NCBI GenBank assembly: GCA_018380885.1
Contig: JAGZSY010000018.1
Coordinates: forward strand, 160,170-224,169
Source of the DNA: Enterocloster asparagiformis
GTDB lineage: Bacteria; Bacillota; Clostridia; Lachnospirales; Lachnospiraceae
Direction: 5' to 3'
Length of the DNA stretch: 64,000 bases
Both the position numbers and the translations under genes were made by a program. The number at the start of each line of letters is the position of its first letter. Positions within the stretch are counted from its first letter, which is position 1. Shown here in pieces: positions 1 through 64,000 of this stretch. Below the pieces are notes generated by a model. It was not told the origin of the DNA and did no database searches. It worked only from the letters and a program-made list of their open reading frames with translations.

Positions 1-21
1 AAAACGGAGAGGAGAGATTTT

Positions 22-396
22 ATGAAAAAGGAAACGATGATCCTGGCCGGGCTGGGAGCGGTGATGGCCCTCAGCCTGGCGGAGGCGGTGACCACCCTGG
101 CCGCGGAGGCGGGATGGACCTCTGTGGACCGCGTTTGGAGATATGTGGATTCCAGCGGGAATTATGCGGCCAACGTGTGGAAAAACTCGGGCAATGATTC
201 ATTTTATCTGGGCGGAGACGGCGTGATGGAGACCGAGGCCTGGATCGATGATACATATTATGTAGATGAAAATGGAGCAATGGTAAAGAATGCCTGGGTT
301 CAGGTGACGGAGAAAGGAGAGGCGAAGGAGCCGGGCCCGGGGGACGGGGAGAGCCTGCCTGCGATCTCCTGCCACGGCGAGTATGATCTGAGGTGA
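22..396 (+). CDS. Short secreted choline-binding-type wall repeat protein, probably truncated
   Basis: The 124-residue product starts with a signal peptide (KK followed by a hydrophobic stretch ending about residue 28, LAAEAG). About three cell-wall-binding repeats follow, with the alternating aromatic pattern WRYVDSSGNY, SFYLGGDGVM and TYYVDENGAM. Such repeats attach secreted proteins to choline or other wall polymers. Family members usually carry many repeats plus a catalytic or adhesive domain, whereas this one ends soon after residue 95 in a Gly/Pro/Glu-rich tail with no other domain. It may therefore be a remnant or frameshifted copy. GGAGAGGAGAG precedes the ATG and a terminator follows 25 bases after the stop. 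The wall-repeat call is firm; function is unknown. Confidence 0.7.
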   Translation: MKKETMILAGLGAVMALSLAEAVTTLAAEAGWTSVDRVWRYVDSSGNYAANVWKNSGNDSFYLGGDGVMETEAWIDDTYYVDENGAMVKNAWVQVTEKGEAKEPGPGDGESLPAISCHGEYDLR

Positions 397-420
397 CGAG
401 AGGATTTATCTATAATGAAA

Positions 421-467
421 GCGGGAGGATGACCGGTTTGCAATAAAACGGTTATCCTCCCGCTTTT
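421..467. terminator. Bidirectional terminator between convergent genes
   Basis: A GCGGGAGGAT...ATCCTCCCGC stem continues with ACCG/CGGT pairs around a short loop and is followed by TTTT on the plus strand. It sits between the stop of the wall-repeat gene and the stop of the minus-strand gene at 508-996, so it can end both transcripts. Confidence 0.85.
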
Positions 468-507
468 GGTCTGTGATTGCCAGGGGCGCTTTGGCATGGC
501 TGTCCCT

Positions 508-996
508 TTACAGGAGATCACCTGGAAGAGAGTAGAAATCCAGCTGCCTGGCCGCCTGCTCCCGGGACGCATAGAGGGAAACGGAGTGTTCCTCCTTCAG
601 GTTGGATTTCCAGCCGGCCGGACCCTTGGCCAGCTCCAATAGCTCGGCCAGGGAACCGGCGGCCCGGTAGAGCTTCCGCTCTGGGGAAATATAGCAGACC
701 GGCCGTTCCTCCTCGAGATCAGGGCTTCCCAGGATGGTTCCCAGCAGCCCGCCCCTGCGGTCGAAGGCGAACAGCTCCACCTGGGGGACTGTGTAGAAGT
801 CCACCTCGGGGAGGCTGTCGTCAAATATAAAGTGCAGGCCGTACCGGTCCCCGTACATTTGGTACACGGCGTTGCGGTCCTTTGCGCTCATGGAATAGAC
901 GGTGGTTCCGGCGGGAACGATTTCCGTATCCGGCTCATTGGTAAAAAAAGCCACGGCCTTCCTGGAGGAGGTTAAATCTATATATAACCGCTTCAT
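508..996 (-). CDS. Hypothetical protein, 162 aa
   Basis: I do not recognise the family. The protein begins MKRLYIDLTSSRKAVAFF and is predicted soluble, with no signal peptide or membrane segment. It mixes beta-rich stretches (HFIFDDSLPEVDFYTVPQVELFAF) with a more helical C-terminus. An AAAGGAG ribosome-binding site lies 9 bases before the ATG. It is monocistronic and converges on the wall-repeat gene. Codon use and GC look like the neighbours, so I think it is a real gene, but nothing in the sequence supports a function. Confidence 0.65.
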   Translation of the reverse strand: MKRLYIDLTSSRKAVAFFTNEPDTEIVPAGTTVYSMSAKDRNAVYQMYGDRYGLHFIFDDSLPEVDFYTVPQVELFAFDRRGGLLGTILGSPDLEEERPVCYISPERKLYRAAGSLAELLELAKGPAGWKSNLKEEHSVSLYASREQAARQLDFYSLPGDLL

Positions 997-1047
997 GACA
1001 AGCTGCTCCTTTCAAAATACGGCAGGGAGGATATGCCGGGCCGCTGC

Positions 1048-1080
1048 GGACAGCCACGTAAGCGGGGCTGTCCGGCTTTT
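1048..1080 (+). terminator. Hairpin with T tail, orphan terminator-like
   Basis: GGACAGCC (1048-1055) pairs with GGCTGTCC (1066-1073), followed by GGCTTTT on the plus strand. No plus-strand gene lies just upstream, so it may be a remnant or end an unannotated transcript. It lies in the 500-base gap before ppaC. Confidence 0.35.
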
Positions 1081-1149
1081 CATGTGATACTTTAGTTTAA
1101 TGTTCGGAAATGAGAATGTCAACGGCCCGGCGGGCGAGAAAAAATTTTT

Positions 1150-1172
1150 ACCACAAAGTCCATTTTTGTGGT
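1150..1172. promoter_or_regulatory. Perfect inverted repeat, operator-like
   Basis: ACCACAAA (1150-1157) and TTTGTGGT (1165-1172) form a perfect 8-bp inverted repeat with a 7-base centre. A weak -35-like TTGTGG (1166-1171) overlaps its right arm, with TAATAC (1190-1195) 18 bases on. It could be an operator for the transcript leading into the ppaC upstream region. The binding protein is unknown. Confidence 0.35.
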
Positions 1173-1202
1173 AACATAGGGGAGAGGGCTAATACTGTAT
1201 AC

Positions 1203-1375
1203 AATAAACAAAACTCCGTGGAACCCGTACGGGGCTGCGGCGTTGGCTTCGGTTGAAAAAATGACGTTGGTTTGATATACTGGAGCGGAGGGCGGATATT
1301 CCCTGAGAAATGAGGAGACCCCGGCGATTTCTCGACCGGGGCAATTATGAAAAATCTATGTGCAATTTTACTATT
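1203..1375 (+). ncRNA. Candidate structured RNA or long 5' leader of ppaC
   Basis: The ~170 bases after the weak promoter are GC-rich and non-coding, in contrast to the AT-rich 120 bases just before ppaC. Visible pairing includes CTCCG (about 1214) with CGGAG (about 1284), a CCGTACGG self-complement, and a CCCCGG/CCGGGG hairpin near 1319-1342. The hairpin is not followed by a T run. I cannot assign it to a known RNA family. It may be a leader or a separate small RNA, and the ends given are approximate. Confidence 0.25.
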
Positions 1376-1496
1376 AAACATATTTTTTGTATTTCTTTTC
1401 TATACAAATAGTATAAAAAATAAATATGAACGAAATATGAATGCTATGTAAACAGATTATGAAAAGTTAAAAATTAGAAAATAGAAGGAGAGAAGG

Positions 1497-3167
1497 ATGG
1501 GACAGGAATTAAAACGAAAGACAACGGTCATCGGACATCGGAACCCGGATACGGATTCCATCTGCTCGGCTATCTGCTACGCCAATCTGAAGCGGATATT
1601 GACCGGTGACGAGTATATTCCGGGCCGGGCCGGCCACGTGAACGGCGAAACCCAGTTTGTGCTGGACTATTTCGGCGTGGAGCAGCCCAAGCTGGTGGAG
1701 GACGTGAGAACCCAGGTGAAGGACATTGAGATTCGCAAGACAAAGGGCGTGGCGGGAAGCATTTCGCTGAAAAAAGCCTGGAAGATCATGCAGGAGAACA
1801 ATGTGGTCACCATCCCGTCGGTCCGCGAGGACGGGGCTCTGGAGGGCCTGATCACGGTGGGCGATATCACCAAAACGTACATGAATATCTATGACAGCAG
1901 CATTCTGTCCAAGGCCAATACCCGGTATTCCAACATCATCGAGACGCTGGAAGCGGACCTGATCGTGGGGGACGAGACCGCGTATTTTGACCGCGGCAAG
2001 GTGCTGGTGGCGGCGGCGAACCCGGACCTGATGGAGTTCTATATCGAACCCCACGATCTGGTGATACTGGGAAACCGGTACGAATCGCAGCTGTGCGCCA
2101 TTGAGATGGGGGCGGATTGCATCATTGTGTGCGAGGGCGCGGGCGTTTCCCGCACAATCAAGAAGATCGCCCAGGACCGCGGCACCACGGTGATCGCCAC
2201 CACCTACGACACGTACACGGTGGCCCGTCTGATTAACCAGAGCATGCCCATCAGCTATTTTATGACCAGGGAGCATCTGATCACATTCGACAGCGACGAC
2301 TACATTGACGAAATCAAAGAGGTGATGGCCAGCAAGCGGCACCGCGATTTCCCGATTCTGGATAAAAACGGCTGCTATCTGGGCATGATTTCCCGCCGGA
2401 ACCTGTTGGGCGCAAAGGGCAAGCAGGTGATCCTGGTGGATCACAATGAGAAGAACCAGGCTGTGGCCGGAGTGGAGGGCGCGGAGATCCTGGAGATCAT
2501 CGACCACCACCGCCTGGGTACGGTTCAGACCATGGCGCCGGTGTTCTTCCGCAACCAGCCTTTGGGCTGCACGGCCACCATTATCTATCAGATGTACCGG
2601 GAGACGGGGACGGAGATTGATCAGAAAATCGCCGGGCTGCTGTGCAGCGCCATTATTTCCGACACGCTGCTGTTCCGCTCTCCCACCTGCACTTCCGTGG
2701 ACGAGCGGGCCGCCAGGGAGCTGGCCCAGATCGCGGGGCTGGATATCGAGAAATACGCGGTGCAAATGTTCTCCGCCGGCAGCAACCTAAAGGACAAGGG
2801 CGACGAGGAGATCTTTTACCAGGATTTCAAGCGCTTTACCTCCGGCAAGGTGGCCTTCGCGGTGGGGCAGATCACGTCCCTGGACGAGGGCGAGTTAAAG
2901 GCGTTAAAGCCGCGGATGCTGGCGTATATGCAGCGCTCCCACGAGACGGACAATCTGAATATGGTGTTCTTTATGCTGACCAATATCCTGACCGAGTCCA
3001 CGGAGCTTCTGTGCGTGGGTCAGGGCGCGGTGCAGCTGGCGTGCAAGGCGTTTCACCTGGATCAGGAGGAGGCGGCGCAGTCGGATGAGCCGGTGGTCGG
3101 CCTTCCGGGGGTGGTATCGCGCAAAAAGCAGCTGATTCCCGAGCTCATGCTGGCGGAGCAGATGTAG
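1497..3167 (+). CDS. ppaC: Manganese-dependent inorganic pyrophosphatase with CBS and DRTGG regulatory domains
   Basis: The enzyme hydrolyses pyrophosphate to phosphate in the cytoplasm, pulling biosynthetic reactions forward. It is a family II DHH phosphoesterase: GHRNPDTDS (residues 13-21) and IDHHRLG (about 334) carry metal ligands, SDTLLFRSPT follows near 388, and a DHHA2 substrate domain occupies roughly 440-540. Between the DHH halves lie a CBS motif (about 70-125), a DRTGG domain (about 185-250) and a second CBS motif (about 250-310, MTREHLITFDSDDY). This matches the 550-residue regulated form in clostridia, in which adenine nucleotides bound to the CBS domains control activity. AGAAGGAGAGAAGG precedes the ATG. 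The gene is monocistronic after a 500-base upstream region. Confidence 0.95.
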   Translation: MGQELKRKTTVIGHRNPDTDSICSAICYANLKRILTGDEYIPGRAGHVNGETQFVLDYFGVEQPKLVEDVRTQVKDIEIRKTKGVAGSISLKKAWKIMQENNVVTIPSVREDGALEGLITVGDITKTYMNIYDSSILSKANTRYSNIIETLEADLIVGDETAYFDRGKVLVAAANPDLMEFYIEPHDLVILGNRYESQLCAIEMGADCIIVCEGAGVSRTIKKIAQDRGTTVIATTYDTYTVARLINQSMPISYFMTREHLITFDSDDYIDEIKEVMASKRHRDFPILDKNGCYLGMISRRNLLGAKGKQVILVDHNEKNQAVAGVEGAEILEIIDHHRLGTVQTMAPVFFRNQPLGCTATIIYQMYRETGTEIDQKIAGLLCSAIISDTLLFRSPTCTSVDERAARELAQIAGLDIEKYAVQMFSAGSNLKDKGDEEIFYQDFKRFTSGKVAFAVGQITSLDEGELKALKPRMLAYMQRSHETDNLNMVFFMLTNILTESTELLCVGQGAVQLACKAFHLDQEEAAQSDEPVVGLPGVVSRKKQLIPELMLAEQM

Positions 3168-3254
3168 GAGCGCCGCCGTACGGCGATGTTATCTTGGGCC
3201 TCTTATTTGCTGTGATATAAAACGTATAAATTCATAGAAAGACAGGTAGCTGTA

Positions 3255-3938
3255 ATGGATAATCAAAATAAACGCAGGCCTGACGCGGAGGGCGAAAAGT
3301 CTTACTGGAAGCCGGGCAACATGCTCTATCCCCTGCCGGTGGTGATGGTCAGCTGCGGACGGGAGGGCGAAAAGCCCAATATTATCACAGTGGCCTGGGC
3401 GGGCACGGTCTGCTCGGACCCGGCCATGGTCTCCATTTCTGTGCGCAAGGAGCGGTTTTCCCACCAGATTATCAAGGACACGGGGGAATTTGTGATCAAT
3501 CTGGTGAATAAGCCGCTGGTGCGGGCCACGGACTATTGCGGCGTCAAATCCGGCCGCGAGGTGGATAAGTTCCAGGAGATGAGGCTGACGCCGCTTCCGT
3601 CCCAGCACGTGAAGGCGGTGGGAATCGGGGAGAGCCCGGTGAATCTGGAGTGCCGCGTTGTGGATGTGAAGGAACTGGGAAGCCACGACATGTTCATCGC
3701 CCAGGTGGTGGGCGTGACCGTGGACAACCGGTATATGAACGACAAGGGCAAATTTAATCTGAACGCCTCCGGCCTGGTGACCTATTCCCACGGGGAGTAT
3801 TTTGAGCTGGGGAAACGCCTGGGCAGCTTCGGCTACTCCGTAAAGCGGCCGGTGAAAAAGCGCGGGTCCAAGGGCGGCGCCGGAAAATCAGGCGTTTCTG
3901 CCGGCGAGGGAAAAAAGAGCAGGAGGACAAACGGATGA
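3255..3938 (+). CDS. Flavin reductase-like (flavoredoxin) FMN-binding protein
   Basis: This 227-residue cytoplasmic protein has the split-barrel flavin reductase fold. An N-terminal SYWKPGNMLYPLPVVMVSC strand is followed by NIITVAWAGTVCSDPAMVSISV and FVINLV, typical FMN-contact segments of the flavoredoxin/flavin reductase family. Members reduce or carry FMN for electron transfer; the partner here is unknown. Residues after about 195 form a lysine- and glycine-rich basic tail (KRPVKKRGSKGGAGKSG) that the family does not need. The stop overlaps the next start by 4 bases (ATGA), so the two genes are translationally coupled. Family assignment is firm, physiological role is not. Confidence 0.85.
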   Translation: MDNQNKRRPDAEGEKSYWKPGNMLYPLPVVMVSCGREGEKPNIITVAWAGTVCSDPAMVSISVRKERFSHQIIKDTGEFVINLVNKPLVRATDYCGVKSGREVDKFQEMRLTPLPSQHVKAVGIGESPVNLECRVVDVKELGSHDMFIAQVVGVTVDNRYMNDKGKFNLNASGLVTYSHGEYFELGKRLGSFGYSVKRPVKKRGSKGGAGKSGVSAGEGKKSRRTNG

Positions 3939-4453
3939 AAGCGAATATAACCATGATCGGCATGCCCTCGTCGGGCAAGAGCACCATCGGCGTGCTGCTG
4001 GCCAAGCGGTTGGGTTATTCCTTTGTGGATGTGGATATTGTGATCCAGGAGAAGGAGGGGCGCCTTTTAAAGGAGATTATCGCCTCCGAGGGTATGGACG
4101 GATTTCTGGCAGTGGAAAACCGCGTCAACGCTGAGCTGGACGTGAAAAAGTCGGTGATCGCCCCCGGCGGCAGCGTGATCTACGGCGCCGAGGCCATGGA
4201 GCATCTGAAGGAGATCAGCGAGGTGGTTTACCTGAAGATGAGCTATGAGGAGATGGAGAAGCGGATCGGCAACGTGGTGGACCGCGGGGTGGCGCTGAAG
4301 GACGGAATGACGCTGCGGGACCTGTACAATGAGCGGGTGCCGTACTACGAGAAATACGCGGATATTGTCATCGACGAGGAGGGCATGACCCCGGGCGAGA
4401 CGGTGGACGCGCTGCGTGAGATGATTGAGGAGAAGATTCGTTCCGGGAAATAG
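3935..4453 (+). CDS. Shikimate kinase-like small-molecule kinase
   Basis: This is a 172-residue P-loop kinase. Walker A is GMPSSGKST (residues 9-17), DVDIVIQEKEG follows about residue 33, and the lid/adenine region contains RDLYNERVPYYEKYADIVID, as in shikimate kinases. The usual GGG shikimate contact is replaced by APGGSV. The gene is coupled to a flavin reductase and not to aro genes, so phosphorylation of shikimate is likely but not certain; a related acid or sugar could be the substrate. It overlaps the upstream gene by 4 bases and is followed by a 70-base gap. Confidence 0.75.
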   Translation: MKANITMIGMPSSGKSTIGVLLAKRLGYSFVDVDIVIQEKEGRLLKEIIASEGMDGFLAVENRVNAELDVKKSVIAPGGSVIYGAEAMEHLKEISEVVYLKMSYEEMEKRIGNVVDRGVALKDGMTLRDLYNERVPYYEKYADIVIDEEGMTPGETVDALREMIEEKIRSGK

Positions 4454-4525
4454 ACAGCCGGACGGAAAATGCTGCCGGGACACTGGAGACATTGTTCCGG
4501 CAGTTTTTGACGGGGAGGCGGGAAA

Positions 4526-5011
4526 ATGGCGGAAGAGCTGTTCGCGTATGCGTTTTTGATGGAGGCAGGGCTGCTGCCCGCAGAGGACTATTGGAAAAAA
4601 TTGGATGAGCTGTTTGAGGCGCACATGGACGATGAGCTGCTTCTGGAGTTGGAATACAGCGCGCGCCATGGGCTGAGGACGGTGAATCTGATCCGGGAAT
4701 ACATGCTGGACGGCCGGCGGCCGGTCGATATGGGGAGGTTTTGCCGGGGCCTTTTAGGGCTGCTGGAGGAAATATACCGCAGACGGACAACGGCTTTGCC
4801 GGAGTTTGGGGCCAGGGCTTATCTTTTGTGGGAGGCACTGCCGGAGCGGGTATCCGGGCAGGAGCCTTTTTTGCGTCTGTGCTGGGCCAATGATCCGCTG
4901 TCCTACGGGGATGAGGCGGGGGCCAGGGAAATCTATGAGGGGATATTCTCATATGATAAGGAGGATTCGCGGGGCGCATCCCAGGCCGGCGGGCATATCG
5001 CGGATGCCTGA
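4526..5011 (+). CDS. Hypothetical protein, 161 aa
   Basis: I do not recognise the family. The product is acidic and mostly alpha-helical (LFAYAFLMEAGLLPAEDYWKKLDELFEAH...), with no signal peptide or membrane segment. A GGGGAGGCGGG ribosome-binding site precedes the ATG. It lies 72 bases after the shikimate-kinase-like gene on the same strand and before a strong terminator, so it is probably the last gene of that operon. It is most likely a real lineage-specific protein, but no function can be inferred. Confidence 0.65.
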   Translation: MAEELFAYAFLMEAGLLPAEDYWKKLDELFEAHMDDELLLELEYSARHGLRTVNLIREYMLDGRRPVDMGRFCRGLLGLLEEIYRRRTTALPEFGARAYLLWEALPERVSGQEPFLRLCWANDPLSYGDEAGAREIYEGIFSYDKEDSRGASQAGGHIADA

Positions 5012-5060
5012 AGCGCGGGAAACTGCGATTTTGCGTGTCGGTTCTGCGGAAGCTGTAAAT

Positions 5061-5124
5061 AAAAAGACGCCTGTGAAGCGGCGGGGCAGGGATAAACTGC
5101 CTTGGGCTTCGGGGCGTCTTTTTT
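5061..5124. terminator. Bidirectional terminator
   Basis: AAAAAGACGCC (from 5061) pairs with GGGCGTCTTTTTTT (to about 5123), extended by GAAGC/GCTTC inside. A-run and T-run flanks let it end both the plus-strand operon and the minus-strand gene at 5172. Confidence 0.85.
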
Positions 5125-5171
5125 TGACCTGCCTGTGGGATTGGCCGGCAGACCGGATTTGGGGTCAAGGG

Positions 5172-5930
5172 TTACAGCATCTCCATGTAGGCCAGGAGCT
5201 CATCCAGCAATCCCAGACCTACGTAAACGGCCAGTCCCAGAATGATCAGGGCTACCAGCAGGAACACCAGCTTGTAGAGCAGGTAGGCCCTGGCAAAGTC
5301 CTTTAGCTGGGTGTTTTTCCTGCCAAAGGCCTTGACCAGCAGGTAAATCCAGCCGATGACCGGAATGTTCATGCACATGAAGGTGATAAACCATTTGCGG
5401 GGCGGTACGCGGTAGTCCGCCTGGGGAGCGGTTGGGGCGGGCTCAAACCCTTCCGCCGCGTCCTCGCCGGGTTCCGGCAAATCGGCTGGGAGATCGGAGT
5501 CCGGAGTTGGCCCGACGCCGGACTCCTCCGGGGTAGGCTCATCCTGTTCATGCTCTGACTCCGCGGAAAGCTCTGTCCTGTTGGCGGAAGTCTCCGCCCC
5601 GCCGGCAGAAAGTTCTGCTCCATCAGCGGAAAGCTCCGCCCCTGCGGGGGAAAACTCTGCCTGAACCGCGGAAAGCTCCGCCCTGCCGGAGGAAGTCTCC
5701 GCCCCGCCGCCGGAAGTCTCCGCCCCCTCTGCGGAAGTCTCCCCTCCTTCTGCGGGAAGCCCCGCTCCTGCGCCGGAAAACTCTTGCCCGCCGGCTTCCA
5801 AAGCTTCCATCGTATGATCCGTCATATTACCCGTCTCCGCCCCACCGGTCCGGCCCCTTTTCCGGCTGCGCCTGAAAAAGCCTGTGGCGGAGGAGTCGTT
5901 ATTCTGTCTGTTCAATGGTTCATTCTTCAT
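5172..5930 (-). CDS. Membrane protein with degenerate heptapeptide-repeat linker, partner of the class A PBP
   Basis: Starting at MKNEPLNRQN, the product has about 252 residues. A basic N-terminus (RRSRKRGR) leads into a long acidic, low-complexity region built from degenerate seven-residue units such as GAELSAD and GAETSAN. The C-terminus has two hydrophobic segments (WFITFMCMNIPVIGWIYLLVKAF and KLVFLLVALIILGLAVYVGLGLL) separated by FGRKNTQLKDFARAY. GAGGAAGCA before this ATG supports 5930 as the start. The start overlaps the stop of the upstream penicillin-binding protein by 11 bases, so the genes are coupled. A role in wall synthesis is inference from context only; the family is not recognised. 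Confidence 0.75.
   Translation of the reverse strand: MKNEPLNRQNNDSSATGFFRRSRKRGRTGGAETGNMTDHTMEALEAGGQEFSGAGAGLPAEGGETSAEGAETSGGGAETSSGRAELSAVQAEFSPAGAELSADGAELSAGGAETSANRTELSAESEHEQDEPTPEESGVGPTPDSDLPADLPEPGEDAAEGFEPAPTAPQADYRVPPRKWFITFMCMNIPVIGWIYLLVKAFGRKNTQLKDFARAYLLYKLVFLLVALIILGLAVYVGLGLLDELLAYMEML
5565..5795 (-). repeat. Degenerate 21-bp coding repeats
   Basis: About eleven imperfect 21-base units, of the type GGAAAGCTCCGCCC on the plus strand, encode the heptapeptide repeats (GAETS/GAELS) of the membrane protein. The period keeps frame, so copy-number change would alter linker length without a frameshift. Confidence 0.75.
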
Positions 5931-8739
5931 TGCTTCCTCTGCCTCCCGGTCCGTAGAATTCCATGTTGTTCCACTTGAACTGCTCATGGCTCAGCGTGGA
6001 TTGCAGGCGCTTCTGCTGGGCCTGCACCTCCTGCTGGGCCTGGCTCTCCTCGGCGGCCTTCTTCGCCGCCTCGTCGTCCAGCTTTTTCTGCCATTCCTGG
6101 GCCGTGGGCAAGGTGGAGATGCGGTTGATCGCGGCGTCCAGACGGTTGGAAAGCTCCTGCTGCTGGGGATCGCCCGCTACCAGGGGCAGCTTGCTGATGG
6201 CATCCTGCACCAGCTGCTGGGCGTTCGTCTGCTGGTATTCCAGCTCCTCCACCGCAGTCAGGGCTTGCAGAAATTCGTTCTTGCGCGTCTGCTTTTCCAG
6301 CTCCTCCCGCCGTTTCTCAGCGTCCTTCTCCGCCTGCTCCTGGGCTTTGGCGGCATCCACCGCTTTCTGCTTCTCGTACATGATGATGGTGTCGCTCATC
6401 CCGGCGATGGTGGTCTCGAACTCGTCGTATTTTGTCTCGGTTCGCTCCAGCAGTCTGGCCCGCAGATCGCCGTCGTCCAGCAGCGGCAGCTTGGTGGTGA
6501 TGTTCTTGTAGCGCGTTTTCACATCGTATGTATCCTCCACCGTCTGGATGGTCTTGGCCTCGAACTCATTTACCATGGTATTCAGATCGTCGGTCAGCTT
6601 CTGCTGCTCCTTGTCGTGAAGGCTCTGCTCCGCCCGCAGCTGGGCCGTCGTGCTGAAATAATCCTCCACGCCTGTCTTTTCATCCGCTCTCAGCTCCACT
6701 GTTTCCGGCTGCTCCCAGTCCAGAGGCGGCAGATCCGTGTGAATCTTGTCCATGACATTTTTCCATATTTTTCCGGCATAGGTGCTGCCGTACACGCCGG
6801 GCATATCCCGGGGGATTTCATAGCCCACCCACACCGCGGTGGTGTAGTACCGGGTGTAGCCGCAGAACCAGGTGTCGCGGCTGGCGTTGGTGGTGCCGGT
6901 TTTGCCGGCTGCAGGCATGTCGTTTGCCAGGGAGAGGCCCCGGCCGGTGCCGTAGGGCGCTGTCATGGTCCCTTTCAGGATATCCGTCAGCATGAACACC
7001 GAATCCTCGCGGTAGACCTGCTTGGCGGACGGCGTCATGTCCTTTGTCAAATCCCCGTCGTGCTCATGTTCGATGCGCCGGATGCAGGTGCGGTCGTTGT
7101 AAACGCCGTTGTTGGCCAGGGTGCTGTAGCCCTTGGCCATGTCCACCACCCGGACGCCGTAGGTGAAGCCGCCGATGCTCAGGGAGGGCACGTCGTTGTC
7201 CACGTAGGACAGCTTCTGAAACTCCATCTGCCCAAGGTAGCCCAGGCCGTAATTGATCCCGATGTCCTCAAGAATCTGCCAGGCCACGGTGTTCAGGCTG
7301 CGGTTTAACGCCTCGCGCACAGGCACCGGACCGTAGTAGCTGCCGCCGCTGTTGGAGGGGCCGTCCTCCCATTTGTGGTCGTCCACAATCCGGGTGGGGT
7401 AGTATTCACCGGTGTCAAAGGCCGGTCCGTAGTCGATCAGCGGCTTGATGGTGCTTCCCGGCTGCCGGGCGCTCAAATAGGCGCGGTTGAACTGGTCCTC
7501 GCTGCCGCGGCCGCCCACAATGGCCACCACGTAGTTGGTGCGGTTGTCCACAATCACTCCGGCGCCCTGAAGGGCGTACTTGCCGTTGTCCTGCAGCTCC
7601 GTGTAGGAGGCCAGGCCGTCGTCCACGGAGGCCTGAAGCTCCGCCTGCAGGCCGCTGTCCAGGGAGGTGTAGATTTTAAAGCCGCCGGCCCGGATCAGAT
7701 CGGATTTCTCGCTGTAGGCCGCCTGGTATTTCTCCGTGTAGGCGTTGTAATCCGCCTTGTCTGCGTAGGTGTACTGGAAGGGGAAATTGTCCAGCTTCAT
7801 CAGCTCCAGGGCCGCGCAGTGGATGGCGTAGCTGCTCTGATAGTTTTCATCTGTGCCCTCGGTCTGGGACTGCACAATGGTGAACGGCGCATTGACAGCG
7901 GCCTGGTAATCCTCGTCCGAGAGCTCGCCGATCTCGTTCATGCTCTTTAACACGTCGTTGCGCTTCTCCCTGGAAGCCTGGGGGTGGGCCACCGGATCGT
8001 AGGCGGACGGGCTGTTGCTGATGCCGGCCAGGGTGGCCGCCTCATAGACGGTCAGATCCGCCGCCTCCTTGCCGAAGTAGTACCGGCTGGCCGCCTGGAC
8101 GCCGTAGCACCGGTGACCGTAGAAGTTGGTATTGCAGTAGAACTCCATGATATCCGCCTTGGAGTATTTCTTCTCGATCTCCGGGGCCAGCAGCATCTCC
8201 GCGATCTTGCGGGTGAAGGTCTGCTCCTGGGTCAGGTAGGTGTTTTTGATCACCTGCTGGGTGATGGTGCTGCCGCCCTGGGTCACCCTGCCGCCGTGCT
8301 TGACCAGGGCCAGGCCGGCCCGGAAGGTGGCGATCCAGTCCACCCCGGTATGGCTCTTGAAACGCCGGTCCTCCTGGGCGATGTAGGCGTTCTGCAAATT
8401 CAGGCTGATGTGCCCGATATCCACGTACTCGTAGTGGCCCGCGTTGATCAGGCCGATTTGATTTCCGTCCTTGTCGTATATGACGGTGTCCGACAGCATG
8501 GAAAAGTCCGTCCGGCTCATCTGAGCCAGCTTGTCGTAAGCGATCTCCCGGCACTGGTCCAGCTCAGGCTTTACCTTGGCGTACAGAATGGTGGCGGCGA
8601 TCACGGCGCAGATCAGGCCCACGGTGAGCAGGGTCATAAGCGCGCGCAGAAGCCATCCGAATATGCCAAGGATGCTGATGAGGAGATGCCACAGTGCCGT
8701 TACGGCGCGGACCAGGATACGCTTTAAAGTCTCAATCAT
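5920..8739 (-). CDS. Class A penicillin-binding protein (bifunctional transglycosylase/transpeptidase)
   Basis: This 939-residue enzyme polymerises and cross-links peptidoglycan on the outer face of the membrane. A cytoplasmic tail and one transmembrane segment occupy about residues 10-50. The GT51 domain carries EDRRFKSHTGVDW (about 100) and QGGSTITQQ. The transpeptidase domain has the catalytic serine in GSTIK (about 426), an SLN motif (about 480) and KTGT (about 611). After about residue 680 comes a 250-residue extension rich in Lys, Glu, Gln and Ala, a predicted coiled coil, which is longer than usual PBP1A tails. A GGCATGC/GCATGCC hairpin (8764-8792) lies in its leader. It is cotranscribed with the downstream membrane protein. 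Confidence 0.95.
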   Translation of the reverse strand: MIETLKRILVRAVTALWHLLISILGIFGWLLRALMTLLTVGLICAVIAATILYAKVKPELDQCREIAYDKLAQMSRTDFSMLSDTVIYDKDGNQIGLINAGHYEYVDIGHISLNLQNAYIAQEDRRFKSHTGVDWIATFRAGLALVKHGGRVTQGGSTITQQVIKNTYLTQEQTFTRKIAEMLLAPEIEKKYSKADIMEFYCNTNFYGHRCYGVQAASRYYFGKEAADLTVYEAATLAGISNSPSAYDPVAHPQASREKRNDVLKSMNEIGELSDEDYQAAVNAPFTIVQSQTEGTDENYQSSYAIHCAALELMKLDNFPFQYTYADKADYNAYTEKYQAAYSEKSDLIRAGGFKIYTSLDSGLQAELQASVDDGLASYTELQDNGKYALQGAGVIVDNRTNYVVAIVGGRGSEDQFNRAYLSARQPGSTIKPLIDYGPAFDTGEYYPTRIVDDHKWEDGPSNSGGSYYGPVPVREALNRSLNTVAWQILEDIGINYGLGYLGQMEFQKLSYVDNDVPSLSIGGFTYGVRVVDMAKGYSTLANNGVYNDRTCIRRIEHEHDGDLTKDMTPSAKQVYREDSVFMLTDILKGTMTAPYGTGRGLSLANDMPAAGKTGTTNASRDTWFCGYTRYYTTAVWVGYEIPRDMPGVYGSTYAGKIWKNVMDKIHTDLPPLDWEQPETVELRADEKTGVEDYFSTTAQLRAEQSLHDKEQQKLTDDLNTMVNEFEAKTIQTVEDTYDVKTRYKNITTKLPLLDDGDLRARLLERTETKYDEFETTIAGMSDTIIMYEKQKAVDAAKAQEQAEKDAEKRREELEKQTRKNEFLQALTAVEELEYQQTNAQQLVQDAISKLPLVAGDPQQQELSNRLDAAINRISTLPTAQEWQKKLDDEAAKKAAEESQAQQEVQAQQKRLQSTLSHEQFKWNNMEFYGPGGRGSNEE

Positions 8740-8879
8740 TTCCGTTTAATCCTCCGCAATTTGGGCATGCAGGAAAGTTTTTCCAGCATGCCGGGCTATA
8801 GCTATTATAAGACAAGATGTGGGAATTGGATAGTGAAAAAATGATGAAAAGCAGGTAAAAAGGGGGATTCAACCGCTTT

Positions 8880-9497
8880 TTAGGGCCTGTTTGTGAGAAA
8901 ATCCAGCAGATGCGGGTCGATGCCCATACTTTTTTCCTGCATCAAGGCAAAGGCTTCCAGCAGGCGGCGAATCTCGCTTTCCGAGGACGGGGCCAGGTGA
9001 TTGTCCAGCGTGACGGTGAGCACAATCAGCACAATCTGGGCGGTCTCCTCCGGGTAATCGCAGCAGATGGAGCCCTCGCCGATGCCCTGGCGGATGATGT
9101 CGGCTAAGATGGGCTTCAGCCGGGACACCAGGATGCGGATAAAGCGCTGGTGGATCAGGGCGCTCTGCTGCATCTCGTTGAAGGTGGCGCTCTGCTCCTG
9201 GCGCTTTAACTCCGAGGAGGAATCCAGGCAGGCGTGGAAAATAATTTCCAGTTTCTGGAACGCATCCATGCCCCCCGATGCCGCCAGCCTGCGGGCTTCC
9301 TCGATGGCCCTGGAGTAGGAACGCTCGATCACCGCCTCGATAATATCATTTTTTGAAGAAAAATAATAGTAAATACTTCCTTTTCCGATGCCCGCCTTTT
9401 GGGCAATATCACTGACTGAGATCGCCTGGGCTGAGGAACCGTTCATCAGCTCCTGCATGGCATCCAGGATCATCTCACGTTTATTATGATTTTGCAT
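8880..9497 (-). CDS. TetR family transcriptional regulator
   Basis: This 205-residue protein is a DNA-binding repressor with the classic N-terminal TetR helix-turn-helix, ISVSDIAQKAGIGKGSIYYYF (about residues 26-47), followed by an all-helical ligand/dimerisation domain. The ligand cannot be read from sequence; lipids or acyl derivatives are plausible given the neighbours. The gene is divergent from the NRPS-like cluster starting at 9701. The intergenic region holds two palindromic sites, 9564-9580 and 9607-9623, that overlap or flank the cluster promoter. It is therefore very likely the local repressor and perhaps autoregulatory. Confidence 0.9.
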   Translation of the reverse strand: MQNHNKREMILDAMQELMNGSSAQAISVSDIAQKAGIGKGSIYYYFSSKNDIIEAVIERSYSRAIEEARRLAASGGMDAFQKLEIIFHACLDSSSELKRQEQSATFNEMQQSALIHQRFIRILVSRLKPILADIIRQGIGEGSICCDYPEETAQIVLIVLTVTLDNHLAPSSESEIRRLLEAFALMQEKSMGIDPHLLDFLTNRP

Positions 9498-9563
9498 AAA
9501 AAATGCTCCCTTTTGTATTCAAAACTAGCCCCAGTATAACAGATATTGCGTGAAAAGACCACA

Positions 9564-9580
9564 CTTGACTGGCGGTCGAA
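9564..9580. promoter_or_regulatory. Probable TetR operator 1
   Basis: CTTGACTGGCGGTCGAA matches the perfect palindrome at 9607-9623 at 12 of 17 positions, its right half exactly. It covers the -35 box of the plus-strand promoter, so occupancy should block RNA polymerase. Confidence 0.6.
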
Positions 9581-9593
9581 AACGTGATAATGT
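9565..9593 (+). promoter_or_regulatory. Promoter of the NRPS-like cluster
   Basis: TTGACT (9565-9570), a 17-base spacer and TAATGT (9588-9593) form a good sigma-A promoter about 105 bases before the phosphopantetheinyl transferase start. It is flanked and overlapped by two TetR-type operators. Confidence 0.7.
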
Positions 9594-9606
9594 GATTTGG
9601 TAAATA

Positions 9607-9623
9607 TTCGACCAGCGGTCGAA
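9607..9623. promoter_or_regulatory. Probable TetR operator 2 (perfect palindrome)
   Basis: TTCGACCAGCGGTCGAA is a perfect palindrome with 7-bp arms and a 3-base centre. It lies just downstream of the expected transcription start, and its centre is 43 bp from operator 1, or about four helical turns. Confidence 0.75.
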
Positions 9624-9700
9624 AGGCGGGACTGCGGCGTGAGGCTTGCCGCAGCGCGGTGCTTACCCCATCGCCGGACTATGTCCCGGAAAGGAAAAAC

Positions 9701-10336
9701 ATGATCTATCTGACGACCTACACGCCCAGGGACCGCCTGACGGACCGGGAAACGGAACACCGTCTGGGCCGTCTGCTGCTGGACGCGGGGCTTTCGCGGG
9801 AGTACGGGCGTACCTGGGAGATACAGACTGGGGAGAACGGACGGCCCTGTATCGCGGAGGATGGCCGCATTGCGGCAGAGGGCAGGACCTTGGTGGATTT
9901 TAATATCAGCCACACCCGGGGACTGGTGGTCTGCGCCGTAAACAGCGGGCGGGTGGGCGTGGATGCCCAGATAATCCTTCCGCGCCGCGGCGGCGCGGTC
10001 CGACGGGCGCTGGCCCCGCGGGAGCAGGAGATGCTTGAACGCGCACGCCGGGAGCGGGGGGAGGCCGAGGCCGACGAGCTGTTTGCGCGGCTGTGGACGT
10101 TAAAGGAGAGCTATGTGAAGGCCACGGGAGCGGGGCTGTCCTTTCCGCTCAGCCGGGCGGTCTTTGAGCGCAGGGGCGGCGTCTGGCGGGGAAATACCCC
10201 GGGCTTTCGCTATCACCAGGCCAGGGTGTACGGGCGTTATATCGTAACCGTCTGTCTGGAGACGAGCGGGGCTAAGCAGGCCGCGGCAGATCAATATGAG
10301 AGGGGATTAGAGTATGACATTTCAGGAATTGTTTGA
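9701..10336 (+). CDS. Sfp-type 4'-phosphopantetheinyl transferase
   Basis: The 211-residue enzyme transfers the phosphopantetheine arm of coenzyme A to a carrier-protein serine. Diagnostic motifs are present: NISHTRGLVVCAV then GRVGVD (about residue 85, magnesium ligands) and WTLKESYVKATGAG (about 131, W-x3-KES-x3-K). GGAAAGGAAAAAC places a ribosome-binding site before the MIYLTTY start at 9701, which I prefer to an upstream start at 9659. It is the first gene of the cluster after the TetR-controlled promoter. Its natural substrate is very likely the carrier protein at 13148. The stop overlaps the next gene by 23 bases. Confidence 0.92.
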   Translation: MIYLTTYTPRDRLTDRETEHRLGRLLLDAGLSREYGRTWEIQTGENGRPCIAEDGRIAAEGRTLVDFNISHTRGLVVCAVNSGRVGVDAQIILPRRGGAVRRALAPREQEMLERARRERGEAEADELFARLWTLKESYVKATGAGLSFPLSRAVFERRGGVWRGNTPGFRYHQARVYGRYIVTVCLETSGAKQAAADQYERGLEYDISGIV

Positions 10337-10631
10337 GCAGGTAAAGGCAAAATTTATGGAGGCGGATGTCAGCGGAGTGAAGGAGCATCTGGCGTTCCAG
10401 TTTAACATCACCGGCCAGGCCGCGGGAACATTTTACGCGGAGGTGAAGGACGGGGCGCTCTATGTGGAGCCCTATGAATATTACGACCGGGATGCGGTGT
10501 TCACCTGCTCCGCAGAGACGTTAATCAAGCTGGCGGACCGGAAAATGGACCCTGTGGCAGCCTTTACCCTGGGCAGGCTTAAGGTGGACGGGAGCATCGA
10601 GAAGGCGCTGATGGTACAGAGGTTCTTGTAG
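10314..10631 (+). CDS. SCP2 sterol-carrier-like protein
   Basis: This 105-residue protein has the SCP2 fold pattern: an N-terminal amphipathic helix, a strand pair around LAFQFNITGQAAGTFYAEV, a YVEPYEYYDRDAVFTCSAETLIKLADRKMDPVAAFTLGRLKVDG segment and a C-terminal helix. SCP2 proteins bind lipids or fatty acyl-CoA in a hydrophobic cavity. It overlaps the phosphopantetheinyl transferase gene by 23 bases and sits inside the NRPS-like cluster. This suggests it carries a lipid substrate or product of that pathway, which is inference. GAGGGG precedes the ATG. Confidence 0.8.
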   Translation: MTFQELFEQVKAKFMEADVSGVKEHLAFQFNITGQAAGTFYAEVKDGALYVEPYEYYDRDAVFTCSAETLIKLADRKMDPVAAFTLGRLKVDGSIEKALMVQRFL

Positions 10632-10752
10632 GCCCCGGCCTTCGGGCCTCGGGTAACGCAGCGCTCGGGCGCCGCGGCTTTTGCGGAGCGGGCGGCGGCT
10701 GCCCTGCCGGGCGGACGGCAGCGGCCTCACGGGGCCGGAAAGGAGAATGACC

Positions 10753-11697
10753 ATGGGAATGGGAAAATGGATACTGGGAGCAGGCTTGGCGGGAACGGCG
10801 GCGGAATACGGGATCGCCGGATACTTTTTCCACCGGACGATGGTGCGGACCAACGCCAGCCGGCAGCGGACCCGGGATATGGCGGGAACGGACTGGGATC
10901 AATACATACCGGAAATACGGGAGAGCAAGGCGTGGGTGCAGAGACAGCCCCACAAGGACGTGTTCATCGAGTCGGAGGACCACCTGCTGCTCCACGCCAC
11001 CTATTTTCCTGGAAATGGTTCCGGCCGGGCCGCCATCTGCTTTCACGGCTACACCAGCGAGGGGCTCAACGATTTCTCCTCCATCGCCAGGTTTTATCTG
11101 GAGATGGGCTACCGTCTGCTGGTGGTGGATGAGCGGGCCCACGGGAGAAGCGAGGGAATCTACATCGGCTTCGGCTGCCTGGACCGCAGGGACGCCATGC
11201 TCTGGATCAGGGAGATGATCCGGCGCATGGGGGAGGACTGCCGGCTGGTGCTCCACGGCATCTCCATGGGCGGGGCAACAGCGTTAATGACCACGGGGCT
11301 GGACACGCCGCCCCAGGTGAGGGCCGTGATCTCCGACTGCGCCTTCACCTCGGCCTGGGAGGTGTTTTCCTCCGTGCTGCACAAAACCTACCATATGCCG
11401 GCATTCCCGGTGATGCAGATCGCGGACCGGATGACCCGCAAAAGCGCGGGCTACGGTCTGAACGAGTGCAACGCCAGGGAGGAGGTCAAAAAGGCCAGGG
11501 TGCCGATCCTGTTCATCCACGGGGAGGCGGACACCTTTGTGCCCTGCAGCATGGTCTACGAGCTGTACGACGCCTGCCGGTCGCCCAAGGAGCTGCTGGT
11601 GATTCCGGGGGCCGGACACGCGGAGGCATACTACAAGGACACTGCCGGGTATGAGGGAGCGATCAGGGCGTTTTTGAGCCGGGAGGAGTTGAAATGA
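10753..11697 (+). CDS. Membrane-anchored alpha/beta hydrolase
   Basis: The product (about 314 residues) has a single N-terminal hydrophobic segment (ILGAGLAGTAAEYGIAGYFF) and then a serine hydrolase domain. It shows the oxyanion-hole motif HGYTSEG, nucleophile elbow GISMGG (Ser about 170), a likely catalytic Asp in GEADTF (about 258) and a His in GAGHAEA (about 287). AAAGGAG sits 7 bases before the chosen ATG at 10753; upstream in-frame ATGs lack spacing. In this cluster it could act as a release thioesterase, acyltransferase or deacylase on the carrier-bound product. The substrate is unknown. The stop overlaps the next start (ATGATGA). Confidence 0.85.
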   Translation: MGMGKWILGAGLAGTAAEYGIAGYFFHRTMVRTNASRQRTRDMAGTDWDQYIPEIRESKAWVQRQPHKDVFIESEDHLLLHATYFPGNGSGRAAICFHGYTSEGLNDFSSIARFYLEMGYRLLVVDERAHGRSEGIYIGFGCLDRRDAMLWIREMIRRMGEDCRLVLHGISMGGATALMTTGLDTPPQVRAVISDCAFTSAWEVFSSVLHKTYHMPAFPVMQIADRMTRKSAGYGLNECNAREEVKKARVPILFIHGEADTFVPCSMVYELYDACRSPKELLVIPGAGHAEAYYKDTAGYEGAIRAFLSREELK

Positions 11698-13103
11698 TGA
11701 GGACCAGGAAGGGCTATCGGGTTTACCCGCTGACCGCAGCGCAGAAGCTGCATTTCTACTGTCTGAAATACTGTCCCAAAAAGCAGGTGCTAAACATCGG
11801 CTCCAGCCTGACCATCGAGCAGGACCTGGACCGGGAGGTGCTGGAGCAGTCCATCCGCCTGGCCTATGAGCGGTGCGAGGCCATGCGCCTGCGGTTCGCA
11901 CGGGATCAGGACGGCACGGTGTACCAGTACGTGGTGGACCGGGAGACCCGGGAGATCGGGCACTTTGATTTCACCGGCTGGCGCCCGGAGGATGCTGATA
12001 AAAAGCTGCGGGAGTGGACGGAAGTCCCCTTTGCCCGCTACGACTCCCCCATGAACCGGGTGGTGATGGTCAAGATGCCGGACGGCTTTATGGGACTTTA
12101 CATCGCGGTGGACCACATGACCATGGACGCCCAGTCGCTGATCGTATTTTTCAAAGACGTGATCGAGCTCTACTGCAACAAAAAATACGAGGGCCTGGAC
12201 TTTCCAAAAGATATGTCCTCCTATATAAAACAGCTGGAAAAGGACCTGGCCTACGAGGCGGGCGGCAGGACCTGCGACCGCGACAGGGCGTTTTTTGAAA
12301 AGCTGATCGCCTGCTCGGAACCGATTTTCACGGATATCTACGGCAGGAAAAAACTGGAAAATGAGCGGATGGAGAAGGGGGATCCGCTGCGCCGGGCCGC
12401 GGTGAACACCTCCGACAGCGTGGAGGCCAATATTGTCAACTTTCATCTGGAGGAGGAACCGTCCGGGCGCTTGCTGGAATTCTGCGAACAGAACGGAATT
12501 TCCATGGTATGCCTGCTGCTCATGGGGCTGCGCACCTTCCTGCAGAAGGAAAATGACGAGGACGACGTTTCCATCACCACCACCATCGCCCGCCGGGCAA
12601 CTTTGCTGGAAAAGCGCTCCGGCGGCAGCCGGATTCACTGCTTCCCCTTCCGCACCATTGTGCCGCGGCAGGACAGCTTCCTCGAGGGGCTATGCAAAAT
12701 CCGCGATGCCCAGAACCAGTATTTCCGCCATGCAAACTACAGCCCGTCGGAATACTATAATTACCGGAAGAACTACTACCATCTGGAGGACGGCCAGACC
12801 TACGAGTGCATGAGCCTGACCTACCAGCCTCTGACCATGAAGGGAAACGGCCCGGGCCTGGAGAAGCTGGGGGACATCCGCTACAAAACCGGGCGCTACT
12901 CCAACGGCGTGGCCGCCCACACCTTGTACCTGACGGTCAGCCACCGGGCCAGCGACAACGGGCTGGACTTCGGCTTTGAGTACCAGACCGGCGTGGTGAC
13001 GCCGGAGATGCTGGAATACATCTACTACTATTTATGCCGCATCATGTTCCGCGGGGTGGAGGATCCACAGCGGACCGTGGGCGAGATCATTGATATGGTT
13101 TGA
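11694..13103 (+). CDS. Stand-alone condensation-domain protein (NRPS C-like acyltransferase)
   Basis: This 469-residue protein fills the length of one NRPS condensation domain with no attached adenylation or carrier domain. The N-terminus YRVYPLTAAQKLHFY matches the C1 motif. The active-site motif is VDHMTMDAQS (about residue 138): the second, catalytic His and the Asp are kept, but the first His of HHxxxDG is Asp. LTIEQDLDREVLEQSI and CFPFRTIVPRQDSF fit C-domain segments. It probably forms an amide or ester between a carrier-bound acyl group and an acceptor. It overlaps the hydrolase gene by 4 bases and precedes the carrier protein. Confidence 0.85.
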   Translation: MMRTRKGYRVYPLTAAQKLHFYCLKYCPKKQVLNIGSSLTIEQDLDREVLEQSIRLAYERCEAMRLRFARDQDGTVYQYVVDRETREIGHFDFTGWRPEDADKKLREWTEVPFARYDSPMNRVVMVKMPDGFMGLYIAVDHMTMDAQSLIVFFKDVIELYCNKKYEGLDFPKDMSSYIKQLEKDLAYEAGGRTCDRDRAFFEKLIACSEPIFTDIYGRKKLENERMEKGDPLRRAAVNTSDSVEANIVNFHLEEEPSGRLLEFCEQNGISMVCLLLMGLRTFLQKENDEDDVSITTTIARRATLLEKRSGGSRIHCFPFRTIVPRQDSFLEGLCKIRDAQNQYFRHANYSPSEYYNYRKNYYHLEDGQTYECMSLTYQPLTMKGNGPGLEKLGDIRYKTGRYSNGVAAHTLYLTVSHRASDNGLDFGFEYQTGVVTPEMLEYIYYYLCRIMFRGVEDPQRTVGEIIDMV

Positions 13104-13147
13104 CCGGACGCTGGGCGCCAACGGTTTTTAGAAGGAGGAATTGTTTT

Positions 13148-13375
13148 ATGCTGGAAGAATTGAGAGAGATCATCTGCGAGTATGTGGACGTGGAACCGGA
13201 CCAGGTCACGGAGGAGGCACGGTTCGTGGAGGACCTGGGCTTTAACTCCTACGATTTCATGAGTATGGTCGGGGAAATCGAGGAGCGGTACGACGTAGAG
13301 GTGGAAGAGCGGGAAGTGATCAAGGTGAAAACGGTGGGCGACGCCATTCGGTATATCAAGTCGCTGGCGGAGTAG
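13148..13375 (+). CDS. Acyl carrier protein
   Basis: This 75-residue carrier protein starts at MLEELREIICEYV after GAAGGAGGAATTGTTTT, a strong ribosome-binding site. It has the four-helix acidic pattern and the phosphopantetheine site LGFNSYDFMSM with Ser34; the usual DSL is replaced by NSY. VEVEEREVIKVKTVGDAIRYI is a typical third/fourth-helix segment. It is distinct from a primary-metabolism ACP because it is encoded between condensation and AMP-ligase genes, alongside its own phosphopantetheinyl transferase. It likely carries the acyl intermediate of the cluster. Confidence 0.92.
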   Translation: MLEELREIICEYVDVEPDQVTEEARFVEDLGFNSYDFMSMVGEIEERYDVEVEEREVIKVKTVGDAIRYIKSLAE

Positions 13376-13480
13376 GAGCCGGCGGATAGAGGGCGGCGCA
13401 GGCCGGTTGGATACAACTGCGGCAGCGCTGGGAAACCGGCCGTTTAAACGGCCGCGCCCGGGCGAGGGAGGAGTCAGAAT

Positions 13481-14989
13481 ATGACAGTACGGACAATGAA
13501 GGATATAATCGACTGCAGCGCGCAGTCATACGGGGATCAGGCGGCGTTTCGCTACAAGGTCCGAAAGGAAATTGTGGAGAAAACATACCGGGACCTGAAG
13601 CAGCACAGCGAGGCCTTCAGCCGGGCGCTGGCGGCTCTGGGCCAGTTGGGGAGCCACGCTGCGGTGATCGGCCCCACCAGCTACCAGTGGGTGGTGAGCT
13701 ATTTTGGTATCGCCAACAGCGGCGGAGTGGCGGTGCCGGTGGACGCCGGGCTTCCGGCGGCGGACGTCTGCGAGCTGCTGGAGCGGGCCGACGTGAACGT
13801 GCTGGTCTACGACGAGCTGCGGGCGGATGTGGCGGAGCTTGCCAGGGAGAAATGCCCGGGAATCCGGCACATGGTCTCCATGCAGGCGGAGGAGTCAAAT
13901 GACAGTGTCCTGTCCTTTGCGCGGCTTCTGGCGGATAACAGGGGGAGCTTTGACGTTCAGCCGGACCCGGATAAGCTCTGCGCCATCCTCTTCACCTCGG
14001 GCACCACGGGCAAGAGCAAGGGCGTGATGCTGACCCACCGCAATCTCACCGACAACGCCGCGGGCGTGGATATGGGAATCCCGTCGGGCACGGTGTCCAT
14101 GACCCTGCTTCCCATCCACCACGCCTACTGCTTTACCATGGATATTTTGAAGGGGCTGTACATCGGGCTGACCATCTGCATAAACGACTCCATCATGCAC
14201 GTGGCCCGGAACATGAAGCTGTTTAAGCCGGAGATCGTGCTGCTGGTGCCCATGGTGATCGAGTCCATTTACGCCAAGCTTCAGGAGGCGGGCAAGCTGA
14301 TTCCCAAGAAAATGGCCGCAAAGGCCGCCTTTGGCGGAAACTTAAAAACCGTGTGCAGCGGCGGCGCCTATCTGGACCCGGAGTACGTGGAGAAATTTGC
14401 AGAATACGGGATCACGATTCTCCAGGGCTACGGCATGACGGAGTGTTCCCCTGTGATCAGCACCAACCTGCCCTGGGACAGCCGCAAGGGCTCGGTGGGC
14501 AAGCTTTTGCCCAACTGCCGGGCAAAGGTGGTGGACGAGGAGATTTGGGTTCAGGGGTCCAGCGTGATGATGGGCTACTACAAGATGCCCGAGGAGACGG
14601 CGGCCGCCCTGGAGGACGGCTGGCTGAAAACCGGCGACCTGGGCTACGTGGATGAGGACGGTTTTGTTTACATCACCGGCCGCAAAAAGAATCTGATTAT
14701 CCTGGCCAACGGCGAGAACGTATCGCCCGAGGAGCTGGAGAACCAGCTGAGCCGCAATCCGCTGGTGAAGGAGATTCTGGTGCGGGAGACCGGTCAGGTG
14801 ATTCAGGCGGAGATATTCCCCAATCTGGAGTACGCCGCTAAAAAGCGGGTCCGGGACGTTCCCGCCGCGCTTCAGCAGATTCTGGACAACTTCAACCGGG
14901 ATATGCCGGTGTACAAGCGGATTCACAGCCTGATTGTGCGGGAGACGGAGTTTGAAAAGACGCCGTCGAAGAAGATTAAGCGGTTTTAG
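13481..14989 (+). CDS. AMP-dependent acyl ligase (adenylation enzyme)
   Basis: The 502-residue ANL-superfamily enzyme activates a carboxylic acid with ATP and should load it on the cluster carrier protein. Motifs in order are TSGTTGKSKG (about 172), GYGMTEC (about 316), LKTGDLGYVDEDGFVYITGRKKNLI (about 382-405) and the C-terminal catalytic lysine in KTPSKKIKR. The sequence resembles long-chain acyl ligases (LPIHHAYCFTMDIL region) more than NRPS amino-acid A domains, suggesting a fatty or aromatic acid substrate. The substrate cannot be read reliably. It is the last gene of the cluster, followed by a terminator. Confidence 0.9.
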   Translation: MTVRTMKDIIDCSAQSYGDQAAFRYKVRKEIVEKTYRDLKQHSEAFSRALAALGQLGSHAAVIGPTSYQWVVSYFGIANSGGVAVPVDAGLPAADVCELLERADVNVLVYDELRADVAELAREKCPGIRHMVSMQAEESNDSVLSFARLLADNRGSFDVQPDPDKLCAILFTSGTTGKSKGVMLTHRNLTDNAAGVDMGIPSGTVSMTLLPIHHAYCFTMDILKGLYIGLTICINDSIMHVARNMKLFKPEIVLLVPMVIESIYAKLQEAGKLIPKKMAAKAAFGGNLKTVCSGGAYLDPEYVEKFAEYGITILQGYGMTECSPVISTNLPWDSRKGSVGKLLPNCRAKVVDEEIWVQGSSVMMGYYKMPEETAAALEDGWLKTGDLGYVDEDGFVYITGRKKNLIILANGENVSPEELENQLSRNPLVKEILVRETGQVIQAEIFPNLEYAAKKRVRDVPAALQQILDNFNRDMPVYKRIHSLIVRETEFEKTPSKKIKRF

Positions 14990-15048
14990 CGTTTATGGCA
15001 TCAGGATTTTCTGATGTTGCGATTTATACAGAGAGTTCACGGTCCCAG

Positions 15049-15094
15049 GCGGCCGGAAGCATCCTCTAAAGGGGTGGTTCCGGCCGCTTTCTTT
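15049..15094 (+). terminator. Terminator of the NRPS-like operon
   Basis: GCGGCCGGAA (15049-15058) pairs with TTCCGGCCGC (15078-15087), followed by TTTCTTT. It ends the operon about 60 bases after the ligase stop. Confidence 0.85.
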
Positions 15095-15129
15095 CTGCCG
15101 GGGGGAGGGGTAGAATCCGCGGCGTTTAC

Positions 15130-15158
15130 TTGAAAAACGGTGATCTTAATGATAAAAT
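15130..15158 (+). promoter_or_regulatory. Promoter-like sequence facing a convergent gene
   Basis: TTGAAA (15130-15135), 17 bases, TAAAAT (15153-15158). It points into the 3' end of the minus-strand gene 15224-16036, so it would make an antisense transcript. AT-rich chance matches are possible. Confidence 0.35.
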
Positions 15159-15223
15159 ATTTATAACTATAATCTTGCAATCCTCAGCTCGTGTTAAAAG
15201 TACATATCAGCGGTTGCGCCTTT

Positions 15224-16036
15224 TTAGCTGGCGATACGGGACATGACCGCTTTTTTAACAGCTTCTTTGCCGTTGTAGGCGCTGCGGGAGAGTTGGGACG
15301 AGAGCTTTTTTTCATCGGTCACGTCAAAATGGACGGGGGCGTGACAGCTTCTTTCTACCAGCGGCGAAAAGATTTTTACGCTGATGCCGAATATGCTGCT
15401 GCAATAAGAGAGAACCTCAACCATGGCTTGCTCGTGCCCCTTTTCTTGGAGGACGACGGCCAGCCGGCCTGTTTTCCAGCCGAGAATATTGGTGGCCAGA
15501 AACGCTACGGCCTCCCAGGGTTTGGCCGTACAGGCCATGATTTGGAGCGCGAGAAGCGCCATCTCGCGATTGATAAACGTTTCTTCCAGATTGACGTCGG
15601 ACGCAATCATATCCCAATCCTGTTCAGCGCGGACAGGTCCGCCCTCAACCGTATCCGCAGCGCCGGGGGCTTCCGGGAAGGTTAATAAGGCATAGGTTCT
15701 GTGCCAGGACCGCACCTTGTCGACCACCTTGTTATTGCTCATTTTCATGATAAGAGGGATGCGCCGGTCCTCCGGACAGGCAAATATGGCATCCAGATGG
15801 TCGAGCAGATACAGCGAAATGTCGTCGCAGAACTCTGCGTATTCGATGCCGGTTGATCGGATACGGCTGCGGTTACGCCTGGTGAGCACAACCGCGTTGC
15901 TGACAAAGGCATAGATGTGGGCAGCCAGTTCGTTATAAAGGCCCGGATCGGCCTTGATTTCATCTCCGGTCAGATTCAGCGCTGCGACGGTGTTTAGAGT
16001 TTCCATAAAGCTTTTTTCAATGACAGCCGTATTCAT
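15224..16036 (-). CDS. Possible sigma-factor-like regulator, divergent from the island
   Basis: This 270-residue soluble helical protein starts at MNTAVIEK, where AGGAGG lies 8 bases upstream; a GTG start at 16054 would lie upstream of this ribosome-binding site. The segment YAEFCDDISLYLLDHLDAIF then MSNNKVVDKVRSWHRT resembles sigma-70 region 2 (polymerase binding and -10 recognition). A second helical part (REMALLALQIMACTAKPWEAVAFLATNILGW) could correspond to region 4. The similarity is weak and by eye, so an unrelated helical protein is possible. It is divergent from the accessory operon beginning at 16269, a common position for a dedicated regulator. Confidence 0.5.
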   Translation of the reverse strand: MNTAVIEKSFMETLNTVAALNLTGDEIKADPGLYNELAAHIYAFVSNAVVLTRRNRSRIRSTGIEYAEFCDDISLYLLDHLDAIFACPEDRRIPLIMKMSNNKVVDKVRSWHRTYALLTFPEAPGAADTVEGGPVRAEQDWDMIASDVNLEETFINREMALLALQIMACTAKPWEAVAFLATNILGWKTGRLAVVLQEKGHEQAMVEVLSYCSSIFGISVKIFSPLVERSCHAPVHFDVTDEKKLSSQLSRSAYNGKEAVKKAVMSRIAS

Positions 16037-16268
16037 ATTGAAGCCCTCCTTCACATATTCTGAGGGGCGCCGGAGCTGATCGCCGTGTGCCGCCCTCTGG
16101 AATGATCTTAATTTGGGGCGGCTAGGGGGGTAAATTGGGCTTGACCGGCTGTTGCTCGGGAATGGAGCGCTTTTGCAGGGGGAGAATGGGGGACAATAGG
16201 GGGATCAGGAGAAAATTTCGGGCGGCTTGGGGGAATTTGAAGCGGTTGTGGGGAAGGAGGCTTTCGAT

Positions 16269-17591
16269 ATGGAGCAGTTAAATTTGACCATTAAAAATTT
16301 GTGGAACTGCATATTTGAAGCCCTGAGGGAATTCGGCGTTGTCCTGGTTGTGGAGGAGCGGGGCCAGGCGGTATATATGATCTATGACGACGCCCCCAAT
16401 ATACCGAATTGTCTCCATATTCTTTTCCCCGAGACTGTTATAAACGCCATCTCGTCAAAATCGAAAACCAATAACCGTTATCTGTTGGACGCCACTGTGG
16501 CGGGACAGCTATTCAAGGGCAGTATCTGCCAGGACCAGCATGGAGCATTGGGCAAATATAAGAAGGTTCTGAAACTGTTTGTCCAGGGGGGCACCAGTGC
16601 GCTGATCGACGAGCGCAGACACATTGAGCGGGTGATCAGGGACAGCGTTTGCGCACATAAATACCGCCAAAAGAAGGGCGTGTCTGCCTACAGAGTCTCG
16701 AAAGCGGAGGCGGAAGCGGGCGCAAGCGATCTGGAAGAGTACTGCAGCGCTGTCACCAATCTGTTGTGCGGGCAGCTTGGGCAGCTGATCGACGGCCTGA
16801 ACCGGCAGCAGAACGCGTGGCTTCTGGGGATTCTGCCGTCGGTCGATAGAAATAACGCCCTCTATCTGTATACGGCGCTGCTGGCCGCAGCGATCTGTGA
16901 AATGACTTATGAGCAGGAGCTTTCCGAGGCCGCCGCCCGAAAGCTGGCCGTACAATTAGAAACGCTGAGGAACCATATTGTAAATTTTCTGAATTTGGCA
17001 TCGGATATGAGGAGCGAGGAAGGACAAAGCGCTTCCGCAGATAAACGGCCGGCCCCCAATCCGTCATATGATAATCTGAATGAGGAGAATGTGGGCAAAA
17101 TTGCGGAGCAGCAGGAGCGAAATCTCCTGAAAGAACGGTTCCAGGTGCTGACGGATACCATTGCCCAGAACGATGACGTCACAGCGGTAATTGACGACCT
17201 GGAGCGGACCTGCAGGAGACTGTCCCTGAAAGCCAGCACTGATTTGGCGGAATACTGGATAAGCAGTTTTGCGGCGCTCACATCGGATGGTACAAGATTT
17301 TCGAAGGGTATATACCTGCGATTGGTGATTATCCATATATCATTGATTATCCGAAGGCTGGAGGGCGAGATCAAAGACCTGGAAGAAAAATTGAGCAGCG
17401 CAAAAAAAATAGATCAGCGCATCGAGTCGCTGCAGCTTGCGCTTGAGGACAAGAAAAAGGATTTGTATTTGTACCGGGGGGATCGCAGGGCGTACGAGCA
17501 GGAACTCGAGAAATTCCAGAACGCCGATTTGAACAGGGAATCCATTATTCGCCTCAATCTTTTGAATCAGCAGGGAGAGAAACGGAATTAA
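16269..17591 (+). CDS. Unrecognised island protein with C-terminal coiled coil
   Basis: Starting at MEQLNLTIKN after GAAGGAGGCTTTCGAT, the product has 440 residues. The first third is a mixed alpha/beta region (FGVVLVVEERGQAVYMIYDDAP, CLHILFPETVINAI). The middle is helical and the last ~70 residues (RRLEGEIKDLEEKLSSAKKIDQRIESLQLALEDKKKDL) are a clear coiled coil. No signal peptide or membrane segment is seen. It is the first gene of the island operon and lies 20 bases before the VirD4-like ATPase. I do not recognise the family; it could be a scaffold for the ATPase. Confidence 0.7.
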   Translation: MEQLNLTIKNLWNCIFEALREFGVVLVVEERGQAVYMIYDDAPNIPNCLHILFPETVINAISSKSKTNNRYLLDATVAGQLFKGSICQDQHGALGKYKKVLKLFVQGGTSALIDERRHIERVIRDSVCAHKYRQKKGVSAYRVSKAEAEAGASDLEEYCSAVTNLLCGQLGQLIDGLNRQQNAWLLGILPSVDRNNALYLYTALLAAAICEMTYEQELSEAAARKLAVQLETLRNHIVNFLNLASDMRSEEGQSASADKRPAPNPSYDNLNEENVGKIAEQQERNLLKERFQVLTDTIAQNDDVTAVIDDLERTCRRLSLKASTDLAEYWISSFAALTSDGTRFSKGIYLRLVIIHISLIIRRLEGEIKDLEEKLSSAKKIDQRIESLQLALEDKKKDLYLYRGDRRAYEQELEKFQNADLNRESIIRLNLLNQQGEKRN

Positions 17592-17611
17592 TTTATATCA
17601 AGGAGAAAACG

Positions 17612-19378
17612 ATGACAATGAATTCTGGATTTGAAAATTTGGAAAGAATCAAGAAAAAATGTCAATGCTTCAACTTAATCACCCACCGGTACGAGCAGCC
17701 TAAAAAAGGAAACAGATACACAGGCGGCGTTCCTCTCTTTTACGATGCGGCCAATCAGAAGGTTTATGTGGATCCGGACGATACCCACACGCTGGTGTAC
17801 GGGGCAACCGGTTCGCTGAAAACCCGTTCTGTCGTCATGCCCACCATCAAGCTGCTGGGGATAGCCGGGGAATCAATGATCATCAACGATGCCAAGGGAG
17901 AGCTGTATTCGCGCCTGGCGGGAGAGCTGTGCGAATTGGGCTATCAGATTGTCGTGATTAATCTGCGGGAACCGTCTGTGGGGAATTGCTGGAATCCGCT
18001 GCATATACCGTATCAGTTTTATAAAAACGGCGATATTGACCGGGCCTGCGAGTTTGTCAACGACATTGCCTGCAACCTGACAAAGGAGGCGTACGCCGCT
18101 CAGGACCCGTTTTGGGACAATTCGGCCGCGGATTTGACCTTTGCTCTCATTCTGCTTTTGTTCAAATATTGTCTGGAACACGATGAACCGGAAAGCGCTG
18201 TCAATATCAGCAACGTGCTGGAGCTGAGGCGGAGGCTGTTTTCACCGGAAAACCACAGAGAACCCAAATTTACAGATATTTGGAAATACGCGGCCAAAGA
18301 TGAATTGATAAACGCCAGCCTGAGCGGGTCCGTATTTGCGCCCAATGACACCAGAAACAGTATTTTAAGTGTGTTTGACCAAAAGATGAGGACCTTCTCA
18401 ATTCAGCCCACCCTGATGGAAATGCTCTCAAATAATGATTTCGACATCGCCCGGATCAGCCAGGAAAAAAGCGCGCTGTTCCTCATCATTCCTGATGAGA
18501 AAACCACCTATCACCGCCTTTGTTCGCTCTTCATCAAGCAGAGCTACGAGTATCTGATTTATATTACGACCCGCAACCAAAACAAGCGAGTTGACAACAG
18601 AGTTAACTACTGTCTGGACGAATTCAGCTCGCTCCCATCGGTCGCGGATTTTCCGGCCATGATTACCGCGGCCCGCTCGCGGGATATCCGTTTCCTGTTG
18701 GTGGTGCAATCGCAGAGCAGTTTGAAAAAGCGCTATGCGGAGGAAGCGGAGACAATCGTTTCAAACTGCGCGAACTGGATTTTCTTTACAAGCCGGGAAT
18801 TGGAGCTGCTGCGGGAGCTTTCGGAGCTGTGCGGCACCCCCAAAAACAGCCATACACCGAATATCTCCACATATGAGCTGCAGCATTTCAGCAAGGAGAA
18901 CCGGGAGGCCCTTGTTCTCTGCGGCAGGTACAAGCCGGCCAAGGTTACGATGCTGGATATCGATAATCCGAATTTCAGCGGCAGGAAATACAGCGTTCTA
19001 AAAATACAAACCTCTGAACGGAAGAAACGAAAGCAGATTACGTTTGATTTCGGTCCCCAGGAAGAAGAGGAACAATTGACGTTCAACCCGTGGGCGTCTC
19101 AGCGCGGCCTGAACGCGGGGATCAATCTGCCCCGGAAAATGGAGGATTGGAAACCTCCGCAGCAGCAAAATGATCTGCCGGAGGACCACGGCGACGACGA
19201 AATTGAAGATATTTTGAAGGATATCAACAAGCGAATTGCGGATATCCACAGTGACGAGCGGAAAAAAGCCGGCGCGGCCGACCTGGAAGCCGCAGAACAT
19301 GGGGAAAGGCTCTCGGGAGCGGACGCGGTCAGAGAACTGATGGACCGGCTGCTCGCGGATCTGGATACACCTGAATAA
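17612..19378 (+). CDS. VirD4/TraG-type P-loop ATPase
   Basis: This 588-residue ATPase belongs to the VirD4/TraG/TraD coupling-protein branch of the HerA-FtsK superfamily. Walker A is GATGSLKT (about residue 63), with Leu where Gly is usual before the Lys. Family segments follow: MIINDAKGELYSRLAGELCELGYQIVVINL, then FWDNSAADLTFALILLLF. Walker B is NYCLDEFSSLP (about 333), followed by ITAARSRDIRFLLVVQSQSSL, the sensor region. Unlike true coupling proteins it has no N-terminal transmembrane pair, and the C-terminus is an acidic tail. No relaxase or pilus genes are nearby, so a role other than conjugation, perhaps moving DNA or protein within the island's system, is likely. Confidence 0.85.
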   Translation: MTMNSGFENLERIKKKCQCFNLITHRYEQPKKGNRYTGGVPLFYDAANQKVYVDPDDTHTLVYGATGSLKTRSVVMPTIKLLGIAGESMIINDAKGELYSRLAGELCELGYQIVVINLREPSVGNCWNPLHIPYQFYKNGDIDRACEFVNDIACNLTKEAYAAQDPFWDNSAADLTFALILLLFKYCLEHDEPESAVNISNVLELRRRLFSPENHREPKFTDIWKYAAKDELINASLSGSVFAPNDTRNSILSVFDQKMRTFSIQPTLMEMLSNNDFDIARISQEKSALFLIIPDEKTTYHRLCSLFIKQSYEYLIYITTRNQNKRVDNRVNYCLDEFSSLPSVADFPAMITAARSRDIRFLLVVQSQSSLKKRYAEEAETIVSNCANWIFFTSRELELLRELSELCGTPKNSHTPNISTYELQHFSKENREALVLCGRYKPAKVTMLDIDNPNFSGRKYSVLKIQTSERKKRKQITFDFGPQEEEEQLTFNPWASQRGLNAGINLPRKMEDWKPPQQQNDLPEDHGDDEIEDILKDINKRIADIHSDERKKAGAADLEAAEHGERLSGADAVRELMDRLLADLDTPE

Positions 19379-19401
19379 AAGGCAAAGGAGGCTGAAGGAG
19401 T

Positions 19402-20456
19402 ATGGAAATAGAACGTGAGGTTGTCCTCGGCGCTGCGGACGGCCCTGATGAAAACATATCCGGCGGGCCGGCTTACTACGAGCTGCCGGTTACAAAGGCC
19501 AATGCGATGGCGTATTATCTGCTGCGGAATATTTATTCAGCGGGAACCGGAGGCGAGGACGATGCGGAAGCACGCGGAGAGCTGATTGCCCTGGTCGATC
19601 GTTTTGCCGGACAGAAAAGCGGTTCCGGCTCGGCCGACGATTTTCACAACTTCGCGGTTGAACTCGCCAGGTTTAACGAGTATGAACTGTCCTGTAAAAT
19701 TGTGGAATTCGGACTAAAATTTTTCCCTAAAAATTGCGATTTGCTGGCCGATTACCTCCGAAGTATTTTAAGATTCTATTCAGTGTGCCTCACCGCAGAT
19801 GGACGTGGCGCAGCTTTTCATTTGTGGTAAACTATCTGCAGTTTCTTGCGGAGCAGAGCGACGGGGAGCGGGTGATCAGCCAGATATTTGACTCGCTGGG
19901 ACAGCCCGTAGCGGGTTTTGAGGAGGCGGGGGTGGAGGAACGGGCGATGCTGTCGGTTGCGGCGGAGTTTAAAAGGTATTTCCCCCACAGCGAGGAACCC
20001 TACCGGGTTGAAGCTCAGATATATACCTATTTAAAGCGGGATGACCTGGCCTTAGAAACGCTGGGCGCTGCGGAGCGGGAGCTTTCGGTATGCCCCAAGT
20101 GTTCACTGCGCCGGGCGGATATGCTGTTTAACCGCGGCGACTATGATGAGGCCGGCCTGTCGGTTCAGAGGGCGCTCAACGGCTCCGTCCAGACGCAGAG
20201 CAGTGTGAACGAGGGCTACCTGCATTATCTTTTGGCGCTGTGCATCTTTGCTGGCAGCAGAAAAAAGGACGCTGTGTTAAACGGCGAGGAGGCAAAGCTG
20301 ATTTACGGCCATTTTAATGATGCCCTGGTGGAATTCGGAGACGATCATCAGAGCTTCAAGGACGTAATCCGGCGAACGGCAAGGAATGTCAAGAGCGAGA
20401 GCCGCGAGGACATCCCTGACGAGTGTGGCTACCTAATTGCTTTGACGGAAGATTAA
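19402..20456 (+). pseudogene. Helical-repeat (TPR-like) protein gene interrupted by a frameshift
   Basis: Two overlapping frames together make one protein. Frame 1 starts at 19402 (MEIEREVVLG, after GGAGG) and encodes helical repeats up to CDLLADYLRSILRFYS, then runs out of frame to a stop at 19828-19830. The second frame carries on at VPHRRWTWRSFSFVVNYLQFL (about 19788) to 20456 with TPR-like pairs (CSLRRADMLFNRGDYDEAGLSVQRAL). No ribosome-binding site explains a separate second start. A single-base indel or short deletion near 19770-19800 would fuse the two to about 350 residues. It may be a true pseudogene, a sequencing error or programmed frameshifting. Function would be scaffolding within the island. 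Confidence 0.65.
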
Positions 20457-20482
20457 AGCGGGACGGCACGGGGAGAAAATCT

Positions 20483-21262
20483 ATGGGAGATACGCTGGCG
20501 AAAGAAAATGTTAAGACGTCTTGTTTTAAAGACGCATTAAACGAGCTGAATAAATCCCTGGCGCTTCGGGAGGAATCAGAGTGCGGCGGGATTTTGGAGG
20601 AATGCAAAAGTGATTTGATCTGGCTGTGGGAGCTGGCGGTTCAACCGGAAGAGAAGCGGCAGTGCATCGATTTAACCGCAATGCTGGGGAATGAAGCCGA
20701 TTGCCACGGACTGCTGTCGCGTTTCGCTTTCACATCCTACGAGGCGAAGGACTACCAAACCGCGAAACATGGTTTTCTGCGTCTGGCGCAAATGGGCAGC
20801 CAGGCGGGGAAGAATAATCTGGCTTATATGGCGCGCAGAGGCGAGGGAGATCACCTCTGGTTTTTCCAGACAGAGGAAATTCTGCGCCTGCTCAAATCCG
20901 GCGTCCAGGAGCGGGAGGTATTTTCTGTCATCAACACGGCGCTGGTATTCGCCCTGCTATTGCAGACGGCGGAAGATTGGAAATTTGCGGACCGGCTGAT
21001 CGCGCTGCTGCAATCTGGAGCGGTATTCGCCGCCAGCTGGTGGTACGATCTGGCCGCCCGGGGGGAGGCGGAGGGCTACCTGGTGCACTGGTGGCTCCTC
21101 AGGCATGGGAAAATGGAGACCAGCCCTCTGGGAACACTTGAGACGCTTTCTGTTAAAGTAAAGTCGTTGTACCCGGATATTCCGGAGGACCTTCTGACCC
21201 CTATACAGACAAAACTGTCCCAGGAACAGGTTGACGCAGAGGATATTGCGGAAGATGAATAA
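20483..21262 (+). CDS. Sel1/TPR-like helical-repeat protein
   Basis: Starting at MGDTLAKEN after GGGGAG, this 259-residue soluble protein is almost wholly helical. CHGLLSRFAFTSYEAKDYQTAKHGFLRLAQMGSQAGKNNLAYMARRGE has the spacing of Sel1/TPR repeats (small residues at A..G and NLA positions). Such proteins mediate protein-protein contacts. It follows the frameshifted repeat gene by 26 bases and is the last gene before a terminator, so the first half of the island (16269-21262) is probably one transcript. The exact partner is unknown. Confidence 0.65.
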   Translation: MGDTLAKENVKTSCFKDALNELNKSLALREESECGGILEECKSDLIWLWELAVQPEEKRQCIDLTAMLGNEADCHGLLSRFAFTSYEAKDYQTAKHGFLRLAQMGSQAGKNNLAYMARRGEGDHLWFFQTEEILRLLKSGVQEREVFSVINTALVFALLLQTAEDWKFADRLIALLQSGAVFAASWWYDLAARGEAEGYLVHWWLLRHGKMETSPLGTLETLSVKVKSLYPDIPEDLLTPIQTKLSQEQVDAEDIAEDE

Positions 21263-21280
21263 AACCCAGGCCCACATAGG

Positions 21281-21318
21281 CCGGAAGATATCTGAAAGGA
21301 TGTCTTCCGGTTTTTTTT
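21281..21318 (+). terminator. Terminator splitting the island into two operons
   Basis: CCGGAAGA (21281-21288) pairs with TCTTCCGG (21303-21310), followed by eight T. The vWA-PP2C-kinase genes start 92 bases later, so they have a separate promoter or depend on read-through. Confidence 0.9.
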
Positions 21319-21409
21319 GCAAAAACGCGGGAGATTTTAGAAAATACAGCGGTGTATAAGGTGTAAGGACTCATAAAAATCAATCAGAACAAAGAGGAGG
21401 AAGAGAGTT

Positions 21410-22129
21410 ATGCGTGATTATAATTTTAATGATACCGAAGCCATTTTCCCGGGGAATATCAACGAAGCCCATATGCCCGTCCTGATTTGCTGCGATATTT
21501 CCGGCAGTATGTGCGGCGTGCCCATTCAGGCCCTGAACCGTTCGGTCAACCGCTTTGCTGCTGATGTGTGTAAAGATTCGCGGGCCGCAGGGTGCGTGGA
21601 TGTGGCGGTGGTGGGATTCAACGAGGCCCCTCATTTGGAGCAGAACTGGCGCCCCATTACAGAGCTTCATCCGGTAGAGTTTTCCGGGGGAGGCGGCACC
21701 AATCTCAGCGCGGCGTTGGAGATGAGCGTTGAAAAGCTGCGCGAGCGCAGTCATCTTTATGAAGATAATGGCATCGAGGTTAAAATGCCCTATCTCATCC
21801 TGATCACCGACGGCTACGGCGGTGATGTGACTGAAATTGCCGAGGACATTAAAAAACGCACGGCCGCCCGGAAGATGAAGCTGTGGATTCTTGCGGTGAA
21901 GGGATACGACAAGGAGACGGTGGCCAAGCTGACAGACGGAAAGCGGGTATTCGAGCTGGTCGATGAAAACGGTTTTGATTTCAGCGAGTTTTTCGATTTT
22001 ATGGCAGTCAGCATCAAGGCTGTTTCAACCAGCGCGCCGGGGCAGGACAACGTGCATATCAAACATAATATCGGCCGCGAGGGCTCGAGCTGCCGTGTCC
22101 CGGATCTCGACGAGTGGTTGAACGACTAG
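21410..22129 (+). CDS. TerY-like von Willebrand factor A domain protein
   Basis: This 239-residue vWA protein carries the metal-ion-dependent adhesion site DISGS (about residues 29-33), GGGGTNLSAAL (the MIDAS threonine) and ILITDGYGGD. TerY-type vWA proteins are cytosolic and occur with PP2C phosphatases and serine/threonine kinases in the TerY-P triad described for tellurite/stress loci. Exactly that order follows here. No terD, terC or other tellurite genes are in the window. AGAGGAGGAAGAGAGTT precedes the ATG. It probably senses or assembles a metal-dependent complex controlled by the kinase/phosphatase pair; this is inference from the family. Confidence 0.88.
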   Translation: MRDYNFNDTEAIFPGNINEAHMPVLICCDISGSMCGVPIQALNRSVNRFAADVCKDSRAAGCVDVAVVGFNEAPHLEQNWRPITELHPVEFSGGGGTNLSAALEMSVEKLRERSHLYEDNGIEVKMPYLILITDGYGGDVTEIAEDIKKRTAARKMKLWILAVKGYDKETVAKLTDGKRVFELVDENGFDFSEFFDFMAVSIKAVSTSAPGQDNVHIKHNIGREGSSCRVPDLDEWLND

Positions 22130-22143
22130 AAGAGGAGGCTGCC

Positions 22144-23604
22144 GTGATTCTTTCCTATCAGGTTTGTATGGCAGGGCCTTATCATATTGAGAACGGCCTG
22201 CCCTGTCAGGATGCGTATGCGGTCCGGGAGGGCGCGGACGGTATGGCAATAGCCGGATGCGCGGATGGGCTTGGCTCCGAATTGTACTCGGACGCGGGCT
22301 CTGAGATTGCGGTCAAAAACGCCGTGGAATATTGCGCCGAAAGGGTCCGACCCTCCATGGAATTTGCCCAGGTGAAGGCGATTATGAACAATGCGTTCGT
22401 ACACGCGTACAAAGCGGTGTTAAATGAGGCGGCGGAAGCGGGAAACAGCGAAGATGAGTATGATACCACCCTGTGTCTGGCAATCTATGACGGCCGCCAT
22501 CTGTACTTTGGCCAGTCCGGCGACAGCGGAATCGTGGCGCTGCTGGAAAACGGCACCTATGTGAAGGTGACGGAACAGCAGCGCGACCAGGACGGCTGCG
22601 TATATCCGCTTTGCTGGGGGCCGGAAAAGTGGGTCTTTGGGGAGCTGGACGAGCCGGTGTCCTCCGTGATGTTGATGAGCGACGGCGTTTTCGAACAAAT
22701 CTGCCCGCCGGCGCTCAAGCGCAGACAGGTCAATATCAATGTCGCTCTGGCGCAGAAATTTTTGGATCAAAACCAATGCGGGGCGGAGAATCTGGAAGCG
22801 CTGGAGAAGGGAATACACGGCTTTTTAGAACATTATCCCAGGAGGCTGTTGGACGATGACAAGACGGTTGTTGTGCTGCTTAACACGGAGAGGCCGGCCG
22901 CCAGAAGGGATGAGGACTATTACAAAGCGCCCGACTGGGAGGCGATTCGGGCGGAGACGAGGAAACGCCTTTATCCGGATGAGGAGGTGACGGCCGCAGG
23001 CGGGGAACCCGCGCCTGAAGCGGCGTTGGAGGAGGCGGAGCAAAAAAAAACTCCGCCCTGGCCCCCCGGGAGGCTTAGTTGGAAAACCCGGATTCCGCTC
23101 TGTGCGCTGATGGTTTTAATCCTCATGGCGGTCAGTATTTTTTCCTGGGCGGCGAGGGACGTCGTCTCGGCCCATGTTCCGGAAAGCTGCCTGGGCGTTT
23201 TGACCGCCTGCTTTTTGGCAAATGCTTCTCTTTTCTTTCCGGCTCCCAGCATTCTGCTGGTAATCCAGTATGCAATGCTGATTGATCCGGCGCCGGTTGT
23301 GCTGTGCGGGGCTCTGGGAGCCTCGCTGGGCGAGATGGTAGGCTTTTTACTGGGAAAATATGGGGGAGGCATGCTTCCCCCAAAAGCGGCGAAACGACTG
23401 CGCTCCATTTTCCCGCGCTACCGGTATCTATGCATTTTTGTGTTTGCCGCTTTGCCGCTGCCGTTATTCGATGTGGTGGGCATTCTGGCCGGAGCCGCGC
23501 GGATGAAAACCGGCAGATTTTTTGCGGTCTGCTTTGCGGGCAAGCTGGTCAAAATGGCGGGGCTGACCTGGCCGGCCGTGGCGGTTTTAAAAATACTGAC
23601 TTGA
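22144..23604 (+). CDS. PP2C phosphatase fused to a VTT/DedA-like membrane domain
   Basis: The GTG start at 22144 is preceded by GAGGAGG. Residues 1-250 form a PP2C-type serine/threonine phosphatase with metal-site motifs GCADGLGS (about 39), GQSGDSG (about 123), LMSDGVFE (about 178) and DDDKTVVVL (about 237). A polar linker (about 255-320) leads to five or so hydrophobic segments resembling VTT/SNARE-associated (DedA-like) proteins: FFPAPSILLVIQ, GALGASLGEMVGFLLGKYGG and FAALPLPLFDVVGILAGAARM. Triad phosphatases are normally soluble, so the fusion would tether dephosphorylation to the membrane. The stop is 17 bases before the kinase start. Phosphatase assignment is firm; the membrane-domain family is likely. 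Confidence 0.85.
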   Translation: MILSYQVCMAGPYHIENGLPCQDAYAVREGADGMAIAGCADGLGSELYSDAGSEIAVKNAVEYCAERVRPSMEFAQVKAIMNNAFVHAYKAVLNEAAEAGNSEDEYDTTLCLAIYDGRHLYFGQSGDSGIVALLENGTYVKVTEQQRDQDGCVYPLCWGPEKWVFGELDEPVSSVMLMSDGVFEQICPPALKRRQVNINVALAQKFLDQNQCGAENLEALEKGIHGFLEHYPRRLLDDDKTVVVLLNTERPAARRDEDYYKAPDWEAIRAETRKRLYPDEEVTAAGGEPAPEAALEEAEQKKTPPWPPGRLSWKTRIPLCALMVLILMAVSIFSWAARDVVSAHVPESCLGVLTACFLANASLFFPAPSILLVIQYAMLIDPAPVVLCGALGASLGEMVGFLLGKYGGGMLPPKAAKRLRSIFPRYRYLCIFVFAALPLPLFDVVGILAGAARMKTGRFFAVCFAGKLVKMAGLTWPAVAVLKILT

Positions 23605-23621
23605 CAAAGGGGAGATGAGGA

Positions 23622-25139
23622 GTGGAGGTCTATACCGTAACCGGGAAACAGCTTGCGCTCAGAGAACCGGCCGTCAGCTCCGGCGGCGAAGGCGCGATCT
23701 ATGAAATTAAGGGCTATCCGGACAGGCTGGTGAAAATTTACCATGATATCGGCGACGCCCGCAAACGCGAGGCAAAAATTGCTGAGATGATAAAAATCAG
23801 CAGGACATCCGGCTTTTGCAGCGCCAATATTGCGCGGGACATCGCATGGCCCAGGTCTCCGATCTACGACAAGGGGCGCCGCTTTATCGGGTTTGGTATG
23901 AACCGCATAGCGGCGGCCACTGAGCTGGATGATTTGTACGCGTATCCGCCCAAGAAAAACGCAGGTGTTACAATCCGCTGGAAAATTAACTGTCTCATCA
24001 GCCTGTGCGATGTGATAGAGCGCCTGCACCGGACGGGCCAGGTGTTCGGAGACTTTAACCCTAACAATATTAAGGTCAGAAGCGACGGAACCATGGGATT
24101 TGTGGATGCCGACTCCTATCATATCATAAGCGGCGGAAGGGAATACCGCTGCGTGGTCTGCGCGCCCGGGTATGTGGCGCCTGAGCTGCTTAAAGCTTGC
24201 AAAGGCACGACCTACGCAGATTGCAGTAAGCCTACGTTTACCAGGGAGACTGATTATTTCGCGCTGGCAATCCATTGCTTTCGGATGCTCATGAACGGCT
24301 GCCATCCGTTTATCTGCGAACGGCATTTGAAAAAAGCAGGCTCAGCTCCTGCGGCCAGGCCAACGGATAAGCGGGTAGAATATGGCGAGACGCCTTTCTT
24401 TAAGAAGATACCCAATTATACCACGCCCCATTATGCGCCGGATATTAATTCATTTCCGCCGTATATCAGAGATTTGTTCCGGCGGGCGTTTGTGGACGGC
24501 CACAACAATCCCGGCGCGCGTCCCACGGCCGGCCAGTGGAAACAGGCGCTGCTCCGGTTTTCCGGCGAGCTGAAAAGCTGCGCGGCCAATCCCGCCCACG
24601 ATTACTGGAGACAGGAGGCCAAATGTCCGTATTGCGAAGCGGACAAACGGCACGCCGCCAAAGCGCTGCCGGCTTCCGCAGCCTCACACAGCGGCGGCCC
24701 GGCGGTTTATACTGCGCGCAATGCCGCTGCGGCAGCTGCACAAAGCCCTAAGATCAGGTTCAACGCCTCCACGGTCTGGTTCTGGGCGGCCACCGTCATT
24801 GGGACTTTGGCCATGCTTGTGTATTTGAAAGAAAATATTCTTCCGCAAATATATTACGCGCTATTTGAAAATCAATCCCTGGTGTCCGTCGGTGTATACG
24901 GCAGTGTGATTTCCGGTCTGGCAGGCAGTATTGTGTATAACGGCTGGTGGACGCCCGGACGGAGGGCGGGCTGCTATGACTGGTGGGAGTACCTGGTGTC
25001 GCCGCTGACCGCCGCGGGCTTTGTCTGCGGTTTTGGCCTGGCGATGTGCGCGGTTCTGATTGTTTTGTATCTTTTCGCCGCCTTTTTAGCCGTTGCGCTT
25101 GTCGTTGGCGCGGTGGCAGCTATGCTCACAGGAGGGTAA
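23622..25139 (+). CDS. Membrane-anchored protein kinase of the TerY-P triad, divergent active site
   Basis: This 505-residue kinase has a glycine-rich loop SSGGEGAIYEI (about 20-30) and a VKIYH lysine strand. The catalytic loop is GDFNPNNIKV (about 143-152), with Gly-Asp-Phe in place of His-Arg-Asp. FVDADSYHI (about 160) replaces the DFG motif, and YVAPELL (about 186) ends the activation segment. The Asp and Asn residues needed for metal and catalysis are kept, so activity is plausible. After residue 320 come a KCPYCEAD cysteine pair, an Ala-rich linker and about three membrane segments. It pairs with the upstream phosphatase, also membrane-anchored. Such non-RD variants are known in TerY-P kinases. 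Confidence 0.85.
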   Translation: MEVYTVTGKQLALREPAVSSGGEGAIYEIKGYPDRLVKIYHDIGDARKREAKIAEMIKISRTSGFCSANIARDIAWPRSPIYDKGRRFIGFGMNRIAAATELDDLYAYPPKKNAGVTIRWKINCLISLCDVIERLHRTGQVFGDFNPNNIKVRSDGTMGFVDADSYHIISGGREYRCVVCAPGYVAPELLKACKGTTYADCSKPTFTRETDYFALAIHCFRMLMNGCHPFICERHLKKAGSAPAARPTDKRVEYGETPFFKKIPNYTTPHYAPDINSFPPYIRDLFRRAFVDGHNNPGARPTAGQWKQALLRFSGELKSCAANPAHDYWRQEAKCPYCEADKRHAAKALPASAASHSGGPAVYTARNAAAAAAQSPKIRFNASTVWFWAATVIGTLAMLVYLKENILPQIYYALFENQSLVSVGVYGSVISGLAGSIVYNGWWTPGRRAGCYDWWEYLVSPLTAAGFVCGFGLAMCAVLIVLYLFAAFLAVALVVGAVAAMLTGG

Positions 25140-25145
25140 GGTCAG

Positions 25146-25427
25146 ATGGAAGCTGAATTGAACGCGTATTTAAAAAAATATTTGGAGTATTCGGACTATG
25201 CCGCGTCGGTCACAGCCCATGATTTATGCGCGGTAAAGCACGGCGATATCCGTTTTGGGTTAATGCGATGGCTCAGGAATCAGGAGACGCCCGACATTCG
25301 TGAGGGCCGGTTTTCAACGGACCTGCTGATGGCGGAATACGGGATGACGTACCCCGCAGCGCTGATTTATGTGGATTGGCTGCGCAGCGATCCGGAAACG
25401 GCCCGCAGCGCCCTTGACAGGGCATGA
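25146..25427 (+). CDS. Small hypothetical island protein, 93 aa
   Basis: A small helical protein (MEAELNAYLKKYLEYSDYAA...) lying 6 bases after the kinase stop, with AGGAGGGTAAGGTCAG as ribosome-binding region. The C-terminal half (STDLLMAEYGMTYPAALIYVDWLRSDPETA) could form a small helix-turn-helix-like bundle. I do not recognise the family. Tight spacing on both sides indicates translation within the triad operon, so it is likely a functional accessory subunit. Confidence 0.6.
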   Translation: MEAELNAYLKKYLEYSDYAASVTAHDLCAVKHGDIRFGLMRWLRNQETPDIREGRFSTDLLMAEYGMTYPAALIYVDWLRSDPETARSALDRA

Positions 25428-25444
25428 GATGAGGAGGTGTCCGG

Positions 25445-26107
25445 ATGACCTATCAGGAAGGGCTTTCCCTGACCGGCCCGGGGTGGGCCGGATTAAGCGA
25501 GGAAGTGAAGCTGGAAGCGCTTCAGGCCATTGAAAACCACATGGCGTTGGAAGGAGGACGGCTGCCATGTCCCGTGAGGGGAGAGTTTTTGTATACCGGT
25601 ATCGATGGCATTGTCATAGGAACCTATGATCCAGGGAAGCGGACTATTTATATTAACTCCTCACAATTTGACGGGGAAGCCAAATATGGGAAAACCCCGG
25701 AAGCGCTGGTCACAGCGTGCCTGCACGAGGGCAGGCATGCATATCAGCACCAGGTGATAAACGGTATGGTGAAACATGACAACGCACAGGAAGCGGAGGA
25801 GTGGAAGGAAAATCTGTCACCCGGTCGCTACATATCATTCCGGCAAAACCCGCGGGCGTACTACAGCCAGCCGGTGGAAGCCGACGCCCGCTCCTTTGCG
25901 GAGGCCCGTTATCAGCAGATGACGGCGGAGCGGGAGCGTATCATTACCTCGGAGCAGATTCACGAAAATCCGGCAAAACAAATTTTTATGGAGCAGATGA
26001 ATGGCCGCGGCAGGGGGGAGGCGGACCGGGCGGCGGATTACCGAAGTAGCGAGGACCGCGCCTGGCAGGATATGAACCAGACGGCGGGACAGGGGAGGTC
26101 GCTATGA
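25445..26107 (+). CDS. Putative HExxH zinc metalloprotease-like protein
   Basis: This 220-residue protein contains LHEGRHAYQHQ (about residues 93-103), an HExxH zinc motif. EADARSFAEARY follows about 50 residues later and could supply the third ligand, as in gluzincins. The N-terminal region has beta strands (GEFLYTGIDGIVIGTYDPGKRTIYINSS). No signal peptide is present, so it would act in the cytosol or as an effector. AGGAGG precedes the start and the stop overlaps the next gene by 4 bases (ATGA). It could be a regulated protease or toxin-like effector of the island; that is inference. Confidence 0.65.
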   Translation: MTYQEGLSLTGPGWAGLSEEVKLEALQAIENHMALEGGRLPCPVRGEFLYTGIDGIVIGTYDPGKRTIYINSSQFDGEAKYGKTPEALVTACLHEGRHAYQHQVINGMVKHDNAQEAEEWKENLSPGRYISFRQNPRAYYSQPVEADARSFAEARYQQMTAERERIITSEQIHENPAKQIFMEQMNGRGRGEADRAADYRSSEDRAWQDMNQTAGQGRSL

Positions 26108-27417
26108 TTGCGCGCAATACGTTATTGTGCGGCAGCGCCCTTGACGCAAATCCGGTGCCGGTCCTGCCCTGCGCTCCCTTTGTGTCCTTTCCCGGTTTTC
26201 ATAATGGCGTGAATGCCAGGCTCGGCCTTTCAGAGGAACATTTTACCACGCACTGCCTCCTGGCCGGGGCCACGGGAGCCGGAAAAACGAACGCGTTAAA
26301 GTTTATGCTGGCGCAGTTGATTTCCCATATGACTGTCAATGACAGTATGCTGGTCTTTGACTCCAAGCTCGACTTTACATCCAATCACCGCGTGGGAGAT
26401 ATGGTGATCTCCAATTGCTCCCCCACGGAGCATGTTTGGAATATCTTTATGGACGTCGTGGCGGACGGGTGGGAGGAAAAGCCGGTGGCCCTCAACGCGG
26501 ACGAGATTTCGGAAGTGATATTTTCGGATGCGGTCCGCGCCGGCTCACAGCCCTTTTTCCCCAAAGCGGCCAGGGATATCTTCTCCGCGGTTGTCCAGGC
26601 CATGACCCGATTGGGAGCCGGGGACAGTCAGTACCGCCGGGAGTTTCTTAACAACCGCGCGCTGAGGGAATACCTGTCCATGCTGGACGCAAAGCGTCTG
26701 TGCGAATTTTTGGGCCGGTTTGCGGGACTATCGGGCGTGTTAAAATATGTGGGAAACGGCCAGTCGGATCAGGCGCTGGGGGTGTTCGCCGAATTGCAGT
26801 CCGTGATAAACCGTGTTTTGTCAAGAAATTATGGGGAGGACGGAAGATTTTCCATGCGGAAGGCCGTGCAGGACCGAAAGGGCCGGATCGTGTTTATCGA
26901 ATATGATCCGTCGTGCGGTAAATCACTCCAGCCTGTTTATCAGGTTCTGGTGGATTTGTATTTAAAGGAGGCGCTGTCGCCCCGCCGCGGGGGAACGGGC
27001 CGCGTGTATGTGGTTTGCGACGAGCTGAAAATGCTGCCGCATTTAAACCATTTTGAGAACGCCCTCAATTTCGGCCGGTCGCTGGGAGTCTCCGTGATTG
27101 CCGGTATCCAGTCCATGGAACAGCTCTATGAAGTGTACGGCGAGCACGGGGGAAAAAACATAGCGGCGGCCTTTCAGACCGTGTTTTGCTTCCGCACAAA
27201 TGACGGGGCCACCAGAGAATATATTCAGGGTATTTTTGGAAAAAATTGTTCGGTGCTGCAATACTTAACGCCCTCCGGTAAAACAGCGGAGGAGAAAATA
27301 ACGGGAAATTGCGTTGAGGATTGGGATTTCGCCGAGCTAAAGCGCGGGGAGGCCATAGTTGGCATACCCTATGAAAAGCCGTTTAAGTTCCAGTTTAACC
27401 AATACAGCAGGAGGTGA
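26104..27417 (+). CDS. VirD4/HerA-type P-loop ATPase
   Basis: This 437-residue ATPase has Walker A GATGAGKT (about residues 54-61) followed by a helix and MLVFDSKLDF. Walker B is VYVVCDELKMLPH (about 303), followed by the family segment GRSLGVSVIAGIQSMEQLYEVYG. It belongs to the same HerA-FtsK superfamily as the ATPase at 17612 but is not a close copy. It has no transmembrane segment and no fused nuclease. It is coupled to the HExxH gene by a 4-base overlap and precedes an apparent ATPase-dead relative. The lack of any relaxase, VirB4 or pilus gene argues against conjugation. Confidence 0.85.
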   Translation: MIARNTLLCGSALDANPVPVLPCAPFVSFPGFHNGVNARLGLSEEHFTTHCLLAGATGAGKTNALKFMLAQLISHMTVNDSMLVFDSKLDFTSNHRVGDMVISNCSPTEHVWNIFMDVVADGWEEKPVALNADEISEVIFSDAVRAGSQPFFPKAARDIFSAVVQAMTRLGAGDSQYRREFLNNRALREYLSMLDAKRLCEFLGRFAGLSGVLKYVGNGQSDQALGVFAELQSVINRVLSRNYGEDGRFSMRKAVQDRKGRIVFIEYDPSCGKSLQPVYQVLVDLYLKEALSPRRGGTGRVYVVCDELKMLPHLNHFENALNFGRSLGVSVIAGIQSMEQLYEVYGEHGGKNIAAAFQTVFCFRTNDGATREYIQGIFGKNCSVLQYLTPSGKTAEEKITGNCVEDWDFAELKRGEAIVGIPYEKPFKFQFNQYSRR

Positions 27418-27421
27418 TGAT

Positions 27422-28702
27422 ATGGGCCGGGCAATGAATACGGCGGCCGCGGTGACCGCGGCCGTGGTCAATCGTTCTGCTCAAAAGAAAGCAAGGCGCA
27501 GGGCTGATAAAATCAATCAGGCGAACAGGAATGTGGCGAACCTGGGAAGAGTTTTTTCCGACCAGTTGATCCCCTGTAATACCCAAATGGGGAATATCTG
27601 TATATCGGGCGGAACAGATCAGGTGCGGGCCGCGCTGTTGGTGCAAAATTGCCGCCAGAGCGTTTCAATCGGTGTTCCCACGATTATCCTGCATGAGGGA
27701 AACTCAGCTTTGGAACAGGCTCTGCGGCAGAACTTTTCAGGACACCGCTATATGCGCATTGTCAACCGCTCCGATCCATATTATGAGCCGGTATTCCGGC
27801 TGTCGGACGATGGGCTCGCCAGGCTGATTGTGGAGGCATCGCTGCCTGAACAGCGCATTGGACCGGCGGGAATGCCGTACCTGAAAGCGGTCTCCCTGAT
27901 TTTGCGAAAAAAGGGGATCACGCCCTATATTCGGATGCTGGCCAGCTGCCCTCATCACGCGCTGGCCGGACTCATACTGCAGTTAGAGTCTGCCGGCGTG
28001 ATTGAGGAGCGGGTCTCGGATTCCATGCGAAACGATATAGAGGCAGGGAGCGCGGCCTTGCCGGCCGTAAAGTGCTTTTTCAGCCAGCTCGATCTGGAAT
28101 CCGATATCCTGGCATGGAAGAGCAGGCTTTCCCGCTGCACGTCCATTGCCGAGTGCATTAAAATGAATGGAATCCTGTGCCTGGATCTGACGTCCTGTGC
28201 AAAAAAGGCGCAGATGTCCCTGATTGCGGCGGAAATTGAAGAGAGCTCCAAAGCCGGAGTCCCCTTTCGGATTATCATCGACGCTGTTTCAATCGCTGAA
28301 AATGAAAAGCTGGTCAAGGCTTTGAAAACAGCCTCCGGCTCTCTCGCATGGACCATTTCCTGTCCTGATCTGAACAGAATGACGGGAGCGGCCCCGGGGG
28401 AGCTGGCGGCATGGCTGGCGCTGTCCCACCGGGCGGTGCTGTTTTCCCACGGCGTCCAAGCGTGCAGGCTTTTGTCCGCTGAATTGGGGGAATACGATCA
28501 TATTGACGTGGTTCAGTCCCAGGCGGGAAACAGCAGCATAGGTCAATTGGGATTTCACTTCGGTACAAACGCAGGGCTCAGCACTTCGAACAAGCGGGAG
28601 CGGGTGTTCAAGCCCGAGGATATTGAGGGACTTGCGGATAAAGAGTTTATTCTGCTGGACAATTATAACGCTTCTCTTGGCCGCGGCGTTCTGACTGTGT
28701 AA
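27422..28702 (+). CDS. Probable inactive VirD4/HerA-like ATPase paralogue
   Basis: Starting at MGRAMNT after GGAGGTGAT, this 426-residue protein has a basic N-terminus (KKARRRADK) and the overall order of its upstream neighbour. ICISGGTDQVRAALL stands where a P-loop would be but lacks GxxxxGK. FRIIIDAVSIAENEKLVKALKTA resembles a Walker B strand and following helix without the Glu. The C-terminal RVFKPEDIEGLADKEFILLDN matches the strand order near the end of VirD4 proteins. I infer a pseudo-ATPase that may form mixed rings with the active ATPase encoded 5 bases upstream. The homology is by pattern only and needs structural comparison. Confidence 0.5.
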   Translation: MGRAMNTAAAVTAAVVNRSAQKKARRRADKINQANRNVANLGRVFSDQLIPCNTQMGNICISGGTDQVRAALLVQNCRQSVSIGVPTIILHEGNSALEQALRQNFSGHRYMRIVNRSDPYYEPVFRLSDDGLARLIVEASLPEQRIGPAGMPYLKAVSLILRKKGITPYIRMLASCPHHALAGLILQLESAGVIEERVSDSMRNDIEAGSAALPAVKCFFSQLDLESDILAWKSRLSRCTSIAECIKMNGILCLDLTSCAKKAQMSLIAAEIEESSKAGVPFRIIIDAVSIAENEKLVKALKTASGSLAWTISCPDLNRMTGAAPGELAAWLALSHRAVLFSHGVQACRLLSAELGEYDHIDVVQSQAGNSSIGQLGFHFGTNAGLSTSNKRERVFKPEDIEGLADKEFILLDNYNASLGRGVLTV

Positions 28703-28714
28703 AGGGGGCGGGCT

Positions 28715-29740
28715 TTGTTGGATCTGAGTCGTTCTATTTCAAACAGTCAATACCGTTATTATTTCGGCCTGCTGAAGCCGGAACAGAGGCGCTGCTATGA
28801 GACGCTGCTATCGGGGTATATGCGTCACAGGGAGAAAATCGTGGTTCACGCTTCATGCATTGAGGAAGTGTGGGAGGTTCAAAGGAGCCTCTGCTATGAT
28901 GTCCCGGAGCTGTTTTTTATTAAAACGGTGAGAGCGGACCGCAATCCTGTTCTGAATACGGTGACTGTGATACCTGAGTACCGCTTTAAAAAAGAAGTCT
29001 GCGTCAATATCCTGGACGAGATGGAAGCCGCTGCCTCGGCGCTCCTGCAAAGGATCGCCATGCTTCCGGAATACGGCCGCGTAAAGCAGATTCATGATTA
29101 CCTGTCCAGAACCGTGAAATACAGAGACCTTCAGGCGCCCTACAGCCACGAGGCTCCCGGTGCGCTGATCTATCATATTTCTGTGTGCGAGGGCATTGCG
29201 AAGGCGTTCAAATATTTGGCGGACCGCAGTGGACTTAAGGCCGTGGTGGTGACAGGGGATTCGCGGGACATGGCCGGTGAGGCGGAGGGCGGGACCGGCC
29301 ATGCGTGGAACGTTATCGAGGTGGATTCGCAGAATTATCATATAGACGTTACCTTTGACGCGGGTCTCTCCCAAAACGGCACCTTGCGCTACGACTATTT
29401 CCTTCTCTCGGACGAGCAGATTCGGGGAGATCACACCTGTGACGAAAGTCCGCGCTGCGGGCGCAGCTATGAGTACTATCAGGAGTGCGGCTGTTACGTG
29501 GATTCAAAGCGCACCCTGCGGGAGCTGGTGAAGGCCAGGCTCCGGCCAAAAGCGCCCCTGGTTTTCAAGCTCCCCGACTTTGAACCGGCCGGGAGAGCGG
29601 GGGTTCCTGAGATGGTATTGGGAACAGTCTCCCAGGCGGTGGCAGTTCCTTATGCGCTTTGCACGAATGTTTCCCTGGACTGTAACCTGAACAGAATGAT
29701 CTTTCTGGCGGAGCTGTCGGGCCCCTCGCGGCAGGATTAA
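28715..29740 (+). CDS. Transglutaminase-like cysteine protease-fold protein
   Basis: This 341-residue protein holds the papain-like transglutaminase core: nucleophile Cys in VCEGIAKAFKYLAD (about 157), His in GTGHAWNVIEVD (about 195) and Asp in HIDVTFDAG (about 210). The preceding RVKQIHDYLSRTVKYRD is the usual family lead-in. The start is a TTG at 28715 after GGGGGCGGGC. No signal peptide is seen, in contrast to many secreted bacterial transglutaminase-like proteins. It is the last gene of the island. It could be a peptidase, amidase or cross-linker acting on island proteins; no substrate can be named. Confidence 0.8.
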   Translation: MLDLSRSISNSQYRYYFGLLKPEQRRCYETLLSGYMRHREKIVVHASCIEEVWEVQRSLCYDVPELFFIKTVRADRNPVLNTVTVIPEYRFKKEVCVNILDEMEAAASALLQRIAMLPEYGRVKQIHDYLSRTVKYRDLQAPYSHEAPGALIYHISVCEGIAKAFKYLADRSGLKAVVVTGDSRDMAGEAEGGTGHAWNVIEVDSQNYHIDVTFDAGLSQNGTLRYDYFLLSDEQIRGDHTCDESPRCGRSYEYYQECGCYVDSKRTLRELVKARLRPKAPLVFKLPDFEPAGRAGVPEMVLGTVSQAVAVPYALCTNVSLDCNLNRMIFLAELSGPSRQD

Positions 29741-29882
29741 TATAAAACCGTTACGGGCCGCCGCAGGGAAAGCTTTGCTGTATTCGGTCCATTGAAATAC
29801 CGGAGCTGCACAACAGCGTATTTCAGGCGCAGGAGGTCTCGCGCCGGCTCTGTTTTGACAGATTGCAGAGGGACACAGCCCG

Positions 29883-29912
29883 TTTACAGCAGCGGATCAG
29901 GTATGCTATAAT
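29883..29912 (+). promoter_or_regulatory. Promoter of nth in a 300-base gap
   Basis: TTTACA (29883-29888), 18 bases, TATAAT (29907-29912) lies 130 bases before nth. The rest of 29741-30044 shows no gene, and no clear terminator for the island transcript. Confidence 0.7.
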
Positions 29913-30044
29913 GAATCAATATATTTCTGATTATCAACCTGTAGACGGCGGTAATACGGAATCAAGGGCATTCAAGTGGAAAATTCTCCGGGACGCGTGT
30001 CCGCCCCGGAGACGGAAAACAGAGAGATAAGGCGGTAATAAGCG

Positions 30045-30686
30045 ATGACAAAAGAGGAATTGGCAGAGGAGATTGTAAAACGGCTGAAAAAGGAGTACCC
30101 GGACGTGGGCTGTACCCTGGACTATGACCAGGCCTGGAAGCTGCTGGTCAGCGTGCGCCTGGCGGCCCAGTGCACGGACGCCCGGGTGAATGTGGTGGTG
30201 CAGGACCTGTACGCGAAATACCCGGACGTGGACGCGTTGGCGGACGCGCCGGTGGAGGAGATCGAGCGGATCGTGAAGCCCTGCGGCCTGGGGCGCAGCA
30301 AGGCGAAGGATATAAGCGGCTGCATGAAAATCCTGCGGGACAAGTACGACGGCAAGGTGCCGGATGATTTCGACGCCCTCCTGAAGCTTCCGGGGGTGGG
30401 GCGCAAGAGCGCCAATCTGATCATCGGGGACGTGTTCGGCAAGCCGGCTATTGTGACGGACACCCACTGTATCCGCCTGGTGAACCGCATGGGCCTGGTG
30501 GACGGGATCAAGGAGCCGAAGAAGGTGGAGATGGCCCTGTGGAAGCTGATTCCCGGCGAGGAGAGCAACGATTTTTGCCACCGCCTGGTGTTCCACGGCC
30601 GGGATGTGTGCACGGCGCGGACAAAACCCCACTGCCAGCGGTGCTGCCTTAAGGACGTCTGCGGAAGGATCGGCGTGGAGGAATAA
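30045..30686 (+). CDS. nth: Endonuclease III (DNA glycosylase/AP lyase)
   Basis: The 213-residue base-excision repair enzyme removes oxidised pyrimidines and cleaves the abasic site. The helix-hairpin-helix LPGVGRKSANLI (about 115-126) holds the catalytic lysine (GRKSA), and the catalytic aspartate is in VTDTHC (about 139). The C-terminal iron-sulfur site is C-x7-C-x2-C-x5-C, one residue longer in the first gap than in E. coli. Length matches the family. It is monocistronic, with its own promoter and terminator. Confidence 0.96.
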   Translation: MTKEELAEEIVKRLKKEYPDVGCTLDYDQAWKLLVSVRLAAQCTDARVNVVVQDLYAKYPDVDALADAPVEEIERIVKPCGLGRSKAKDISGCMKILRDKYDGKVPDDFDALLKLPGVGRKSANLIIGDVFGKPAIVTDTHCIRLVNRMGLVDGIKEPKKVEMALWKLIPGEESNDFCHRLVFHGRDVCTARTKPHCQRCCLKDVCGRIGVEE

Positions 30687-30711
30687 AATATTAAGAAGAA
30701 AGCTGAGAAAG

Positions 30712-30754
30712 GCAGGAAGGCCTGACGCCAAAGGAGCGTCCCTTCCTGCTTTTT
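30712..30754 (+). terminator. Terminator of nth
   Basis: GCAGGAAGG (30712-30720) pairs with CCTTCCTGC (30741-30749), followed by TTTTT. Confidence 0.88.
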
Positions 30755-30806
30755 GCTGCGCGCGCTCAAAAGGGCGGTCCCGACTCGGTGATAAAAAAAT
30801 ATTTTT

Positions 30807-30831
30807 TGTCAAGTGCAAAAATCACTTGACA
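30807..30831. promoter_or_regulatory. Perfect 9-bp inverted repeat over the -35 box
   Basis: TGTCAAGTG (30807-30815) and CACTTGACA (30823-30831) are perfectly complementary around a 7-base AT-rich centre. The right arm contains the TTGACA -35 hexamer of the hydrogenase promoter, which indicates an operator for a second regulator besides Fur. Confidence 0.65.
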
Positions 30832-30854
30832 AATATAATAATGATAATTATTAT
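30826..30854 (+). promoter_or_regulatory. Promoter of the hydrogenase-rubrerythrin gene
   Basis: TTGACA (30826-30831), exactly 17 bases, TATTAT (30849-30854): a near-consensus sigma-A promoter 57 bases before the ATG. Confidence 0.88.
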
Positions 30855-30855
30855 T
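30837..30855. promoter_or_regulatory. Fur box
   Basis: AATAATGATAATTATTATT matches the 19-bp Fur consensus GATAATGATAATCATTATC at 16 positions and covers the -10 box. Iron- or metal-dependent repression of the downstream gene is expected. Confidence 0.78.
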
Positions 30856-30910
30856 AATATTAAGAGAGCTGATCGAACCATACCAAAGACAAAGGAGAAG
30901 AGAAAACATT

Positions 30911-32980
30911 ATGAGCAAACATTTATCACCCGAGGTGCGGGTACCCATCGAGAGAGACAATGTGTCGATTTTCCGTGATGAGGACAAATGTATCAAATGC
31001 GGCCAGTGCCGGGATATGTGCCGGGACTACATCGGGGTTTTGGGCCATTACAGCCTGCGGGCCACCGGCGACCGGGCGGTATGCATCAACTGCGGCCAGT
31101 GCGCTAATGTCTGTCCTGTGGAGAGTATTTCCGAGGTGAAGGAGTACCGGCAGGTGGCGGAGGCCATAGACGACCCGGATAAGATCGTGATTATGTCCAC
31201 TTCCCCCTCCGTGCGCGCGGCCCTGGGCGAGGAGTTTGGCATGGGCAGCGCCTTTGTGCAGGGGAAAATGGTATCCCTGCTGCGCGCCCTGGGAGCCGAC
31301 TATGTGCTGGACACCAATTTCGCGGCTGATTTGACGATCATGGAGGAGGCCAGCGAGCTGATCGGGCGGGTGACCAAGGGCACCGGGCCCCTGCCGCAGT
31401 TTACCAGCTGCTGCCCGGCCTGGGTGAAGTTTGCGGAAATTTATTATCCCGATATGCTGGATCACATCTCCTCGGCCAAGAGCCCCATCGGCATGCAGGG
31501 GCCTACTATCAAGACATATTTTGCCAGGAAAATGGGCATTGATCCCAGGAAGATCGTGAACGTGGCGGTGACGCCCTGCACGGCGAAGAAGTATGAGATA
31601 CGCCGGGAGGAGATGAATGCCGCGGGCAAATACCTGGGCATTGAGGACATGCGGGACATGGACTATGTGATCACCACCCGCGAGCTGGCCCAGTGGGCCA
31701 GGGAGGCTGAGGTGGATTTTAAAACCCTGGAGGACGGCAGCTATGACCGACTGATGGGGGAGGGCTCCGGCGCGGGCGTGATTTTCGGCAACACCGGCGG
31801 CGTGATGGAGGCCGCGCTGCGCACTGCCTACGAGTATATAACCGGGGAGAAAGCGCCACAGACGCTCTACGAGCTGGAGCCTGTCCGCGGCCTGGAGGCG
31901 GTGAGGGAGGCCAGCCTGCAGGTGGGGGATCTGACCGTCAACGTGGCCGTAATCTTCGGCACAGCCAACGTGCGCGGCTTTATCCAACGCATGAAGGAGA
32001 GTCAAAAGCAGTACCACTTCGTGGAGGTCATGACCTGCCCCGGAGGCTGCATCGGCGGAGGCGGGCAGCCCAAGGACAAGGAGTTTGAGGGCGACGGGCT
32101 GAGAGCCAGACGGATTGCCAGCCTGTACGGCCGCGACCGCTCCATGGCAGTGCGCCTCAGCCATGAGAATGAGGAGATCAAGGCTCTGTACCGGGAATTT
32201 TACGGGCAGCCCTTAAGCGAGCTGGCGGAGCAGATGCTGCACACCGGGTACGAGGACAAGAGCAGTTTGCTGGGCGATTCGTCCCTGGAGCGCGAGGCGC
32301 AGGGCGGCGGGGACGCTGACCTGGCGGGCGAAAACAGCGCTCAGGGCGTCCCTGCGGGCGGGAGCAGTGCGCCAGGCGTCCCTGCGGGCGAAAACAGCGC
32401 TCCGAACGCCCCTGCGGGCGGAAATAGCGTTCCCGGCGCGCGCCGGTTCGTCTGCCAAATCTGCGGCTATGTATACGAGGGTGACGGCGCGCCGGACCAG
32501 TGTCCTGTGTGCAAGGCGGGGCCGGATAAATTCACGGAGCAGAGAGCGTCCATGAGCTGGGCCGCGGAGCACGCGGTGGGCGTGGCCGCGGGCGCGCCGG
32601 AGGACATTCTTGCGGATCTCCGGGCCAATTTTTCAGGGGAGTGCTCTGAGGCTGGCATGTACCTGGCTATGAGCCGGGTGGCCTTCCGGGAAGGATATCC
32701 CGAGATCGGGCTGTACTGGGAACAGGCGGCCCATGAGGAGGCGGAGCACGCCGCCAAGTTCGCGGAGCTTCTGGGCGAGGTGGTGACGGATTCCACCAGG
32801 GAGAATCTGACGCTGCGCGTGGCGGCTGAGAACGGGGCCACTGCGGGCAAGGCGGACCTTGCCGCCAGGGCCAAGAAGCTGGGATTGGACGCCGTCCACG
32901 ACACGGTGCACGAGATGGCTAAGGATGAAGCCAGGCATGGAAAAGCATTTGAGGGACTGCTGAAACGGTATTTTGAATAA
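30911..32980 (+). CDS. [FeFe]-hydrogenase fused to rubredoxin and rubrerythrin
   Basis: This 689-residue redox fusion combines four parts. Two [4Fe-4S] ferredoxin motifs are at [11 protein letters not shown] (about 27) and [12 protein letters not shown] (about 58). The hydrogenase domain has the H-cluster motifs TSCCPAW (about 165), TPCTAKKYE (about 220) and [14 protein letters not shown] (about 374). Thr instead of Met in the second motif recalls group B enzymes. A four-unit Ala/Gly/Pro linker (about 470-510) leads to a rubredoxin-like domain, CQICGY...CPVC (about 515-540). Last is a ferritin-like di-iron rubrerythrin domain with EEAEHAAKF and [10 protein letters not shown]. Electrons from hydrogenase/ferredoxin could reduce peroxide or oxygen at the di-iron site. 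The Fur box supports an iron/oxidative-stress role. Confidence 0.93.
32329..32448 (+). repeat. In-frame 30-bp tandem repeats in the hydrogenase linker
   Basis: Four imperfect 30-base units encode ten-residue repeats of the type AGENSAPGVP between the hydrogenase and rubredoxin domains. They are probably a flexible tether, with length variable by repeat number. Confidence 0.75.
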
Positions 32981-33032
32981 AAATACCAATACATCCGGGA
33001 GGGTGTAATCTAAGCTTGCGGGCAAAATACCG

Positions 33033-33064
33033 GCGGGCTGCGTGAATATGCGCAGCCCGCCCTT
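33033..33064 (+). terminator. Terminator of the hydrogenase gene
   Basis: GCGGGCTGCG (33033-33042) pairs with CGCAGCCCGC (33051-33060) around an 8-base loop, followed by CCTTTT. Confidence 0.82.
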
Positions 33065-33094
33065 TTGCGTTCCCGCCGTAGCGCAGGGTACCGC

Positions 33095-33314
33095 ATCGGC
33101 CGCCACCGGGCAAAGCGCCGGCCACCACCAGGCACAGTGCCGGTCGCCACCAGGCACAGTGCCGGTCGCCACCAGGCCCAGCGCCGGCCACCACCAGGCA
33201 AAGCGCCGGTCGCCACCGGGCACAGTGCCGGTCGCCACCAGGCCTAGCGCCGGCCACCACCAGGCACAGCGCCGGCCTCCACCGGGCAAAGCGCCGGCCG
33301 CCGCCGGGCACAGA
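33095..33314. repeat. Ten-copy 22-bp tandem repeat (minisatellite)
   Basis: Ten consecutive 22-base units, of the type GCCGGTCGCCACCAGG followed by CACAGT, fill the gap between the hydrogenase terminator and the MBOAT promoter. Copies differ mainly at three to five positions, in recurring combinations. The unit is not a multiple of three, and GC-rich open frames in several directions are repeat artefacts. There are no spacers, so it is not a CRISPR array. Confidence 0.9.
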
Positions 33315-33381
33315 ATATTCCATAGCATAGTCCGCAGTACCGCCCACAGCACCGCCCGCTGGAAAAATTATCCCTATTTTC

Positions 33382-33411
33382 TTGCCGTTTCCCTCGTTTC
33401 CGTAGTATAAT
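33382..33411 (+). promoter_or_regulatory. Promoter of the O-acetylation operon
   Basis: TTGCCG (33382-33387), 18 bases, TATAAT (33406-33411), 57 bases before the GTG start of the MBOAT gene. Confidence 0.7.
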
Positions 33412-33467
33412 AAACCCCATACGAATGAAAAAGCTGCCGCAAGGCAGAAATCCCCGGAGGCCGCGAC

Positions 33468-34916
33468 GTGCTGTTTAATTCCTTATCCTACGCAATATTT
33501 CTCCCCATTGTATTCGCATTATACTGGCTGCTTCCCCACCGGCATCGCTGGTGGCTTCTTCTTGCAGCCAGCTACTATTTTTATATGAGCTGGAACGTGC
33601 GTTATGTGGTGTTGATCCTGTTTACCACCATCGTGTCCTACATAAGCGCCCTGTTGGTTGAGCGGACGCCCTCTGTGAGGCAGAAGCGGGCGATTCTCAC
33701 CGCCGCGCTGGTTTTGTGCCTGGGGGTGCTCTTCGTATTCAAATACTTTAATTTCGTCAGCCGGTCGATCAGCGATATCTGCCGGGCGGTCGCCATTCCC
33801 ATGCACCCCGTCACGCTGAAGCTGATGCTGCCGGTTGGCATTTCCTTCTACACCTTCCAGACCCTCAGCTATGTGATCGACGTGTACCGGGGCGAGATCA
33901 GGGCGGAGCGCCATTTCGGCGTTTACGCCACCTTTGTTTCCTTTTTCCCCCAGCTGGTGGCCGGCCCCATCGAGCGCAGCAAAAACCTGCTGCACCAGAT
34001 ACGGGAGGAGCACGTATTCGACTATGATCAGGCGGCCTACGGCATGAAGCTGATGACCTGGGGATTCTTTAAAAAGCTGGTGGTGGCGGACAACCTGGCC
34101 GTGTACGTGGACCGGATTTACAATCAGATTCATTTGTTCCAGGGACTTTCCCTGATGGTGGCCACCGTGTTCTTCGCCTTCCAGATTTACTGCGATTTTT
34201 CCGGCTACTCGGATATCGCCAGGGGCACGGCAAACCTCTTCGGGGTCAAGCTGATGACCAACTTTAAGAGTCCCTATTTTTCCACCTCCATCAAGGAGTT
34301 TTGGAGCCGATGGCACATTTCCCTGTCCACCTGGTTCCGGGATTACGTGTACATTCCCCTGGGCGGCAACCGGGTGAAAAAATCCAGGCATTACTTCAAT
34401 TTGGTGGCGACGTTTCTGGTCAGCGGCCTGTGGCACGGGGCCAACTGGACCTTTGTGATCTGGGGCGGAATCCACGGACTGTTGCAGGTGGGAGAGCAGG
34501 CGCTGGGGCTGGTGAAAAAGAAGCCGGAGGGTCCGGCGCGCCACGGCCTTAAATGGTGGCTGAACGTGATCGCCGTGTTTATCATCGTGTGTTTGGCCTG
34601 GGTGTTTTTCCGAGCCAATACCCTGGACGACGCGTTCTATCTTCTGACCCATATGTTTTACGGCATCGGCAATCCGCGCCTGTACGCGGTGCAGGCCTGC
34701 GTGGACATGAATATCTGGATCGGCAGGGCCGCGGTTCTGTCCCTCTACCTGGTGATCCTCATGGCCTACGACTACGCCTCCCTCAGGCGGGATGTGATCG
34801 CTTGGGTGGGAGGACGCCGTGCGGCGGTGCGCTACCTCTTTTATTTTGGGCTGGTGACCTTTATCATTTTTAACCGCTCCATCACGGAGTCGGCGTTTAT
34901 TTACTTCCAGTTCTGA
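33468..34916 (+). CDS. MBOAT-family membrane O-acyltransferase (AlgI/DltB type)
   Basis: This 482-residue protein has about ten membrane segments and the AlgI pattern: LFNSLSYAIFLPIVFALYWLLP at the N-terminus, FFPQLVAGPIER, then FWSRWHISLSTWFRDYVYIPLGGNR. The invariant catalytic His is in GLWHGANWTFVIWG (about 323). Such proteins pass acetyl groups across the membrane for O-acetylation of extracellular polysaccharides. GGAGG lies 7-8 bases before the GTG start. The SGNH-like partner follows 17 bases downstream, the usual two-component arrangement. The polysaccharide is unknown. Confidence 0.93.
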   Translation: MLFNSLSYAIFLPIVFALYWLLPHRHRWWLLLAASYYFYMSWNVRYVVLILFTTIVSYISALLVERTPSVRQKRAILTAALVLCLGVLFVFKYFNFVSRSISDICRAVAIPMHPVTLKLMLPVGISFYTFQTLSYVIDVYRGEIRAERHFGVYATFVSFFPQLVAGPIERSKNLLHQIREEHVFDYDQAAYGMKLMTWGFFKKLVVADNLAVYVDRIYNQIHLFQGLSLMVATVFFAFQIYCDFSGYSDIARGTANLFGVKLMTNFKSPYFSTSIKEFWSRWHISLSTWFRDYVYIPLGGNRVKKSRHYFNLVATFLVSGLWHGANWTFVIWGGIHGLLQVGEQALGLVKKKPEGPARHGLKWWLNVIAVFIIVCLAWVFFRANTLDDAFYLLTHMFYGIGNPRLYAVQACVDMNIWIGRAAVLSLYLVILMAYDYASLRRDVIAWVGGRRAAVRYLFYFGLVTFIIFNRSITESAFIYFQF

Positions 34917-34933
34917 TTTGGAGGATGCGAACG

Positions 34934-35941
34934 ATGAAACGATTTTTGATCAAACTTCTGCCGTTTATCATATGGATAGTCCTGCTCATGGTTGTGGTGC
35001 CGGTGGCCATTGACCCCTACAATGTATTTCACGTGGAGCACATCCGGGACAACGGCATCGAGCCCAACAAGAACTTTCTAAAAACCGAGTATGTGATCCG
35101 CCATCCGGACCGCTTCGACGCCTTCCTGTTCGGCTCGTCCCGGGTGTCCTCCATCCACACGGACCGCATCGAGGGCTACCGCTGCTACAATATGACCTAC
35201 TCCGAGGGGGTTCCCAGGGAGCACTTGGAGAATTTGCAGGTCATGCTGGAGCACGGGGTTCGCCCGAAAATGGTCCTGGTGGGCGTGGACAGCATCTCCT
35301 ACATGATCGATCCGGCCGTGCACCGGGACAACCGCCTGCGCTGCCCCTACCCCATGACGCGGGAGGAGAAAAAGGACTTTTATTTGCAGTACCTGGAGCC
35401 CATTATGGCGGTGGAGTCCCTAAAGACCACGTTCTTTGAGCCGCGGTTGGTGGCCTACGACCAGAAAATTTACGACGTGGGCTGGACCCTGGACTACGGC
35501 GTGGAGTCCCACACGGACTGGAGCCAGGCGGAGGCGGATTGGACGGTTCAGTACGAAAACCGGACGCCTCAGGCCCTGGATGAGATTCGGCAGCTCAAGG
35601 AGCTGTGCGATGCGGAAAATATTGAACTGGTAATTTTTACCAACCCCATGCACTGCCTGACCTACCGCAAAGCCGTGGAGAACGGCTACCGGGAGTTCCT
35701 TTCCGGTCTGGCCCAGGTGACGGATTTTTATAATTTCAGCGGAATCAACGACATTACCACGGACAACGACAACTATCTGGAGACCAGCCACTACAAGCCA
35801 CAGGTGGGGGATCTGATGCTGGACGTGATGTTTAAGGGGGAGAACGATGAGCGCCTGCTTAAGCAGGGCTTTGGCTGCTATGTAACCCGGGACAGCTGCG
35901 GGGAATTTTTGCAGCGGTATGTGGACGGGGACTGTAACTGA
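34934..35941 (+). CDS. AlgJ/DltD-like SGNH acetyltransferase partner
   Basis: The 335-residue product begins with a single membrane anchor (FLIKLLPFIIWIVLLMVVVPVAI) and a large extracellular domain. AFLFGSSRVSSI (about 65) carries a candidate SGNH nucleophile serine, and DNYLETSHYKPQVGDLML near the C-terminus supplies the D-x-x-H-like pair. The ATG at 34934 is chosen because GGAGG is 9 bases upstream; the ATG at 34925 abuts it. With the MBOAT protein it probably completes transfer of acetyl groups to a surface polysaccharide. Family assignment is by motif and context. Confidence 0.78.
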   Translation: MKRFLIKLLPFIIWIVLLMVVVPVAIDPYNVFHVEHIRDNGIEPNKNFLKTEYVIRHPDRFDAFLFGSSRVSSIHTDRIEGYRCYNMTYSEGVPREHLENLQVMLEHGVRPKMVLVGVDSISYMIDPAVHRDNRLRCPYPMTREEKKDFYLQYLEPIMAVESLKTTFFEPRLVAYDQKIYDVGWTLDYGVESHTDWSQAEADWTVQYENRTPQALDEIRQLKELCDAENIELVIFTNPMHCLTYRKAVENGYREFLSGLAQVTDFYNFSGINDITTDNDNYLETSHYKPQVGDLMLDVMFKGENDERLLKQGFGCYVTRDSCGEFLQRYVDGDCN

Positions 35942-35982
35942 AAATCAGAATTGTCAGGCTGGACGCCGCATATGATTTAGAG

Positions 35983-36026
35983 GCGGGCTGTCCCGGTGAG
36001 ATCGTCGCCGGGGCGGCCCGCTGTTT
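35983..36026 (+). terminator. Terminator of the O-acetylation operon
   Basis: GCGGGCTGTCCCGG (35983-35996) pairs, with two mismatches, with CCGGGGCGGCCCGC (36008-36021), followed by TGTTTG. Confidence 0.65.
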
Positions 36027-36109
36027 GATTAAATGCAATGGGCCGCCGCCGAACTGTCCGTATAGGGCGGACAGGTGGGAAAATTCACAATACCGTAATA
36101 AAAACTTTA

Positions 36110-36138
36110 TTGTTTCAGGGCAGGAAATGGGGTATTAT
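36110..36138 (+). promoter_or_regulatory. Promoter of the DUF5722-like gene
   Basis: TTGTTT (36110-36115), 17 bases, TATTAT (36133-36138), 38 bases before the start codon. Confidence 0.75.
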
Positions 36139-36175
36139 GTAAACGCTACTAGTTTTGAGATGCGGAGGTAAAAAT

Positions 36176-37894
36176 ATGAAAAAAACGTTTGGCGCTGCGT
36201 TGGGGCTGCTGCTTGCTGCTTCGATTTGCGGCGCGGGGACAGTGACCGCCTGGGCGGACACTGCGGACCAGACGGCTGCGGCTGAGGAGACCGCGGCTGA
36301 GGAGAAACCAGCGATACAGGTGAGCGCACAGATCAGCTCCTGCACGGTCACTTCTGATAAACAGAATATCCATATTACCGGGAGCAGCGGCGGTGACACG
36401 GCGGGCACGGACGGAAATATCTATATGTTTGAGCTCCAGCCCTATGAGAGCGGCATCGGGGACAGGCGGGACTACCTGTGGCAGACGGCGGTGGGCCAGG
36501 CCATAGATTTCACGCTGCCCGCCAACTGGAGCAGCAATACCCCGGACCGGCTCTACGACTCCTATGTGGCGGCGGTGTACGACGGCGAGCGGTTTGTGGA
36601 AGTCAGCGCGCCCCACTATGTGACCAACCCCGAGCTGGTCGCGGGCAACCAGAACCCCTTCAACGCGGCGCTGACCAAAAAGGGCCTGCGCATCCAGATC
36701 GATATGCTGGACGACGCCATGGACCTGGGTGTGAAGCACGCGGGCACGGACATCATGTTCCAGCAGATTCTTGGCGAGGGTATTGTGTACGAGTACGGCG
36801 GCAAGACCTACCATTTCAGCGCCCCGGTGATGGCGGAGTACGACCGCACCATCAGCGCGCTGTCCAACAAGGGCATCAGCGTGACCGCGGTGATCTTAAA
36901 CGGCTGGAGCGACAACACGCCGGACCTGATCTATCCCGGGGTGAAGAAAACGAGCAGCGCCTACCACTACATGTTTAACGTGGCGACGCCCGCCGGCTAC
37001 GAACAGACCAGGGCTATCGCCTCCTTCCTGGCGGAGCGCTACAACGGCTCAAACCCCAACTACGGCAAGGTATCCAACTGGGTGATCGGCAACGAGGTGA
37101 ACAACCAGAAGGACTGGAACTACATGGGGCCCATGGACTTAACCAACTATGTGCGGACCTACCAGAAGGCGTTTCGCGTGTTCTACACCGCCATCAAGAC
37201 GGCCAGCGCCAGCGACCGGGTGTACATTTCCCTGGACTACAACTGGAACAACGAGATCGATGGCAAACTGAAGTACGGCGGCAAGAACATTGTGGACTCC
37301 TTCAACTCCATCGCCAACGTGGAGGGGCAGTACGACTGGGGCCTGGCCTACCACCCCTACCCCTACCCCATGACGGAGCCGGAGTTCTGGGACGACGACC
37401 AGTCCGGGCTGGTGACCAATGATTTTAACTCGCCCATTATCAACTTTAAGAACCTGAACACCCTGACCGACTATTTCGCCCAGGAGACGCTGCGGACACC
37501 GGCGGGCCATGTGCGCCACATCATCCTGACCGAGCAGGGCTTCACGGCCAAGAGCCTGACCAGGGGCGACGTGCCTTACATCCAGGCCGCGGCCTTCGCC
37601 TACTCCTACTATCTGGTGGACAGCAACCCATATATCGACGCGTACCTGTTGAGCCGTCAGGTGGACGGACCGGCTGAGGTGGCGCTGGGGACGGCCCAGG
37701 GACTGTGGGAGTGCGATTTGAACCAGCCCAACCGGATCGTGGCGACCAAGCGGCGCAAGATATGGGAGGTGTTCAAGAACATCGACAAGAAGAACAGCAC
37801 CCTGGAGACGACGGAGTTCGCCAAGTCCATTATCGGGATCAACAAGTGGTCCGACGTGGTGCCCAATTTTAAGTGGAGAAGCCTGGAAAAATAA
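36176..37894 (+). CDS. Secreted DUF5722-like putative glycoside hydrolase
   Basis: The 572-residue protein starts at MKKTFGAALG after GCGGAGG and has a signal peptide ending near AWADT (about residue 31). An N-terminal beta domain (about 50-150) precedes a TIM-barrel-like region. NWVIGNEVNNQKDW (about 300-313) and HIILTEQGF (about 451) place two glutamates like the acid/base and nucleophile of clan GH-A glycosidases. I recognise the family as resembling DUF5722; the substrate is not established here. Next to O-acetylation genes, it may trim an exopolysaccharide. It has its own promoter and a shared terminator. Confidence 0.75.
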   Translation: MKKTFGAALGLLLAASICGAGTVTAWADTADQTAAAEETAAEEKPAIQVSAQISSCTVTSDKQNIHITGSSGGDTAGTDGNIYMFELQPYESGIGDRRDYLWQTAVGQAIDFTLPANWSSNTPDRLYDSYVAAVYDGERFVEVSAPHYVTNPELVAGNQNPFNAALTKKGLRIQIDMLDDAMDLGVKHAGTDIMFQQILGEGIVYEYGGKTYHFSAPVMAEYDRTISALSNKGISVTAVILNGWSDNTPDLIYPGVKKTSSAYHYMFNVATPAGYEQTRAIASFLAERYNGSNPNYGKVSNWVIGNEVNNQKDWNYMGPMDLTNYVRTYQKAFRVFYTAIKTASASDRVYISLDYNWNNEIDGKLKYGGKNIVDSFNSIANVEGQYDWGLAYHPYPYPMTEPEFWDDDQSGLVTNDFNSPIINFKNLNTLTDYFAQETLRTPAGHVRHIILTEQGFTAKSLTRGDVPYIQAAAFAYSYYLVDSNPYIDAYLLSRQVDGPAEVALGTAQGLWECDLNQPNRIVATKRRKIWEVFKNIDKKNSTLETTEFAKSIIGINKWSDVVPNFKWRSLEK

Positions 37895-37959
37895 GGCTTT
37901 TATTCCCTGAGGGGCGGACGGCGGAAGTGAATTTTCAAACATATCCCGGAAACGAGAGG

Positions 37960-38009
37960 ACAGCCGGCCCGCATATGCCATGAGAGCGTATGCGGGGCCG
38001 GCTGTTTTG
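37960..38009. terminator. Bidirectional terminator between convergent genes
   Basis: ACAGCCGGCCCGCATA (37960-37975) pairs with TATGCGGGGCCGGCTGT (37989-38005, one bulge), followed by TTTTGA on the plus strand. Confidence 0.8.
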
Positions 38010-38073
38010 ACGCGCGGGGCGGGGAATGTATGGGGCGGGGAATGTCCGGGGCGGGAAATGCACCTGGCTGCGG

Positions 38074-38829
38074 TCAGTCGGAAAACAGCTTGTCCAACAG
38101 GACCTGCCGGCTGTTGATAAACATTTCCATCACCTGGTACACCTCCGTCTCCTCGTAGGCCACGGGATGGATGTCGCCGTCGTCGAAGCACAGAATCTGC
38201 GCCCCGGGCAGCCCCAGGAGGATGGGGGAGTGGGTGGCGATGATGAACTGGGAGCGCTCCCTGGCCAGGCGGCCGATCATCAGCAGGGCGGTGAGCTGGC
38301 GCTGGGGCGAGAGGGCGGCCTCTGGCTCGTCCAGTATGAAGAGACTGCGGCCGTGAAAGCGGTTCTGCATCAGAGCCAGAAAGCTCTCGCCGTGGGATTG
38401 GCAGTGGAGGGAGCGCCCGCCGTAATAGTCCAGGTAATTTACACGCCCGATGCTCTCGGCCGCGTAGTCGTCCACCTGGCTGGCCACGTTGTAAAAGCTC
38501 TCGGCCCGCAGAAAAAAGCCGTCCTGAGGCTTCCTCACGCCTTTTCGCAGGCGCAGGGCCGAGCTGAAATCCGAGTGGGTGTCCCGGGTGGAAAACAGAA
38601 AGTTTTTTGTTCCTCCCTCCGGATTGAACCCGTAGGCCACGGCCACGGCTTCCAGAAGCGTGGACTTGCCGGAACCGTTTTCGCCGGTGAAAAAGGTGAC
38701 GGGGCAGGAAAAGTCCAAATCCTCCAAGTCCCGCAGAGCTGGAATATTTTGGATGTAGGAGCCGGCCGGGATGCGGTCGCGCAGGACCTGAAAGCCGGTG
38801 ATATAGTTGGTCTGGGAGAGGGAATCCAT
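38074..38829 (-). CDS. AAA family (ABC-like) ATPase, predicted AAA_21/RecF-type
   Basis: Starting at MDSLSQTNY after AGGAGGCCCGCC, the 251-residue ATPase has Walker A GENGSGKST (about 50) and Walker B LFILDEPEAALSP (about 166) with the Asp-Glu-Pro and D-loop-like Ala-Leu. An H-loop-type FIIATHSPILL follows near 195. This is the SMC/ABC-like single-subunit ATPase family with unknown targets, often called AAA family ATPase. It is monocistronic and divergent from the SorC regulator, with no nuclease partner, so an OLD-type defence role is not supported. A housekeeping role is as likely. Confidence 0.85.
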   Translation of the reverse strand: MDSLSQTNYITGFQVLRDRIPAGSYIQNIPALRDLEDLDFSCPVTFFTGENGSGKSTLLEAVAVAYGFNPEGGTKNFLFSTRDTHSDFSSALRLRKGVRKPQDGFFLRAESFYNVASQVDDYAAESIGRVNYLDYYGGRSLHCQSHGESFLALMQNRFHGRSLFILDEPEAALSPQRQLTALLMIGRLARERSQFIIATHSPILLGLPGAQILCFDDGDIHPVAYEETEVYQVMEMFINSRQVLLDKLFSD

Positions 38830-38927
38830 GGGCGGGCCTCCTGATTCTAAGGTGATATGGGACAGTATAGCGACAGTATAGCGCATCCGCCGGGCGTTGG
38901 CAAGGGTCAGGCCCGGCCATTCGCCGC

Positions 38928-38956
38928 TTGTTTTTGCGCCCCGTATGGGGTATGAT
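38928..38956 (+). promoter_or_regulatory. Promoter of the SorC-family gene
   Basis: TTGTTT (38928-38933), 17 bases, TATGAT (38951-38956), 38 bases before the chosen start. Confidence 0.65.
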
Positions 38957-38993
38957 GTACATAATAAAAACAGGGAGAGCAGACAGATACCAA

Positions 38994-39935
38994 ATGAGAA
39001 AACAGGACGATAAGATCAGCCGCCTGGTGAACATTGCCAGACTTTATTATGAGGAAGATAAGACGCAGAGCGAGATCGCTTCCCGCTATCAGATATCCCG
39101 GCCCATGGTCAGCAAACTGCTCAAGGAGGCGAAGGAGCTGGGCATTGTGACGATCCGCATCCAGAACCCGGCGGAGGACGCCGGGGACCAGGAGGCGCTG
39201 GTGGAGCAGATTCGCCGGGCCTTTGGGGTGTACGGAGGCGCGGCGGTCGCGGACGGGCCCAACGACAGCGCCACCAACGCCGGAATCTCGCGGACTGCGC
39301 TGGAGTATCTGGAGCGCCTGGAGGAGGACAGCTTGGGGCTGGGATGGGGCCATATCATTGGCGATCTGGTGGCGACCGTGGAGCGGGAGAACCGGACTCT
39401 GAAGGTGGGAAGCCGGATCTGCCCGCTGATCGGCAACGGGGGAGTGGGCCTGAAAAATTACCACTCCAACGAGCTGGTCCGGGTGATCGCGGAGCACAGC
39501 CAGGCTGAGCCGGAGTTCCTGTACTCCCCCGCCTGCATGTCCTCGGAGCAGGAGCTGAGCCTGATTCAGGAGCTGGACAATTACCGGGCGGTGTACAATG
39601 CCTGGGAGCGGTTGGATGTGGCGCTGGTAAACATCGGGAACTTTCCCTCTGTGCCGGACTTTGCCACGGAGGCCAGGTTCGGGGATCTGCTGGTGCGGCG
39701 CAAGGCGGTAGGGAGAATCCTGAATTATTTCGTGGACGTGGAGGGGCGGGTGATTCACTCCGATATGGATTTTGCCGTGCAGATTCCCCTGGAGTTGCTG
39801 GGCCGGGTTCGGCACGTGGTGGGGATTTGCTCCGCCAACACCAAGGGGCGGGCGCTGAGGGGAGCGCTGCGCACCGGGTATATCAACCATGTGATTGCGC
39901 CGGAGCACGTGATGCGGGCGGCGCTGGAGATTTAA
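38994..39935 (+). CDS. SorC-family sugar-responsive transcriptional regulator
   Basis: The 313-residue regulator starts at MRKQDDKISRLVNIA. Its N-terminal helix-turn-helix is QSEIASRYQISRPMVSKLLKEAKELGIV (about 26-53). The rest is a SorC-type sugar-binding domain related to phosphosugar isomerases (GLGWGHIIGDLV, LVNIGNFPSVPDF, VHVVGICSANTKGRALRGAL-like end). Such proteins bind sugar phosphates and control adjacent catabolic operons. The palindromes at 39938 and 40099 lie just downstream, flanking the dhaL promoter, and are its likely operators. The gene has its own promoter and terminator. Confidence 0.9.
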   Translation: MRKQDDKISRLVNIARLYYEEDKTQSEIASRYQISRPMVSKLLKEAKELGIVTIRIQNPAEDAGDQEALVEQIRRAFGVYGGAAVADGPNDSATNAGISRTALEYLERLEEDSLGLGWGHIIGDLVATVERENRTLKVGSRICPLIGNGGVGLKNYHSNELVRVIAEHSQAEPEFLYSPACMSSEQELSLIQELDNYRAVYNAWERLDVALVNIGNFPSVPDFATEARFGDLLVRRKAVGRILNYFVDVEGRVIHSDMDFAVQIPLELLGRVRHVVGICSANTKGRALRGALRTGYINHVIAPEHVMRAALEI

Positions 39936-39937
39936 AA

Positions 39938-39951
39938 GTTACATATGTAAC
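39938..39951. promoter_or_regulatory. Probable SorC operator 1
   Basis: GTTACATATGTAAC is a perfect 14-bp palindrome, repeated almost exactly at 40099-40112. It begins two bases after the regulator's stop codon and abuts the terminator hairpin. Confidence 0.75.
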
Positions 39952-39992
39952 AAATGCGCGCAGGCGGCGGGATGGCGCTCTGCGCATTTTTT
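39952..39992 (+). terminator. Terminator of the SorC-family gene
   Basis: AAATGCGC (39952-39959) pairs with GCGCATTT (39982-39989), followed by more T. Confidence 0.75.
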
Positions 39993-40032
39993 GTGCATAA
40001 CGGTAAAAATATAAGAACAATAACGGGATTTA

Positions 40033-40061
40033 TTGACAAGTACATGTAAAAATGTTACGCT
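40033..40061 (+). promoter_or_regulatory. Promoter of the dhaLK operon
   Basis: TTGACA (40033-40038) is consensus, while the -10 (TACGCT, 40056-40061, 17-base spacer) is weak, suggesting activation. GTACATGTAA and AATGTTAC half-sites of the SorC-type operator lie within it. Confidence 0.55.
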
Positions 40062-40098
40062 TGTGCTATGGCAAAAGGTGCAAAATGGACGAGAGGAG

Positions 40099-40112
40099 GT
40101 TACATATGTTAC
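40099..40112. promoter_or_regulatory. Probable SorC operator 2 over the dhaL start codon
   Basis: GTTACATATGTTAC matches operator 1 at 13 of 14 positions and contains the dhaL ATG. Binding here could repress elongation or form a loop with the site at 39938, centre-to-centre 161 bp. Confidence 0.7.
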
Positions 40113-40726
40113 TTTTGAAGCCGGAAATAGAAAAAATGTTCCGCAAGGTGGCGGAGGTCTGGCAGGAGAACAAGGATTATCTCAGCGAGATTGATTCGCG
40201 GTTCGGCGACGGGGACCACGGGGTGACCATCGGCAAGATCGCGGCGTTGATCGAGAAAAAGCTGGAGGCCTGGGAGGACGACGACATCGAGGAATTTTTG
40301 GAGGATCTGGGGGACAGCACTATGGAGATCGGAGGCGGCAGCGCCGGCCCACTGTACGGCACGCTGATCGGCGGCCTGTCCGGTCCTTTAAACGGCGGCG
40401 GGGCCATCGACGAGGGGCTGTTGAAGGAGATGTTTACCGAGTGCCAGTCGGCCATGGAGGATATCACCAATGCCAAGGTGGGCGATAAGACCATGATGGA
40501 TGCGCTGATCCCGGCGGTGGCCGCGGCAGAGGCGGCTCAGGGCGACTGCGCGGCGATCCTGGAGGCGGCAAAGGAGGCTGCGGCCAGAGGCGCAAAGGAG
40601 AGCGAGCAGTATATTTCCAAGTTCGGCAGGGCCAGAAGCTATAAGGAGCAGACCATCGGCACGCCCGACGCGGGCGCCGTGAGCACGTCGCTGTTCTTTG
40701 CCGGACTGTGCGACGGGTTGAAATAG
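40106..40726 (+). CDS. dhaL: DhaL-type dihydroxyacetone kinase ADP-binding subunit
   Basis: This 206-residue subunit starts at MLLLKPEIEK after GAGGAGG. It carries the metal-nucleotide motif SRFGDGDHGVTIG (about 31-43) with Asp ligands, and GGGSAGPLYGTLIGGLSG, typical of DhaL. Together with DhaK it phosphorylates dihydroxyacetone or a related ketose in the cytoplasm. In PTS-type systems ADP on DhaL is recharged by DhaM, which is absent from this window, so DhaM or ATP exchange must come from elsewhere. It is the first gene of a SorC-controlled four-gene operon. Confidence 0.92.
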   Translation: MLLLKPEIEKMFRKVAEVWQENKDYLSEIDSRFGDGDHGVTIGKIAALIEKKLEAWEDDDIEEFLEDLGDSTMEIGGGSAGPLYGTLIGGLSGPLNGGGAIDEGLLKEMFTECQSAMEDITNAKVGDKTMMDALIPAVAAAEAAQGDCAAILEAAKEAAARGAKESEQYISKFGRARSYKEQTIGTPDAGAVSTSLFFAGLCDGLK

Positions 40727-40834
40727 GGCTGCCGCGTTTTTTTGCGGGGAACATGAAAACTGGGGAGGGATACGGGCCCGGGGCCCTGAAGCCCATTTCC
40801 CTTTGGTGAACATAAAAAGGAGAGGTAGAACGCT

Positions 40835-41833
40835 ATGAAGATGAAAAAATTTATCAACGATCCGGAAAATCTGACACCTGAGCTGCTGGAGGGATTTGCG
40901 GAGGCCCACAAGGACCTGGTGAAGCTGGGCGACGAGCGCATGGTAATCAACCGCAAGCTGGACGAGGCGGACCGCGTGACCATCGTGACCCAGGGCGGAT
41001 CGGGCCATGAGCCGGCCATCAGCGGATTTGTGGGCGAGGGCATGGTGGATATCTCCGTGGTGGGCGACGTGTTCGCGGCTCCGGGACCCAAGGCCTGCGT
41101 GGATGCCATCAAGATGGCGGACAAGGGCAAGGGCGTGCTCTACATCGTGCTGAACCACGCCGGCGACATGCTGACCGGCAACATGACCATGAAGAAATGC
41201 GCCAAGGAAGGCTTAAACGTGGTCAAGGTGGTGACCCAGGAGGACATCGCCAACGCGCCCCGCTCCAACGCCGACGACCGCCGCGGCCTGGTGGGCTGCA
41301 TCCCCACCTACAAGATCGCGGGAGCGGCTGCTGCCGAGGGCAAGAGCTTAGAGGAAGTGGCCGCTGTGGCCCAGCGCTTTGCGGACAACATGGCGACTCT
41401 GGCCGTGGCTGTGAACGGCGCCACCCATCCGGCTACGGGAAGCCTGCTGGCGGACCTGGGCGAGGACGAGATGGAGATCGGCATGGGCCAGCACGGGGAG
41501 GGCGGCGGCGGACGCCAGCCCATGAAATCCGCTGACGAGACGGCGAAGATCATGCTGGACGGACTGTTGGCGGACTTAGACATCAAGGAAGGCGAGAAGA
41601 TCATGCTGATCTTAAACGGCACGGGCGCCACCACCCTGATGGAGCTGTTCATCGTGTATCGCAAGTGCGTTTCCTATCTGAAAGAGAAAAATATTGAGAT
41701 TGTGGCAAATTACGTGGGCGAGCTTTTGACGGTCCAGGAGCAGGCCGGCTTCCAAATGTTTATGGCGAGAATGGACGACGAGCTGCTGCGCTACTGGAAC
41801 GCGCCCTGCAACACGCCTTACATGAAGAAATAA
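40835..41833 (+). CDS. dhaK: DhaK-type dihydroxyacetone kinase substrate-binding subunit
   Basis: The 332-residue subunit has the N-terminal KKFINDPENLTPELLEGF, TQGGSGHEPAISGFVG (about 52-67) and NHAGDMLTGNM typical of DhaK. The substrate is held covalently through a histidine; here MGQHGEGG places it at about residue 220, as in E. coli DhaK. It follows dhaL by 108 bases, the reverse of the common dhaK-dhaL order. The downstream aldolase suggests the phosphorylated ketose is then cleaved. Dihydroxyacetone is the default substrate, but a four- to six-carbon ketose is possible. Confidence 0.92.
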   Translation: MKMKKFINDPENLTPELLEGFAEAHKDLVKLGDERMVINRKLDEADRVTIVTQGGSGHEPAISGFVGEGMVDISVVGDVFAAPGPKACVDAIKMADKGKGVLYIVLNHAGDMLTGNMTMKKCAKEGLNVVKVVTQEDIANAPRSNADDRRGLVGCIPTYKIAGAAAAEGKSLEEVAAVAQRFADNMATLAVAVNGATHPATGSLLADLGEDEMEIGMGQHGEGGGGRQPMKSADETAKIMLDGLLADLDIKEGEKIMLILNGTGATTLMELFIVYRKCVSYLKEKNIEIVANYVGELLTVQEQAGFQMFMARMDDELLRYWNAPCNTPYMKK

Positions 41834-41851
41834 CGGGGAGGGAAAACGATT

Positions 41852-42172
41852 ATGGCAGCGGAGTATATGCACATTGGAATACCGGTTCTGAACAAGAAAG
41901 AGGGAATGACCTACAATGAGGCCATGAAGTTCTGGGTGAGCAACGTGGACGACTATGATTTCAAGATCGAGTATCTGAAGTTCGAGGAGGGGACCCCCTT
42001 CCCGGAGATTCTGTCCAAACAGCCCCACGTGGCCTACAAGGTGGACGATCTGGAGCACTACGCGGATCAGGCGGACCGGGTGATCTTCGGCCCCCTGGAA
42101 CTGGGCCCGGGCGTGCGCCTGGCGTTTGTGATCTGGGACGACGCCATCGTTGAGCTGTACGAGGAAAAGTAA
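41852..42172 (+). CDS. Small VOC-fold (glyoxalase-like) protein
   Basis: This 106-residue protein has the half-length VOC pattern: EYMHIGIPV at the start, PHVAYKVDDLEHYADQADRVIFGP in the middle and AFVIWDDAIVELYEEK at the end. His and Glu are in places used for metal by glyoxalase-like enzymes. VOC proteins bind small metabolites and act as isomerases, lyases or binding proteins. GGGGAGGG precedes the ATG. It lies 18 bases after dhaK and 12 before the aldolase, so it belongs to the ketose pathway. Its reaction is unknown. Confidence 0.7.
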   Translation: MAAEYMHIGIPVLNKKEGMTYNEAMKFWVSNVDDYDFKIEYLKFEEGTPFPEILSKQPHVAYKVDDLEHYADQADRVIFGPLELGPGVRLAFVIWDDAIVELYEEK

Positions 42173-42184
42173 GGAGACGGATTT

Positions 42185-43027
42185 ATGCTGGTAAATATGA
42201 ATGAGGTCTTAAAATACGCCGAGGAGAAGGGCTGCTGCGTGGGCGCGTTTGACACGCCCAACCTGGAGATACTTATGGCGGTGCTCCGGGCGGCCGAGAA
42301 GCGTAACGAGCCCGTGATCATCCAGCACGCCCAGCTCCACGAGCCGGAAATGGCCATCCGCATCATCGGACCCATCATGGTGCGCATGGCCAAGGAGGCG
42401 GCGGTGCCCGTCTGCGTCATGCTGGACCACGGCGAGGACATGGACTATGTGAGGACGGCTCTGGAGCTGGGATTCTCGGCGGTGATGATCGACGGCTCCT
42501 CCAAGCCCTACGACGAGAATGTGAGCCTGACCCGGGAGGCCGTGGCGCTGGCAAAGGCGTACGGCGCCAGCGTGGAGGCTGAGATCGGCATCGTCACCGG
42601 TCACGAGGGGAAGGAATTTCACATCGAGGAGCCGGGAGCCGCCTACACGGACCCGGAGCTGGCGGCCCGCTTTGTGAAGGACACTGGCATCGACGCCCTG
42701 GCGGCCTCGGTGGGCACGGTGCACGGTTTTTACGCCACCAAGCCCAAGCTGGATTTCGACCGCATCGTGAAGATCAAAGAGCTGACCGGCGTGCCCCTGG
42801 TGATGCACGGCGGATCTGGGATCAGCGTGGAGGACACCCAGCGGGCCATCCGCTGCGGCATCCGCAAGATCAACTATTTCTCCTACATGTCCAACGCGGG
42901 CGTGCGCGCGGTGAAGGAGCTGCTGGCGGAGCGGGAAGTGAAGTATTTCCACGACCTGGCCAACGCGGCGGTGGACGGGATGGAACAGGATGTGCTGAGC
43001 GCGATGGAGATGTTTGCGCTGGAATAG
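42185..43027 (+). CDS. Class II ketose-bisphosphate aldolase
   Basis: This 280-residue zinc aldolase has the catalytic segment CVMLDHGEDMD (Asp and zinc His, about 82-83), VEAEIG, the zinc His in VGTVHGFYATKPKLDFD (about 180) and VMHGGSGI (about 206). The short length and NVNEVLKYAEEKG-like N-terminus match fructose/tagatose-bisphosphate aldolases of the FbaA/GatY/KbaY group. It cleaves a ketose (bis)phosphate to dihydroxyacetone phosphate plus an aldehyde. As last gene after dhaL, dhaK and the VOC gene it probably acts on the kinase product, or supplies the reverse condensation. Confidence 0.9.
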   Translation: MLVNMNEVLKYAEEKGCCVGAFDTPNLEILMAVLRAAEKRNEPVIIQHAQLHEPEMAIRIIGPIMVRMAKEAAVPVCVMLDHGEDMDYVRTALELGFSAVMIDGSSKPYDENVSLTREAVALAKAYGASVEAEIGIVTGHEGKEFHIEEPGAAYTDPELAARFVKDTGIDALAASVGTVHGFYATKPKLDFDRIVKIKELTGVPLVMHGGSGISVEDTQRAIRCGIRKINYFSYMSNAGVRAVKELLAEREVKYFHDLANAAVDGMEQDVLSAMEMFALE

Positions 43028-43042
43028 GATAAAACAAATTTA

Positions 43043-43096
43043 TGTGGAAGGTCCCCGGGCTGCGCCTGATATGGCGCGGCCCGGGGACTTTCCACA
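43043..43096 (+). terminator. Strong hairpin after the aldolase gene
   Basis: TGTGGAAGGTCCCCGGGC (from 43043) pairs with GCCCGGGGACTTTCCACA (to 43096), with a further GCGCC/GGCGC stem. No T run follows; it may also act as a processing or stability element. Confidence 0.7.
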
Positions 43097-43108
43097 TATT
43101 GGTATTCC

Positions 43109-43137
43109 TTTACATTCATTTGGAGAATCGCTATAAT
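43109..43137 (+). promoter_or_regulatory. Promoter of the LysR-family gene
   Basis: TTTACA (43109-43114), 17 bases, TATAAT (43132-43137), 55 bases before the start codon. Confidence 0.82.
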
Positions 43138-43192
43138 GAAATTTGGAGCAACTTGATGGCAAAAAGATAGTGATATGAGGGGGGAAAATCAT

Positions 43193-44098
43193 ATGACGAT
43201 TGAGAATATTGGGTATATTTTGGAGGTGCTAAAGTGCGGGAGCATATCTTCCGCAGCGAACAAGCTGTTTATGTCCCAGCCACTGCTCAGTCAGAAAATA
43301 CGCAATATTGAGCAGGAACTGGGGATCGTGATCTTCAACCGGTATTCCACCCCGATCTCGCTGACCTATGCAGGAGAGATTTTTGTCAAATATGCGGAGG
43401 AGATTATCGAGAGCAAGCGCAATCTCTGCAAAGAAATTGAGGATATTAACGGGGGCCACTCAGGCAAGCTTCGGATCGGTATTTCCACCCACAGGGCGCT
43501 GTACACGCTGCCTCAGCTGTTGAGCGAGTACCGCAGGGAATATCCGGCGGTGGATGTGAACATCATGGACTATTCCCTTACCACATTTACCGATGCGCTG
43601 CTGGCGGACAGGGTGGACCTGGCCATGGTCAGCCATAACAAAGTTAATAAAAACCTGGAGTATACGTTTTTGCGAAAAGACAGGATCATACTGGTTGGAG
43701 GCCTTAACACCCAGATTGCCCATCGTTTTCCGGTGGGAGGGACAATCAGCATCAAACAGGCGGAGAACGAAAAATTTGTATCGGTTCAGGAAAAGTTCGG
43801 TTTTCGCACGAATCAGAACGAAATATTTAAGACGGGCGGTATTGATCCGGAAATTGTGCTTGAAACCTTCAATATTGATCTGGCCTGCCGCCTTGCGATC
43901 GTATCGGATTTTGTATCCCTGTGCCCGGAGGCCCATCCGCTTGAAACGGAATTTCTCAAGAAGGACAGCTTCTACTGTTACATAAAAGAGCAGGAATATT
44001 CGCGTAAGTTCAGCATCTGCTATCGCAAGGGAGTCTTTCTCCCGAAATATATGCGGGCGTTTATCGAAATGGCCGTGAAGCTTTACAGCGAATCATAA
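43193..44098 (+). CDS. LysR-family transcriptional regulator
   Basis: The 301-residue regulator starts at MTIENIGYIL; the in-frame ATG at 43175 overlaps the GAGGGGGG ribosome-binding site and is rejected. The winged helix is SISSAANKLFMSQPLLSQKIRNIEQELG (about 17-44), followed by a periplasmic-binding-like effector domain (KLRIGISTHRALYTLPQLLSEYRREYP). It lies 150 bases upstream of the dpp-like operon on the same strand and likely controls it in response to a peptide or amino acid, which is inference. A terminator separates the two. Confidence 0.92.
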   Translation: MTIENIGYILEVLKCGSISSAANKLFMSQPLLSQKIRNIEQELGIVIFNRYSTPISLTYAGEIFVKYAEEIIESKRNLCKEIEDINGGHSGKLRIGISTHRALYTLPQLLSEYRREYPAVDVNIMDYSLTTFTDALLADRVDLAMVSHNKVNKNLEYTFLRKDRIILVGGLNTQIAHRFPVGGTISIKQAENEKFVSVQEKFGFRTNQNEIFKTGGIDPEIVLETFNIDLACRLAIVSDFVSLCPEAHPLETEFLKKDSFYCYIKEQEYSRKFSICYRKGVFLPKYMRAFIEMAVKLYSES

Positions 44099-44114
44099 AT
44101 TGAAAAATTAGTGA

Positions 44115-44156
44115 AAGCCTTATGTTTGTCATCTGATAAAACATAAGGCTTTTTTA
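44115..44156 (+). terminator. Terminator of the LysR-family gene
   Basis: AAGCCTTATGTTT (44115-44127) pairs perfectly with AAACATAAGGCTT (44139-44151), followed by TTTTTA. Confidence 0.9.
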
Positions 44157-44180
44157 TAATTAATATAAAAAAATGACTCC

Positions 44181-44209
44181 TTCTGCAAGTTTGTTGATAA
44201 TGATATAAT
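44181..44209 (+). promoter_or_regulatory. Promoter of the peptide-transport operon
   Basis: TATAAT (44204-44209) is consensus, while the -35 TTCTGC (44181-44186, 17-base spacer) is poor, consistent with activation by the LysR-type regulator. Confidence 0.55.
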
Positions 44210-44250
44210 TTTAAACAAGATATCTGACTAAAATGGGAGGGAGGAACAGG

Positions 44251-45198
44251 ATGTACAAGTACATAGTGAGGCGAGTTTTAATGATGATTCCGGTTTTGTT
44301 GGGGGTTATTTTCATAGTCTTTTTTATTATGAGCCTGACGCCCACCGATGCTGCGGAGGTGATTCTGGGAAATGAAGGTACGCCGCAGGAAATTGAGCGG
44401 CTGCGGGATGAGATGGGGCTGAACCGGCCGCTTCTGGTCCAGTACGGCAGCTATGTGGTGAACCTGCTTCGGGGAGATATGGGGGTCTCCTACAAGAACA
44501 ACATGAGCGTGTCCGCTCAGATTTTTGAAAAGCTTCCAAACACCATGATACTGGCCAGCAGCGCAGTCTGTATTGCCATTGTGATCGGCGTTCCCGCCGG
44601 AATCATATCGGCCCGGAAGCAGTACACGTTTTTTGACCATACGGCCACGGTGGTGGCGCTGATCGGCGCCGCAATGCCCGGATTCTGGCTGGGGCTTATG
44701 GGGGTGTTGCTGTTCTCGGTCAAGCTGGGCTGGCTGCCTGCGGCCGGGATGGGGGAAGGGTTCTTTGGACTTTTAAAAAGCCTGCTGCTCCCGGCGTTTA
44801 CGGTGAGCAGCAACACATGCGCTATGATTATGCGCCAGACCCGTTCTTCCATGTTGGATGTGATCAAGCAGGACTACGTGGATACGGCCCGCTCCAAAGG
44901 CTTAAAGGAATCGGTGGTAACTGTGCGCCATATGCTGCACAACGCGCTGATTCCCATTATCACGGTGATCGGATTGCAATTCGGGGTGCTGCTGGGAGGT
45001 TCGGTGATCTCGGAAAATGTGTTCGCATGGCCGGGGCTGGGCAGGTTTGTGGTGGATTCCATTAAAAACCGGGACACGCCGGTGGTGCTGGGCTGCGTGG
45101 TGGTGATTGCAGTGCTGTTTTCGCTGGTGAATCTATGCGTGGACCTGTTGTACGCCTATGTTGATCCGCGCATTAAATCCCAGTATTCCAGACGCTAA
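44251..45198 (+). CDS. dppB: Dipeptide/oligopeptide ABC transporter permease
   Basis: This 315-residue permease starts at MYKYIVRRVLMMIPVLLGV after GGAGGGAGGAACAGG. It has six membrane segments and the EAA loop DYVDTARSKGLKESVVTVRHMLHNALIPI that contacts the ATPases. The N-terminal KYIVRRVL...P...V is the DppB/OppB signature. It forms the channel with the next gene product. It is the first gene of an eight-gene operon ending in two peptidases, so the substrate is probably a peptide. Confidence 0.93.
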   Translation: MYKYIVRRVLMMIPVLLGVIFIVFFIMSLTPTDAAEVILGNEGTPQEIERLRDEMGLNRPLLVQYGSYVVNLLRGDMGVSYKNNMSVSAQIFEKLPNTMILASSAVCIAIVIGVPAGIISARKQYTFFDHTATVVALIGAAMPGFWLGLMGVLLFSVKLGWLPAAGMGEGFFGLLKSLLLPAFTVSSNTCAMIMRQTRSSMLDVIKQDYVDTARSKGLKESVVTVRHMLHNALIPIITVIGLQFGVLLGGSVISENVFAWPGLGRFVVDSIKNRDTPVVLGCVVVIAVLFSLVNLCVDLLYAYVDPRIKSQYSRR

Positions 45199-45212
45199 AG
45201 GGAGGAAAACAG

Positions 45213-46139
45213 ATGATAAAACGGCAGAAAACGTACGGTGCGGAGCTGGCCGAAAATGGAAGCGGGAGAACGCTGTCCCAGGAGATTGTGAGGAGATTCC
45301 GGAAAAACCGAATGGCGGTGGCGGCGCTCTGTGTGGTGGCGCTCCTGCTCCTCATTTCCGTGGGCACGGTGGTGGTGGACCTGGTGACCGGAAAACAGAT
45401 TTACCGGCAGCTTGTGGTGGGACAGGATCTGATGATGAAGCTGAAGGGGCCGTCCTTTGGAAGTCCCGCAGACTGGTTCGGAAGAGATGAGTTCGGCAGG
45501 AGTATTTTTTTCAGGGTGCTGTGGGGAACTCGGTATTCCCTGTTTATAGGGCTTTTTACAGTGGGAATGGCAACGGCTGTCGGCGGATTACTGGGGGCCG
45601 TAGCCGGTTTCTACGGCGGGAAGCTGGACAATACGATCATGCGGATTATGGATGTGCTGCTGGCGATTCCCTACGTGCTTTTTGCAATCGCGATTGTGGC
45701 GGCACTGGGGCCCAGTATTATGAACCTCTTGATTGCAATGACAATTCCAAGAATACCCAGCATGGCCCGTGTGGTGCGCGCGGCGGTCATGACGGTTAAG
45801 GACCGGGAATTCGTGGAAGCGGCCCGTGCGGCCGGCTCCAATGATTCACGGATTATCGTCAAATACATCCTGCCCAACGCGGCCTCCTCCATTATTGTGC
45901 AGGCTACTCTGAATGTGGCCCAGTGTATACTGGGGATTGCCGGTCTCTCGTATCTGGGACTTGGGGTTCAACCGCCGTTGCCCGAGTGGGGAGCCATGCT
46001 CTCCTCGGCCAAATCATTTATACGGGACGCCTGGCATATTACGGTGATTCCCGGGCTGGCGATTACGGTCACCGTGCTGGCGCTCAACATTTTCGGCGAC
46101 GGACTGCGGGACGCCCTGGATCCCAAGCAGAAAAATTGA
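45213..46139 (+). CDS. dppC: Dipeptide/oligopeptide ABC transporter permease
   Basis: This 308-residue partner permease has the DppC features: a cytoplasmic N-terminus ending RRFRKNRMAVAALCVVALLLL, a periplasm-side FGRDEFGRSIFFRVLWGTRYSLFIG motif, and the EAA loop EFVEAARAAGSNDSRIIVKYILPNA. It completes the heterodimeric channel. GGGAGG lies before the ATG, and the gene follows dppB by 14 bases. Confidence 0.93.
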   Translation: MIKRQKTYGAELAENGSGRTLSQEIVRRFRKNRMAVAALCVVALLLLISVGTVVVDLVTGKQIYRQLVVGQDLMMKLKGPSFGSPADWFGRDEFGRSIFFRVLWGTRYSLFIGLFTVGMATAVGGLLGAVAGFYGGKLDNTIMRIMDVLLAIPYVLFAIAIVAALGPSIMNLLIAMTIPRIPSMARVVRAAVMTVKDREFVEAARAAGSNDSRIIVKYILPNAASSIIVQATLNVAQCILGIAGLSYLGLGVQPPLPEWGAMLSSAKSFIRDAWHITVIPGLAITVTVLALNIFGDGLRDALDPKQKN

Positions 46140-46151
46140 AGGAGGGCTTAG

Positions 46152-47129
46152 ATGGAGCATTTGCTGGAAATCAAAAATTTGACGATCCGTTTTGATACGG
46201 ACGACGGCATTGTGAGAGCGGTCAATGGTATTGATCTGAGCATACGAGGCGGCGAGACCCTGGGCGTGGTGGGCGAGACTGGGGCGGGAAAAACGACCAT
46301 GGCCAAGGGGATTATGCGCCTGACGCCCTGTCCGCCGGGAAAAATAGAGTCCGGAGAGATTCTGTTCGAGGGCAGGGACCTGTTGAAAATGAGCGACAAC
46401 GAGATACGCGGGATTCGCGGCAAACATATTTCCATGATTTTTCAGGACCCCATGACCTCCTTAAATCCGGTGATGACAGTGGGCGCGCAGATCGCGGAGG
46501 TGATTGCCACCCACGAACATTTGACGGAAAACGGGGCACGGGAAAAGGCGGAGGCTATGCTGGAGATGGTGGGAATTACAAAGGAGCGCTACGATGAGTA
46601 CCCCCACCAGTTTTCAGGCGGAATGAAACAGCGCGTGATTATTGCCATTGCGCTGGCCTGCAATCCTCAGCTGCTGATCGCGGACGAGCCGACCACAGCC
46701 CTTGACGTGACGATACAGGCCCAGGTGCTGGAGATGATGCGGGAGCTGAAGGACAAGCGGAATACCGCGCTGCTGCTGATCACCCATGATTTGGGAATTG
46801 TGGCGCAGAACTGCGATTACACGGCCATTGTATACGCGGGAAAAATCATCGAGTACGGCTCGGTGCGGGAAGTCTTTAAAAAGCATCTGCACCCCTATAC
46901 GGAAGGGCTTTTGGGTTCGATTCCGAAGCTGACCGAGGATGTGAAGCGGCTGACCCCGATTGAGGGGTTGATGCCGGACCCCACCTGCCTGCCGGAAGGG
47001 TGCGCGTTTCATCCGCGCTGCAGGTACGCCTGTGACAGGTGCCGTTCGGAGGCGCCGGAGCCTGCATGGATCAGCGAAACGCACTATGTCCGCTGCTGGC
47101 GGCAGCACAAGGAGGTGACGCAATCATAA
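46152..47129 (+). CDS. dppD: Peptide ABC transporter ATPase
   Basis: The 325-residue ATPase has Walker A GETGAGKTT (about 38-46), the signature FSGGMKQRV, Walker B LLIADEPTTALDV and the H-loop LLITHDLG. A C-terminal peptide-transporter extension with CAFHPRC...C...C cysteines (about 280-300) can bind an iron-sulfur cluster in this family. It energises import with DppF. GAAGGAGG precedes the ATG, and its stop shares one base with the next start (TAATG). Confidence 0.94.
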   Translation: MEHLLEIKNLTIRFDTDDGIVRAVNGIDLSIRGGETLGVVGETGAGKTTMAKGIMRLTPCPPGKIESGEILFEGRDLLKMSDNEIRGIRGKHISMIFQDPMTSLNPVMTVGAQIAEVIATHEHLTENGAREKAEAMLEMVGITKERYDEYPHQFSGGMKQRVIIAIALACNPQLLIADEPTTALDVTIQAQVLEMMRELKDKRNTALLLITHDLGIVAQNCDYTAIVYAGKIIEYGSVREVFKKHLHPYTEGLLGSIPKLTEDVKRLTPIEGLMPDPTCLPEGCAFHPRCRYACDRCRSEAPEPAWISETHYVRCWRQHKEVTQS

Positions 47130-48091
47130 TGGAATACAGACAGGAGTTGTTGCGCGTGAACCATTTGAAAAAATATTTTCAGACGCCGGGAGGACTGCTC
47201 CACGCAGTGGATGACGTGAGCTTTTCGATAAGCAGGGGAGAGACGCTGGGAATCGTGGGGGAGTCCGGCTGTGGAAAGAGCACGCTGGGGCGGACCATTC
47301 TGCGGCTGCACGAGCCAACCTCCGGGGAAGTGTATTTTAAGGGGGAGGATATCCGAAACCGGAGCAGGGAGAAGATGAAAGAGCTTCGGAAGAATATGCA
47401 GATCATTTTTCAGGATCCATTTGCCTCCCTGAATCCGCGGATGACGGTCAGCCAGGCGATTGCGGAGCCGCTGCTGATCCAGAAGATGTACACCGCGCGG
47501 GATAAGGATCAGATCACGCGCCTGGTCCGGGAGATGATGGATTTGGTGGGGTTGGCGCAGAGGCTGGTGAATACATATCCCCATGAGTTGGACGGAGGGC
47601 GCAGGCAGAGAATTGGAATTGCCAGAGCGTTGGTTTTAAATCCGGAGTTTATTGTGTGCGACGAACCGGTCTCGGCTTTGGATGTGTCCATCCAGGCGCA
47701 GATTCTGAATCTGATGCAGGACCTTCAGGATAAGCTGGGACTCACCTATCTCTTTATCACCCACAATTTGAGCGTGGTAAAGCATCTGTCGGATCACATT
47801 ATGGTGATGTATCTGGGACAGATGGTGGAGAAGGCTCCGGCCAAAAAGCTGTTTGCCAATCCCCAGCATCCGTATACCAAAGCCCTGCTGTCCGCAATCC
47901 CTGTTCCTGATCCGGACTTTAAGACGGAACGGATTATACTTCAGGGAGAGCTGACCAGCCCCATTAATCCCGGGGATGGCTGCCGTTTTGCCAAGCGCTG
48001 CATCTATGCCCATGAGGCGTGTTTTAAGTGCAGCGCAGAGTTGAAGGAAGTGGAAAAAGAACATTTTGTGGCCTGCCATCTGATGGCATAG
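47129..48091 (+). CDS. dppF: Peptide ABC transporter ATPase
   Basis: The 320-residue ATPase starts at MEYRQELLRVNHLKK after AAGGAGGTGACG. It has Walker A GESGCGKST, the Q-loop FQDPFASLNPRM typical of DppF/OppF, and Walker B FIVCDEPVSALDV. The signature LDGGRRQRIG has Asp in place of the common Ser, and the C-terminal family cysteine pattern (CRFAKRCIYAHEAC...C) is present. The Ser-to-Asp change in the signature is unusual and may weaken its ATPase site. It overlaps dppD by one base. Confidence 0.93.
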   Translation: MEYRQELLRVNHLKKYFQTPGGLLHAVDDVSFSISRGETLGIVGESGCGKSTLGRTILRLHEPTSGEVYFKGEDIRNRSREKMKELRKNMQIIFQDPFASLNPRMTVSQAIAEPLLIQKMYTARDKDQITRLVREMMDLVGLAQRLVNTYPHELDGGRRQRIGIARALVLNPEFIVCDEPVSALDVSIQAQILNLMQDLQDKLGLTYLFITHNLSVVKHLSDHIMVMYLGQMVEKAPAKKLFANPQHPYTKALLSAIPVPDPDFKTERIILQGELTSPINPGDGCRFAKRCIYAHEACFKCSAELKEVEKEHFVACHLMA

Positions 48092-48121
48092 GCCCTGTAT
48101 GAAGAGAGGAGTAAAAAGCGT

Positions 48122-49732
48122 ATGAAAAAGAGATTAGCGGTAATGTTGGCGGCGGCTATGGCGATATCTGTATTGGGCGGGTGCTCAGGCGGGACATCTT
48201 CCGGAACTGCAAATACGGAGTCCGCTGCGGGAGTGGGGAAGGAATCAAATTCCGGCGGCGTTCAGACGGAGGGACGGAAGATTAAAGACACGATCAAGAT
48301 TGCGCTGGCATATGACATCACCTCCCTGGATCCGCATATCGGCAAGGAGATGCGCGCCTGTGTCATTTCACAGCAGATTTTTGACACGCTGGTGGAGTGG
48401 GACCCGGAGGGAGGCATCGGTTCCGAGATCGTGCCCTGTCTGGCCACGTCCTGGGAATATCTCTCCGATACCGCGGTTCAGTTTAAGCTGCGGGAAGGGG
48501 TGAAATTTCATGACGGCAGCACCATGACCGCCGAGGATGTAAAGTACTCCATTGAGCGCTGTATGAATTCCCCACAGGTTGGATACAACGCCACAGCCCT
48601 GGATTCCGTGGAACTTGTGGACGAAAATACGGTGATTATCAATACCAAAGAGCCTTACGCCCCGCTTCTGGCCAGCCTGACGATCACGCCTTTCTCGATT
48701 GTCAGCAAAGCCGCCGCTTCCGCGGACGAGGACGGCTTTGGCGCACATCCCGTGGGAACAGGGCGTTACAAGTTCGTATCCTATGAGACAGGAGCTTCCG
48801 CGAAATTGGAGGCCTTCGGGGAATGCTGGCGGGGCGCGCCCAAGACAAAATATCTGGATATGATGATTGTGCCGGAGAACGCCCAGCGCACCATTCTGCT
48901 GGAGACCGGGGAGGTGGATATTGCCTATGAAATTCTGCCGAATGATGTGGAGCGGGTGGAGCAGGCGGAAAATCTGAAGATGGCGACCACCACCGGAAGC
49001 AAGTGCTATCTGGTGAATTACAACACGCAGGCGGAGGGGCGGCCCATCGGAAATAAACTGGTGCGCCAGGCAATCGAGTGCTGTATTGACAAACAGCTTC
49101 TGGTGGATATGGTGCTGTACGGAAAAGGGTCTCCGGCCTACAATATCGTTTCGGAGAACAATGTGGCCTACCAGCCGGTGGAGGAGAGGCCCTGCGACTT
49201 GGAAAAGGCCAAGGAGCTGTTGGCGGAAGCGGGTTATCCCGGCGGCGGTTTCAGCCTGAACATCTGGCTGGATACAAACGATGTATGGCTTCAGTACGCG
49301 CAGATTATGCAGGCGGAACTGGAAAAAGTTGGGATTAGTTTAAACATTGAGACGATGGAATCTTCGGCCTTAGCCAGCCGCGAAAAATCAGATTTACAAA
49401 ATTATGATATGAGCGTGCGGTTTATTAACTCCCTGACGGGTGACTCGCGCTTTACGGTTTATAACCTGCTTTTCTCCGACTCTGCCAGCAATAAGTCCTT
49501 CTGGAAGAATGACAGGGCGGATGAGCTTATGCTGGAAGGACGGGCTATTTTAGACGTGGAGGAGTCCAGGGACGTCTACAAGGAGCTTTATGGGATTATA
49601 CGGGAAGAGATGCCCTGCCTGCCAATGTGGTTTGACCAGATCCTGGTGGGATTAAATGGGAACGTGGAGGGATTTATTCCGCGGGCGGACGGAATCCATG
49701 TGTACAGCGGGGATGTGGTCTGCTACGAATAA
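48122..49732 (+). CDS. Peptide-binding lipoprotein of the ABC transporter (SBP_bac_5)
   Basis: This 536-residue substrate-binding protein has a lipoprotein signal with lipobox VLGGC (Cys21), then a Ser/Gly/Thr-rich spacer. DTIKIALAYDITSLDPHIGKE begins the family 5 peptide/nickel-binding fold, with the signature LREGVKFHDGSTMTAEDVKYSIER (about 122-145). It captures peptides outside the membrane and delivers them to DppBC. AGAGGAG precedes the ATG. The position between the ATPase and peptidase genes supports peptide uptake rather than nickel or glutathione. Confidence 0.93.
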   Translation: MKKRLAVMLAAAMAISVLGGCSGGTSSGTANTESAAGVGKESNSGGVQTEGRKIKDTIKIALAYDITSLDPHIGKEMRACVISQQIFDTLVEWDPEGGIGSEIVPCLATSWEYLSDTAVQFKLREGVKFHDGSTMTAEDVKYSIERCMNSPQVGYNATALDSVELVDENTVIINTKEPYAPLLASLTITPFSIVSKAAASADEDGFGAHPVGTGRYKFVSYETGASAKLEAFGECWRGAPKTKYLDMMIVPENAQRTILLETGEVDIAYEILPNDVERVEQAENLKMATTTGSKCYLVNYNTQAEGRPIGNKLVRQAIECCIDKQLLVDMVLYGKGSPAYNIVSENNVAYQPVEERPCDLEKAKELLAEAGYPGGGFSLNIWLDTNDVWLQYAQIMQAELEKVGISLNIETMESSALASREKSDLQNYDMSVRFINSLTGDSRFTVYNLLFSDSASNKSFWKNDRADELMLEGRAILDVEESRDVYKELYGIIREEMPCLPMWFDQILVGLNGNVEGFIPRADGIHVYSGDVVCYE

Positions 49733-49759
49733 GTGATAGAAGCGGTTGGAGGAAGAATG

Positions 49760-51493
49760 ATGAGAGAGATTGAACAATATTTAAATTACCCGGTATCCAT
49801 TGACAGGCTGATGGATAACCTGCACCACATCTGTATGTGGGAGCGCCTGTCCGGTACGGAGGAGGAGCTGGAGGCGTTCTGCTATATGGAGAAGGAGCTT
49901 CAAGCAGCCGGCGCGGAGACGAAATTGATTTTTCACGACGCCTACATCAGCCTGCCGAAATCGGCAAAGCTTTATCTAAACGGGCAGGAATACCTGTGTC
50001 ACACGGCTTCCATGGCAAAGAGCACGCCTCCCCAGGGGGTGAAGGGCACGCTGGTCTACATGGAAGGGGACGCGGATGAGATCACGGCCGAGCGCTGCAA
50101 AGACAGAATTGTGATTCTGGGAGGAAGCGCGGGCTTTGAGAAGATTTATAAAGCGTGGAAGGCGGGGGCCAGAGGGGTGATCGGCTGCCCGGGAGAGCAT
50201 TTCCACGAGAAAATTATTTCGAACGCTTGGGGGTCTCCCACCCCTGCCACGCGGGATTTGATCCCCGACGTTCCGTATGTGTCCGTGTTGGAAAAAACGC
50301 GGGACGAGCTGGTGAAGCTGGCCGAAAACGGCATCTATGAGGCCCATATGATAACGGAGGTGGATACGGGATGGCGCAAGATTCCGCTGCTGTTTGCCGA
50401 CGTCCGGGCGGAACAGGAAACAGATCAGTATGTGATGCTGAGCGGGCATTTGGATTCCTGGTATTACGGGGCCACGGACAATGGGACGGCCAACTGTATT
50501 CAGATTGAGCTGGCCCGCATAGCCGCGCAGCACCGAAAAGAGATGAAGCGCAATATCAAGATTGTTATTTATTCCGGACATTCTCACGGCCGTTACGCCG
50601 GATCGGCATGGCATGCGGACAACTACTGGAATGATCTGCGCAGGAACTGCGTGCTGAACATGAACTGCGATATAATCGGAGGAAAGGGGGCCACTGACCT
50701 GACGCGTTCCATTATCATGCCGGAGGTCCGCGGCGTGGCGGCGGACTTTATAAAGGCCTACACGGGATGCGAATTTAAGGGAGGCAGATGCGGGCGGAAT
50801 GGAGATCAATCTTATTACATAAACGGAGTGTCCAGCGCGTTCTCGTCGTTCTCGAAACAGCCGCGGCCTGAAAATCCGGAAAACCAGCTGCTTCAGACCC
50901 GATCCGGGGCCTATGATTTCGGCTGGTGGTGGCATACCACGGATGACTTGGCCGATAAGGTAGAGCCGGAATTCTTTCTCAGGGACGCGAAAATTTATAT
51001 TTCGATCGCCATGTATTTTGCCGGCAGCAGCGTCATACCGTTGGACTTCCGGGAGACGGCCCGGGAGCTGAGCAGCCTGGTATCGTACTGGACACAGCGG
51101 GCGCAAGGGCGGTATGATCTTTCAGAGCCGCAGCAGCTGGCCGACCGCCTGGCGGAGCAGATGGATTGCCTGTATAAAGGACAGCCGGAGGATGCGGAGG
51201 CATTTAACCGCCTGCTGCTGGCGTTGGGGCGTATTTTGGTGCCGCTCAATTATACCACGGGCAATATTTATGAAAACGACAGCGGGATTCCCCTTCCGCC
51301 GATGCCCTCATTGATGCTGATAAACGAACTGATTCAGACGCCTGTGGGCAGCAGCGATGCCTATGATATTACCACAGCGCTGAACCATAAGCGGAATTTC
51401 GTGCTGGACAGCTTTGAGCGCGCAATCGCGCTGACGGAGGAATATTTGGAAGGACTGCCGCGGGAGGTCTGGGATGGAACGAAAAATATTTGA
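49760..51493 (+). CDS. M28-family peptidase-like protein with PA-type insert and altered active site
   Basis: This 577-residue cytoplasmic protein has an N-terminal helical part, a PA-like domain (GVKGTLVYMEGDADEITAERCKDRIVILGG, about 90-125) and an M28 aminopeptidase core. LSGHLDSWYYGATDNGTANC keeps the first zinc His and the bridging Asp. The usual Glu-Glu catalytic pair (GEExGLxGS) is replaced by GHSHGRYAGS. WWWHTTDDLADKV supplies the late His. Activity may use another residue or have changed. GGAGGA before ATGATG gives 49757 or 49760 as start. The 3' end overlaps the M20 gene by 20 bases. Confidence 0.8.
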   Translation: MREIEQYLNYPVSIDRLMDNLHHICMWERLSGTEEELEAFCYMEKELQAAGAETKLIFHDAYISLPKSAKLYLNGQEYLCHTASMAKSTPPQGVKGTLVYMEGDADEITAERCKDRIVILGGSAGFEKIYKAWKAGARGVIGCPGEHFHEKIISNAWGSPTPATRDLIPDVPYVSVLEKTRDELVKLAENGIYEAHMITEVDTGWRKIPLLFADVRAEQETDQYVMLSGHLDSWYYGATDNGTANCIQIELARIAAQHRKEMKRNIKIVIYSGHSHGRYAGSAWHADNYWNDLRRNCVLNMNCDIIGGKGATDLTRSIIMPEVRGVAADFIKAYTGCEFKGGRCGRNGDQSYYINGVSSAFSSFSKQPRPENPENQLLQTRSGAYDFGWWWHTTDDLADKVEPEFFLRDAKIYISIAMYFAGSSVIPLDFRETARELSSLVSYWTQRAQGRYDLSEPQQLADRLAEQMDCLYKGQPEDAEAFNRLLLALGRILVPLNYTTGNIYENDSGIPLPPMPSLMLINELIQTPVGSSDAYDITTALNHKRNFVLDSFERAIALTEEYLEGLPREVWDGTKNI

Positions 51494-52832
51494 TGAAAAA
51501 TGGAACGCAGCGGCCGGGGAAAATGAGGCGCGGTGGATTGAGGAGTGGCTGCGGCTGGTGAGACAGCCCAGCGTCAGCTCCACCGGCCAGGGGGTTGAGG
51601 AGTGCTGCCGGATGATCGCCGGGTATATGAGACAGCTGGAGCTGGAACCGGAGATCTATCCGGTGCAGCCGTATCCGGTGATCATCGCGAGATATGGAAA
51701 TGTGCCTGGCCGCCTGACCGTGCTGATTTACGCCCACTATGACGTGGTGGAGGCCGGAGATTGGGCGCAGTGGGACACCCCGCCTTTTGATCCGGTGATT
51801 TTGGACGGGAAAATGTACGGCAGAGGCGCGGCGGATAATAAATCTCCGCTGATGGCGCACTTAAAGGCCTTTGAATTTTGGAAAAGCACGGGGGAAGAGC
51901 TGCCGGTCAACTTGATTTTTCTGTTTGAAGGCTGCGAGGAGTCAGGCAGCAGAGGCTTGCCGGAGTTTTTGAGACAGCACAGGGAGGACTTAAAAGCAGA
52001 CCTGGTGTTTTTCAGCGACGGACCGAAGAACGAGCGGAATCTCCCGATTATCGCCCTGGGGGCCAAGGGGAGTATTACGGTCAGGCTGAAGCTCAAAACC
52101 ATGAATCGGGACGCCCATTCCAGGTATGCGCCGGTTCTGCCCAGCGCGGCGTGGGAGATGGTAGAGCTGCTGGGAAAGCTGAAAACAGGCGACCATGTGA
52201 ATATTGACGGGTTTTATGACGGGATTGTGCCGCCCTGCAGGGAGGAGCTGGAAATTTACCGGTCTCTGCCGCCGGTTGAACGGGAGATGGAGGAGATATA
52301 CGGGGTGCGGCCCATCTGCGGCCCGGACGAGGACTATTATGTGAGGCTTAACACGACGCCGACGTTTAATATTAAACAGATTTTATCCGGAGACGGCAGG
52401 GGGGTGGTTACCAGCACGGCGGAGGCGTTGATCGACATACGTCTGGTAGAAGGACAGGAGCCGGAGGATATACTGAAGAAAATACGCGCCTATATCGAAA
52501 AACTGGGCTGTCACAATGTAACGGTGGAGTCGGAGGGGGGAGTTCTGCCGTCTAAGACACCGGTTGGAAATCCTTATGTCCCTGTGATCGGCAGAGCGAC
52601 TAAGGCGGTTTATCAGGATTTTGTGATTTATCCCTGCCGTCCGTCCACGGCCCCGGATTATCTGTGGACGAAGATTCTGGACGTACCGGCGATCCAAGTG
52701 CGCTGGTCCGATCCGGATTCCAACAATCACGCGCCCAATGAACATTTGAGCGTGATGGAATATATGAAAGGAATCGAGCTGACCGCCCGGGTGATCTGGG
52801 AGCTGGGAGAGCTGAAAGCGGCTCTGCGATAA
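51474..52832 (+). CDS. M20-family dipeptidase/deacylase
   Basis: This 452-residue metallopeptidase has YAHYDVVEAG (metal His and catalytic Asp, about 84), GRGAADNKSP (bridging Asp, about 119) and FEGCEESGS (catalytic Glu, about 150). Its lid/dimerisation domain (ITVRLKLKTMNRDAHS) and the late SDPDSNNHAPNEH metal site are also present. It resembles the ArgE/DapE/CNDP dipeptidase group. As last gene of the dpp-like operon, overlapping the M28 gene, it probably cleaves the imported peptides to amino acids in the cytosol. Confidence 0.92.
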   Translation: MERKIFDEKWNAAAGENEARWIEEWLRLVRQPSVSSTGQGVEECCRMIAGYMRQLELEPEIYPVQPYPVIIARYGNVPGRLTVLIYAHYDVVEAGDWAQWDTPPFDPVILDGKMYGRGAADNKSPLMAHLKAFEFWKSTGEELPVNLIFLFEGCEESGSRGLPEFLRQHREDLKADLVFFSDGPKNERNLPIIALGAKGSITVRLKLKTMNRDAHSRYAPVLPSAAWEMVELLGKLKTGDHVNIDGFYDGIVPPCREELEIYRSLPPVEREMEEIYGVRPICGPDEDYYVRLNTTPTFNIKQILSGDGRGVVTSTAEALIDIRLVEGQEPEDILKKIRAYIEKLGCHNVTVESEGGVLPSKTPVGNPYVPVIGRATKAVYQDFVIYPCRPSTAPDYLWTKILDVPAIQVRWSDPDSNNHAPNEHLSVMEYMKGIELTARVIWELGELKAALR

Positions 52833-52845
52833 AACAATACACTCC

Positions 52846-52874
52846 TTGCATTTCTCCATTCCTCCCGATATAAT
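52846..52874 (+). promoter_or_regulatory. Promoter of the ThrE-type exporter
   Basis: TTGCAT (52846-52851), 17 bases, TATAAT (52869-52874), 46 bases before the start codon and only 14 bases after the M20 stop. No terminator is visible between the operons. Confidence 0.78.
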
Positions 52875-52919
52875 ATGGATAGCTATGACAGAAACCGACG
52901 TTTGAGGAGAACGAGAGAC

Positions 52920-53702
52920 ATGGGGGAGCAGGAAGAAAAAGAGGTGATGGAGCTGGCCCTGCAGGCGGGCCACCTCCTTTTGGAGAACGGGGCCGAGATA
53001 TTCCGGGTGGAGGAGACCATGGACCGGATCTGCCGCTATTACGGGGTGCGGTCGGGAAATGCCTTTGTGCTCAGCAACGGGATCTTCGCCACTGCGGGCA
53101 GCGAGCGGGAGCGGTATTTCGCCAAGGTACAGCACATCCCGGTGAGCGGCACCCACTTGAACCGGGTGGCGGCGGTGAACCAGCTCTCCCGGGAGATTGA
53201 GAGCGGCAGGTACAGCGTGGAGGAGGCCGCCCGGGCCCTGGAGGACATCAAGAACATGCCGGGCAAGCGCAGGCGCACGCAGGTGCTGGCCTCGGGCATC
53301 GGCAGCGCCGCCTTCTGCTATCTGTTCGGCGGCGATATCGGGGACACGCTCTGCGCCTTCTGCGCGGGCCTGGCGCTGTACCTGTACGTGCTCTATATCA
53401 GCGCGCCCCGCCTCACAAAGATGGTGGGGAACATCGGCGGCGGCGCGCTGGTGACGGTGATTTGCAGCGGGTTTTACCTGCTGGGGGCCGGGCATCATCT
53501 GAACTTTATGATTATCGGCTCCATCATGCCCCTGGTTCCCGGCGTTGCCTTCACCAACGCCATCCGGGACATCGCGGATGAGGACTATATTTCCGGCTCC
53601 GTGCGCATGCTGGACGCGCTGCTGGTGTTCTTCAGCATCGCCATCGGCGTGGGCATGGCGTTCTCGTTTATCAGCAAGGTGACGGGAGGTGCGCTGCTGT
53701 GA
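52920..53702 (+). CDS. Threonine/serine exporter, large subunit (ThrE N-terminal domain type)
   Basis: The 260-residue protein starts at MGEQEEKEVMELALQAGHLLLENGAEIFRVEETM, the soluble helical segment of the DUF1212/ThrE family. SGTHLNRVAAVNQLSREI and five hydrophobic segments (from about residue 120) follow. In many Firmicutes ThrE is split into a five-TM large and a four-TM small subunit, and the small one follows here with a 4-base overlap (GTGA). The pair probably exports threonine, serine or related amino acids. Placement after a peptide-uptake and hydrolysis operon fits removal of excess amino acids. Confidence 0.88.
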   Translation: MGEQEEKEVMELALQAGHLLLENGAEIFRVEETMDRICRYYGVRSGNAFVLSNGIFATAGSERERYFAKVQHIPVSGTHLNRVAAVNQLSREIESGRYSVEEAARALEDIKNMPGKRRRTQVLASGIGSAAFCYLFGGDIGDTLCAFCAGLALYLYVLYISAPRLTKMVGNIGGGALVTVICSGFYLLGAGHHLNFMIIGSIMPLVPGVAFTNAIRDIADEDYISGSVRMLDALLVFFSIAIGVGMAFSFISKVTGGALL

Positions 53703-54133
53703 TACAGGAGATTTTGGCGGCAATGGTGGGAACCATCGCATTTTCCCTGCTGTTCGGCGTGCCGCGCAAGTATTACCTTTACTGCGGGCTGATCGGCGGC
53801 GCGGGCTGGGGCGTGTACAGCGCGGCAGGCCTTCTCTGGGCTCCGGCCCAGTCGGCTCTGGCGGCCACCATTGTGGTGATTCTGCTGTCCCGCCTGGCGG
53901 CGGTGCGGGAGCGCTGCCCGGTGACTATTTTCCTGATCTCCGGTATCTTTCCGCTGGTTCCGGGCGCAGGAGTCTACTGGACCGTGTACTACATGGTGAC
54001 GGACCAGCTGTATTTGGCGGTGCAGACCGGGTACACGGCGGTGAAGGTGGCGGTGTCCATTGTGCTGGGGATCGTGTTCGTATTTGAGCTTCCCCAGGGC
54101 ATGTTCAGGGCCTTGGTGGGGAGAAAAGGGTGA
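53699..54133 (+). CDS. Threonine/serine exporter, small subunit (DUF3815/ThrE C-terminal type)
   Basis: The 144-residue product has four hydrophobic segments (EILAAMVGTIAFSLLF, CGLIGGAGWGVYSAAGLLW, ISGIFPLVPGAGVYWTVYYMV and VAVSIVLGIVFVFELP), matching the C-terminal half of ThrE. Translation begins at a GTG overlapping the stop of the large subunit. The motif GIFPLVPGAGVYW is shared with the larger subunit's SIMPLVPGVAF, reflecting the internal duplication of this family. Confidence 0.88.
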   Translation: MIQEILAAMVGTIAFSLLFGVPRKYYLYCGLIGGAGWGVYSAAGLLWAPAQSALAATIVVILLSRLAAVRERCPVTIFLISGIFPLVPGAGVYWTVYYMVTDQLYLAVQTGYTAVKVAVSIVLGIVFVFELPQGMFRALVGRKG

Positions 54134-54334
54134 TTCCCGGCCCGCACGGGTTCAGCTTATTGTCTGCTCCGGCTTGCGTGCCCGGGCGTGGGACTCACGC
54201 CGCTTGGCGCTTTGGCACTTAGGGGGACGGGGACCGGACTTTCTGCTGTCCGTCCTCCGGAGTTCACGGGGCTTTCGTCGTCCTGCGGGTGCGGTTTCCC
54301 GGCGCTGCAAGGCGGGCTGCCGGGAACAGAGGCA

Positions 54335-54363
54335 TTGACAAAGGGGCGGCGGGATGGTAACAT
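54335..54363 (+). promoter_or_regulatory. Promoter of a short transcript before the MFS gene
   Basis: TTGACA (54335-54340), exactly 17 bases, TAACAT (54358-54363). It starts a roughly 360-base leader with a small frame, a large nested hairpin and a terminator before the MFS gene. The 200 bases upstream (54134-54334) show no gene. Confidence 0.78.
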
Positions 54364-54424
54364 TTTTGTAGGTAACAGAAGGGGTCGCCTTTGGGCGGGA
54401 ACACAGGGACAGGAGAAATGTGTC

Positions 54425-54520
54425 GTGAATAACAGATTGACCGATCAGATGAGGAGACGAATCAGCTCTGTATGGATGGTGCCGGTGAAACGCTGTGCGG
54501 AGCTTAAACTGGAAGCGTAG
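54425..54520 (+). CDS. Possible leader peptide, 31 aa
   Basis: GTG-started frame VNNRLTDQMRRRISSVWM... ending at 54520. AGGAG lies 10 bases upstream. It sits on the leader transcript between the promoter and the nested hairpin. It resembles in position the short peptides whose ribosome stalling controls efflux or rRNA-methylase genes. A four-codon ATG frame (54418) overlaps it. Coding status is uncertain. Confidence 0.35.
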   Translation: MNNRLTDQMRRRISSVWMVPVKRCAELKLEA

Positions 54521-54534
54521 ACGCTTTTGTTTCG

Positions 54535-54597
54535 CCGGAAAATGGGATTTGGGCGGCGTACCCTGAAGTACGCCTGTTTTCCGTTCCCATTTTCCGG
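54535..54597 (+). promoter_or_regulatory. Nested leader hairpin upstream of the MFS gene
   Basis: CCGGAAAATGGGA (54535-54547) pairs perfectly with TCCCATTTTCCGG (54585-54597). Inside, GGCGTAC (54555-54561) pairs with GTACGCC (54568-54574). No T run follows, so it is more likely a regulatory fold than a terminator. Confidence 0.6.
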
Positions 54598-54620
54598 GGG
54601 ATACATTCATGTTTAATGGC

Positions 54621-54649
54621 TGCGGGCAGTATTTTGCCCGCATTTTTTT
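54621..54649 (+). terminator. Terminator or attenuator before the MFS gene
   Basis: TGCGGGCA (54621-54628) pairs with TGCCCGCA (54635-54642), followed by seven T. It lies downstream of the leader and upstream of the MFS start, with no promoter evident in the remaining 75 bases, so it may be a conditional attenuator. Confidence 0.75.
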
Positions 54650-54726
54650 GACGATCAGCAGACGCGGGAGAAGCCTGGGGCTGAGATGGAATCAACTGAC
54701 GATTAAACACATGAATGGAGCTCACT

Positions 54727-55953
54727 ATGATCAATAATACCAATAACTGGAAACGAAACGTTTCCTGCTTTCTGACAGCCCAGACGATTTCTCTGTTCGG
54801 ATCCTCTCTGGTCCAGTACGCCATTGTCTGGTATATCACCCTGACCACGTCCTCCGGAAAAATGCTGACCCTTTCCACGCTGTGCGGCTTTCTGCCCCAG
54901 ATCGGCATCTCACTGTTTGCCGGCGTGTGGATCGACCGCTACAACCGGAAATGGATGATCATGATACCGGACATCCTGATTGCAGGCGCCACCCTGGCGT
55001 TGGCCGCCGCCTTCTGGCTTGGGCACCGGCAGGTCTGGTTCCTCTTCGCCGCCCTGGCGGTGCGCTCCGCGGGCACCGGAATCCAGACTCCGGCGGTAAA
55101 TTCCGTGATCCCTCAGATGGTGCCCCGGGAACAGCTTATGCGGGTGGGCGGGATCAACAGCACGCTGTCGTCTCTGACCATGTTTTTGGCCCCTGCGGCC
55201 AGCGGCGCCCTGATGTCCGTGGCGCCGCTGGAGGCAGCTTTGATGATCGATGTGGTCACGGCCGCGGTGGGGGTGGGAATTACGGCTTTTGTGCGAATAC
55301 AGGCATATGAGCGGAAGCGTACCGGAAGGTCCGCCGCGTTGGTCGAACTCAGAGAGGGCTTGGCCTATCTGAGGGGGAGCGCATTTGTGCGCCGGCTATT
55401 GGCGTTTCAGGTGGCGGTCCTGTTTCTGATCAGCCCCTCGGCGTTTTTGACGCCCTTGCTGGTGAGCCGCACCTTTGGCCCTGAGGTCTGGCGGCTGACG
55501 GCCAGTGAGATGACCTACAGCCTGGGGATGGTGGCGGGCGGCCTTTTGATCACCGCCTGGGGAGGCTTTAAGCGGCGTTTGGACACCACGCTGCTGGCCG
55601 GCGCGGTTTACGGCGGTCTCATGGCCGGGCTGGGCCTGGCTCCGTCGTTCGGGCTGTATCTGGCGTGTAACCTGGCCATTGGGATCACGTCCCCCTGCTA
55701 CAATTCGCCCATAACGGTATCGATCCAGGAGCGGGTGGAGCCGGCCATGCACGGCCGGGTATTCAGCCTGATGCAGATATCCACCGCCTGCGCGCTGCCG
55801 ATGGGGATGGCGGTTTTCGGACCGGCGGCGGATCTTGTGCCGATTCGGCTGCTGCTGGCTGCCGCGGGGACCGCGGTGTTGACGGTGACCGGGGGAGTGT
55901 GGATAACCCGGGCGTTTTACCGTGATTGTGTTGACAGTGCCGCAGGAAAATGA
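54727..55953 (+). CDS. MFS efflux transporter (DHA3/MefA-like)
   Basis: The 408-residue transporter starts at MINNTNNWKRNVSCFLTAQTISLFGSSLVQYAIVW, which matches the macrolide-efflux-like DHA3 branch (W...F...Q..S..GS...). About twelve membrane segments are visible, with the loop motif GVWIDRYNRKWMIMIPD between the second and third. GGAG lies 6 bases before the ATG at 54727. The leader with a small frame and terminator hairpin upstream suggests drug-induced attenuation, as in other efflux genes. The substrate is not known, and it should not be called a resistance gene without tests. Confidence 0.88.
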   Translation: MINNTNNWKRNVSCFLTAQTISLFGSSLVQYAIVWYITLTTSSGKMLTLSTLCGFLPQIGISLFAGVWIDRYNRKWMIMIPDILIAGATLALAAAFWLGHRQVWFLFAALAVRSAGTGIQTPAVNSVIPQMVPREQLMRVGGINSTLSSLTMFLAPAASGALMSVAPLEAALMIDVVTAAVGVGITAFVRIQAYERKRTGRSAALVELREGLAYLRGSAFVRRLLAFQVAVLFLISPSAFLTPLLVSRTFGPEVWRLTASEMTYSLGMVAGGLLITAWGGFKRRLDTTLLAGAVYGGLMAGLGLAPSFGLYLACNLAIGITSPCYNSPITVSIQERVEPAMHGRVFSLMQISTACALPMGMAVFGPAADLVPIRLLLAAAGTAVLTVTGGVWITRAFYRDCVDSAAGK

Positions 55954-56019
55954 CAGAATGAGAGAGCGGGCCGCCTTTGCGGCGGTCCGGTAAGAGAGGC
56001 GCGGAAGGAGGAGAGGCGT

Positions 56020-56334
56020 ATGAGATCGGGGATATTTGATTTCAGGAGCAAGGAAGAGAGGGAGCGTGACTACAAGGCGTTTTACAAGCGGGTATTTCCC
56101 GGCGGAGAGGCGCAGAAGGACCGGGTTACCAAGCTGCTTGAGGAGCGCCTGCCTGGGGAACAGATCACGTACCTTTTGATGTATTATATTACCTTAAAGG
56201 ACACCATGGCGCTGGACGATGAGCTGGATTTTTACGACGCTGCCGCCCGGGCCCAGCGGCAGCTGAACGTGATTAAGGTGACGCCCCAGATGCTGGAAAT
56301 CATCAGGGAGATTATGGCGCAGGAGGAGAATTAG
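56020..56334 (+). CDS. Small hypothetical protein, 104 aa
   Basis: A soluble, charged and helical protein (MRSGIFDFRSKEERERDYKAFYKRVFPGGEAQ...) with AAGGAGGAGAGG before the ATG. The repeated helices LLEERLPGEQITYLLMYYITLKD and LEIIREIMAQEEN look like a small bundle. I do not recognise the family. A GC-rich hairpin (55965-55992) separates it from the MFS gene. It is probably real given the strong ribosome-binding site; no function is proposed. Confidence 0.6.
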   Translation: MRSGIFDFRSKEERERDYKAFYKRVFPGGEAQKDRVTKLLEERLPGEQITYLLMYYITLKDTMALDDELDFYDAAARAQRQLNVIKVTPQMLEIIREIMAQEEN

Positions 56335-56495
56335 CGTTTGATCCGTAAGGTAACGCCGTCGCGTCGCTGTCTGTTTTGCCGTCTGCCGCGTTGGCGGCGG
56401 GCTGCGGAGGAATCCCGCCGCGTTTTGCCGTCTCCCTGCAGGCTGCAAATGATGGGAACTATCGCGGCTTAAACCGGCGGGGAAGGGGGAACGGT

Positions 56496-58316
56496 ATGCA
56501 CAAACGAATGGCCGCGGTGATTCTGGCGGGCTTGTCCGCCTGCTGTCTCCTTGCGGGCTGCGCGAAGGTTGGGGAAAAAGGGACGGCGCAGGGGGAGGAA
56601 CCCCGGGAGAGCGGGATACATTTGGAGGAGGACGGGTACCTGGCGTCCAAGGCGCGGGAGAGCTGGTCGGAATTTTACCGTTCCTGCGAGACTCCGTGGG
56701 AGCGCGGGCTGTGGCAGGAGGCGGTTGAGGGGGTTAAGCCGTACCTGGCGGAGGGAGAGTTTTTGGCGCCCGACTGGATTGAGGCTGAGGATGAGGCCTT
56801 TCCGGATTCCGGGACTGCGGTGCTTAAGTGTACCAGGTGGGCGCCGGACGGCAATTTTTTGTCCTTTTGTCTGTGGATTGAGGTGGAGCCGGGCGGGACT
56901 CATACCTGCCATCACAACTATGTCAAGGAGCTTGCGGCCCAATATGCCGTCAGCGAGGGCCTGACGGTCAGGAATCGGGAGAATGAGCCGCCCTACGGGA
57001 CGAAGGAAACCGTTGCCGTCTATGGGGACAGCCTGTTGATCAGCTATGGGGAGTACCGCGACCTCCACAACTGCATGGAGGCGTTTGGGGAGGCCTGGCG
57101 GAAGCTGGGGGAGCATCAGGCGGAGCTGGGGATCGAACTGAGCCAGCAGGTGCGGTTTGCGGAGAGCGACAGGGAGACAAACCTGAATTATTTTGAAACG
57201 TATTATCCCCAGCATGAGATTGTGTTCTCGTCGTACTCCCAGGAGGCGCTGAGGGAGCTGGAGGAGCAGGTGGGGCGGGAGCAGCTGGCGTTTATGAAAC
57301 AGTGGGAGCCGGAGCGCTATGAGGCCGTTCAAAAGGGCACGTATCTGGCCAGGTCGGATTATGTGAAGCCGTACCGGATTCCAAAGTATACAATGTGCAC
57401 AGTGTACTCCGGGCCCGGCGGCTGGTCCTTCCCCTATCGGGAAACGTACGTGGACAGCGTCAGGGAGCGCGATTCCCGGTATGAGGAATACCGGCGGCAG
57501 GTGGTGGAGAGCGGCGGAGCGCCAAATGAGCTGGAGTCGGAGCAGTGGCCTGTTTACAGCTTTTTAAGCGAGGACTGGACGTGGGATGATCTGCCTGGAA
57601 GGCCGTCACGCGGGGGCGGCTGGGTGGTCAACAGCAATATGTTCACCTTTTGGTTTCCCAAGGATTATTATTACTGCTACCACGACGAGGCGGCCATGGA
57701 CATGGTGATTCCAGATACAGAGACAAAGCCGTACCATCCGCGCTCCTGGACCTGGGATATGGAGATTCCGGAGAACCGGGCCGGGGACCTGGGGCGCTTC
57801 TACCTGCTGATGTTTAAACAGGAGGGGGAGGGAGAGTTCGACCTTGCCCGCTGGCTGGAGACGGAGCGGGTGAAGGAACGTTTGGAACCGCTGCTTTTGC
57901 AGGAACCGTCCTGGGGTGAGCGGGGGATGTTTGAGAGCCGTTACCACCGGTTTCAGTGGGCGCTGGGGGAGACGCAGCTGCGCAATGTGGCTGTTTATAT
58001 GCCGGAGATGCGGGAGGGAGAGCGATTCGTCTATTTGCTGGTGTTTGAGGGGTTTAAGGACAGCGAATCGGATCGTGATCTTTATAAAAGACGGGAGCAG
58101 ATGGTCGGAAGCTTTGCGGTCCTTCCTTATTGGCATGAGTGCGTGGAGGGGGATACGCTGGAAGGGATTTCCAGACGTTATGCGGGGAGTAATGCGTTTG
58201 TGCGGGAGATTTGCGAGGACCCGCTGAATGAGATTAGGAATCCGGATTTGATTGAGGTGGGGAGAAGGGTTGAGATTCCGATGCATGTGTTGGGGGGATG
58301 GGGGAGCGCGAAGTGA
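56496..58316 (+). CDS. LysM-domain lipoprotein of unknown function
   Basis: The 606-residue product starts at MHKRMAAVILAGLSA after GGAAGGGGG. A lipobox LLAGC (Cys22) predicts membrane anchoring outside the cell. A large unrecognised region follows, rich in Trp, Tyr and Glu, with YSFLSEDWTWDDL and FWFPKDYYYCYHDEAAMD. The C-terminus CVEGDTLEGISRRYAGSNAFVREIC...VGRRVEIPM (about 550-600) is a LysM peptidoglycan-binding module. It may therefore bridge membrane and wall. The preceding 160 bases contain no other gene. Confidence 0.8.
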   Translation: MHKRMAAVILAGLSACCLLAGCAKVGEKGTAQGEEPRESGIHLEEDGYLASKARESWSEFYRSCETPWERGLWQEAVEGVKPYLAEGEFLAPDWIEAEDEAFPDSGTAVLKCTRWAPDGNFLSFCLWIEVEPGGTHTCHHNYVKELAAQYAVSEGLTVRNRENEPPYGTKETVAVYGDSLLISYGEYRDLHNCMEAFGEAWRKLGEHQAELGIELSQQVRFAESDRETNLNYFETYYPQHEIVFSSYSQEALRELEEQVGREQLAFMKQWEPERYEAVQKGTYLARSDYVKPYRIPKYTMCTVYSGPGGWSFPYRETYVDSVRERDSRYEEYRRQVVESGGAPNELESEQWPVYSFLSEDWTWDDLPGRPSRGGGWVVNSNMFTFWFPKDYYYCYHDEAAMDMVIPDTETKPYHPRSWTWDMEIPENRAGDLGRFYLLMFKQEGEGEFDLARWLETERVKERLEPLLLQEPSWGERGMFESRYHRFQWALGETQLRNVAVYMPEMREGERFVYLLVFEGFKDSESDRDLYKRREQMVGSFAVLPYWHECVEGDTLEGISRRYAGSNAFVREICEDPLNEIRNPDLIEVGRRVEIPMHVLGGWGSAK

Positions 58317-58332
58317 TTAGATGCATCCGTTC

Positions 58333-58581
58333 GTGAGAGCCAGGCGCCGCGGGAGGCGCAGGGGCTGGGTTGCGGACCGCGTAATCCTAAGGCCCTGGCG
58401 GCGCAAAATGGGAGGCATCGAGGACAAACGCAGAGAATTTCTGATGAAATTCTCTGCTGAGATCCTCTCGAAAGCTTGCTTTGAGGCAAGCTTTCGTCCT
58501 CCCATTTTGCACCGCCAGAACCTAAGGATTACTGCGGTCCTCCACCACGCCCCTGCGCCTCCCGCGGCGCCTGGCTCTCAC
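58333..58581. repeat. 249-bp cloverleaf-like inverted repeat element
   Basis: An 83-base left arm (58333-58415) and an 84-base right arm (58498-58581) are inverted copies. The outer 33 bases are identical and the rest differs by a few changes. The central 82 bases contain two further perfect stems: GCAGAGAATTTC/GAAATTCTCTGC (58430-58457) and CGAAAGCTTGC/GCAAGCTTTCG (58469-58496). No credible reading frame or target duplication is seen. It could be a non-autonomous mobile repeat or a large structured RNA gene. Confidence 0.85.
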
Positions 58582-58658
58582 CCGCTGGGGATCGATAGAG
58601 AGGGGGCGGGACGCTGGCGCTTCTGTTTGGTGGGGGAGGGGAGTTTGGGGCAATAAAA

Positions 58659-58688
58659 AACCTGTAAGCTTGTGCTTACAGGTTTTTT
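58659..58688. terminator. Bidirectional terminator, probably original end of the tRNA-Arg transcript
   Basis: AACCTGTAAGC and GCTTACAGGTT form a strong stem with A and T runs on both sides. On the minus strand it follows the tRNA 3' end within a few bases. Confidence 0.85.
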
Positions 58689-58690
58689 CG

Positions 58691-58732
58691 CGCGCCAGAG
58701 AAGATTCGAACTCCCGACACTACGGTCCGTAG
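58691..58732 (-). tRNA. 3' half of tRNA-Arg(ACG): attachment site of the integrated element
   Basis: Read on the minus strand, 58732-58691 gives a tRNA from the anticodon loop CTACGGA (anticodon ACG) through stem strand CCGTA and variable region GTGTC. The T arm follows (GGGAG, loop TTCGAAT, CTTCT), then acceptor strand CTGGCGC and discriminator G. Upstream of the loop the sequence does not form the 5' half. This is the typical leftover of integration into a tRNA 3' end. The intact tRNA should lie at the far end of the element, to the right of the window. Confidence 0.8.
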
Positions 58733-58869
58733 TTCCCGTATTTTTTATTTATATCATTCGGTGAGTTTTATAAAATCTGAAAAAGCTCGATTTTAAGCGG
58801 GTTTGCAGGCTTTTTGCATTTTGTAAATTTTGCCCAATTATATGTTTTTTGCCACTATTTTTAAATTCT

Positions 58870-58890
58870 GTCCATAAATAGTCCATAAAT
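58870..58890. repeat. Direct repeats near attL, possible recombinase arm sites
   Basis: GTCCATAAAT occurs at 58870-58879 and 58881-58890, between the attachment site and the recombinase stop codon. Short direct repeats here are typical of arm-type integrase sites. The 160 bases from 58733 hold no gene. Confidence 0.45.
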
Positions 58891-58899
58891 TTTTCTGAT

Positions 58900-60291
58900 T
58901 TATCTCCCATATAAAGCCTGTGCAATCATATCGGATGCGTGTTGATCTGCCTTCTGTAGGACGTGTCCGTATATGTCAGTCGTGGTACTGGTTTGGTTAT
59001 GCCCCAGTCGCGCTGCAACGGTCACAATATCTATTCCAGAGTATAATAGGATACTGGCCTGCGAATGTCGGAATTTATGAGGATATATATGGGGTAGTCC
59101 TTCCGCGGTCTCAAATTTTTTGGTCCAGATATTCAGGCTGTTGGGATCCATTACGGTGCCATTTTCTTGGATGAATAGATAACCCTCTTTATTATAAGCC
59201 GGATTTTCAATATATGCCAGTTCGTTCTCCTGATAATTCTTATATGCTTTTAACAACGAGGCCATTTCATCTGATATATGGATAGTGCGTGAGCGACGTC
59301 CCTTGGGCGTGTCTGCAAATAGTCCGAGATTTTTGACACGCTGGATATTGCGATTTATTAAAATCTCATTCCGTTCAAAGGAGATTGCAGACCAGCGGAT
59401 TCCGAAAAGTTCCCCGCGTCTAATTCCAGTGTCAGCCAGTAGACATATCATGACCCGGTATTTCATGGGGTATTTCTCTAAGGCTTGCCGGATTTGGATG
59501 ATCTCGTTGATCTCAAAGAATTCGGCCTCCTTGTGGATGACAGTCGGCGCCGTTGCAGCGGAGGCAGCATTGGAGGCCAACTGCTCCTTTGTACGCGCCA
59601 TTTCCAGCACAGAATGTAGAAAAGTATGATAATGGTGGATTGTTTTAGCGGAAAGACCATTTTCTCCTCCAGGAGAAACAATATCAAATAAATCTGAAAG
59701 CTCTTTTCCGAGAACAGCGGATAGTTTCCGGGCGGTCTCGATATTCAGGTTATGCTTTTTTATTGCGAGGGTGACTGTATTGGGACAGATTCCAGCGGCC
59801 TCGGCCAAAGCTTTGTTCGTTAATTTCTGTCGATTACGTTCAGCAAGCAGTTGGTCTTTGGCCACGGCTTTGGCATCCTTGCGCGATTCAGGTTTTTGTA
59901 GCTTGATATAGAAGTCGTCGAGATGCTTTGGTTTGAGTTTGTCTAATCGGATAAAACCTATCTCTGTATCAATTCTGTCCATGAGAGATTCGTAGAAGGC
60001 AACTGATTTTTTCTTGTTTCCGCTTTTAAGTTCAATGTAGCGCCGACAGTATTCGGACAATGTGCTGGTGTCAGCAGATACCCTGCCGGCCTTGCACTGG
60101 GCTTCAAACTCGCCCATAGCTTTTTCCAGAGCCTTTTTGATGGCCTTCTCAGATTTGTATGTCTCCGGGACTTTCCAACTCGTTGTGTACGGTTTGAGCT
60201 TTTTGCCGGAGTTGTCCCGGCCTCGGAATACCTGGATCTGATAAGAGACGATCCGGCCGTCTTTGTCTTTGTAGGGTACGGCAGTTGCCAT
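58900..60291 (-). CDS. Tyrosine recombinase (integrase) with an inserted helix-turn-helix
   Basis: The 463-residue integrase has an N-terminal arm-binding domain (VPYKDKDGRIVSYQIQVFRGRD) and a core-binding domain split by a Xre-like segment (NRQKLTNKALAEAAGICPNTVTLAIKKHNL, about 150-185). A catalytic domain follows with the Arg in TGIRRGELFGIRW (about 290), HKFRHSQAS (about 415), LGHNQTSTTTDIYGHV with His and the nucleophile Tyr (about 442). AAAGGAGG precedes the ATG. It sits next to the attachment site and should integrate and excise the element at tRNA-Arg. Confidence 0.95.
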   Translation of the reverse strand: MATAVPYKDKDGRIVSYQIQVFRGRDNSGKKLKPYTTSWKVPETYKSEKAIKKALEKAMGEFEAQCKAGRVSADTSTLSEYCRRYIELKSGNKKKSVAFYESLMDRIDTEIGFIRLDKLKPKHLDDFYIKLQKPESRKDAKAVAKDQLLAERNRQKLTNKALAEAAGICPNTVTLAIKKHNLNIETARKLSAVLGKELSDLFDIVSPGGENGLSAKTIHHYHTFLHSVLEMARTKEQLASNAASAATAPTVIHKEAEFFEINEIIQIRQALEKYPMKYRVMICLLADTGIRRGELFGIRWSAISFERNEILINRNIQRVKNLGLFADTPKGRRSRTIHISDEMASLLKAYKNYQENELAYIENPAYNKEGYLFIQENGTVMDPNSLNIWTKKFETAEGLPHIYPHKFRHSQASILLYSGIDIVTVAARLGHNQTSTTTDIYGHVLQKADQHASDMIAQALYGR

Positions 60292-60422
60292 ACTACCATT
60301 CCTCCTTTGATTTTGGGTATAAAAAATACGCCCTTGCCAGGACGTAGCAGGAATGATATAATTTGGGTGTGAAGCAGATTATATCTTCCCTGGGATGACC
60401 TGGTAAGAGAAAATCTATGTGA

Positions 60423-60456
60423 AAAGCCGTTCCTGGTTGCCGCCAGGGGCGGTTTT
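60423..60456 (-). terminator. Terminator of the minus-strand regulatory operon
   Basis: On the minus strand CCGCCCCTGGCGG...CCAGGAACGGC folds into a stem followed by TTTTC, just after the PH-domain gene. The 130 bases between here and the integrase start hold AT-rich promoter-like sequence for the integrase. Confidence 0.65.
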
Positions 60457-60460
60457 TTGC

Positions 60461-60904
60461 TTATGCGTTCAATTTCATGCAATTCTCATACGCCAGTCCC
60501 TGTAATAATTTATAAAGAGCCTGTACGTTGTACTTTTTGGGGAATTCCAGCTTATGTGCTACATACTCAACTGAATGCGCCTTGAGATATGGCGTTTTGA
60601 TGTATGTAAAAGTAAGTTCGCTATCGTCAAATCCAAAGCCGGATGTTTCCATCTTTACACTAACAACGGAATTCAGGTTGATTGACTCAACGCTCATTTT
60701 TGTGCCAGTAGCTCCTTGTTTATCGAAAAAGATGATGCGCTTGTCAGTAAAAATCAAGACATCTCTCACGAGCTTAAATCCCACTTGAATCTGTTCATCA
60801 TCAATCAGATAAGAGCTATACTCTTTCATTAAATCATCTGTTGATACCTCGCTGTAATTTGCGGCTAAACCGCCCTGCAGAATGTTTTTCATGCCGAATG
60901 CCAT
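60461..60904 (-). CDS. Bacterial PH-domain protein
   Basis: This 147-residue protein starts at MAFGMKNILQGG after AGGAGGAAGAATT. Beta strands LIDDEQIQVGFKLVRDVLIFTDKRIIFFDKQGATGTKMSVESINLNSVVSVKMET match the bacterial PH (YvbH/DUF304-like) fold, with the typical FTDKRIIFFD signature. Such domains are common in phage and ICE regulatory regions; their ligand is mostly unknown. It is the last gene of the minus-strand operon with the ImmA and Xre genes. Confidence 0.8.
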   Translation of the reverse strand: MAFGMKNILQGGLAANYSEVSTDDLMKEYSSYLIDDEQIQVGFKLVRDVLIFTDKRIIFFDKQGATGTKMSVESINLNSVVSVKMETSGFGFDDSELTFTYIKTPYLKAHSVEYVAHKLEFPKKYNVQALYKLLQGLAYENCMKLNA

Positions 60905-60954
60905 AATTCTTCCTCCTAAAAGTAATATTTTTAAAAGCAACAGGCTATTTAAAA

Positions 60955-61626
60955 TCAAAAACTATAACGATACATCAGGTATTCATTGATGGGAGTGCCA
61001 TGAATGGAAGCTTTTCGTTGTTCATAAAAAGAATTTTTCAAGTAGGTAAGTAGCCTTTTATCTGTAATCCCTTGATCATCCGATACGAACGATTGTTTCG
61101 GACAGAGTAAAGTTTGGGTGTACTTTTTATCAAATTTCTGCGCCAATAATATTTCCGGAGAAGTTGGCTGGATAGCTGCATAATAGGAATGATGAAACCA
61201 TCGCTGGTAGTCTGCAAGTGCTCGGTTAGCCGCCGCATAAGATAGACCGAAGGTTTCATGTATTTGATCGGCGTTTCGATAGCCACCTCGATGAATCATG
61301 ATTCGCGGGGCCAGAAAATGACTGGCAAAGCAATCACAATAATCTTCCGATTCGGTTTCTAAGAATATATGTCCCAGTTCATGCGCGATTGAAAATTTGA
61401 TACGTCCTGGATGAGCATTCTCCTCATAATATAGTGTATCATCGATCAGGCAGGCATCGCCACTTAACTTCTGGCATGCCGCCTTTTTCTTTTGGGAAAG
61501 TTCGGAATAGCCTATGATTTGATAGCCATATTTGCGAACTACTTCAAAGCAGTCAATGGGAAATTCTACTATCCCGCAATCTGTATAGATCATGTAGATG
61601 ATTTCATACAGTCGTTCAAAATTCAT
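60955..61626 (-). CDS. ImmA/IrrE-family metallopeptidase
   Basis: The 223-residue protein carries the zinc motif FSIAHELGHIFL (about 79-90) and EDYCDCFASHFLAPR, the third ligand region. ImmA-type proteases cleave the neighbouring phage/ICE repressor after DNA damage and so induce excision. It follows the Xre repressor by 4 bases in the same operon, as in ICEBs1-type modules. The repressor at 61631 is its probable substrate. The C-terminus (RKASIHGTPINEYLMYRYSF) is element-specific. Confidence 0.92.
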   Translation of the reverse strand: MNFERLYEIIYMIYTDCGIVEFPIDCFEVVRKYGYQIIGYSELSQKKKAACQKLSGDACLIDDTLYYEENAHPGRIKFSIAHELGHIFLETESEDYCDCFASHFLAPRIMIHRGGYRNADQIHETFGLSYAAANRALADYQRWFHHSYYAAIQPTSPEILLAQKFDKKYTQTLLCPKQSFVSDDQGITDKRLLTYLKNSFYEQRKASIHGTPINEYLMYRYSF

Positions 61627-61630
61627 TTAA

Positions 61631-61957
61631 TTATTCCTCGTCGTCATCTGATAATATGATACGAGCAAGTCTCATTTTTTCTTCTTGGGAGAGGTTTTTG
61701 CGGCTTCTGGTGTAGACAGTAAGGACATCCTTATAAGCGGGTTCGATCTTAACGCCTTTAGACATCTCATCCAATTCTTCAACTGTAATCCCAAGAGCTT
61801 TACACATGACTATAACGTTATTAACGTTGGCCTTGCCGGCTCCATTTTTAAGGATTGTATATACCGTTGAATACGGAAGGCCGCATTTTTCGGAAAAGGA
61901 GCGAGCATTCATACCTTGTTCTTTGATAAGCCGTTCTAAAACCTTCGCTTTTTCCAT
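61631..61957 (-). CDS. Xre-family repressor of the element
   Basis: This 108-residue regulator starts at MEKAKVLERLIKEQG after GAGAGGTACGAACC. Its helix-turn-helix is MNARSFSEKCGLPYSTVYTILKNG (about 16-39), followed by LGITVEELDEMSKG and a short C-terminal tail likely contacted by ImmA. It is divergent from the Cro-like gene at 62160. The three repeated sites at 62021-62112 are its expected operators. It probably holds the element in the integrated state. Confidence 0.9.
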   Translation of the reverse strand: MEKAKVLERLIKEQGMNARSFSEKCGLPYSTVYTILKNGAGKANVNNVIVMCKALGITVEELDEMSKGVKIEPAYKDVLTVYTRSRKNLSQEEKMRLARIILSDDDEE

Positions 61958-62020
61958 GGTTCGTACCTCTCTTTTATGATACCTCAATTATATATGATAA
62001 AACATAAAAAGTAAACAAAA

Positions 62021-62112
62021 ATATTTGGAAATCCGTATAATTTTAAAAATGAGAATAAAAATATTTGGAAATCCGTATATTTTTGCTTGACAATAAACGA
62101 ATATCCAAATAT
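62021..62112. promoter_or_regulatory. Three operator sites in the divergent control region
   Basis: ATATTTGGAAATCCGTAT occurs exactly at 62021-62038 and 62061-62078 (40 bp apart). A third, inverted and diverged copy (CGAATATCCAAATAT, 62098-62112) lies in the plus-strand promoter spacer. This is the layout of a lysogeny-type switch. Confidence 0.8.
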
Positions 62113-62115
62113 AAT
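62087..62115 (+). promoter_or_regulatory. Consensus promoter of the Cro-like gene
   Basis: TTGACA (62087-62092), 17 bases, TATAAT (62110-62115): a perfect sigma-A promoter with an operator in its spacer, so it should be strong and tightly repressed. Confidence 0.93.
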
Positions 62116-62159
62116 ACGGGTATAAAGTTTGAAAGTCCAAACATGAAAGGAGGATATCA

Positions 62160-62375
62160 ATGTACAATAATTTGCTTAAGGCAATGAAGGATAAGAAAGT
62201 AACCTTCACGCAAATTGCAGAATTACTTCATTGTCAGCTGAATACGGTGTCGGATAAGGCAGATGGAACTGTCAAGAGTGGGTTTTCTATTGACGAAGCT
62301 TTGCTTATCAAAAAAGTATTTTTCCCGGAATACGACATCGTATATCTTTTTGAAAGAGAGGTTAATGCAGCGTAA
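62160..62375 (+). CDS. Cro-like small DNA-binding protein
   Basis: The 71-residue protein has a helix-turn-helix (VTFTQIAELLHCQLNTVSDKADG, about 14-36) and FSIDEALLIKKVFFPEYDIVYLFE, a phage Cro/antirepressor-like tail. AAAGGAGG precedes the ATG. As first gene rightwards from the operator-controlled promoter it should antagonise the Xre repressor. The N-terminal MYNNLLKAMKDKK is typical of these small regulators. Confidence 0.82.
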   Translation: MYNNLLKAMKDKKVTFTQIAELLHCQLNTVSDKADGTVKSGFSIDEALLIKKVFFPEYDIVYLFEREVNAA

Positions 62376-62457
62376 AAACAAACACTTGTTCGATAGAATA
62401 ACTATACTACTATCGGGCAGAGGTGTCAATGGGAAGATGAGGAAAGGAAGGTGAGAC

Positions 62458-62658
62458 ATGATGGATGCAAAGAAGCATGTAGCGGAAGGCGAACGACTGA
62501 ATCAGGCATTGAATGGCAAACTGGAAGAATTGTCAGAATCTATGAAAAAATTGCTTCTGAAATACAATCTGGATTCAATGCCCGAAGTAGCATCTGACGC
62601 ATTCCGGTATGTACTTGAAGAATTACACCTTGAGCGGTTTAATCCGCCAACGTGTTAA
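62458..62658 (+). CDS. Small element protein, 66 aa, unrecognised
   Basis: MMDAKKHVAEGERLNQALNGKLEELSESMKKLLLKYNLDSM... is a charged, helical, probably coiled-coil protein. AAGGAAGGTGAGAC precedes the ATG pair at 62458/62461. It is transcribed rightwards after the Cro-like gene and its 3' end overlaps the convergent zinc-ribbon gene by 20 bases. No family is recognised; small regulators of this kind are common in element control regions. Confidence 0.6.
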   Translation: MMDAKKHVAEGERLNQALNGKLEELSESMKKLLLKYNLDSMPEVASDAFRYVLEELHLERFNPPTC

Positions 62659-62890
62659 TCGTTATAGCCGGAACTAACATTTGAGGTTCGTTGCGCTCGG
62701 AGTGCCATTTTAAAATGTGATAATTAAAATCGGCTAATTCAGCCATGGCGGACCGTAAAGACTTCCAAGACTCAACATCCATAACTGCTTTGCACTGTGG
62801 ACAAACGGGTGGTTCTTCTAAGGAACTTTTTTGAAAGTCTGCGCTGAACATACATCCGCACGAACAAGCTATCGTAGCTCTAGGGTACAT
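62639..62890 (-). CDS. Small zinc-ribbon-like element protein
   Basis: Starting at MYPRATIACSCGCMFSAD, the 83-residue product has CSCGC and CPQC (about 9-13 and 36-39) arranged as a zinc ribbon, followed by a helical region. AAAGG lies 11 bases before the ATG. It is driven by the minus-strand promoter in the repeated module at 62911-62975. Homologous small zinc-ribbon proteins occur in phages, but the function is unknown. Confidence 0.6.
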   Translation of the reverse strand: MYPRATIACSCGCMFSADFQKSSLEEPPVCPQCKAVMDVESWKSLRSAMAELADFNYHILKWHSERNEPQMLVPAITINTLAD

Positions 62891-62910
62891 TATTTTATTT
62901 ACCTTTCTTA

Positions 62911-62975
62911 TATACTCGGCCGGGCGTGGCCTGTAAGTACAGTATAGGACAGGGAAACGAAAAAGGCAACTATCG
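62911..62975. repeat. Direct repeat promoter module, copy 1
   Basis: This 65-base block is repeated at 63561-63625; the last 46 bases are identical and the first ten also match. On the minus strand it contains TTGCCT (62969-62964), 17 bases, TATACT (62946-62941), a good promoter for the zinc-ribbon gene. Confidence 0.85.
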
Positions 62976-63009
62976 GGTAGGTGTGTCAATGGGAAAAGGA
63001 GGTGAGAAG

Positions 63010-63264
63010 ATGCGGTTTACAGTGAAAGAATGGCTGGATATGCAAAGGAATACGGTGAGAGTATGTGCTGGGCCAGAAAACATGGTACCGAAAGTTATTT
63101 TTGTAGGTACCATGACAGAAGATGGAACTATAGAAGCACGCATGAAGCTGGTGACAGCTATAGAATGGGAAAATTTTGAAACAGTTTGGAGAAGAATAAG
63201 CGGAGCAAATTGTCTCGATAAAGGCAAGTCACTCCGCCAAACGCCTCAATTTTTCTTGATTTGA
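63010..63264 (+). CDS. Small element protein, 84 aa
   Basis: Starting at MRFTVKEWLDMQRN after AAAAGGAGGTGAGAAG, the product has beta-rich sequence (PKVIFVGTMTEDGTIEARMKLVTAIEWENF) and no cysteine pairs or membrane segment. I do not recognise the family. It lies right of repeat module 1 and converges on the gene at 63246, overlapping it by 19 bases. Confidence 0.6.
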   Translation: MRFTVKEWLDMQRNTVRVCAGPENMVPKVIFVGTMTEDGTIEARMKLVTAIEWENFETVWRRISGANCLDKGKSLRQTPQFFLI

Positions 63265-63542
63265 CGTTGATATGCGGTTTCAGTCATATCTTCCCATGAT
63301 TCGAATTCTGAATGCATACTAATGGATTCATCAAAATATCCACTATCCAGTTTATCTAAATCGTCTTGGGAAGTTATATCGCAGCCTATAGCTTCGCAAA
63401 AATCAACGAAAGTATTGTGTTTAGTGAAATCTTGCATGAATGAATCGGGAAAAACATCGAAAATGCTTCCAGATGATATGTATTCCAAGCGTTTTTCGAT
63501 ATCCCCGCAGTGGTCACCTATGGCAAGTTTGATTTTAACCAT
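63246..63542 (-). CDS. Small acidic element protein, 98 aa
   Basis: An acidic protein (MVKIKLAIGDHCGDIEKRLEYISSGSIFDVFP...) with many Asp, Glu and Ser residues and no recognisable domain. It is transcribed leftwards from the promoter in repeat module 2. The C-terminus SEFESWEDMTETAYQRQIKKN overlaps the convergent gene. DNA-mimic or anti-restriction functions are known for small acidic phage proteins, but nothing here proves that. Confidence 0.55.
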   Translation of the reverse strand: MVKIKLAIGDHCGDIEKRLEYISSGSIFDVFPDSFMQDFTKHNTFVDFCEAIGCDITSQDDLDKLDSGYFDESISMHSEFESWEDMTETAYQRQIKKN

Positions 63543-63560
63543 GTGAGTTCTCCTTCCATT

Positions 63561-63625
63561 TATACTCGGCGCTGCAACGCCTGTAAGTACAGTATAGGAC
63601 AGGGAAACGAAAAAGGCAACTATCG
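63561..63625. repeat. Direct repeat promoter module, copy 2
   Basis: Second copy of the 62911-62975 block, 650 bases away. Minus-strand TTGCCT (63619-63614), 17 bases, TATACT (63596-63591) is identical to copy 1 and should drive the acidic-protein gene. Confidence 0.85.
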
Positions 63626-63696
63626 AGCAGGGGCGTTAATGATGAGGGGTGGAAGCAGTGGGAAAATACTACAGATAAGAAAGGAGTGAGGGCAGC

Positions 63697-63921
63697 GTGG
63701 TAACAATGCAAGTTCCCAATTTTTGTACGATAACACAGGTTTGCCAGGAGCTGGGATTCACCTATTACACAGTGGCGTACTGGTTGGATCACAACATGGT
63801 CAAGTGGATCCCGGCGGGGTCCAAGCGACTGATCAACATGGATGACCTTAATCGGTTCCTGAATGGGGGGTCAGAAAAGGTAGAGAAAGAAGGTGAACAC
63901 GGTGATCAAAGTGTTGAATGA
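63697..63921 (+). CDS. Small MerR/excisionase-like DNA-binding protein
   Basis: The 74-residue protein reads FCTITQVCQELGFTYYTVAYWLDHNMVKWIPAGSKRLINMDDLNRFLNG, a winged helix-turn-helix of the MerR/excisionase (helix_turn_helix_17) kind. It may direct excision with the integrase or regulate the rightward genes. GAAAGGAGTGAGGGCAGC precedes a GTG start at 63697; an ATG at 63706 is an alternative. It overlaps the next gene by 20 bases. Confidence 0.8.
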   Translation: MVTMQVPNFCTITQVCQELGFTYYTVAYWLDHNMVKWIPAGSKRLINMDDLNRFLNGGSEKVEKEGEHGDQSVE

Positions 63922-64000
63922 CCCCGGCTACACCGAGCTGCAGGAGGAGAATACCTGGCTGCGCGGCAGCTTGCGGGAGGCCAGGCGGGGCCGGGAGAGC
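63902..64000 (+). CDS. Partial CDS running off the window
   Basis: A GTG start at 63902 after GAAGGTGAACAC opens a frame (VIKVLNDPGYTELQEENTWLRGSLREARR...) that is still open at the window edge. The visible 33 residues are charged and helical, probably a coiled coil. The GC content rises here relative to the preceding small genes. Function unknown. Confidence 0.55.
   Translation, partial: MIKVLNDPGYTELQEENTWLRGSLREARRGRES

Follow-up and report, generated by a model that had tools for sequence, protein, structure and literature searches.

TerY-P triads are described, in passages of PMC11090510, as switches that accompany restriction systems and also as stand-alone antiphage modules; the same passages place EssC-like and VirB4-like ATPases of the FtsK/HerA class among vWA genes in some cases, describe the TerY-P kinase as C-terminally fused to a zinc ribbon or an OB-fold, and cite Anantharaman 2012 and Gao 2020 for the TerY-P work. 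Activity of TerY-P against T7-like phages is reported in part of a commentary (PMC7699616). In the GTPase-centred (GAP1-N2) conflict systems, as set out in passages of PMC7159879, a theme of kinase (with a zinc ribbon or TM segments), PP2C and vWA occurs along with a separate tubulin theme. Toxin delivery systems are covered in PMC3482391, in passages that name no VirD4 route. The targets on which TerY-P triads, as known switches, act are mostly unknown.

The eight genes described here as E to L, from an island in the gut bacterium Enterocloster asparagiformis, suggest an uncharacterised ATP-driven machine for protein handling or defence. They tie such a triad by gene order, across two phyla, to one pair of ATPase and predicted pseudo-ATPase and to a predicted zinc peptidase, a small and testable set (E-L, or H-K where the form is shortest).

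The island and its two gene groups

The window (the whole stretch of DNA analysed, 64,000 nucleotides) carries these features:

A, 16269..17591, + strand: family-less protein with a possible TTG start at 16227, no Pfam family above cut-off; not core
B, 17612..19378, + strand: VirD4-type ATPase (T4SS-DNA_transf 5.3e-41), no TM segment predicted
C, 19402..20456, + strand: TPR-like, in two overlapping frames (19402-19830, 19734-20456)
D, 20483..21262, + strand: helical-repeat-like protein, last of the upstream unit
Hairpin, 21278..21313, + strand: terminator-like, 16 pairs and a T run, between D and E
E, 21410..22129, + strand: vWA protein with MIDAS residues DISGS, T and TDG (VWA_2 4.5e-07)
F, 22114..23604, + strand: PP2C phosphatase (PP2C_2 6.8e-26) fused to a VTT membrane domain (VTT_dom 5.3e-11), with TM-like segments
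G, 23622..25139, + strand: divergent kinase of the Ser/Thr type, a single CxxC pair, TM-like segments at the C-terminus
H, 25146..25427, + strand: 93-aa family-less protein, conserved 5' of I, with relatives in 7/31 J loci
I, 25445..26107, + strand: HExxHxxQ protein with E145, predicted to be a zinc peptidase; tail disordered from residue 194
J, 26104..27417, + strand: TrwB-type ATPase (TrwB_AAD_bind 1.3e-36), Walker motifs intact in the alignment, no TM segment predicted
K, 27422..28702, + strand: predicted pseudo-ATPase of TrwB fold, Walker residues lost
L, 28715..29740, + strand: transglutaminase-like, with a C, H, D triad (Transglut_core 9.2e-07)

The GC content is 0.49-0.57 across 15-30 kb, lower than the roughly 0.58-0.63 of the flanks closest to it (10-15 and 30-34 kb), and no tRNA was found in the window. 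The scanned flanking genes look chromosomal, with condensation and AMP-binding enzymes 5', an iron hydrogenase 3', and a penicillin-binding protein and a peptide ABC transporter farther out. A divergent ORF at 15224-16054 has no Pfam match, and its membership in the island is not shown. Elsewhere in the window, 30911-32980 is one 689-aa ORF in which iron hydrogenase, rubredoxin-like and rubrerythrin domains are fused, 11694-14989 encodes a free-standing condensation-domain protein and, after it, an AMP-binding enzyme, which may form a small NRPS-like pathway, and 58900-64000 (low GC, 0.40-0.48), where a phage-type integrase and a helix-turn-helix domain are fused in one gene (58900-60291), is a mobile island separate from A-L.

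Genes E-L form one tight run (21410-29740) with intergenic spacings of -16 to +17 bases. The vWA-PP2C-kinase succession that the first-pass annotation had read at this place is confirmed by family matches of E, F and G and by motif residues visible by eye, as are the catalytic residues of J and L. The match of G to Pkinase (4.1e-07, 30.1 bits) falls slightly below the 31.7 cut-off, and the CxxC pair seen by eye is followed by the TM-like segments, with no zinc ribbon or OB match in Pfam. The HExxH protein and the transglutaminase-like protein noted in that annotation are also present, as I (by motif) and L (by family), and its two ATPases of the VirD4/HerA class are B, which matches NF045973 and T4SS-DNA_transf, and J, which matches TrwB_AAD_bind; a third protein of ATPase fold, K, had been overlooked. 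In agreement with its statement that no relaxase or VirB4 gene was seen, neither family was matched among the 29 window ORFs scanned, which cover part of the window.

J also matches mad8, the ATPase of MADS, at 5.7e-16, within general TrwB/HerA likeness. K matches no Pfam family. Its predicted fold is TrwB-like over most of the chain, GGTxxxR stands in the place of the P-loop and the Glu after the Walker B Asp is missing, these sites being equated by predicted secondary structure, and 12 positions of the K alignment are invariant over 19 diverse rows. K is predicted to be a degenerate TrwB-fold protein that looks catalytically dead, and its hitherto unannotated family can now be named pseudo-TrwB. 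For I, no Pfam family scored above cut-off; 80 database relatives were found and the motif was checked in alignments. The structure model of I (54 sequences, pLDDT 86.4) holds HExxHxxQ and E145 in a confident domain, with the tail disordered from 194, and its structural neighbours are weak (SPRTN-type 7.2, IrrE-type 7.0).

Upstream, A-D are a separate, poorly conserved unit outside the core. The 147-base gap between D and E contains the hairpin at 21278-21313, whose stem is the longest of the 24 sites listed in 15-31 kb (18.5 sites are expected in shuffles), and because of this strong terminator-like structure A-D and E-L are read as two transcription units. A protein search with A returned only a 99% copy of itself, and relatives of A were found in 0/9 genomes. 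B scores 264.2 bits against NF045973, the CD1115 conjugal VirD4 family of NCBI (cut-off 250), and its unusual P-loop, GATGSLKT, is common to B and its relative in locus L001. Though split in the window, C is a single ORF in L001 and L002, which are also the only loci among the 31 with J to have relatives of D; the flanks surveyed reached only about 10 kb, which partly accounts for relatives in which upstream genes (B, C and D, for instance) are missing. The proposal that all twelve genes form one system is not supported, given that A has no relatives elsewhere, C and D occur in 2/31 loci and the hairpin divides A-D from E-L.

Distribution of the E-L set

When genomes were scanned with the K alignment, 9 loci were recovered, in Oscillospiraceae, Lachnospiraceae, Ruthenibacterium, Olsenella and Murdochiella, and vWA, PP2C, kinase, J and L accompany K in 9/9. 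The window's order of E-L is kept in L001, L002, L003, L006 and L008, and the families are rearranged in L004, L005, L007 and L009, the vWA gene of the last being split. Searches with J (the first at E <= 1e-30, the other three at 1e-25, centre genomes counted) gave matches in 5/394, 13/392, 6/297 and 5/199 genomes of four orders, and in 2/31 genomes within one genus; the distribution of J is patchy and accessory. Before loci were counted, L062 and L066 (repeats of L001), L063, L064 and L065 (truncated or broken J), and L010-L039 and L067 (short copies of the same hits) were dropped. The 31 loci with full-length J have the triad in 11, K in 19, L in 11, I in 13, H in 7, and C and D in 2. Wherever triad genes occur they occur together (11/11 triad loci), with K in 11/11 and L in 10/11 of these loci, and I and K are often found without the triad in the wider J family.

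In the J tree the window groups with six loci of the same order, including L054, in a clade (support 100/99) that spans Bacillota and Actinomycetota. The other triad loci are intermixed with J-K loci in a neighbouring branch, and the twelve J-only loci cluster together, along with two plasmid rows and a single J-K locus, L042. The association of E-L is more than chance, its gene set and order being found again in two phyla, and it is near certain that E-L is a real conserved module. Of the expected co-occurrence of twelve genes across genomes, that of the eight genes E-L was recovered and that of the twelve was not, and the 9/9 K loci with triad, J and L and the 11/11 triad loci with K bear out the idea that, outside conjugation, the triad and coupling-type ATPases belong to one conserved gene set.

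Shorter forms also occur. L057 has H-I-J-K without the triad, after two tubulin-like genes (one matching Tubulin_2 at 1.4e-53, the second by eye), and L058 has I-J-K without the triad, with an H-like gene and an adjoining integrase, both by eye. The region L057:533-12318 also holds, with the tubulin-like genes, a kinase-like ORF (no Pfam match) 5' of H-I-J-K and a zinc-ribbon-like protein 3'. J-only relatives in L040, L046, L050, L060 and L061 adjoin, by eye, zinc-ribbon and PH-like membrane proteins, the zinc ribbon being annotated in Paenibacillus, and J-only relatives do so too on large plasmids typed as non-mobilizable (L068, L069). On a haloarchaeal plasmid (L072:5093-7173) a J-like protein overlaps an annotated relaxase, and part of the wider J family may therefore move DNA.

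Gene neighbours of J and its proposed client

The neighbour scan covered 69 of the 74 ORFs listed for the 11 triad loci, and two more, the N-terminal ones of L003 and L008, were scanned separately with slightly shorter coordinates. Families with at least two members are Sel1, FHA, ClpP (2), DUF6273, integrase, RyR, M50 (2), transposase, Helicase_C and YbjN. In L001 and L002 an additional gene of VirD4 type shares a run with ClpP (3.2e-62 and 1.4e-64) and an M50 peptidase, and in L002 and L003 an I relative with HExxH is found close to the second VirD4 gene. The run at L001:12872-20994 also includes an SNF2-like helicase and that at L002:12763-18124 a membrane HExxH relative of I, and the two possibly represent a separate coupling-ATPase/peptidase module. 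In L006 and L008 the gene L is followed by FHA proteins, which fit phosphothreonine signalling and have a relative in L054, and YbjN-type proteins, a family that by Pfam naming includes peptide-binding chaperones, are present in L001 and L003.

Because peptidases recur and no nuclease or methylase is among the recurring families of the 69 neighbours scanned, protein handling is favoured over DNA handling, and gene context leans toward protein. We assign a probability of about 0.4 to the reading that E-L encodes a phosphorylation-gated, ATP-driven protein-handling machine. In such a machine J, a cytoplasmic ATPase of the coupling-protein class, would pair with the catalytically dead K, and the two would take hold of a client and thread it; the client would mostly be encoded by the gene immediately 5' of J (here I) and be grasped perhaps via a short tag at the C-terminal end of its disordered tail. 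Kinase G and phosphatase F, both membrane-linked, would switch the machine on and off through the vWA protein E, their adaptor, and L would process or crosslink the target or the client; the likeliest biological role would be in conflict with phages or competitors. One alternative is a defence system that handles DNA, in which J and K would be a HerA-like translocase acting on foreign DNA, the triad its switch, and I and L abortive effectors. We consider this unlikely, as no nuclease or methylase family has two or more members among the 69 neighbours, where ClpP and M50 do, and the enzyme adjoining J is a peptidase in 13/31 loci.

For the protein-handling machine, the gene directly 5' of J is of particular relevance, and the fold of its product varies between loci. 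Relatives of I hold this place in the 13 loci just mentioned; in L009:7571-8610 a SUKH immunity gene overlaps a GHH nuclease gene that lies directly 5' of J; L004, L005 and L007 have a gene for a 69-aa membrane-like protein there, preceded by 64-65-aa and 137-aa genes; L043 has a 71-aa gene; and in the remaining loci low-complexity proteins are frequent at this place. A C-terminus of the form Gly-hydrophobic-0 to 3 residues, on a disordered tail, is common to several of the products, with GISR in both L009 and an unrelated L047 protein. Counted by family the pattern is found in 8/17 (7/16 outside I), against means of 0.99 (all families) and 0.89 (outside I) in shuffled tails, the observed count not being reached in 5000 shuffles, and it occurs in 44/544 other ORFs of the loci. 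Within I it is found in 7/14 proteins at the loci, a set that includes L054 and the window, both of which fail, and in 50/80 database relatives (13/27 when thinned to 75% identity, against 1.5 in shuffled tails). The pattern was defined post hoc, after the tails had been inspected, and scored on the same loci, it is also met by 14/41 K relatives, and in some genes that overlap J it may result from J's ribosome site; for these reasons the tag is treated as a hypothesis. A wider generalization, which we regard as doubtful, is that a dead-partnered coupling-class ATPase, taken from conjugation and gated by phosphorylation, reads a short tag at the C-terminus of clients that are peptidases or nucleases, with clients swapped via the gene 5' of J, and with accessory peptidases and the front end (TerY-P triad or tubulin pair) swapped independently.

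The same variable gene bears on a second alternative, export, in which J and K would drive, from the cytoplasm, an unrecognised secretion route delivering effectors such as I and the GHH nuclease to neighbouring cells. Features that would suit it are the L009 pair of SUKH immunity gene and GHH nuclease toxin domain immediately 5' of J, tails similar in principle to secretion tags, and the membrane proteins F, G and the 69-aa product of L004, L005 and L007. Export is nevertheless rather improbable, as nothing recognisable as a conserved channel, pilus or cell-wall component was found, J has no predicted TM anchor, and a recognised toxin/immunity pair precedes J in only 1/31 loci as far as these were scanned. 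The already weak reading of E-L as the remnant of a decayed ICE or plasmid, with coupling ATPases remaining after loss of relaxase and VirB4, draws on the passing of a conjugal VirD4 cut-off by B, on the integrase and relaxase-like 153-aa fragment (assigned by motif) near J in L043, on the integrase beside I-J-K in L058 and on an island GC below that of the nearest flanks, but is highly improbable given that the set recurs in two phyla, that K holds its invariant positions, and that the 69 triad-locus neighbours give 1 relaxase and 2 integrase matches among the best 25 of 62 matched families (a single VirB4 match being possible beyond these), so that fresh ICE decay is disfavoured. If J and K do handle protein clients without a secretion system, coupling proteins gain a second role as protein machines, and the swapped genes 5' of J become a route to new effectors.

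Comparison with described systems

A J/K pair with peptidase I and L is not described in the passages cited above, and literature searches turned up no other description. The closest likeness is found in TerY-P, stand-alone or with Type II and III-A CoCoNuTs, where by the passages on these systems vWA, PP2C and kinase are adjacent as in E-F-G. Unlike what is described there, the E-L ATPase is of TrwB type with a predicted dead partner, a predicted zinc peptidase and a transglutaminase-like protein are present, and kinase G has TM segments and one CxxC pair; the McrB-like GTPase, helicase CnuH and nuclease CnuE of CoCoNuTs have no Pfam match in A-L or the scanned flanking proteins. The GAP1-N2 systems have the kinase/PP2C/vWA theme in common with E-G and the tubulin theme in common with L057, whereas no GTPase was matched by Pfam in A-L, and the ATPase pair J/K with peptidase I is absent from the descriptions in passages of PMC7159879.

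The coupling ATPase, a trait of conjugative T4SS and ICEs, is present as B and J, which share fold and Walker motifs with the TrwB/VirD4 Type IV coupling proteins but have no predicted TM anchor and no T4SS genes recognised nearby. MADS has an associated DNA methylase, for which no Pfam match was found in A-L. In the HerA-effector anti-phage complexes (SIR2-HerA and DUF4297-HerA, by PDB titles) a ring ATPase of the same superfamily is likewise encoded with an enzyme, and what distinguishes E-L from these complexes is its predicted peptidase partner, its apparently dead second ATPase and its phosphorylation triad.
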